A stretch of DNA of 24,072 nucleotides. Source: a virus. Positions within the stretch are counted from its first letter, which is position 1; each line of letters starts with the position of its first letter. The notes beneath the pieces were generated by a model, which worked only from the letters and a program-made list of their open reading frames with translations, made no database searches and was not told the DNA's origin. Of the stretch, positions 1 to 24,072 are shown one piece after another. The stretch spans positions 1 through 24,072 of IMG/VR virus record IMGVR_UViG_3300031696_000058. The stretch is one strand, 5' to 3'. The position numbers and the translations under genes are program-made.

Positions 1-28
1 TTTGATTCCAGTCATTTTAAAGAGGTTG

Positions 29-54
29 CCCCGCCTCCATTTAAGGAGACGGGG
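29..54 (-). repeat. Inverted repeat (stem-loop), possible leader hairpin
   Basis: Arms 29-38 (CCCCGCCTCC) and 45-54 (GGAGACGGGG) surround a six-base loop. In a minus-strand transcript the single mismatch becomes a G-U wobble, giving a continuous 10-bp stem. In a plus-strand transcript it is a C-A mismatch, so the structure favours minus-strand RNA. No long U-tract follows it, so it is a poor intrinsic terminator. It lies between the promoter at 105-133 and the ATG at 15, so a structured 5' leader is also possible. Confidence 0.55.
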
Positions 55-104
55 ACTTAATCAGGTTAGGTTATGCTATGAAAGTGTTGGTTTGTACGTA
101 GGCT

Positions 105-133
105 ATTATACCACGAAATTGGTGGTTTGTACA
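105..133 (-). promoter_or_regulatory. Sigma70-like promoter reading left, out of the window
   Basis: On the minus strand, TGTACA (128-133) is followed by exactly 17 bases and a perfect TATAAT (105-110). The -35 box continues as TGTACAAAC, the same nine bases found in the gp55 promoter. A second GTACAAACC copy lies at 89-97, near or just after the expected start site. It would restart transcription after gp46, probably early or middle in infection, using host RNA polymerase without gp55. The call rests on sequence alone. Confidence 0.65.
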
Positions 134-142
134 CATTATTCT

Positions 143-1858
143 TTAAAGATCGTCATCTTTTTTTATTTGGCTAAAGTTTTTCACCTTCTCGAACTCCATT
201 TTCATTGGAAATTTTCCTTCAAGGAGATCCTGCTTATGAGAAATAACGAAAACATTAGTTTCTTTACCGAGCGTATTTAAGATTTTGAGAAGGTTATCAA
301 CGCCATCTGCGTCCATGCTCGAATCGAATGTCTCATCTAGGATCAGTAAGTTGGTGTTAGCGCTGTTTTTCATCTTGGCGATTTGCCTCCATGAGAACAA
401 TAAGCTAAGGTCGATCCTCTGTTTTTCACCTTCAGAAAAGGAGGAATATGTGAATTCATCTCTATGACGAGATTTGATTGTTTCGTTAAATGAATCATCG
501 AGGTGAAAAAGAACAAAGAAATCTAAAACCTGAAGGTATTGATTAATTAACTTATTCATAATAGGAAGATACTGCCGAATAACCTTTGTCTTAATTCCTG
601 TATCACGAAGAAGTTCAGCGATAGCATCGTAATACGAAGTTAGCGTGGACTGTTCTAAACGTGTTTCATTTAAATTGTTCCTCTTCTCTTTATCTTCTAG
701 CAGTTTACTTTCTGCTTCACTTGTATCTTGTGGATCTACGTTCTGCGATAGCGATTCAACACGTTTTTTAAGAATATTAATTCTTGTTGTGTTCTGAAGC
801 ATGCTGCTATTGACTTCATTCAAATGAACGATCTGTGCATACAACTTATCTACTTCAGATTCAGCAACCTTTAATTCGTTCTTTGTATCACCATATTCAC
901 TATTAAGAGATTTCGCGAGGTGCTTACATTCTTCGTTCTTACTCGTCTTAAGATCTTGTGAGATGTCCTGAGCACATGTAGGACAATGATCGTTCTTCGC
1001 ATAGAACATAGACTCTTTAACAACATCATCCATTTTTCTTTTAAGATTGGAAATCTCAACAGTACGAGTTGTTTTGTTTGATGTTGCCTTCTTATGGTTA
1101 TCTACAGTGTCTGTATAGCTTGAATCGTACTCACTTTGGAGAGCTCCATTACTATCAAACAACCCGTTGATTTCTTCATCAACATCAGCGATCTCTTTTG
1201 CTCTTTTTTCCTCTTGACTAGAATCAATCTTCTTCAACTCATCAATGTGCGATGTTTGGAGTTTAAGAGTTTCCTTAAGAATATTCAACTCGTTCTCGGT
1301 GTCATACATTGTATGACGAAGTGCAACGATTTTTTCTTTAAGCACTCCATTCATTTTTGTAAAAATAGCAATATCAAGTAGGTCCTCAATAACATTTCTA
1401 CGCTGATGGGAGGGCAGCTGCATGAACGGAATAAAGTTTGAAGAACCCAATACGACTACTTGGTGAAATGATTTGTGATTTAGCTTTAGAATGTTTTGCT
1501 CAATTATTTTTTGGTAATCGCGGGAGTGAGATTCTTGGTTGAGCAGTTTTCCATTTCGGTATACTTCAAATATGTTTGGCTTGATTCCGCGGACTATCCT
1601 ATATTCGATAGTTCCAACGCTGAACTCAACAGTAGTTAAACAGTTTTTGTTGTTAATAGAATTGATTAACTGCGGTTTGTTAATACTGCGGTGAGGCTTT
1701 CCAAACAACGCGAAGGATAATGCATCTAGCATAGTGGATTTTCCAGAACCATTCGAGCCAACTACAAGAGTGGCGCTATCTCTATTGAGATACACTGTGG
1801 ATTCGTTGTTTCCAGTAGATAGAAAGTTTTTCCAGGTGAGTTTCTTAAATATAATCAT
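143..1858 (-). CDS. 46: gp46, Rad50/SbcC-like recombination nuclease subunit
   Basis: This is the ATPase half of the phage Mre11-Rad50-type complex (gp46-gp47). It processes DNA ends for recombination-dependent replication and, in T4, helps degrade host DNA. The 571-residue protein has the full family layout: Walker A GSNGSGKST at residues 34-42, a Q-loop near Q147, a long charged coiled coil, a zinc hook CPTC at 292-295, a second coiled-coil half, the ABC signature FSEGEKQR at 474-481, and Walker B NLLILDETFDS at 503-513. Its length is close to T4 gp46 (560). The ATG shares its first base with the stop codon of gp47 (TAATG), so the two are translationally coupled. No key residue is missing. 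Recognition is secure. Confidence 0.96.
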   Translation of the reverse strand: MIIFKKLTWKNFLSTGNNESTVYLNRDSATLVVGSNGSGKSTMLDALSFALFGKPHRSINKPQLINSINNKNCLTTVEFSVGTIEYRIVRGIKPNIFEVYRNGKLLNQESHSRDYQKIIEQNILKLNHKSFHQVVVLGSSNFIPFMQLPSHQRRNVIEDLLDIAIFTKMNGVLKEKIVALRHTMYDTENELNILKETLKLQTSHIDELKKIDSSQEEKRAKEIADVDEEINGLFDSNGALQSEYDSSYTDTVDNHKKATSNKTTRTVEISNLKRKMDDVVKESMFYAKNDHCPTCAQDISQDLKTSKNEECKHLAKSLNSEYGDTKNELKVAESEVDKLYAQIVHLNEVNSSMLQNTTRINILKKRVESLSQNVDPQDTSEAESKLLEDKEKRNNLNETRLEQSTLTSYYDAIAELLRDTGIKTKVIRQYLPIMNKLINQYLQVLDFFVLFHLDDSFNETIKSRHRDEFTYSSFSEGEKQRIDLSLLFSWRQIAKMKNSANTNLLILDETFDSSMDADGVDNLLKILNTLGKETNVFVISHKQDLLEGKFPMKMEFEKVKNFSQIKKDDDL

Positions 1859-2916
1859 TATATAGTGTCTAGTGCTTGGGCTTCAACCAAAAGTTCTTGC
1901 ATCATCTTCTTAAGAACATCAGCGTCTAGGTTTGTTTCTGTTGCGTCAATATACGTGTTTAATAGCGTTGGTGTATCATCAACTTTTACATCTTGGTCAT
2001 TAATTTTATCTCCGGCGTATTCATCAAAGTTTTCTATGATTCTGACTTCATACGGATTAAAATCATATATCTGTTCCATGAACTTGTCAAAAACAAATAA
2101 GTCTTTCTTCTTTGTGACAATGACCTTTATGTATGTTTCTTTAATTAGGTCAGAACTTATTTCTGGAATAGCATCTTCGTCGTAATAGATTTTCTGAAAA
2201 AGAACATTTGGGTTTCTAATAGCCTCAAGCTCTCTAGTCTCGGTGTCGAGGATGTGGAAATATTTAGGATCATTCGCATCTGACCACGTTAGTTGATATT
2301 GAGTTCCAAGATACGTTACATTGCCTTCGCTGCTCTTAGTATGATAATGGCCAGAATATACTGCATCGTACCGATCGAACAGAGATTTATCCAAACCATG
2401 AGATTTAATATTGGCGTTGCCCATATATTTAAATCCTCCCAACTCAAGATGGCCCATGAGGATTGACGCTTTAGAGTTTTTGACAAACTCCATTGAGGAC
2501 TCTTGGTTATCTTCGCAAATCCACGGAAGCAAACCAATATCTAATCCTCCGATATTCTTGACAGTAGGCTCCATTTGAATTCGGATTCTATCGTCATATT
2601 TTGCCAAGATCTGCTCTAGAGAATTTAGGTTGTTTGTGTTTTTATAATATACATCATGATTGCCCGGAATTATATCCATGTACATATCATAATCGTAAAG
2701 CTTCTTAATAAAGACTTCGTAATTGTGCTTTAGAACCTTAAAGTTGACAAACCTTCGATGATCGAAATAGTCACCAAGATGGATGATATCCTTAATGTCG
2801 TTTTTTAGCAGATACGGAAAGAAAACCTCATCGTAGAATTTAGCAGAATAATCTAAGAAAATATCAGACCCGTTCTTTACCCCTGAATGAGTATCGTTGA
2901 TTATAGCGACTCGCAT
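1858..2916 (-). CDS. 47: gp47, Mre11/SbcD-like nuclease subunit
   Basis: This metallophosphoesterase nuclease partners gp46 in end resection and recombination-dependent replication. The family motifs are visible: NDTH at residues 7-10, HLGDYFDH around 46-53, PGNHD at 84-88, MGHLE at 154-158 and SGHYH at 188-192. Together they supply the metal-binding Asp, Asn and His residues (D8, H10, D49, N86, H87, H156, H190, H192). I chose the ATG at 2916 because the protein then begins MRVAIINDTH, with the first beta strand at the N-terminus. A start nine codons upstream would overlap the end of gp55. The chosen ATG follows the gp55 stop by one base. The product is 352 residues, near T4 gp47 (339). Confidence 0.95.
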   Translation of the reverse strand: MRVAIINDTHSGVKNGSDIFLDYSAKFYDEVFFPYLLKNDIKDIIHLGDYFDHRRFVNFKVLKHNYEVFIKKLYDYDMYMDIIPGNHDVYYKNTNNLNSLEQILAKYDDRIRIQMEPTVKNIGGLDIGLLPWICEDNQESSMEFVKNSKASILMGHLELGGFKYMGNANIKSHGLDKSLFDRYDAVYSGHYHTKSSEGNVTYLGTQYQLTWSDANDPKYFHILDTETRELEAIRNPNVLFQKIYYDEDAIPEISSDLIKETYIKVIVTKKKDLFVFDKFMEQIYDFNPYEVRIIENFDEYAGDKINDQDVKVDDTPTLLNTYIDATETNLDADVLKKMMQELLVEAQALDTI

Positions 2917-2917
2917 A

Positions 2918-3496
2918 TTACAAGAATTCGTCAAGTATGCCAATAGTTTTATTCTTTGCGCGCTTCTTCTTTATGAGGACGGGGTCAAAGTTTTTATTGT
3001 CTGCGGCACGATTTCTGATCATCTGTGATTTAAACCGCAACCTATCAACAATGCCTGTTGCGTCGGGATGGCCTGAAACGTGCATAAAGCCATCAGCTCC
3101 TGCGTGTTCCATATAAAGTTCTTTAATATCTTGATGCTTTTTCTCTTTAGCGATTCGTCTCAAAAACGCATAAAATGAAATCTGTGTAAAGTAAGAGAAA
3201 GCGTTGGGTAAACCAGTGCGGGTCGCTTTCTTTACGTCATAATTCATAATCGCCTTAACACAATTTTCGACAGCGTCCATTACCATCTCTTCGCGGTAGG
3301 TGTATCCAGAAAAGTTTGGTTTGTGGGAAAGGCCTTCAGCAATCTTTAGGAAGCAAGTGCCAATATACTCGGTGATTCTTGGTTCTTCTACTTCTTTACT
3401 ACGAGCTTCGTTTGCTGAATTCACATAGTCAACAACTGAGCCAGAAAACTGCTTGTTGTTGACATAATGCGGTCGGTCTTTAGGTTTCTTTTTCAT
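2918..3496 (-). CDS. 55: gp55, late-transcription sigma factor
   Basis: This is a small sigma70-family protein that programmes host RNA polymerase for late promoters of the TATAAATA type. It is 192 residues (T4 gp55 is 185). The middle of the protein, around residues 60-130 (YREEMVMDAVENC, ATRTGLPNAFSYFTQ, FLRRIAKEKK), matches the sigma region 2-like core that binds the polymerase clamp and the late -10 element. Region 4 is absent, as in T4. The C-terminus GILDEFL is hydrophobic and acidic, consistent with the sliding-clamp-binding tail known in T4 gp55. It is first in an operon with gp47 and gp46 and is driven by a clear sigma70-like promoter, fitting synthesis before late genes switch on. 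Many matching late octamers occur in this window. Confidence 0.92.
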   Translation of the reverse strand: MKKKPKDRPHYVNNKQFSGSVVDYVNSANEARSKEVEEPRITEYIGTCFLKIAEGLSHKPNFSGYTYREEMVMDAVENCVKAIMNYDVKKATRTGLPNAFSYFTQISFYAFLRRIAKEKKHQDIKELYMEHAGADGFMHVSGHPDATGIVDRLRFKSQMIRNRAADNKNFDPVLIKKKRAKNKTIGILDEFL

Positions 3497-3509
3497 GTTC
3501 TGTAGATGT

Positions 3510-3538
3510 ATTATACCCTAATATAACGCGTTTGTACA
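3510..3538 (-). promoter_or_regulatory. Sigma70-like promoter for gp55-gp47-gp46
   Basis: On the minus strand, TGTACA (3533-3538), 17 bases and TATAAT (3510-3515) lie directly upstream of the gp55 ATG at 3496. The sequence extends to TGTACAAACGCG. Expected transcription starts about seven bases after TATAAT, leaving only about six bases of leader before the ATG, with no good Shine-Dalgarno sequence. The -35/-10 layout matches the promoter at 105-133. Confidence 0.72.
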
Positions 3539-3569
3539 TAACATATTTACGCGTTTGTGCATTATTTGG

Positions 3570-3598
3570 TTTACATAGTTTACAGAATAGGGTATAAT
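3570..3598 (+). promoter_or_regulatory. Plus-strand sigma70-like promoter, antisense to the genes on its right
   Basis: TTTACA (3570-3575), 17 bases and TATAAT (3593-3598) form a near-consensus promoter on the plus strand. No plus-strand gene with a start codon and credible protein follows. A transcript from about 3605 would run antisense through the small gene at 3623-4084 and then uvsW. Its -10 region mirrors that of the gp55 promoter. Whether it is active cannot be judged from sequence. Confidence 0.55.
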
Positions 3599-3622
3599 AT
3601 TCTTAGAACAACAAAAGAGAAC

Positions 3623-4084
3623 TCAATTACTGAATCCTGACTTCCACTGCTTTCTCCATTCTAAATCCTTTGGCTTTAGTGATGGATACTTATTAAAGAT
3701 ACCTCCATCACTATCATCCTTATCTAATCCAGTATTAAACAATTCATTGATAACAGCCTTGATTTCATTTGGTGATAAAACACCATTAAGATTACTTATT
3801 AGAAGATACCGGTGGTATTGGATTGCAATGTCGTCAATCGGTGGAGATGATGCTATAATATTAGAATCTAGTAATCGTACTAGTTCATCAATGTCATTAA
3901 TTAGCCACGGAGCGAGAAACATTCTACCTTCGGGGCACACATTGACCTGCACTGCACCACTTACATAGAAGGCTTTTTCATCAGAATTGTAGTGATCTTC
4001 ATTTGCAATGATATGACTGCCATCAACGAGTCTATAACCAATCAAACAGAAATCTCTCATGTAATCTTTAAGCGCTTCATTCAT
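3623..4084 (-). CDS. Conserved small phage protein, possibly LSm (Sm-like) fold
   Basis: This 153-residue protein is not firmly recognised. Its N-terminal half (residues about 13-60) reads like a small Sm-like beta barrel: GYRLVDGSHIIAN, then a polar turn, then FYVSGAVQV, then GRMFLAPWL. I recall a similar pattern (a charged loop with a 'G..IIA' strand, a hydrophobic strand, and a late 'APWL' motif followed by an 'I..P...I...Y' segment) in small proteins of marine T4-like phages, but this is from memory and not a search. The C-terminal half is helical and charged. Its ATG overlaps the uvsW stop codon (ATGA), so the two are probably translationally coupled. RNA binding is only an inference from the possible fold. 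Confidence 0.75.
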   Translation of the reverse strand: MNEALKDYMRDFCLIGYRLVDGSHIIANEDHYNSDEKAFYVSGAVQVNVCPEGRMFLAPWLINDIDELVRLLDSNIIASSPPIDDIAIQYHRYLLISNLNGVLSPNEIKAVINELFNTGLDKDDSDGGIFNKYPSLKPKDLEWRKQWKSGFSN

Positions 4085-5577
4085 AGTGGTACTTCGTGTA
4101 TTTCATATTTGAATTTCTGTTTAGCATATATTTTAACGCGGTCTATTGCGTGATTGAGCGTGTAATTCTTCTTGGTTTTCCATGAAAGATCATCGGCTAA
4201 ATCATAAATTGTTGTACCTCGTCCATCCGCGGTTTTCCGTAAGCCTCTACCAATCGATTGTAAAACACGTATTTGTGATTTTGTAGGAGAGGCAAAGACG
4301 ATGTTGTGTAGGTTAATAATATTTATACCCACTGAAAATGTTCCTACGCTCGCTACGATAATAGCGTTTTTTTCTTGTTCGGTCAATTCCCGGATTCTCT
4401 CTCTTTCCTCTGCAGTTACAGCGCCTGACACAAAAAACACCTTTCTTCCTGTCCCTTTAAGCTTTTTAACAAATGCATTATAGAGCGGTTTCCCGTGTTT
4501 GCCAACTAGGTTATATAGTACTAAAGAATTGCCCTCTTGATCGCACGTTAGATTTACAATTAAACGATTTCTCTTTTCATGACTAACAATGAAATCAATC
4601 TCATCTTGGTACTTTAGGCCTTTACATATCTTCCGCTCTTCTTCGGCATACTTAAGAACCAGACACTGAATATTGAGTTGAGCGAGAGTGTCAGCATCCA
4701 TCAATTTCTTTGTTGTAGTGACATCGTATACAGGCCCAAAGTTTCCTTCAAGCGTCATCTTGTTAGAGACTGCCTCGTCGATTGTTCCTGTAGTACCAAT
4801 CCTAAAACCAGCATTCACTAATCGGTTCATTATTGTAGTTAGAGACTTAGCTTTGAACGTATGAGCCTCATCTCCTATCACCATACCATAATTAACAAAC
4901 CACGACTGAGGCAATTTAATAGCGCTTTGCCACGTAGTAACAACTACTGAAGCTTCAAAGTTTATTTTCTCTTTGCCTGAATAGATCCTATGAACATCTT
5001 CTTCAACGTCGAATGAGCTGTCTTGCCAAGAATAAGATTCAAAGTCTTTATACATTTGCTCAACTAAGGAAGTAGTTGGAACAACGACCAGCACTTTCTT
5101 ATCCATCTCATTGTTCAAATAGTGCCGCATCAGCATATAGATAATGAGTGACTTTCCCGAACCAGTAGGTGAAATTAATATGGCTCTTTTGTTCTGTACT
5201 CCGTGTACAAATGCGTCAAGCTGGTAATCTCTCGGCCGAATCAATTTCTCCTTCAGACTAATTACAGATCCTTCTATAAATTTTTCGAGGTCTCCTCTTT
5301 CGTGGAAGCTATGGTTTTTTAGTGACTCATCGTGCACTAGTTTGTAACCTCTCTCAGCGCAAAAATCAGCGACTCTTTTCATCAAACCATAAGGAATAGT
5401 CTGTGATCTCGAATCAAAAAGACGTATCTTACCATCCCACAATTTGTTTCTGTAGGCTGGCATGAACTTATAACCTTCTGCATAAAAGGTAAAGTATTCG
5501 CTTAGTTCCATTAGAATGCCAGAATCGTCTGACCTAAGGACTACTTTAGTTTCGTCTTTTTTGTGTGCTGTCAGCAT
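4081..5577 (-). CDS. uvsW: UvsW, recombination DNA/RNA helicase
   Basis: This superfamily 2 helicase unwinds branched DNA and R-loops. In T4 it helps switch from origin-dependent to recombination-dependent replication. The 498-residue protein (T4 UvsW about 500) has an N-terminal DNA-binding domain of about 110 residues, then RPRDYQ at 114-119, Walker A SPTGSGKS at 136-143, Walker B/motif II DEAH at 236-239, motif III-like GTTGT at 261-265 and motif VI QSIGRGLRK at 440-448. All catalytic motifs are intact. Its ATG shares one base with the uvsY stop (TAATG), so it is coupled to uvsY. A predicted plus-strand promoter at 3570-3598 would read antisense through its end. Confidence 0.95.
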   Translation of the reverse strand: MLTAHKKDETKVVLRSDDSGILMELSEYFTFYAEGYKFMPAYRNKLWDGKIRLFDSRSQTIPYGLMKRVADFCAERGYKLVHDESLKNHSFHERGDLEKFIEGSVISLKEKLIRPRDYQLDAFVHGVQNKRAILISPTGSGKSLIIYMLMRHYLNNEMDKKVLVVVPTTSLVEQMYKDFESYSWQDSSFDVEEDVHRIYSGKEKINFEASVVVTTWQSAIKLPQSWFVNYGMVIGDEAHTFKAKSLTTIMNRLVNAGFRIGTTGTIDEAVSNKMTLEGNFGPVYDVTTTKKLMDADTLAQLNIQCLVLKYAEEERKICKGLKYQDEIDFIVSHEKRNRLIVNLTCDQEGNSLVLYNLVGKHGKPLYNAFVKKLKGTGRKVFFVSGAVTAEERERIRELTEQEKNAIIVASVGTFSVGINIINLHNIVFASPTKSQIRVLQSIGRGLRKTADGRGTTIYDLADDLSWKTKKNYTLNHAIDRVKIYAKQKFKYEIHEVPL

Positions 5578-6026
5578 TACATGCCAGAGGTGAATTTCTT
5601 AAAGTCCAATATGTTCTTTATATGAGTATGCCTCCATCGGATATTACTCATAATTTCTTCGAGAGTTTCAATAATGGTCTTCTGGTAATCGACCTGAGCC
5701 TTAATTTTGACAAGATCTTCATCTGTAGAATAATACATATCCATGTCAGATTTCATAGGTTTGCTCATACCGTCAAATGGATCGTATTTCCAGCCGCGGC
5801 TGTCCATATCATCTTTGGTCATCTTCCCGGTATAATACAACCACTTATCCTTTTTCGTAGAGCCATGCTCCATTTCCTTTTTCTTAAGCATTAGTTTTGC
5901 CATAGAAAAGAGCTCTAGGTATTTCGCGTGCAGTTTAGAAGATTTAATCGTTTCTTCATCGAGACAAATGTCATCGATTACCGCGTCCTTTTTCCACATA
6001 ATTAAAATGTTATTCAGATCCATCAT
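5577..6026 (-). CDS. uvsY: UvsY, recombination mediator protein
   Basis: UvsY loads the UvsX recombinase onto single-stranded DNA covered by gp32 and forms a hexamer. This 149-residue protein (T4 UvsY 137) shows the family pattern: an N-terminal W/KKD-xxID segment, KLHAKYLELFSMAK, a central WLYYTGKM block matching the LDYYSG block of T4, and a C-terminal HTHIKNILDFKKFTSG resembling the T4 HIQDMRAFEAG end. Two ATGs stand side by side at 6026 and 6023; either could be used. A late-like AATAAATA lies seven bases upstream and overlaps the end of the preceding gene. uvsY leads the uvsY-uvsW-small gene cluster. Confidence 0.9.
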   Translation of the reverse strand: MMDLNNILIMWKKDAVIDDICLDEETIKSSKLHAKYLELFSMAKLMLKKKEMEHGSTKKDKWLYYTGKMTKDDMDSRGWKYDPFDGMSKPMKSDMDMYYSTDEDLVKIKAQVDYQKTIIETLEEIMSNIRWRHTHIKNILDFKKFTSGM

Positions 6027-6033
6027 ATAGTAT

Positions 6034-6041
6034 TATTTATT
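6034..6041 (-). promoter_or_regulatory. Late promoter-like octamer before uvsY (7 of 8)
   Basis: The minus strand reads AATAAATA, one mismatch from TATAAATA, seven bases before the first uvsY ATG. T4 uvsY is also read late as well as earlier. A single mismatch in an AT-rich stretch makes chance possible. Confidence 0.4.
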
Positions 6042-6042
6042 C

Positions 6043-6510
6043 TTATTTTATGATCATAAATTCGTCGTATCTGAACGATACGTCGGCTTGTGCGTATTCA
6101 ACATCGTTTGATTGCACATTAAAATCAACACCGCTTAATGAAATGGGGAACGCGTTCTTAAACTGAAATTGCTTATTGACAATGTTGTGGCTTGACATTA
6201 CAGAAAGAATCATATCAGAGACTTCGTGTTTTTCAGTATTGTCCTTTAGCCAATTGTATATTTCTGTATAGTTCTTCATATCCTCATCAATAGCAAACCT
6301 CAAATTCAGTCCTCCGAACTGCCGCGTTTCACTTGTTTGATAGGAAATTCCTCCTCTAAAATTCATTTGAACTTCACCCGATGTCACTTCTGGCAGTGCA
6401 AAGCTTGTTATAAAGTACTCTGTATTAGCGTACTTCTGCCGGTTAATCGTGAGTCTAAAACCTACTGGAGAAAGAAGATTGGTGTTAGCAGTTAAATTAT
6501 TCTGAGCCAT
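6043..6510 (-). CDS. Tail tube-like (gp19 family) virion protein, exact role unclear
   Basis: This 155-residue protein looks like a relative of the T4 gp19 tail tube subunit. It starts with a loop and LSPVGFRLTINRQKY, then FITSFALPEV (like the QLPGS segment of gp19), a beta-rich middle with FGGLNLRFAIDEDMKNY and EIYNWL, and a beta-rich C-terminus. Such gp19-like proteins occur at tube ends or in baseplates (gp54, gp3 and relatives share tube-like folds). Marine T4-like phages often carry the tail completion protein gp3 near this place, so gp3 is one alternative and a tube initiator another. It has its own perfect late promoter right after the gp23 terminator, so it is expressed late as a virion protein. 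The family call is moderate; the exact role is open. Confidence 0.85.
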   Translation of the reverse strand: MAQNNLTANTNLLSPVGFRLTINRQKYANTEYFITSFALPEVTSGEVQMNFRGGISYQTSETRQFGGLNLRFAIDEDMKNYTEIYNWLKDNTEKHEVSDMILSVMSSHNIVNKQFQFKNAFPISLSGVDFNVQSNDVEYAQADVSFRYDEFMIIK

Positions 6511-6515
6511 AATAA

Positions 6516-6523
6516 TATTTATA
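6516..6523 (-). promoter_or_regulatory. Late promoter TATAAATA before the tube-like gene
   Basis: A perfect T4 late octamer on the minus strand, five bases before the ATG at 6510. It abuts the U-tract of the gp23 terminator. By T4 spacing the start site would fall on or near the A of the ATG, implying a leaderless mRNA. Confidence 0.75.
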
Positions 6524-6524
6524 C

Positions 6525-6556
6525 AAAAAAGAGGGCCCCCTTTCGAGGACCCTCTT
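6525..6556 (-). terminator. Rho-independent terminator of gp23
   Basis: In minus-strand RNA the arms are 6556-6547 (AAGAGGGUCC) and 6538-6529 (GGGCCCUCUU). They pair over 10 bp with one G-U wobble around an eight-base loop, followed by a run of U (6530-6525). It lies about 30 bases after the gp23 stop. A strong terminator here isolates the very highly expressed capsid gene from the genes to its left. Confidence 0.9.
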
Positions 6557-6586
6557 ATATTTGGTTTGATTTAAACCGTCTTAACT

Positions 6587-7912
6587 TTAAGCACCAACGT
6601 TAATATTCTTAACGCGGAAGGTACGGTAGTAAGGGTTGCTCAATGCACTTCCAATTCCGTCACCGGCTCCAGTCAACGGATTAGCAATAAGACCGTAACG
6701 GGTCTTAAAGGCAATCTTAGGCTGGAAGCTGTTCTCTCCAATAGCGCGAACCATTGTGAGAGGGACGTATGGCGCGTAGAACATACCAGCGTCATAAGGA
6801 GAAGATCCTTTATAACCAACAGTAGCGTAGTCAGTTGTAGAATATGGATCAACATACACCTTAAGACGCCCATTGAGAGTACCAGCAAATGTATTACCAG
6901 TAGCATCAACAGCGAGTTCACCTTCACCTGCGAAGGTGATCTTACCAGCTGCAGCAAGAGCTGAAGCAACATTGCTCGAACAGATAACGAAGTTACCTTT
7001 GCCGCGGCGTGTGTCAATAGCAATAGCGTTAGCTTCTTGCTCGATCTGGAAGATCAAAGACTGGAACCGCTCGACAGCCCAACGGCCATCAGCATCAGTA
7101 ACAAGGTCAAATACACCTGTTGTACCAACTCCACCCTTCTTACCAGTAACAACGATACTGCGAATCACCTCACGGTTGATTTCAGCAAGGATCTCACCGG
7201 AAAGAATGTTAGCAAGCTCGGACTCAGCGTCAAGGCCGTGTACAGCTTTGAGATCTTGAGCAAGCTCCATAGAGTACTCAGCCTTAAGCTGACGAGTCTT
7301 AGCAGTAACAGTCGACTTTTCGATAGTGAAGCCCATCTCAGCGAGATGCGTTCCGGTTTCACCTGCGCGCTCGGCGTCGATGGTTTCAAAACCAGTTCCT
7401 GTCGTAGCGGCAGTTACTCCAGCTACAGGTGGAGTAGCCCCTGGAACAGCAGTAACAGCCTCATGGTAGAGACCTTCACCGTGGGCGGGAGAGTCTGGAC
7501 CAGAGAAATCAGTGTCAGCCTCGTTGAAGAGAGCTTCAGGGTGATTACCCTCGACTGTGGTGATTGGGGTGTGATTAGGATTATAACGGGCTTTCATCGC
7601 AAAGATGAGGCCGGTAGGTCCGCTCATAGGCTGGACACCTGCAACATCATATGCAATAAGATTAGGCATTGCACGCCGCACCAATGAGATAAGCACTGGA
7701 TCAGGGCCTACAGCATTTAGTGTGCTTTGATTGGCATCAGCCTCGTTCATTACACCGAATGTGGATGCTTGAGACTGTTCGCGCATAGCAATCTCGGTAT
7801 TTTCGAGAAGTTTAGCGGTAACAGCTTTACGATAAGTGTCTTTGATAGGGGGAGCGTCAGCGTGTTCAAGCACTGGGCCCCACTTTTGGATTTCTTTTTC
7901 TGCGTTTAGCAT
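6587..7912 (-). CDS. 23: gp23, major capsid protein
   Basis: This is the main hexamer-forming head protein with an HK97-like fold. The 441-residue protein (T4 gp23 521) shows the conserved start of the family: KWGPVLEHADAPPI near residue 10, then VRRAMPNLIAYDVAGVQPM and GPTGLIFAMKARY around 78-110, and RTFRVKNINVGA at the C-terminus. The segment TFGVMNEADA aligns with the T4 maturation site, so the gp21 protease probably cuts after E57 (MNE|A). It is shorter than T4 gp23, mostly in surface loops. No gp24 vertex gene follows, unlike T4 but like cyanophages. A GAAAG/ACAAACTATT leader shared with gp19 and gp18 precedes the ATG. Confidence 0.96.
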   Translation of the reverse strand: MLNAEKEIQKWGPVLEHADAPPIKDTYRKAVTAKLLENTEIAMREQSQASTFGVMNEADANQSTLNAVGPDPVLISLVRRAMPNLIAYDVAGVQPMSGPTGLIFAMKARYNPNHTPITTVEGNHPEALFNEADTDFSGPDSPAHGEGLYHEAVTAVPGATPPVAGVTAATTGTGFETIDAERAGETGTHLAEMGFTIEKSTVTAKTRQLKAEYSMELAQDLKAVHGLDAESELANILSGEILAEINREVIRSIVVTGKKGGVGTTGVFDLVTDADGRWAVERFQSLIFQIEQEANAIAIDTRRGKGNFVICSSNVASALAAAGKITFAGEGELAVDATGNTFAGTLNGRLKVYVDPYSTTDYATVGYKGSSPYDAGMFYAPYVPLTMVRAIGENSFQPKIAFKTRYGLIANPLTGAGDGIGSALSNPYYRTFRVKNINVGA

Positions 7913-7927
7913 AATAGTTTGTCTTTC
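7913..7927 (-). promoter_or_regulatory. Ribosome-binding leader of gp23, shared with gp18 and gp19
   Basis: The minus strand reads GAAAGACAAACTATT directly before the ATG. The gp19 leader (GAAAGAAAAACTATT) and the gp18 leader (GAAAGGAACAAACTAGA) are nearly the same. GAAAG is the likely Shine-Dalgarno core. Sharing by three highly expressed virion genes suggests a translation signal, but a common T4-like late leader is also possible. Confidence 0.6.
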
Positions 7928-7945
7928 TTTTGTTGTTTGGTCGGG

Positions 7946-9349
7946 TTATTTGAAGCGAGAGAGAGTTGAAACATAGCGTTTCATGTCACCTGACAGATTG
8001 CTATTTGAATCAATTTCCCCCTCGACGATTGTTTTTACGTTAGTTGAACCAGTTGATTCAGTAATGATGGTTTCTTTCGAATCAGAATTAGAGAAGAAGC
8101 CTTCTTTAATAGTGGCTACCTTAGTTGCGAATGTTTCAGCATCTACAAAGTCAACCTCTTCAATGATAGAAGAGAGTTTAGCGACTTGTGTCGAAGCCAA
8201 ATCTGCAGTTGCTTCAGAGAGAATCTTTTCACGATGAAGACTTTCAACTTCTTCAGCGAGAACCGCATTCTTTCCTTGAACTCCTGCGAGTGACTCCTTA
8301 ACAGTAGTAACTTCATCGGAAAGTTGATCAACAAGATCAACCTTAGACTCAGGTACTTCAATGTAATGTTCAGTGAACACACCTTGAAGAGCATGCATGA
8401 AGTTTTCTGCGATTGTTGTGCGGAGCTTAGTATCAACGAATTCTTGATTATCTTCGATCCATGTTTCTACTACATAAGAAAGATAATCATCAATCTTAGT
8501 AACGAGCGACTCACGGATATAGACTACTTCTTCTTGAAGATCGTCATTATACTGATTTTCAAGAGATTCTTTGATCTCGACAACGCGGTTTGCAACAGCA
8601 CCTTCGAACAGTGTACCAACCTTAGCTTTAAAGCTTTCAGTCAATTCTTGTTCAGAGTCAGCAAGGATTTTAAGATCTTCAACATAGCTTTCGATCTCTT
8701 TTTCCTCGTCAATATCACCGCAAGAATCTTGGATAGCCTTATAAGAGGCTGTCAGCTGTTCTTTTTGCATAGTCTTAAGTTGACTGTACATTGCGTTGAC
8801 AATATCTGCCTTTGTTTTTGGCACTACTACTTCGCCTTCATCTTCACTCACATTAATACCTTTATAGGCGTTAACGAGTTGTGATTTCTTCATGGACTTA
8901 AGAGCGTCGAAACTTGCAGCAAGATAACCTGCCTTAGTCTTAACATTAGGAAGGTTGACTTCTTTTACAGAATCATCATCCTCATCTTTATCGTCCTTAT
9001 TCTCTACTGAATCATCCTCATCGGAATCTTCTTCTTCGGTTTTGGTTGTAGATTTGGCTTCTTCTACTTCTTCTTCAGAATCGTCATCATCCTCATCGGA
9101 ATCTTCTTCTTCTGTTTTAGTTGTAGATTTAGCTTCTTCTACTTCTTCTTCGGAATCGTCATCATCCTCATCGGATTCATCTTCGGATTCATTCTTCTTA
9201 GTTTCGCTAAGAAGCGCGTCTACGACGGCTTGAGTCAAAGTTTGTCTTGTGTCCTCAGCAACTTCTTCAGGATTATCCTGCACAAGCTCCTGATTCCCAA
9301 CAAGGTCCTTTTCCTCTACGTCTTCTATAATTTGGTTTTCGTCTGACAT
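7946..9349 (-). CDS. 22: gp22, prohead core scaffolding protein
   Basis: This is the main internal scaffold of the prohead, cut up by gp21 during maturation. I use the ATG at 9349 (MSDENQ); an in-frame ATG at 9388 would overlap the end of gp21 by 23 bases. The product is 467 residues, longer than T4 gp22 (269). After a short head it has a very acidic low-complexity region with a 25-residue tandem duplication (about residues 60-110), then two similar basic/helical blocks (KTKAGYLAASFDALKSMKKSQLVNAY and KTKADIVNAMYSQLKTMQKEQLT) and long alpha-helical, coiled-coil-rich sequence. The C-terminus ends SGDMKRYVSTLSRF. The position between gp21 and gp23 is diagnostic. Confidence 0.9.
   Translation of the reverse strand: MSDENQIIEDVEEKDLVGNQELVQDNPEEVAEDTRQTLTQAVVDALLSETKKNESEDESDEDDDDSEEEVEEAKSTTKTEEEDSDEDDDDSEEEVEEAKSTTKTEEEDSDEDDSVENKDDKDEDDDSVKEVNLPNVKTKAGYLAASFDALKSMKKSQLVNAYKGINVSEDEGEVVVPKTKADIVNAMYSQLKTMQKEQLTASYKAIQDSCGDIDEEKEIESYVEDLKILADSEQELTESFKAKVGTLFEGAVANRVVEIKESLENQYNDDLQEEVVYIRESLVTKIDDYLSYVVETWIEDNQEFVDTKLRTTIAENFMHALQGVFTEHYIEVPESKVDLVDQLSDEVTTVKESLAGVQGKNAVLAEEVESLHREKILSEATADLASTQVAKLSSIIEEVDFVDAETFATKVATIKEGFFSNSDSKETIITESTGSTNVKTIVEGEIDSNSNLSGDMKRYVSTLSRFK
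9022..9171 (-). repeat. 75-bp tandem duplication in gp22 (25-residue acidic repeat)
   Basis: Two 75-bp units (9022-9096 and 9097-9171) differ at only a few bases, mostly silent. Each encodes 25 residues rich in D, E and S with a KSTTKTEEE block. A partial third copy begins after 9171. The unit length is a multiple of three, so the frame is kept. Confidence 0.9.
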
Positions 9350-9365
9350 ATATTCTTGTTTTGAT

Positions 9366-10010
9366 TTAGAGTTTGGAGAGGAAATCATTGAAGATCCGTT
9401 CCTGAGCTTCGCTTACGCGCCCAAGTGGAACTTTATTAATTTCAGTCTCATATTCTTCAATTTGCTGAGGTTTGAGAAGGCCATTCTCCCAAATCCATTC
9501 GACCCCTTCCATAATGCCTTCAACGAAAGCAGAAGGAGCTGAAGGATCTTGGACAATATCAACAGTTGAAAGGACATAATCGCCCTTAACATATGATTTG
9601 CCATCCTTTTGCTCAACAGTACCCATACCACGGCTAGAGACACCTAACTTACATCCACCTTCAACGAGACCTTTCACGATTTTGCCCATTGGTGTATCAA
9701 GTATAAGTGCCTTTCCAACAACATCATTACCATTCCAATTAAGTTCGGTAATTCTGTGTGAAACTTTGTCTAAGTTAATCGCTGGTCCTTCGGGGTGATT
9801 CAATTCACCCACCGCCCGGCCAGTTTTTACTTGTTCTTTAACATATTTACCACAAGCTGATTCGAGAATAGCTTTTGGATAAATCCTGTTGTTACGGTTT
9901 TCTTGCTCCGCCTGCATAAAGACTCCTCTGATGAAAACGTTCTTTTCACCGTTGTCTTTTGCTTCAGTAATATACTCAAGCTGATCTAAATGTTCTGTGA
10001 TTAATTTCAT
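9366..10010 (-). CDS. 21: gp21, prohead core protein and maturation protease
   Basis: This is the serine protease that cuts scaffold and capsid proteins after head assembly. The 214-residue protein (T4 gp21 212) has the herpesvirus-like assemblin fold residues: catalytic His in GELNHPEGP (H72) and Ser in LGVSSRGMG (S125, next to S126). Further on, the TVDIVQDPSAPS segment resembles the family's conserved Asp region. RGVFMQAEQENRNNRIYP near residues 28-45 is the usual family start. The C-terminus (residues about 180-214) is likely self-processed. It follows a small gene by five bases and leads into gp22. Confidence 0.94.
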   Translation of the reverse strand: MKLITEHLDQLEYITEAKDNGEKNVFIRGVFMQAEQENRNNRIYPKAILESACGKYVKEQVKTGRAVGELNHPEGPAINLDKVSHRITELNWNGNDVVGKALILDTPMGKIVKGLVEGGCKLGVSSRGMGTVEQKDGKSYVKGDYVLSTVDIVQDPSAPSAFVEGIMEGVEWIWENGLLKPQQIEEYETEINKVPLGRVSEAQERIFNDFLSKL

Positions 10011-10015
10011 ACTTA

Positions 10016-10303
10016 TTATGCGTAAAAACCTACCTTAGTAAAGAGTACGTTAGCATTGGCACCTGTTCCAGCGGCTGCTGTCGATGCGAAAATTTGATCG
10101 GTTCCGTTTTTACGAACTATGATGTTACTTTTGTTTGGAACATAAAACGAAGCATAACGAGTTCCGGATGTTCCTGTTTCTATGTGCACGTGCGCTGCAG
10201 CAGTACCAGTATTTTGTACTAGAACTAGGTGAGCATCACTCACATTCGACGCTGCAGCAGTTAGTGATGCCGTTGCCGCGACTGTTAATGGTTCTATTTT
10301 CAT
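10016..10303 (-). CDS. Small beta-rich protein, possible capsid accessory or virion protein
   Basis: This 95-residue protein has no firm family. It begins MKIEPLTVAATASLTAA, is rich in Ala, Thr and Val with alternating hydrophobic residues, and ends VLFTKVGFYA, suggesting a small beta sandwich or barrel. I have seen this general look in small decoration or head-fibre proteins, but that is a loose resemblance. No transmembrane segment or signal peptide is visible. It lies between portal and protease in the place of T4 genes 67/68, yet it does not look like their acidic helical products. Late expression by read-through from 10741 is likely. No strong ribosome-binding site precedes the ATG. Confidence 0.7.
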   Translation of the reverse strand: MKIEPLTVAATASLTAAASNVSDAHLVLVQNTGTAAAHVHIETGTSGTRYASFYVPNKSNIIVRKNGTDQIFASTAAAGTGANANVLFTKVGFYA

Positions 10304-10318
10304 TTTTGTTAGTGTTGT

Positions 10319-10732
10319 TTAATCTTCCATTCCTAGTGTTAGTGATGCTATAGCATCTTTCAGATTGTCAAAATATCCTTTACCTGCTGCCTTCCCGCCA
10401 TCAAATCTAATTTTTCCCTTATCAAAAGAGAACTCGATAACAGAACCACCACCAAAATCGATTGAATTACCTTTTCGAGTATGGCCATGGCCCATTCCGA
10501 CAAAATATTTTATAAGCTTTTCGACGTCTTTTTCAGATGCTTCATTGACTCCTTCAAATGCTTCCTCGCAAGTGTTAGAAGTTGCTGCCTTATTGTAAAT
10601 CTCTCCGGTCAGGCCGACCATCCGCACCTCGAGGGATTGATTAAATTCGTGTTGTATCGCACTACCGAAGTCTTCTTGCGAAGCGGTATCAGTAACGATA
10701 CTTTTAAATAATTCTCTAGCAATATCACTCAT
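10319..10732 (-). CDS. Uncharacterised protein of the portal-protease gap
   Basis: This 137-residue protein is unrecognised. The first part (about residues 1-75) is helical and acidic (SDIARELFKSIVTDTASQ, EEAFEGVNEASEKDVEKL). The second part has a glycine-rich beta segment (HGHTRKGNSIDFGGGSVIEF, then FDKGKIRFDGGKAAGKGYF) and a helical end. It could be a core or inner head protein by position, since T4 places genes 67 and 68 here, but sequence gives no support for that identity. It has its own late promoter eight bases before the ATG and lies 35 bp beyond the gp20 stop codon. Confidence 0.8.
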   Translation of the reverse strand: MSDIARELFKSIVTDTASQEDFGSAIQHEFNQSLEVRMVGLTGEIYNKAATSNTCEEAFEGVNEASEKDVEKLIKYFVGMGHGHTRKGNSIDFGGGSVIEFSFDKGKIRFDGGKAAGKGYFDNLKDAIASLTLGMED

Positions 10733-10740
10733 ATCAATAC

Positions 10741-10748
10741 TATTTATA
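10741..10748 (-). promoter_or_regulatory. Late promoter TATAAATA after gp20
   Basis: A perfect octamer on the minus strand, eight bases before the ATG at 10732. It would transcribe the small gene, the 95-residue gene, gp21 and gp22. It lies in the gap after the gp20 stop codon. Confidence 0.7.
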
Positions 10749-10767
10749 GTTTTTATGGTTTACAGTT

Positions 10768-12279
10768 TTATATATCATCATCATCAATATCGGTATCTTC
10801 TTCTGCAGCTTCTTCTTCTGCAATTTCTTTGTCTAGCCGCATAATGTCTTCTTCAGACTGCTTAAGTATAACAGTGCGGACATACTTATCAGAGATGTAT
10901 TTGCCAACAATATCTTCAAGCATCTGTGACATCTCTAAACGTTCTCTGAGAATTTCAAATTCTTTGAGCTCGGCAAAATAGTTATCTTCGAGGAAGCTAA
11001 TGTTGATGCACTCCTCAATTTCCTCCCAGTCCTCTTCAGTAATAATTCCCTTAAGAATAAGCTGAATTCGCAAAGCATCCATTAACATAAACGAAAATTT
11101 CTTTCGAAGGCGGTCAATAAACTTCTGAAACTTGACCTCTTCTCTGGAAACTTCACTCGCTCTTCCTACGCTGAATGATGTTTCCTGTTCAAGCCTCGCA
11201 GTCGGCACGTTCAATGCACGATACAACTTACGTTGGAAGAATACCACATCTTCAATCTGACCTAAATTTTCTCCTCCTCCGAGAGTACTAATTTCAGTTC
11301 CTCTTCCACCTTCTCTACGAGGCAGATAGAAATCTTCAAGCATAGACATGTGTCGTCTGTCATCACTGATAGCACCAGTACTTGCATCATACACAAGCTT
11401 GTTTCTATAACGAGAAACGACTTGTTGGACGTATTCTTCAGCTTTACCTTTTGGAAGGTTACCAACGTCAATGTAGAAAATACGCCTTTCAGGAGCTCGC
11501 GATACACGATACACCACTAGAGAATCTTCCATATAGCGAAGCTGATTAACCAACTTCATTGCTTTGTGTAAGTGACCAACAGTGCGAGTTCTATCTGGAT
11601 CCATTATTCCAGAGTTAACTTGGATAATGGCATCATCTGAAAATTTTACACCGTTTAATCTATCAGCTGCATTAGAACCAAGATCCGGAGAATAAACGTA
11701 ATACTCATCAACGACTGTTTCGTATTCAAGCTTCGTATTAGGATCGAGTTTAGTTTCGACCTCTTTAACTTTGTTAATGTGTGTTGATTCAACTGGCCTG
11801 ATTTCAAGAATACCTCTCTTAGGATTCTTTGGGTCAATGATAACATTAAAGAATGATTTACCATCAACGTACCAATTGCGGAAGTACTCTGCGGCATTCC
11901 TATTAAATTTGTAGAGTTTCAACACCCGGTTGAACTCATCAATAATCTGCTTCTTTACTTTAGTTGGCAATTGCAGATCAATCATCGACAAAGACACCGG
12001 AGAAGATTCTTCAGATGACGCAATCGCGCTGTCAACAATATCAGAAACTGCAGCGTCGCACTCGGGTTGAAGCGAAGCCTCGCGGTATTTGCGGATCAAT
12101 TCGTGATCTGAAGTTCCGTCTGTGTCCGAAAGATTTACATACTGACCATAATATCCACCACCAGAAGTAACTGTGGTTGAAGCTTCATCGCTCTGTTTAG
12201 GTATAGGCGAGATTCCTTTAACCTCACCTTTGCCTGAGCTCTTTTTGCCAATTTCAAATCCAAATAAATTCATCGCCAT
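10768..12279 (-). CDS. 20: gp20, portal vertex protein
   Basis: The portal is a dodecameric ring at the head vertex through which DNA enters and to which the neck attaches. The 503-residue protein (T4 gp20 524) shows family blocks: DHELIRKYREASLQPECDAAVSDI near residue 60, FNRVLKLYKFNRNAAEYFRNW around 115-135, the FFNVIIDPKNPKRGI block, and FYIDVGNLPKGKAEEYV around 260-280, a region known from cyanophage g20 diversity studies. The C-terminal tail is highly acidic (EEEAAEED, DIDDDDI). Start codons MAM at 12279 and 12273 are both possible; the first gives MAMNLFGFEIGKK. A hairpin and a perfect late promoter lie directly upstream. Confidence 0.96.
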   Translation of the reverse strand: MAMNLFGFEIGKKSSGKGEVKGISPIPKQSDEASTTVTSGGGYYGQYVNLSDTDGTSDHELIRKYREASLQPECDAAVSDIVDSAIASSEESSPVSLSMIDLQLPTKVKKQIIDEFNRVLKLYKFNRNAAEYFRNWYVDGKSFFNVIIDPKNPKRGILEIRPVESTHINKVKEVETKLDPNTKLEYETVVDEYYVYSPDLGSNAADRLNGVKFSDDAIIQVNSGIMDPDRTRTVGHLHKAMKLVNQLRYMEDSLVVYRVSRAPERRIFYIDVGNLPKGKAEEYVQQVVSRYRNKLVYDASTGAISDDRRHMSMLEDFYLPRREGGRGTEISTLGGGENLGQIEDVVFFQRKLYRALNVPTARLEQETSFSVGRASEVSREEVKFQKFIDRLRKKFSFMLMDALRIQLILKGIITEEDWEEIEECINISFLEDNYFAELKEFEILRERLEMSQMLEDIVGKYISDKYVRTVILKQSEEDIMRLDKEIAEEEAAEEDTDIDDDDI

Positions 12280-12286
12280 AATATAT

Positions 12287-12294
12287 TATTTATA
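12287..12294 (-). promoter_or_regulatory. Late promoter TATAAATA before gp20
   Basis: A perfect octamer on the minus strand, seven bases before the first gp20 ATG. It follows the hairpin at 12300-12331 with only five bases between them, so a terminator-promoter pair is likely. Confidence 0.75.
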
Positions 12295-12299
12295 GTAAA

Positions 12300-12331
12300 C
12301 CACAGTGAGCGCTGGGGGATGCTCACTGTGG
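12300..12331 (-). terminator. Hairpin after gp19, possible weak terminator
   Basis: A perfect 11-bp inverted repeat (CCACAGTGAGC at 12300-12310, GCTCACTGTGG at 12321-12331) has a 10-base loop. In minus-strand RNA it is followed by only UUUA before the late octamer of gp20. It may terminate gp19 mRNA, stop 3' decay, or partly separate gp19 from gp20. It is symmetric, so it would form on either strand. Confidence 0.65.
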
Positions 12332-12347
12332 CCACTAACTTGTTTGT

Positions 12348-12869
12348 TTAAGAAGTAGTATTTGACTCCCAATACTGATAAGCGAATTCAACTGTGAATT
12401 CCTCAATAGTATCGGCTGAATCATTACTTACATCGATAGACGAAACACTCACTGGCCATGCCGACCTGAATGTGTATGTCTTAATAGTGTTACCTGCTTT
12501 ATCCAATTGATCAACTGAAAGATCAGTTTGATAATCAGATGGGTTTGTTAAACCAGTATTTGATACGTGTGTGTTTATTCCATTCTGCCACCGCTCCATA
12601 GCGTCGCGAACTTCAAACCCTGTATCATTAATAATAGTTACCGACCAGTTCTCGTATGTACGATCACCTGCTATTTTAAGTTGACGCCCACGATATGGTA
12701 CATCAATCTGTCCAACTGTACTGCCGGGAAGCTGAGCTGCTTTGCACATGAATTGTGCAAGCTCGCTATCTCCTGCAGCAAATCCTGGGAAAGTAAGGGA
12801 GGCCTTAAAAAGGTTTGCCCTTGCTCCACCACCGATAAGCTTTGCTTTAAAATCGTCTACTGTTGCCAT
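12348..12869 (-). CDS. 19: gp19, tail tube protein
   Basis: gp19 forms the hexameric rings of the inner tail tube. The 173-residue protein (T4 gp19 163) shows the usual family pattern: MATVDDFKAKLIGGGARANLF at the start, FMCKAAQLPGSTVGQIDVPY around 40-60, RTYENWSVTIINDTGFEVRDAMERW, and a C-terminal EEFTVEFAYQYWE. It lies 32 bases after gp18 with a GAAAGAAAAACTATT leader. A near match to the late octamer (AATAAATA, 12888-12895) sits 18 bases upstream. Confidence 0.95.
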   Translation of the reverse strand: MATVDDFKAKLIGGGARANLFKASLTFPGFAAGDSELAQFMCKAAQLPGSTVGQIDVPYRGRQLKIAGDRTYENWSVTIINDTGFEVRDAMERWQNGINTHVSNTGLTNPSDYQTDLSVDQLDKAGNTIKTYTFRSAWPVSVSSIDVSNDSADTIEEFTVEFAYQYWESNTTS

Positions 12870-12895
12870 AATAGTTTTTCTTTCTTTTATTTATT
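12870..12895 (-). promoter_or_regulatory. Leader and late-like octamer of gp19
   Basis: AATAAATA (12888-12895, one mismatch) is followed by GAAAGAAAAACTATT (12870-12884) and the ATG. The spacing puts the expected start site about 12 bases before the ATG, with GAAAG inside the short leader. gp19 may also be read through from gp18. Confidence 0.5.
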
Positions 12896-12901
12896 TAGTT
12901 A

Positions 12902-15013
12902 TTAGTTACCAGTTCCAACGATCTCGGAGAATTCAACACCAGTTCTCGTCGCAACAAAGTTCAGAGTAATGAAGTTGATTGAACGAGCAGGTTTGATGTA
13001 GATATCTGCTACAAATCGATTAGTATCAATTACCTCTCCAGTATTATTTGTTTCGTCACAAACAACGAGGAAGTCAGTGATGCCTCGCCGTCCTTTGACA
13101 TCTCTAAGGAATGGCTCAGTCATGTTTCTGAACATTGCTCGAGTGAACTCATCGTTGAGCTCAAAGAGTTGGTATTTAGAAGCAGTTGAAATTGCTTTTT
13201 CAAGAACCATGAACAATCTCCGAACATTGATTCGATCAAACGCAGATGGTTTACTTTGTGCTGTCTTATCACCGAAGAGCAAGATACCTTGACCGGGCTC
13301 AGAAATGATTGGGTTAACACCCTCTTTATAGAGAGCGTCTCTATCAGCTTTAGTTGGATTCCACTTCAACTTAGTAACTCCGAGGAGATTACCGCGGTTA
13401 TAGCCTGCAGGCGAGAACCAAGGATCGTTAGTGTCATCTGTCCTTGCACAAAGACCAGCGACGTGGCCGTTTGCTGGAATATATCGATAAGTGTCATTAT
13501 ACTTATTATAGACATAAACTGCAGTAGAATCGAGAACAACATATGAGCTATTGTAACTTAAATCACCTGTAACATCAGCTGCTGAATCAGCAGTCGGATG
13601 AGGTGAAATAAATCCAATACAATCTTTTCGAGTAGTACCACATATCGCTACGATTTTACTACCAATGTCTGTTGCATCGTTATCGTCGCCTTCCGCGAAC
13701 ATCAGATTGACATCAATCGCGTCTGGGTTAGAAAACAGCATTAGCGCAGTCGTAACACTTGGTGTCTTATCGCCGGCATCGGCCTCACTAGAACCGTCAA
13801 CTCCATTCACTAGCTCGTAATCAAACATGTTGTAGTTGGTAGCGACTGTAGCTATTGTAATAGTAATATATTCGTCAGCATCTGAACTCGTCGCTCCAAG
13901 AAGAGTTTCTGGGATTGTTATAGTATCACCTACGACAAAACCTGAACCACCATTGACGAGTGTAACGCTACCGGGATTATCGATGCTATATCCACCGCTG
14001 CCGCCGGTGAGGACAATAGTAAATGTTGCTCCTCCAGAAGAAGCATTCGACAGTGTAACTCCGGCATCTTCAGTAGAAACATTGTAAGTTCCAAGTGCAA
14101 GGTCGCTAGAGGAAGCATCAGTAGTCAGCACATTGGTTACAGTCGCGATCGAAGCTCCAATAGCTGTAGAGTTAAATAGTTTTGAAGTTGAACCAGCTGT
14201 TCCAGGACCGGCGTACTCAACACCGCCTATTGCTTTTGCATTAAATTGTGTTTTGAACGCGCCCTCATTAATGTAAACATACGCTGAATCACGGTTAATC
14301 ACTGTTTTGTAGTAATTAACTCCGCCATCTTTAACAGCATCAGAGTATAAGGAAAGACCTTCGAACATTTCTAAAACTGCTCCGCGAACTCCACTAAAGA
14401 ATCCATCTTCGTCAACCACCGCGATATGAACTTCATCATTCGCACCTGCGAGATCGTTGCTAGATGCCCAAGCACTTGTACCAGCGTCGGCGCTGACCAT
14501 CCCGTCCAAACTTACCAATGAGAATTTACCTGCAGTTTGTGAAGCTGTTGGAGCAAGAACCGCAGATGCAATATACACCTTAAGGCTGTTACCAGCTTTT
14601 CCTGGATAGCGCGCTTGAACAACTCCAGCATTAGTACCGAATGAGCTTAGCCCGTCGAAAACGTCCTTGTTGTTAATTGTTATAACGCTGGTGTTACTCG
14701 CAGATGGAGAACCAGCTGCATTTTTTGCGTTTGCTGAACATGCTCGCGAGACGCGGAGCGTGTTACTATATTTTAAAAAGCTTGCGGCCTGCAGAAATGA
14801 AGTATAGTTGTCATAGTCACCTCCAGTGGTTGTATCCACTGGTGCGCCATATTCTTTAATTAGTTCCTTCTCAGAAGATACTAATCCTACTTCTCCTACT
14901 GGGCCCCAGCTGAAGTGACCTGCGTATGCACCGATTGATGTCGATACTGCGGGGATCACATTAGTCAAATCTACTTCTTTGACCTCTACTCCTGGTGATA
15001 CCTGAAATGCCAT
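12902..15013 (-). CDS. 18: gp18, contractile tail sheath protein
   Basis: The sheath subunit contracts around the tail tube on infection. The 703-residue protein (T4 gp18 659) starts with the family signature PGVEVKEVDLTNVIPAVSTS and GAYAGHFSWGPVGEV. It ends with the conserved inner domain (DRINVRRLFMVLEKAI, FRNMTEPFLRDVKGRRGI, INFITLNFVATRTGVEF). The middle, about residues 300-395, holds a beta-rich glycine-serine region (IVLTGGSGGYSI, NGGSGFVVGDTITIPE) that looks like an inserted, outward-facing domain. In T4 the equivalent domains are also outside and variable. It has a 65-base leader from a perfect late promoter. Confidence 0.96.
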   Translation of the reverse strand: MAFQVSPGVEVKEVDLTNVIPAVSTSIGAYAGHFSWGPVGEVGLVSSEKELIKEYGAPVDTTTGGDYDNYTSFLQAASFLKYSNTLRVSRACSANAKNAAGSPSASNTSVITINNKDVFDGLSSFGTNAGVVQARYPGKAGNSLKVYIASAVLAPTASQTAGKFSLVSLDGMVSADAGTSAWASSNDLAGANDEVHIAVVDEDGFFSGVRGAVLEMFEGLSLYSDAVKDGGVNYYKTVINRDSAYVYINEGAFKTQFNAKAIGGVEYAGPGTAGSTSKLFNSTAIGASIATVTNVLTTDASSSDLALGTYNVSTEDAGVTLSNASSGGATFTIVLTGGSGGYSIDNPGSVTLVNGGSGFVVGDTITIPETLLGATSSDADEYITITIATVATNYNMFDYELVNGVDGSSEADAGDKTPSVTTALMLFSNPDAIDVNLMFAEGDDNDATDIGSKIVAICGTTRKDCIGFISPHPTADSAADVTGDLSYNSSYVVLDSTAVYVYNKYNDTYRYIPANGHVAGLCARTDDTNDPWFSPAGYNRGNLLGVTKLKWNPTKADRDALYKEGVNPIISEPGQGILLFGDKTAQSKPSAFDRINVRRLFMVLEKAISTASKYQLFELNDEFTRAMFRNMTEPFLRDVKGRRGITDFLVVCDETNNTGEVIDTNRFVADIYIKPARSINFITLNFVATRTGVEFSEIVGTGN

Positions 15014-15030
15014 TCTAGTTTGTTCCTTTC
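15014..15030 (-). promoter_or_regulatory. Ribosome-binding leader of gp18
   Basis: The minus strand reads GAAAGGAACAAACTAGA before the gp18 ATG, two bases longer than the matching gp19 and gp23 leaders. AAAGGA is a good Shine-Dalgarno core. The TAG inside it ends a 13-codon frame starting at 15056. Confidence 0.6.
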
Positions 15031-15056
15031 AATGTTTTATTAATAAGTTTATTCAT
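15015..15056 (-). CDS. Putative 13-codon leader peptide before gp18
   Basis: An ATG at 15056 opens a 13-codon frame (MNKLINKTLKGTN) closed by TAG at 15015-15017, one base before the gp18 ATG. It lies wholly inside the late mRNA leader of gp18. The stop-to-start spacing would allow translational coupling. A frame this short can arise by chance, and only the layout supports it. Confidence 0.2.
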   Translation of the reverse strand: MNKLINKTLKGTN

Positions 15057-15078
15057 AACAAGATTGTCTCAATATTTC

Positions 15079-15086
15079 TATTTATA
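15079..15086 (-). promoter_or_regulatory. Late promoter TATAAATA of gp18
   Basis: A perfect octamer on the minus strand, 65 bases before the gp18 ATG, in the 84-bp gap after the gp17 stop codon. This is the only late octamer in the window far enough from its gene to give a normal-length leader. It probably drives gp18 and, by read-through, gp19. Confidence 0.8.
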
Positions 15087-15097
15087 TAATCTTTACT

Positions 15098-16693
15098 TTA
15101 CAGATCGTGCCACGCTCTTGCTTCGTTCGCCATTTCTTCATGTCTATTTTCGCCCTTCGAAGCATTGTTTATAATACCAAATGGTGGAACATCGTTCTCT
15201 ATCTGCTCCATTTTTTCTTTGAATAGCATCTCCTTTAGATCGACTGTCGATATATCTCCGAACGCTTCAGATGATACAAACCATGCAAACATAACTAAAT
15301 TCATAACTAGATCATCGTGGTTTCCAGAGCTTGCCTCATAAGAACTGCCTTTCACCTCGAATGTAGATAATTCTAAAATAGTCTGTTCATCTATGATATT
15401 TATCTTCCCTAATTCTACTAAATCTTTTAGGTTAGAGCAGCCGATCCGCTTGATCCTTTTTGTCATCATTACCCCGATGCCATTCTTACGAACGCTTGAT
15501 TCGACAAACATATTTTCGTATTCGTGCTCATAGTATACATCATTACACACGACTATTCCAACATCATTACTTTCAATGATAACTAAGGCTTCATTATACT
15601 CTCGTGCAACTCTTACAATAATATCTCCAAAGATCATCGGAGATATCATGTTATCTCTGAACGTTGCAACTTGTCTAAATTTACCAAATGTTGCATCAAT
15701 AACTGTAATAGTCGAATAGTCTTGACCCCGACCCTTAGAAACGTCAACAGTCATTACATACTGGTGGTCATTAATAGGATCTTCATAGTATTTTACACCG
15801 CGGTGGAATCTTTCAGCAGAATGCATCTGCAAACCGAGTAGAGTGTTAGAGGAAATGAGTGTGTTCGAAGTTCCAATAAAACTATTGCCAAATTCCTGAT
15901 CAAACTGTAATTCTGAAGTGTTGGCGATAGTCAGTGCTTTCCACGCTTCATCACGACCAGGAACATCGAACCAATCTATGCGGAATGGTACAAATTCGTT
16001 CTTCTTTTTCTGTGCAGCTTCCCACAAGCCGCAGAAAATATTTCCAATGCCATTCGCAGTAGATGTGATAATTACTTTAGTTTCGGTGCCAGCAGAAACC
16101 ACCGGGTATGTAGATGTATAAAACTCACTGGCATTTTCAACGAATGCGAACTCATCAAGGAAAAGTAGATTGACAGAAAGTCCTCGAATAGAACTTGCTG
16201 AAGTAGCTGCCGCGATTATTCTTGAATTATTAGAAAACTCAATTGAACCTTTATTAAGAGCTTTACATCCTGGTTGTAAAAAGAATGGAAGATTCTCAAG
16301 AGCCAGTGTGATGCGGCTCAACATCTCTCTCGCAGTAGATCCTTTGTTAGCAAGTATCGCAACGGTCTTTTCAGCGTGAAAAATAACATACCACAGAATG
16401 TAAATTACCGATGAAATAGATTTACCTGATTGGCGACATGCGAGGACAATGTTGAAGCGATTCTCGTTGAACTGCTTGAACATGTTCTTTTGATACTCGT
16501 ACGGGATAAATGGCACTAACCCCTTATCCAGCGATATCACTTTAACATATTTCTCAACGAAATAGATAGGATCATTCATACACTTCACGTACTCATCAAC
16601 CTCTTCCGCTGAGAACTGAGTCTTAAGCCCGTCCTTTTTCACTAGCGGGTTACCCATGTAACCGCCATTACCATTTACTAAAATTTCAGACAT
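15098..16693 (-). CDS. 17: gp17, terminase large subunit (ATPase and nuclease)
   Basis: This is the packaging motor. It cuts concatemeric DNA and pumps it into the head through the portal. The 531-residue protein (T4 gp17 610) has the Walker A-like CRQSGKS at residues 86-92, typical of T4-type terminases, Walker B LLFLDEF at 176-182 with D180 and E181, and the coupling motif TSTANG at 210-215. The RNase H-like nuclease starts at VMTVDVSKGRGQDYS with D317 as first metal ligand, continues with ALVIIESND (E374) and the late acidic HDDLVMN. All key residues are present. Its ATG overlaps the end of gp16 by eight bases. Confidence 0.96.
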   Translation of the reverse strand: MSEILVNGNGGYMGNPLVKKDGLKTQFSAEEVDEYVKCMNDPIYFVEKYVKVISLDKGLVPFIPYEYQKNMFKQFNENRFNIVLACRQSGKSISSVIYILWYVIFHAEKTVAILANKGSTAREMLSRITLALENLPFFLQPGCKALNKGSIEFSNNSRIIAAATSASSIRGLSVNLLFLDEFAFVENASEFYTSTYPVVSAGTETKVIITSTANGIGNIFCGLWEAAQKKKNEFVPFRIDWFDVPGRDEAWKALTIANTSELQFDQEFGNSFIGTSNTLISSNTLLGLQMHSAERFHRGVKYYEDPINDHQYVMTVDVSKGRGQDYSTITVIDATFGKFRQVATFRDNMISPMIFGDIIVRVAREYNEALVIIESNDVGIVVCNDVYYEHEYENMFVESSVRKNGIGVMMTKRIKRIGCSNLKDLVELGKINIIDEQTILELSTFEVKGSSYEASSGNHDDLVMNLVMFAWFVSSEAFGDISTVDLKEMLFKEKMEQIENDVPPFGIINNASKGENRHEEMANEARAWHDL

Positions 16694-17099
16694 CTACTGA
16701 TTCATCTTTACTTCTGCCTTTAAGATACTTTTGCAATTCTGTAGTTGATCCAACAAAAATAGAATTATTAGTAGTTGTGCTTGAAGGCCCACCTTTTTCT
16801 TGAGTGATGTCTTTCCGCATCTTCTGCAATTTAACAAGATCGTGTGTCATCTCGCTAGTGTGTTTTATCATTGTTGACAATACTTCAAATGCTCTAGGAT
16901 GCTCTGACTCCGATGCAAGCGCCATCATCTGATTGATCGATTCGCACGACTGATCGATTAGCATCTTCATTTTATCTCGAGAGTACTCAACATCTGTCTC
17001 GGTGTCACTCGCTATCTGATAACCTGAAACTTCAGTTTGAGGACTTTGCGTTATTTCAAGATTTTCTGCTTCTTCAATTATTTCATCTTCACGATCCAT
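16686..17099 (-). CDS. 16: gp16, terminase small subunit
   Basis: The small terminase binds DNA and activates gp17. The 137-residue protein (T4 gp16 164) has an acidic N-terminus, then central helices SRDKMKMLIDQSCESINQM and PRAFEVLSTMIKHTSEMTHDLVKL, which form the oligomerising coiled coil in this family. A C-terminal segment NNSIFVGSTTELQKYLKG resembles the family's conserved end. I chose the ATG at 17099 (MDREDEII); a TTG at 17111 is possible but less likely. The start overlaps the gp15 stop by 11 bases, and the end overlaps gp17. Position and helices make the call good. Confidence 0.88.
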   Translation of the reverse strand: MDREDEIIEEAENLEITQSPQTEVSGYQIASDTETDVEYSRDKMKMLIDQSCESINQMMALASESEHPRAFEVLSTMIKHTSEMTHDLVKLQKMRKDITQEKGGPSSTTTNNSIFVGSTTELQKYLKGRSKDESVDV

Positions 17100-17871
17100 G
17101 ATCAAAACCAAATGTAGTTGTTATAGTATCGGTGCTATCAAGCGGCGCTGTATCGCCCGCTGCCACTGCAACACGGATATTTGTATTATTAACGCCGTAA
17201 GGATTAGCTGTTTTTAGGCTTGTGTCGACGCTATCAAATAAGAACGTGTCAACCTTTCTTATGAGGCCTTGCTTACTTACTCCACCGGCAAACTTCACTT
17301 TCATACTAAAATCAAGAGTGTACATGATAGTTCTCCTTGTATCAAAATCACCCTCATAATCATCGTTCATTGAGATTGAATTTAGTATGATAGGAACATC
17401 AGTAGTAGTGTTCTTCCCTTCAAGTTCTTTTATACTTACAGTGTACTCAGGAGAAAATGTAGGTAGAATCTGTTCTACTATTTGTAGTGCTTCATCTTGA
17501 TTGAGAGCATAAATATTTAATTGCATTCCGATAATATATGGAACACTTTGATACAGAGTATTAACATTATCGCTATCACCATCAATCGGAATCATCTTCT
17601 TGTTGAAGCGATTCAGCTTACTCTCGTTGTCATACTCTATCGAAGTAATCTCGAAACTAATCCTAGGTAGTTTGATCGCGATCGTTTCTGAAGTAGAACC
17701 AGATGCATCTGAACTGATCCGTGCAAGAAATTTCTTCCTAGGACCATACGCAACAGGCACTTTTTCTTCTGTGGCTCCAGGTCGAAGGATCTTAATGTTG
17801 TTGAATAGTGTACCAAAAACAGCTACAGATGTTCTGACTGTTTTGTTATAAAAATGTGTTCCGCTTAGCAT
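17089..17871 (-). CDS. 15: gp15, tail sheath stabiliser / tail terminator
   Basis: gp15 caps the tail at the head end, holding sheath and tube and joining to the neck. The 260-residue protein (T4 gp15 272) starts MLSGTHFYNKTVRTSVAVFGTLFNNI and has VPVAYGPRKKFLARI, PRISFEITSIEYD and RKVDTFLFD, all in the order expected of the family. YQSVPYIIGMQLNIYALNQDE near residue 110 is another recognised block. It follows gp14 after three bases and overlaps gp16. The operon is read from the late promoter before gp13. Confidence 0.93.
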   Translation of the reverse strand: MLSGTHFYNKTVRTSVAVFGTLFNNIKILRPGATEEKVPVAYGPRKKFLARISSDASGSTSETIAIKLPRISFEITSIEYDNESKLNRFNKKMIPIDGDSDNVNTLYQSVPYIIGMQLNIYALNQDEALQIVEQILPTFSPEYTVSIKELEGKNTTTDVPIILNSISMNDDYEGDFDTRRTIMYTLDFSMKVKFAGGVSKQGLIRKVDTFLFDSVDTSLKTANPYGVNNTNIRVAVAAGDTAPLDSTDTITTTFGFDHGS

Positions 17872-17874
17872 ATC

Positions 17875-18777
17875 TTAAGTTGTTATGTTTGGCATTCCGA
17901 ATGGATTATTCTTAGTAAAATCAATGAATGAATTACCTTCAGTTTCAAAATCTGTATTGTCCGCGTAAGGATCATTATCGTCGATCGTGCTAAATGCATC
18001 TACTGTTGAAATTACGTAAGAAGGATTAGGACTATTCTGTGATCCTGATACATTACCCCATGAGCCCTCTGTTTTAACAAAGCCAGTATTGCTACTATCA
18101 CTTGCGAGCTGGTTGGTGACATCTATATAATTAGTTCCGATAACGGCAACTTCACCTGTCACTGTTATTGTTCCGTTAGTCTGAGTAACATCTTCACCAA
18201 CAGCAAATGTTCCTGCTCCGCTTCCTAAGTTTAAGCGAGTTCGTACACCGAACTTTATTTCAAACTTGTCAACCTCTGATACACCCGTATCAATCTCTTG
18301 ATTGTTGTATTCGAACTGTTGACATGACAATTTAAATGTAGGAACGTTCTGAAGTTGATAGAACGGGGTTTCATCTTCAACGTAATTAATTTCAAATAAA
18401 CCATTAACAAGTGGGAAGTATATCAGATCACCTTCTTGAGGTCTAACTTCTACTGGATCCTGGAACCTCGATACGAGTTGTTCCCAACGTCTATTTGAAA
18501 CAATAAGATTGATGCTGTCTCGTATTTCTACGCCGAACTTTGAAAGCAAGTCACCATCACCACCGAAACCATCAGTGTTTTCAACATACATTTCAATCTG
18601 ATGCGCAGCACCAAATTTCGCAAGGGCATCCTCGTTAAATATAGAATCAGTATTTACAATACTCCTAGGAATATAAAACACATCATGTCCATAAATCTTA
18701 AGAGCCTCTATAGTAATATCTTCATAGAGTCTCTTTTCAGGAGTTGACCCCTGATTAAAATATACGTTCCTTGGCAT
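17875..18777 (-). CDS. 14: gp14, neck protein
   Basis: gp14 and gp13 build the neck that seals the filled head and accepts the tail. The 300-residue protein (T4 gp14 256) starts MPRNVYFNQGSTPEKRLYED and has DVFYIPRSIVNTDSIFNED, GAAHQIEMYVENTDGFGGDG and DLIYFPLVNGLFEINYVED, patterns I know from marine T4-like neck proteins. Residues about 180-265 form a Gly/Ser/Thr-rich beta insertion (LGSGAGTFAVGEDVTQTN) which explains the added length. A good AGGATAAG ribosome site precedes the ATG, only a few bases after the gp13 stop codon. Confidence 0.92.
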   Translation of the reverse strand: MPRNVYFNQGSTPEKRLYEDITIEALKIYGHDVFYIPRSIVNTDSIFNEDALAKFGAAHQIEMYVENTDGFGGDGDLLSKFGVEIRDSINLIVSNRRWEQLVSRFQDPVEVRPQEGDLIYFPLVNGLFEINYVEDETPFYQLQNVPTFKLSCQQFEYNNQEIDTGVSEVDKFEIKFGVRTRLNLGSGAGTFAVGEDVTQTNGTITVTGEVAVIGTNYIDVTNQLASDSSNTGFVKTEGSWGNVSGSQNSPNPSYVISTVDAFSTIDDNDPYADNTDFETEGNSFIDFTKNNPFGMPNITT

Positions 18778-18778
18778 C

Positions 18779-19537
18779 TTATCCTATAAAATCTAATGGT
18801 GGTAATTCGTGTTCAAGACGAATCTTCTCTTCAAGCTTTTCAATATCAGCGATAGCATCATCGTATATTTGGCGGCCGTTCATCGTAACACCGCCAGGTA
18901 GAACCATACCCTCGAATTTAATAAGATTCAATCCCCATTGCCTCTTAACTAATGCAGTAGTATATCTCTTTAAAAACATATCGTTGTATACCGTAGTGAA
19001 ACTCTCTGGATCAACAGCGCTGTATCCGTCAAACACGACATAGTTTCCTACTCCGAGATCTTTTAGAGCATCTGTGTGAAAATTCACTCGTCCCTTATGT
19101 CGACTGTATTGGATCATTTCATAGACGCCGTTTATATTACGGTCGATTAATGAAAGATACTGCTGAGTCAATTCGTAATTAACGATACCGCCAGATGCTC
19201 CGCCCAAATCGAAAATATCATTTAGGTGCATTTGATAATCTACTGAAAAAAGCGAGGTTCCAGAATTAGTATTACTTATATTAAATACATTATTGATCGA
19301 TAAGATATTTGTAGCAGGAGAGATCGCGATATATCCATTAGTAATATCAGTTTGAGTTACCTGATGCTTCAAGAGATTACGAACTACAGCATCACTATGA
19401 AAATCTTGATAGAATTGGATTGCCTCATCAACACGGTCTTCGATCTGATCGTCATCAACATTAATTTCGATGACAGGATGGCCTAATGCTCTTAAGCAAT
19501 AATCAATAAGTTTCTGTCTTGTATTTGGTATAGCCAT
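18779..19537 (-). CDS. 13: gp13, neck / head completion protein
   Basis: gp13 completes the head after packaging, together with gp14. The 252-residue protein (T4 gp13 309) has family features: LIDYCLRALGHPVIEINVDD near the N-terminus, QIEDRVDEAIQFYQDFHSDAV, and a C-terminal helix block FLKRYTTALVKRQWGLNLIKF and LPGGVTMNGRQIYDDAIADI. It is the first gene of the 13-14-15-16-17 operon. A perfect late octamer lies six bases before the ATG and a one-mismatch copy lies further upstream. Confidence 0.93.
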   Translation of the reverse strand: MAIPNTRQKLIDYCLRALGHPVIEINVDDDQIEDRVDEAIQFYQDFHSDAVVRNLLKHQVTQTDITNGYIAISPATNILSINNVFNISNTNSGTSLFSVDYQMHLNDIFDLGGASGGIVNYELTQQYLSLIDRNINGVYEMIQYSRHKGRVNFHTDALKDLGVGNYVVFDGYSAVDPESFTTVYNDMFLKRYTTALVKRQWGLNLIKFEGMVLPGGVTMNGRQIYDDAIADIEKLEEKIRLEHELPPLDFIG

Positions 19538-19543
19538 ATTATC

Positions 19544-19551
19544 TATTTATA
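19544..19551 (-). promoter_or_regulatory. Late promoter TATAAATA before gp13
   Basis: A perfect octamer on the minus strand, six bases before the gp13 ATG. It would drive the neck and terminase operon. By T4 spacing, only one or two leader bases would remain. Confidence 0.65.
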
Positions 19552-19586
19552 TAATAGCAGATGAAGAACGCGCTGCGTACAGTTTT

Positions 19587-19594
19587 TATTTATC
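19587..19594 (-). promoter_or_regulatory. Second late-like octamer upstream of gp13
   Basis: GATAAATA (one mismatch) lies 49 bases before the gp13 ATG and would give a normal leader of about 44 bases. It offers an alternative to the very close octamer at 19544-19551. The 89-bp gap otherwise shows no clear terminator. Confidence 0.4.
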
Positions 19595-19626
19595 TAATGT
19601 TATCTCGGCATTGATCTGCTTAAGCG

Positions 19627-20049
19627 TTAAACAACTGTATCATCGACGACTGGTGCTTCCTCTGCGAGTGTTTCATTAGCAGCTGCTTCCGCCGCGGCGA
19701 ATTCCGCTTCAGCGAGTTGTTCTGCAGCCATCATGACTTCAAGTTCTTGCTGTTGATGCGCAATCAAGACAGGTAATGCATCGCCAACTGCTTTAAATGC
19801 TAAGGCAGCTTCGGGAAATGCTTCTATTGTCTGCCAAAATGGAACTGTCACGTTACGACTATCCTCAATCAGTCGTTCTCCGCTTTCTTGGTCAAAGGGG
19901 CAATAGTTAATGCTTATATAGTCATTCCCAGATGCTTCAGCCGCGTTCACTGTTAGATCAAGGATATACGCCTGAGCAAAGTCTTTAGCTGGAGAAGCGA
20001 TTACAGCATCGCGCGAAGTAGGTTCGGTTAGTTGAATAATTACTGACAT
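19627..20049 (-). CDS. Unrecognised small late protein beside the tail fibre
   Basis: This 140-residue protein has no family I recognise. The N-terminal two-thirds mix beta and alternating polar residues (SVIIQLTEPTSRD, AYILDLTVNAAEAS, NDYISINYCPFDQESGERL). The last third is a long Ala/Glu/Gln-rich helix (residues about 95-130), likely coiled coil, ending in an acidic tail VVDDTVV. I chose the ATG at 20049 because the in-frame upstream start is a TTG and a perfect late octamer lies eight bases before this ATG. Expression is late. Lying after a tail fibre gene, it may help fibre assembly or attach to it, but nothing in its sequence shows this. Confidence 0.8.
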   Translation of the reverse strand: MSVIIQLTEPTSRDAVIASPAKDFAQAYILDLTVNAAEASGNDYISINYCPFDQESGERLIEDSRNVTVPFWQTIEAFPEAALAFKAVGDALPVLIAHQQQELEVMMAAEQLAEAEFAAAEAAANETLAEEAPVVDDTVV

Positions 20050-20057
20050 GGTATTAT

Positions 20058-20065
20058 TATTTATA
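20058..20065 (-). promoter_or_regulatory. Late promoter TATAAATA before the 140-residue gene
   Basis: A perfect octamer on the minus strand, eight bases before the ATG at 20049. It lies in the 73-bp gap after the tail fibre stop codon. Confidence 0.7.
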
Positions 20066-20122
20066 TCAACCAGGTTTACGCGCCAGATCAACTGTGTAAT
20101 TTTTATTTTCAAACATGATATT

Positions 20123-23100
20123 TTAAATATTCACTTCAAGCAAATCTACATCTTTGCGTGTTCCAGAGATTATGTAACTATATTGACCATTTGTTGCTAG
20201 TCCACCAACTCTAACTCTGATGTTATTACGTTCTAATACAAACAAGTGTTGCACTTGATCAATTGACGTGAGATGAACTGTGATGCTATCTTCATGAACA
20301 AGCCATTCCCACTCTTCTGGTAGTAAGATCTCTCCTTGGTCTGACTCTCCTCGAACGCTTACACCGTGCTCATTACTTTCAATACAGCTGTACTGAAGCT
20401 GGCCTCCAGTTACCGGATCGTCAATTAAGAAGTTTTTAGTTGTTCCAGTGATCGTCCCATTGACTTGAAGCTTCGACGAAGGGTTAGTAACTCCTATACC
20501 GACATAACCATTACTTCTTATTACGAATCGATCTGTCCCATTGGTAGTGCCACTATGCGCCTTAATAGTAAAGGTGTCGTTTCCTGACCTCCTCCAAGCA
20601 CTCAATGAGAATCCATACGCGCCACTTGCTGTAGTAGTACTCATAGCTATCGTTGTTAAACCAGTCTCGTTTGTAGTCGTAGTAGGTTGGAGCTTTATGA
20701 ATGGATTTGTATATGCCGATGTGCTTTGCGCCTTTCTAATATGTAGCTTTTCTGTCGGGCTAGTCGTGCCAATACCAACGTCCCCATCGTTAGCGATTGT
20801 TAATAGGGCGGAGCCAACTGAGCTACCATAATGGCTCTTAATAACGAATTTGGGTGTAGCATTAGTGGTATATCTCCAAGCGTTTAATGATATTCCGTAA
20901 TTGTCTGCTGTAGAAGTTCCTAAACTTATTGACGTTAATCCTGTAGTGTTTGTGGTTGAAGAAGGGTAAAGCTTTAAGAACTGACTTGTAAATGACGATG
21001 TGCTTTGCGCTTTTCTAATAGTAAGCCCTCCAGTCATCGTGCCGCCTGCTTTAGGTAGAGCATTGTCAGCCTTAGTGCCTTGTGTTGACGTTGCGAAGGA
21101 TGAAGAACCATAACCATCAAAGGTGCCAGCGTTAATACCAGAAGTACCACTGACATCGACCGTCTTAATTGACGCTAAGAGTTGTGCTGCTGTCTGATCT
21201 GCTGTAGCTCCGTTCTCTACATTGAGTGATGACCTCAACTGAGCCATAGTAGATGGTCGCATGTAGTTATTACTCGCAGTGTCAACTTGAGTCATTACAT
21301 ATCCAATATTAGAATTAGTAGTGTCATATTCACTGCGGAAGAGTCTTGCATTAATGTCACCGCTACTGTCTCTTCTGGCTACCGCGTTGGCAGTAGATGG
21401 TTGAGCAATAGTATAAGGAAATGAATAGTTATTGTAAGTGCCAGCGATCTGATTGCGTGTATCTCTAGGATGCGCAGTAGAGCTAGCAGCATGATCATGT
21501 GCCCAGTTAGAGCTGATACTCTGATCTGTAACTCCGTTAACAGGAGTGTCATCAATACTTCTCCACGTATTAGTATCGGTATTCGTAGTATATGAAGGAG
21601 TGGCCCATGTAGCAGTGCCAGACGAAGAATACTTTAGGAACTGTCCTGCAGCACCGCCTGTAGGAACGTGCTTATTACCTGCGCTCGTAGGGTGTGTGTA
21701 AACTGTGTCAGTATTGGCGATGTAAGAAGGAGTATCCCATATTGCGACACCAGACGAATAATACTTTAGGAACTTACCTGAACTACCGCCTGAAGGGATG
21801 TGACTATTACCAGCACTCGTGGGGTGAGTATAAACTGTATTGTTATCGGGAACTACAACGGTCTCAGTAACATTGTTACCTCTTTTTAATGTAATGGTAT
21901 GACCTGATATAGATAGCGCGTCAGTCGCGTGTAGAGCACCACCTTCAGTGTCATGGACTACTGAGGATGGCAGAGAATAGTTGTTAGCTGATGTTGCGAT
22001 TGTACCAAGCTTAGTACTTGCAGTACTGTTATATGATACCTTAGCGGTGTTAGTTGCCACAGCAGATGCTGTGCCATAATAAGATCCTTGTTGGCCATCG
22101 AGCTTGTCAGCATCTAAACCAGAGCCAGCGCCATCAGACTCACTTGTCCAAATCTCTCTCCATGCGGGGGCATAACTGCTACTTTGATCGTTGTATTCGA
22201 CAACCATATGCCCACCAGTGCCAGTGTTTGGTCTGGTGATTCGCAAATGCTTGTATGTGCCACCCCACGTTTCAATCGTGCATCCTGCTAATTCTATCGT
22301 GCCAATCGTAGCATGACCCGTCACAAGGTCAGAACTTCCTGCATAATTCCACGTTACTTTAAGTGTGACCTGATTATTATTAAAACAACCATAGTCTGCG
22401 GCTAGCTCGGAAAGAAATGATGCCGTGCTGGTAGAGCTATTTAAAACAGCATTGTTGTAAAAACGTGTTTTTGTAAGACCTTCTATTTCTGCGGCGGTCT
22501 GATCTGCCTTCGCACCAGACTCGATACCAGCGAGTTTAGAACTCGCGGTGCTGTTGTAAGAAATCTTACCTGTGTTAGCTGCAATGGCAGATGTCTGGCC
22601 TGAAGTAATTCCGGTCTTAGCGGTGTTAGCTACAATCGCGCTAGCTTGGCCACCTGTAATTCCAGTCTTAGCAGTATTCGCTGCAACAGCAGAAGCTGCG
22701 GTGTAAGAAATCTTAGCTGTGTTCGCTGCAACAGCAGAAGCTGCGGTGTAAGAAATCTTAGCTGTGTTAGCTGCAACAGCAGAAGCTGTCCCGTAATAAG
22801 ATCCATGTTGTCCATCGAGCTTATCAGCATCTAAACCAGATCCAGATCCGTCGTTACCAGAGTCCCAAACCGTGCTACCATTAACAAGAAGCTGCTTGTT
22901 AAAGTAGAAATTAGGACTGCCAGTATAAATATGAGCGTGGCTTGAATTCTTCGGTCCGAACTCAATATATCCATGAGCAGTAGTGAGTTTTGTTTCATTG
23001 CCTGTTGTGGCTAATCCAGTGCCACCATTCACTACAATATTAGACCCATTGGTGTTTATGGCTCCAGTCATCGTGCCTCCCGTCTTAGGAAGTGCTGCAG

Positions 23101-24072
23101 TAATCGCAGATGTCTGGCCTGAAGTAATTCCGGTCTTAGCGGTGTTAGCTACAATCGCGCTAGATTGGCCACCTGTAATTCCAGTCTTAGCTGTGTTCAG
23201 CGCGACTGCTGCGTTATTCGTAGTAACGTATCCAGCGAATGCTGAATCGTTAGTAGTATCAACTGAGTTGATTAGCGTTACGATCTCAGCAAAGGAATCT
23301 TTATCCGCTGTTGAGGACGCGAGGATCGCGTTAACATTGGAGGTGTTGGAGGTGATCGCAGATGTCTGGCCTGAAGTAATTCCAGTCTTAGCGGTGTTTG
23401 CTACAATCGCGCTAGCTTGTCCTGACGTGATTGTTGTCGGTTTTCCGGTGAGGTTGCTGTAAGCATGTGTGTGCGAATCATTAGCGACCGTGGCACTGAT
23501 GGTTACATTAGATGAACCATTAAAGGAAGCACTCCCAGATAGATCCCCACCTAGACTGATTGTTCTCGCGGTAGTGAGCGTATCTGCATTCGGGTGGTAG
23601 TTAGCTGCAAATAATCTATTTGAACCTAAATAGCCTAAACCAGAGGTAGTGATTTCAAATAATGGGGTCGCTAAACCGTTAATTGTTGGAATTGTTGCGC
23701 TAGCAGAACCGTGTATTTTAAAGCTGTTGTCTGCATCATCTGCGCCTATCGCCCAAGATGAATCGCCATGCTCTGTAAATCCAATCTGCGGTGAGCCAGC
23801 CTTACTTGTATCAATAACAATCTCCGCTTCATTACTAGTTGAAGGGTGGCCAATACTTAATTTTTTATCCGCTACACCCAAGTTTACATTAAGTGTCGTT
23901 CCGCTTAATGCAAGGTGTGTCCCAGCAGAATATGTCGTATTGGTATTTGTAGTGTAGGAAGGTGTTTCCCATATAGCTACACCAGACGAAGAATACTTTA
24001 GGAACTTACCTGCACCGCCGCCTGAAGGTATGTGGTTATTACCAGCACCCGTAGGGTGACTGTAATTGTTAG
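20123..24072 (-). CDS. Tail fibre-like virion protein, repeat-rich, 5' end beyond the window
   Basis: The reading frame is open to the right edge: the codons from 23882 to 24072 have no stop and encode another copy of an internal repeat, so the first 63 visible residues lie before the TTG at 23881. At least 1315 residues are present. The order is: an HPTGAG/GKFLKYSS module at the edge; a beta region; TGITSGQ/ANTAK repeats; two LDADKLDGQ motifs; more short repeats; two further HPTSAG modules; two tandem RKAQSTS-to-VGIG modules; and a C-terminal domain beginning KNFLIDDP and ending SGTRKDVDLLEV. The last is a domain I associate with marine T4-like fibres. It probably binds the host surface. Which T4 fibre or which adaptor it replaces is unclear. 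Confidence 0.85.
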   Translation of the reverse strand, partial: NNYSHPTGAGNNHIPSGGGAGKFLKYSSSGVAIWETPSYTTNTNTTYSAGTHLALSGTTLNVNLGVADKKLSIGHPSTSNEAEIVIDTSKAGSPQIGFTEHGDSSWAIGADDADNSFKIHGSASATIPTINGLATPLFEITTSGLGYLGSNRLFAANYHPNADTLTTARTISLGGDLSGSASFNGSSNVTISATVANDSHTHAYSNLTGKPTTITSGQASAIVANTAKTGITSGQTSAITSNTSNVNAILASSTADKDSFAEIVTLINSVDTTNDSAFAGYVTTNNAAVALNTAKTGITGGQSSAIVANTAKTGITSGQTSAITAALPKTGGTMTGAINTNGSNIVVNGGTGLATTGNETKLTTAHGYIEFGPKNSSHAHIYTGSPNFYFNKQLLVNGSTVWDSGNDGSGSGLDADKLDGQHGSYYGTASAVAANTAKISYTAASAVAANTAKISYTAASAVAANTAKTGITGGQASAIVANTAKTGITSGQTSAIAANTGKISYNSTASSKLAGIESGAKADQTAAEIEGLTKTRFYNNAVLNSSTSTASFLSELAADYGCFNNNQVTLKVTWNYAGSSDLVTGHATIGTIELAGCTIETWGGTYKHLRITRPNTGTGGHMVVEYNDQSSSYAPAWREIWTSESDGAGSGLDADKLDGQQGSYYGTASAVATNTAKVSYNSTASTKLGTIATSANNYSLPSSVVHDTEGGALHATDALSISGHTITLKRGNNVTETVVVPDNNTVYTHPTSAGNSHIPSGGSSGKFLKYYSSGVAIWDTPSYIANTDTVYTHPTSAGNKHVPTGGAAGQFLKYSSSGTATWATPSYTTNTDTNTWRSIDDTPVNGVTDQSISSNWAHDHAASSTAHPRDTRNQIAGTYNNYSFPYTIAQPSTANAVARRDSSGDINARLFRSEYDTTNSNIGYVMTQVDTASNNYMRPSTMAQLRSSLNVENGATADQTAAQLLASIKTVDVSGTSGINAGTFDGYGSSSFATSTQGTKADNALPKAGGTMTGGLTIRKAQSTSSFTSQFLKLYPSSTTNTTGLTSISLGTSTADNYGISLNAWRYTTNATPKFVIKSHYGSSVGSALLTIANDGDVGIGTTSPTEKLHIRKAQSTSAYTNPFIKLQPTTTTNETGLTTIAMSTTTASGAYGFSLSAWRRSGNDTFTIKAHSGTTNGTDRFVIRSNGYVGIGVTNPSSKLQVNGTITGTTKNFLIDDPVTGGQLQYSCIESNEHGVSVRGESDQGEILLPEEWEWLVHEDSITVHLTSIDQVQHLFVLERNNIRVRVGGLATNGQYSYIISGTRKDVDLLEVNI
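21575..21840 (-). repeat. Two tandem HPTSAG...GKFLKYSS modules in the fibre gene
   Basis: Two adjacent copies of a module of about 44 residues share HPTSAGN, GGxxGxFLKYxSSG and the ending TPSYxxNTDT. A third copy lies at about 23945-24070, at the window edge. DNA identity is clear between the copies. Edges are approximate. Confidence 0.8.
22570..22795 (-). repeat. Short tandem ANTAK repeats in the fibre gene
   Basis: Units of 45 bp (15 residues, ISYTAASAVAANTAK) and 51 bp (17 residues, TGITGGQASAIVANTAK) are arranged one after another. Related copies recur at about 23095-23210 and 23355-23420. Unit lengths keep the frame. Such arrays often vary in copy number between related phages. Confidence 0.8.

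Follow-up and report, generated by a model that had tools for sequence, protein, structure and literature searches.

Late transcription in T4 is a textbook system whose late genes use Shine-Dalgarno (SD) leaders, and the locus described here raises the question of what late mRNAs look like when the late-promoter octamer lies directly ahead of the start codon. The window analysed (the whole 24,072-nt stretch of IMG/VR record IMGVR_UViG_3300031696_000058, positions 1 to 24,072) is a 40.6% G+C fragment of a T4-like genome. Its main genes lie on the minus strand in the order gp46, gp47, gp55, a 153-residue gene, uvsW, uvsY, a tube-like gene, gp23, gp22, gp21, a 95-residue gene, a 137-residue gene, gp20, gp19, gp18, gp17, gp16, gp15, gp14, gp13, a 140-residue gene and a fibre gene, and the annotation of phage C48C1 has the same core gene order. 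PHROG matching covered gp55, uvsY, both tube genes, gp20, gp13 and the 137- and 140-residue genes, with none found for the last two. The genes that bear on the question are these:

2918-3496, minus strand: gp55, a late sigma factor expected to read the octamers (PHROG 234 late sigma transcription factor, about 9e-51; 8.7e-51)
5577-6026, minus strand: uvsY (PHROG 231 UvsY-like, 5e-34)
6043-6510, minus strand: tail-tube-like gene, a second gp19-like paralogue, predicted leaderless (PHROG 45 tail tube, 4e-26)
10319-10732, minus strand: 137-residue gene, conserved in relatives
10768-12279, minus strand: gp20 portal protein (PHROG 213, 1.3e-181)
18779-19537, minus strand: gp13 head-tail adaptor (PHROG 211, 4e-40)
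19627-20049, minus strand: 140-residue gene (ATG at 20047-20049)

The two tail-tube paralogues belong to one family (PHROG 45), the predicted leaderless copy (6043-6510) standing after gp23 and the led copy (12348-12869) after gp18, and C48C1 carries the same pair. Elsewhere in the window, the gp22 scaffold gene contains an acidic tandem repeat at 8955-9233 (SDEDDDDSEEEVEEAKSTTKTEEE). The listed TTG start of gp47 (1858-2943) overlaps gp55, and the ATG at 2914-2916 (MRVAIINDTHSG) is the more likely start. The long fibre gene (20123-24072), open at the window end, holds many degenerate repeats (AANTAKISYTAASAV and similar).

A preliminary description of this DNA had reported six octamers ending 5 to 8 bases before start codons. 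All six were recovered at the positions given there, on the minus strand and thus on the same strand as their genes, and the gaps agree:

6516-6523, minus strand: TATAAATA late-promoter octamer, 5 nt (6511-6515, TTATT) from the ATG of the tube-like gene; predicted leader 0 nt
19544-19551, minus strand: TATAAATA octamer, 6 nt from gp13
12287-12294, minus strand: TATAAATA octamer, 7 nt from gp20; predicted leader 0-2 nt
6034-6041, minus strand: AATAAATA octamer, 7 nt from the uvsY ATG; predicted leader 2 nt
10741-10748, minus strand: TATAAATA octamer, 8 nt from the 137-residue gene; predicted leader 3 nt
20058-20065, minus strand: TATAAATA octamer, 8 nt from the 140-residue gene; predicted leader 3 nt

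The window holds eight copies of TATAAATA where 1.66 are expected, a number attained in 0 of 100 dinucleotide shuffles, although promoters as a class lie outside the model of that control and the comparative test below is the stronger one. Five perfect octamers lie 5-8 nt ahead of one of the 21 starts against 0.003 expected (Poisson P ~2e-15), which bears out the earlier judgement that the repeated layout is unlikely to be chance. Other octamers fall off this layout, including one at 4320 inside uvsW, one at 22924 on the plus strand, and the contrast cases at gp18 and gp19:

15079-15086, minus strand: octamer of gp18 (sheath), 65 nt ahead of the ATG, SD present
15024-15029, minus strand: SD sequence of gp18, AAAGGA
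12888-12895, minus strand: AATAAATA, 18 nt ahead of the tail tube gene gp19 (12348-12869)

No octamer adjoins gp23 in the window, which counts against the reading preferred below, gp23 being an expected highly expressed late gene.

Comparison across related phages was one of the checks that the preliminary description had proposed, and it showed a decidedly non-random spacing. Four IMG/VR scans (with gp20, gp13, the tube-like gene and gp55), in which protein similarity was the sole criterion, gave 309 loci totalling 3.05 Mb; once near-duplicates had been discarded, 944 NATAAATA sites were left, and distance was taken to the next ATG opening at least 50 codons. The octamer-to-ATG gap has its maximum at exactly 5 nt (106 of the 944 deduplicated sites), followed by 34 sites at 6, 28 at 7 and 14 at 8 nt, a trough between 11 and 16 nt, and a renewed rise at 17-24 nt, where the sites bear SD sequences. 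For TATAAATA the relatives have 85 sites at gap 5, whereas 55 other permutations of the octamer average 1.8 and never exceed 12. When each protein family was counted as one site, gap 5 retained 28.1 against 9.2 for the next highest gap, with 40 families having a gap-5 site. A further 277 kb of clade contigs, nearly all new sequence from the same contigs but including one contig part already used (L407-L409), repeated the pattern, with 13 sites at gap 5, 7 at 6, 4 at 7, 2 at 8 and 2 at 10-16. The 5-nt gap was also considered as part of an extended promoter motif; this was rejected, the gap sequences being diverse apart from the last base.

The position of the maximum corresponds to what is known of T4. 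The T4 late octamer spans -13 to -6 (PMC1524935), so the sixth base after the octamer is +1, and a gap of 5 is the distance that places the A of the ATG at this position. Of 152 SD-led octamer promoters of the same phages, 73 have the pyrimidine-purine step at positions 5/6 and 46 at the next most frequent place; in T4, RB49, C48C1 and cyanophages the step is likewise commonest at 5/6 (33 of 75). These led promoters thus provide independent support for a predicted +1 at the T4 position and disfavour a start site differing from that of T4, one of the options left open in the preliminary description. At gap-5 sites, base -1 is C or T in 98% of cases compared with 48% before SD genes. Sites with a gap of 6 nearly always have a pyrimidine as the sixth base (40 of 42; purine 2/42), which makes the A of the ATG the first usable purine, and at gaps 7-10 position 6 is often A (17 of 32 sites at gap 7, 11 of 16 at gap 8, 12 of 13 at gap 10). 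Gap 5 and most gap 6 sites would therefore be predicted to yield a 5'-terminal AUG, and gaps 7-10 leaders of 2-5 nt at most.

Applied to the window, these rules predict a split. The tube-like gene and gp13 would begin with a 5'-terminal AUG, position 6 being T at gp13 and the A of the ATG its likely +1. For gp20, where positions 6 and 7 are both T and the next purine is the A of the ATG, either outcome is predicted; uvsY and the 137- and 140-residue genes would carry leaders of 2-3 nt. A +1 held strictly to position 6 would give predicted leaders of 2-3 nt to four of these six genes, a point against the preferred reading in that E. coli ribosomes use such leaders less well than a 5'-terminal AUG. 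The preliminary proposal of leaderless late mRNAs is thus strongly supported by comparison in its substance, but its wording needs adjustment: "leaderless or nearly so" is safer in view of those four genes, and the trait is not confined to late genes.

Sequences around the start codons are consistent with this proposal. Starts at gap 5 are almost exclusively ATG (105 ATG, 1 GTG and 1 TTG; n=107). SD-like tetramers occur at 5 of 209 sites with gaps of 5-8 and at 138 of 243 with gaps of 17-40, in line with the earlier remark that no clear SD is present at close octamers, although this lack is partly forced in that the octamer fills the SD position and no SD would then be possible on the predicted transcript. 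Over all clade genes the strongest k-mers upstream of starts are those of the octamer (ATAA 4.2x, TATA 3.6x) and not the SD; AGGA is enriched 2.6x in the clade versus 6.2x in C48C1 and 8.4x in T4. Openness of the AUG in gap-5 transcripts is barely above that of shuffles (0.75 vs 0.67). Terminator-like T-runs lie within 14 nt upstream of the octamer at 30% of gap-5 sites compared with 8% of led sites. The tube-like gene has one such arrangement, in which a hairpin with its T-tract, the octamer and the ATG follow one another with almost no spacer, and relatives show the same GGGCCCTCTTTTTT-TATAAATA order:

6529-6556, minus strand: intrinsic terminator-like hairpin of 12 pairs, its T-tract abutting the octamer at 6516-6523

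Taken together, we consider it highly probable that these phages make leaderless or nearly leaderless late mRNAs from gp55-dependent octamers placed at the start codons. In the proposed mechanism, RNA polymerase with gp55 would open the octamer and begin transcription either at the A of the start codon or 1-3 nt ahead of it, leaving the first gene of each such late transcript with no room for an SD, and the ribosome would take the 5'-terminal or near-terminal AUG directly. Other genes of the same phage, such as gp18, would retain a normal leader with an SD, and the compact terminator-octamer-ATG layout would shield its gene from read-through while leaving no leader space. The spacing, start-codon purity, initiator rule, orthologue conservation and clade restriction are observed, and from them we predict where the transcripts begin and how ribosomes enter.

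The layout was also compared among orthologues. All 67 tube-like (gp19-like) orthologues of at least 57% identity keep the octamer at 5-8 nt without an SD, as do 37 of 38 close orthologues of gp20 and 8 of 9 of gp13; in distant orthologues of these last two genes the octamer, where there is one, mostly stands at least 17 nt away, commonly with an SD. Among gp18 orthologues of at least 57% identity none is of the leaderless type and 13 of 14 have an SD. Gaps in 137-residue gene orthologues are 8 or 11, and those of uvsY orthologues are mostly 7 but also 10-13, a spread that counts against the preferred reading. As judged from these layouts, the predicted expression mode, leaderless or SD-led, is fixed per gene within the clade. 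In a gp20 tree, 51 rows are rich in gap 5-8 sites, and 48 of them group in a single clade of 54 rows to which the window belongs (SH-aLRT support 98); the gap 5-8 label requires 9 changes versus 40.8 in shuffles. Whole genomes, counted at gap 5 (and at gaps 5-8), gave 0 (0) for T4, RB49, Syn9 and Cr30, 1 (1) for C48C1 and S-PM2, 2 (3) for P-SSM4 and MED4-213, 9 (12) for HTVC008M, 5 (6) for Mosig and 3 (3) for Melnitz, with 160 of 164 kb of RB49 and 180 of 181 kb of MED4-213 covered. Overall, the trait dominates in the clade of the window, reaches a moderate level in SAR11 and OM43 phages, and is scarce or missing in coliphages and cyanophages. Close relatives (L188, L261, L263) also conserve a pair of neighbouring tRNA genes, tRNA-Thr(tgt) and tRNA-Asn(gtt).

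Promoters of the sigma-70 type show a similar placement. Of the clade promoters matching TTTACA-N17-TATAAT with a start within 60 nt, 35 of 81 lie 6-9 nt from it. In other relatives this holds for 8 of 98, and the majority stand 20-36 nt away. Genes with such a promoter 6-9 nt ahead include gp43, gp44, gp45 and gp55, named by resemblance of their N-termini, and the loci concerned are L432, L433, L447, L261, L268, L285, L250 and others. A sigma-70 +1 would coincide with the ATG at gap 6; TATAAT has 16 sites at this gap, several of them matches inside coding sequence, and no permuted hexamer has more than 7. The gp55 gene of the window has a promoter of this type at a somewhat greater distance, giving a predicted leader of ~6-7 nt, close to the six or so bases expected earlier:

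3510-3538, minus strand: sigma-70-type promoter of gp55 (TGTACA 3533-3538, 17 nt, TATAAT 3510-3515, 13 nt to the ATG)

The leaderless layout thus does not appear to be confined to late genes. Since replication-gene promoters of the sigma-70 type also lie beside starts, the likeliest explanation of the trait is a host or infected-cell state that translates leaderless mRNA well. We lean, with appreciably less assurance than for the late genes, towards the wider view that this lineage of marine T4-like phages may be largely leaderless across temporal classes, with both gp55 late promoters and host sigma-70 replication-gene promoters fused to starts.

Other explanations of the layout must be weighed against this model. 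The octamers could be true late promoters with a variable start site, producing leaders of 1-5 nt that are translated as ordinary short-leader messages lacking an SD; the populated gaps 7-10 with A at position 6 suit this account, as do uvsY and the 137- and 140-residue genes of the window, but a modal gap of exactly 5 in 40 families and the avoidance of purine at position 6 of gap-6 sites make it unlikely. AT-rich start regions aid initiation without an SD, and uvsY follows closely on the gp19-like gene so that read-through is possible; on these grounds the octamers might act mainly as AT-rich, unstructured translation enhancers on read-through transcripts from upstream promoters, an option also raised in the preliminary description. 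We regard this as highly improbable: it leaves the exact spacing, the ATG-only starts and the pyrimidine at -1 unexplained, permutations of the same composition have no peak, terminators stand directly ahead of several octamers, and other genes have the same octamer 17-60 nt ahead of the start together with an SD. Least credible of all, to the point of being negligible, is that the listed start codons are wrong and that translation really begins further downstream, after internal SD sequences. Starts of gp20 and uvsY do differ by one or two residues among orthologues, but LFGFEI in gp20 and RQ-LIDYC in gp13 come right after the start in leaderless and SD-led orthologues alike, and the N-termini of both groups start at about the same residue, which indicates that the start calls are right.

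Leaderless or nearly leaderless expression from gp55 octamers both resembles and departs from known systems. The window shares with T4 late promoters (gp55/gp33/gp45, TATAAATA) the octamer and the predicted +1, carries NATAAATA octamers ahead of late genes in the coding orientation, and encodes a gp55 homologue. The gp33 co-activator and gp45 clamp that T4-type late promoters need are absent from the window; the annotation of C48C1 includes a clamp gene, and relatives have gp45-like starts. T4 differs in having SD leaders and no octamer less than 12 nt from the start of an ORF of at least 50 codons (0 at 5-8 nt), whereas here the promoter touches the start codon. Features that define leaderless mRNAs, namely AUG starts, no upstream SD (partly forced) and a fixed, short, conserved promoter-to-start spacing, are found in the relatives. 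In the lytic Thermus phage phiYS40, post-early (middle/late) transcripts mostly have no leaders, with IF2 reported up and IF3 down (PMC3594737). That phage, its host and its promoter system are unrelated to those of the window clade, and leaderlessness was reported there from experiment whereas here it is inferred from sequence; the clade also differs in placing the leaderless class beside SD-led late genes and extending it to replication-gene promoters. In Deinococcus-Thermus a promoter -10 element at a fixed short spacing before the ORF gives leaderless mRNA (PMC12340547), there at chromosomal genes with a host sigma factor and here with a phage late sigma. Leaderless phage mRNAs are thus already known from Thermus phages, and their predicted occurrence in T4-like phages with gp55 promoters would be new; among the open-access papers that our search covered, none describes leaderless late mRNAs for T4-like phages.

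The nearest cultured parallels are the Pelagibacter phages HTVC008M and Mosig and the OM43 phage Melnitz, which have octamers exactly 5 nt before starts but as a minor class, with an SD at 46-57% of starts versus 13% in the window clade. These three phages encode bS21 (HTVC008M, W03:91237-91392; Mosig, W16:9983-10132; Melnitz, W17:35461-35619), which was not found in T4, cyanophages or C48C1. A role for bS21 as a phage-borne helper of leaderless translation is not supported, the protein being present in 0 of 34 window-clade records, all of them fragments. As to the host, a psbA/psbD-type gene was found in 0 of 14 clade records while the S-PM2 positive control was detected, which is suggestive evidence against a cyanobacterial host. 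The tRNA-Asn body of a relative, used for host assignment by tRNA, had no exact match in genome contigs. In 400 kb of SAR11 chromosome, with host starts taken mechanically, there was no clear TATAAT peak before ATG as a leaderless signature; an initial look at 1.3 Mb was skewed by redundancy among loci next to the 16S gene.

In summary, our analysis suggests that a single marine clade has coupled the same promoter type to another mode of translation. Orthologous genes occur in both states, and the switch between SD-led and leaderless layouts can be followed gene by gene. The layout tells gene finders where starts lie and helps to locate late promoters in marine myophages, where an earlier survey of pelagimyophages could not predict them satisfactorily (PMC7029224). 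It also predicts a host that translates leaderless mRNA well. If leaderlessness does extend across the lineage, either host ribosomes would favour a 5'-terminal AUG, or the phage would induce a change in initiation of the kind reported for phiYS40.
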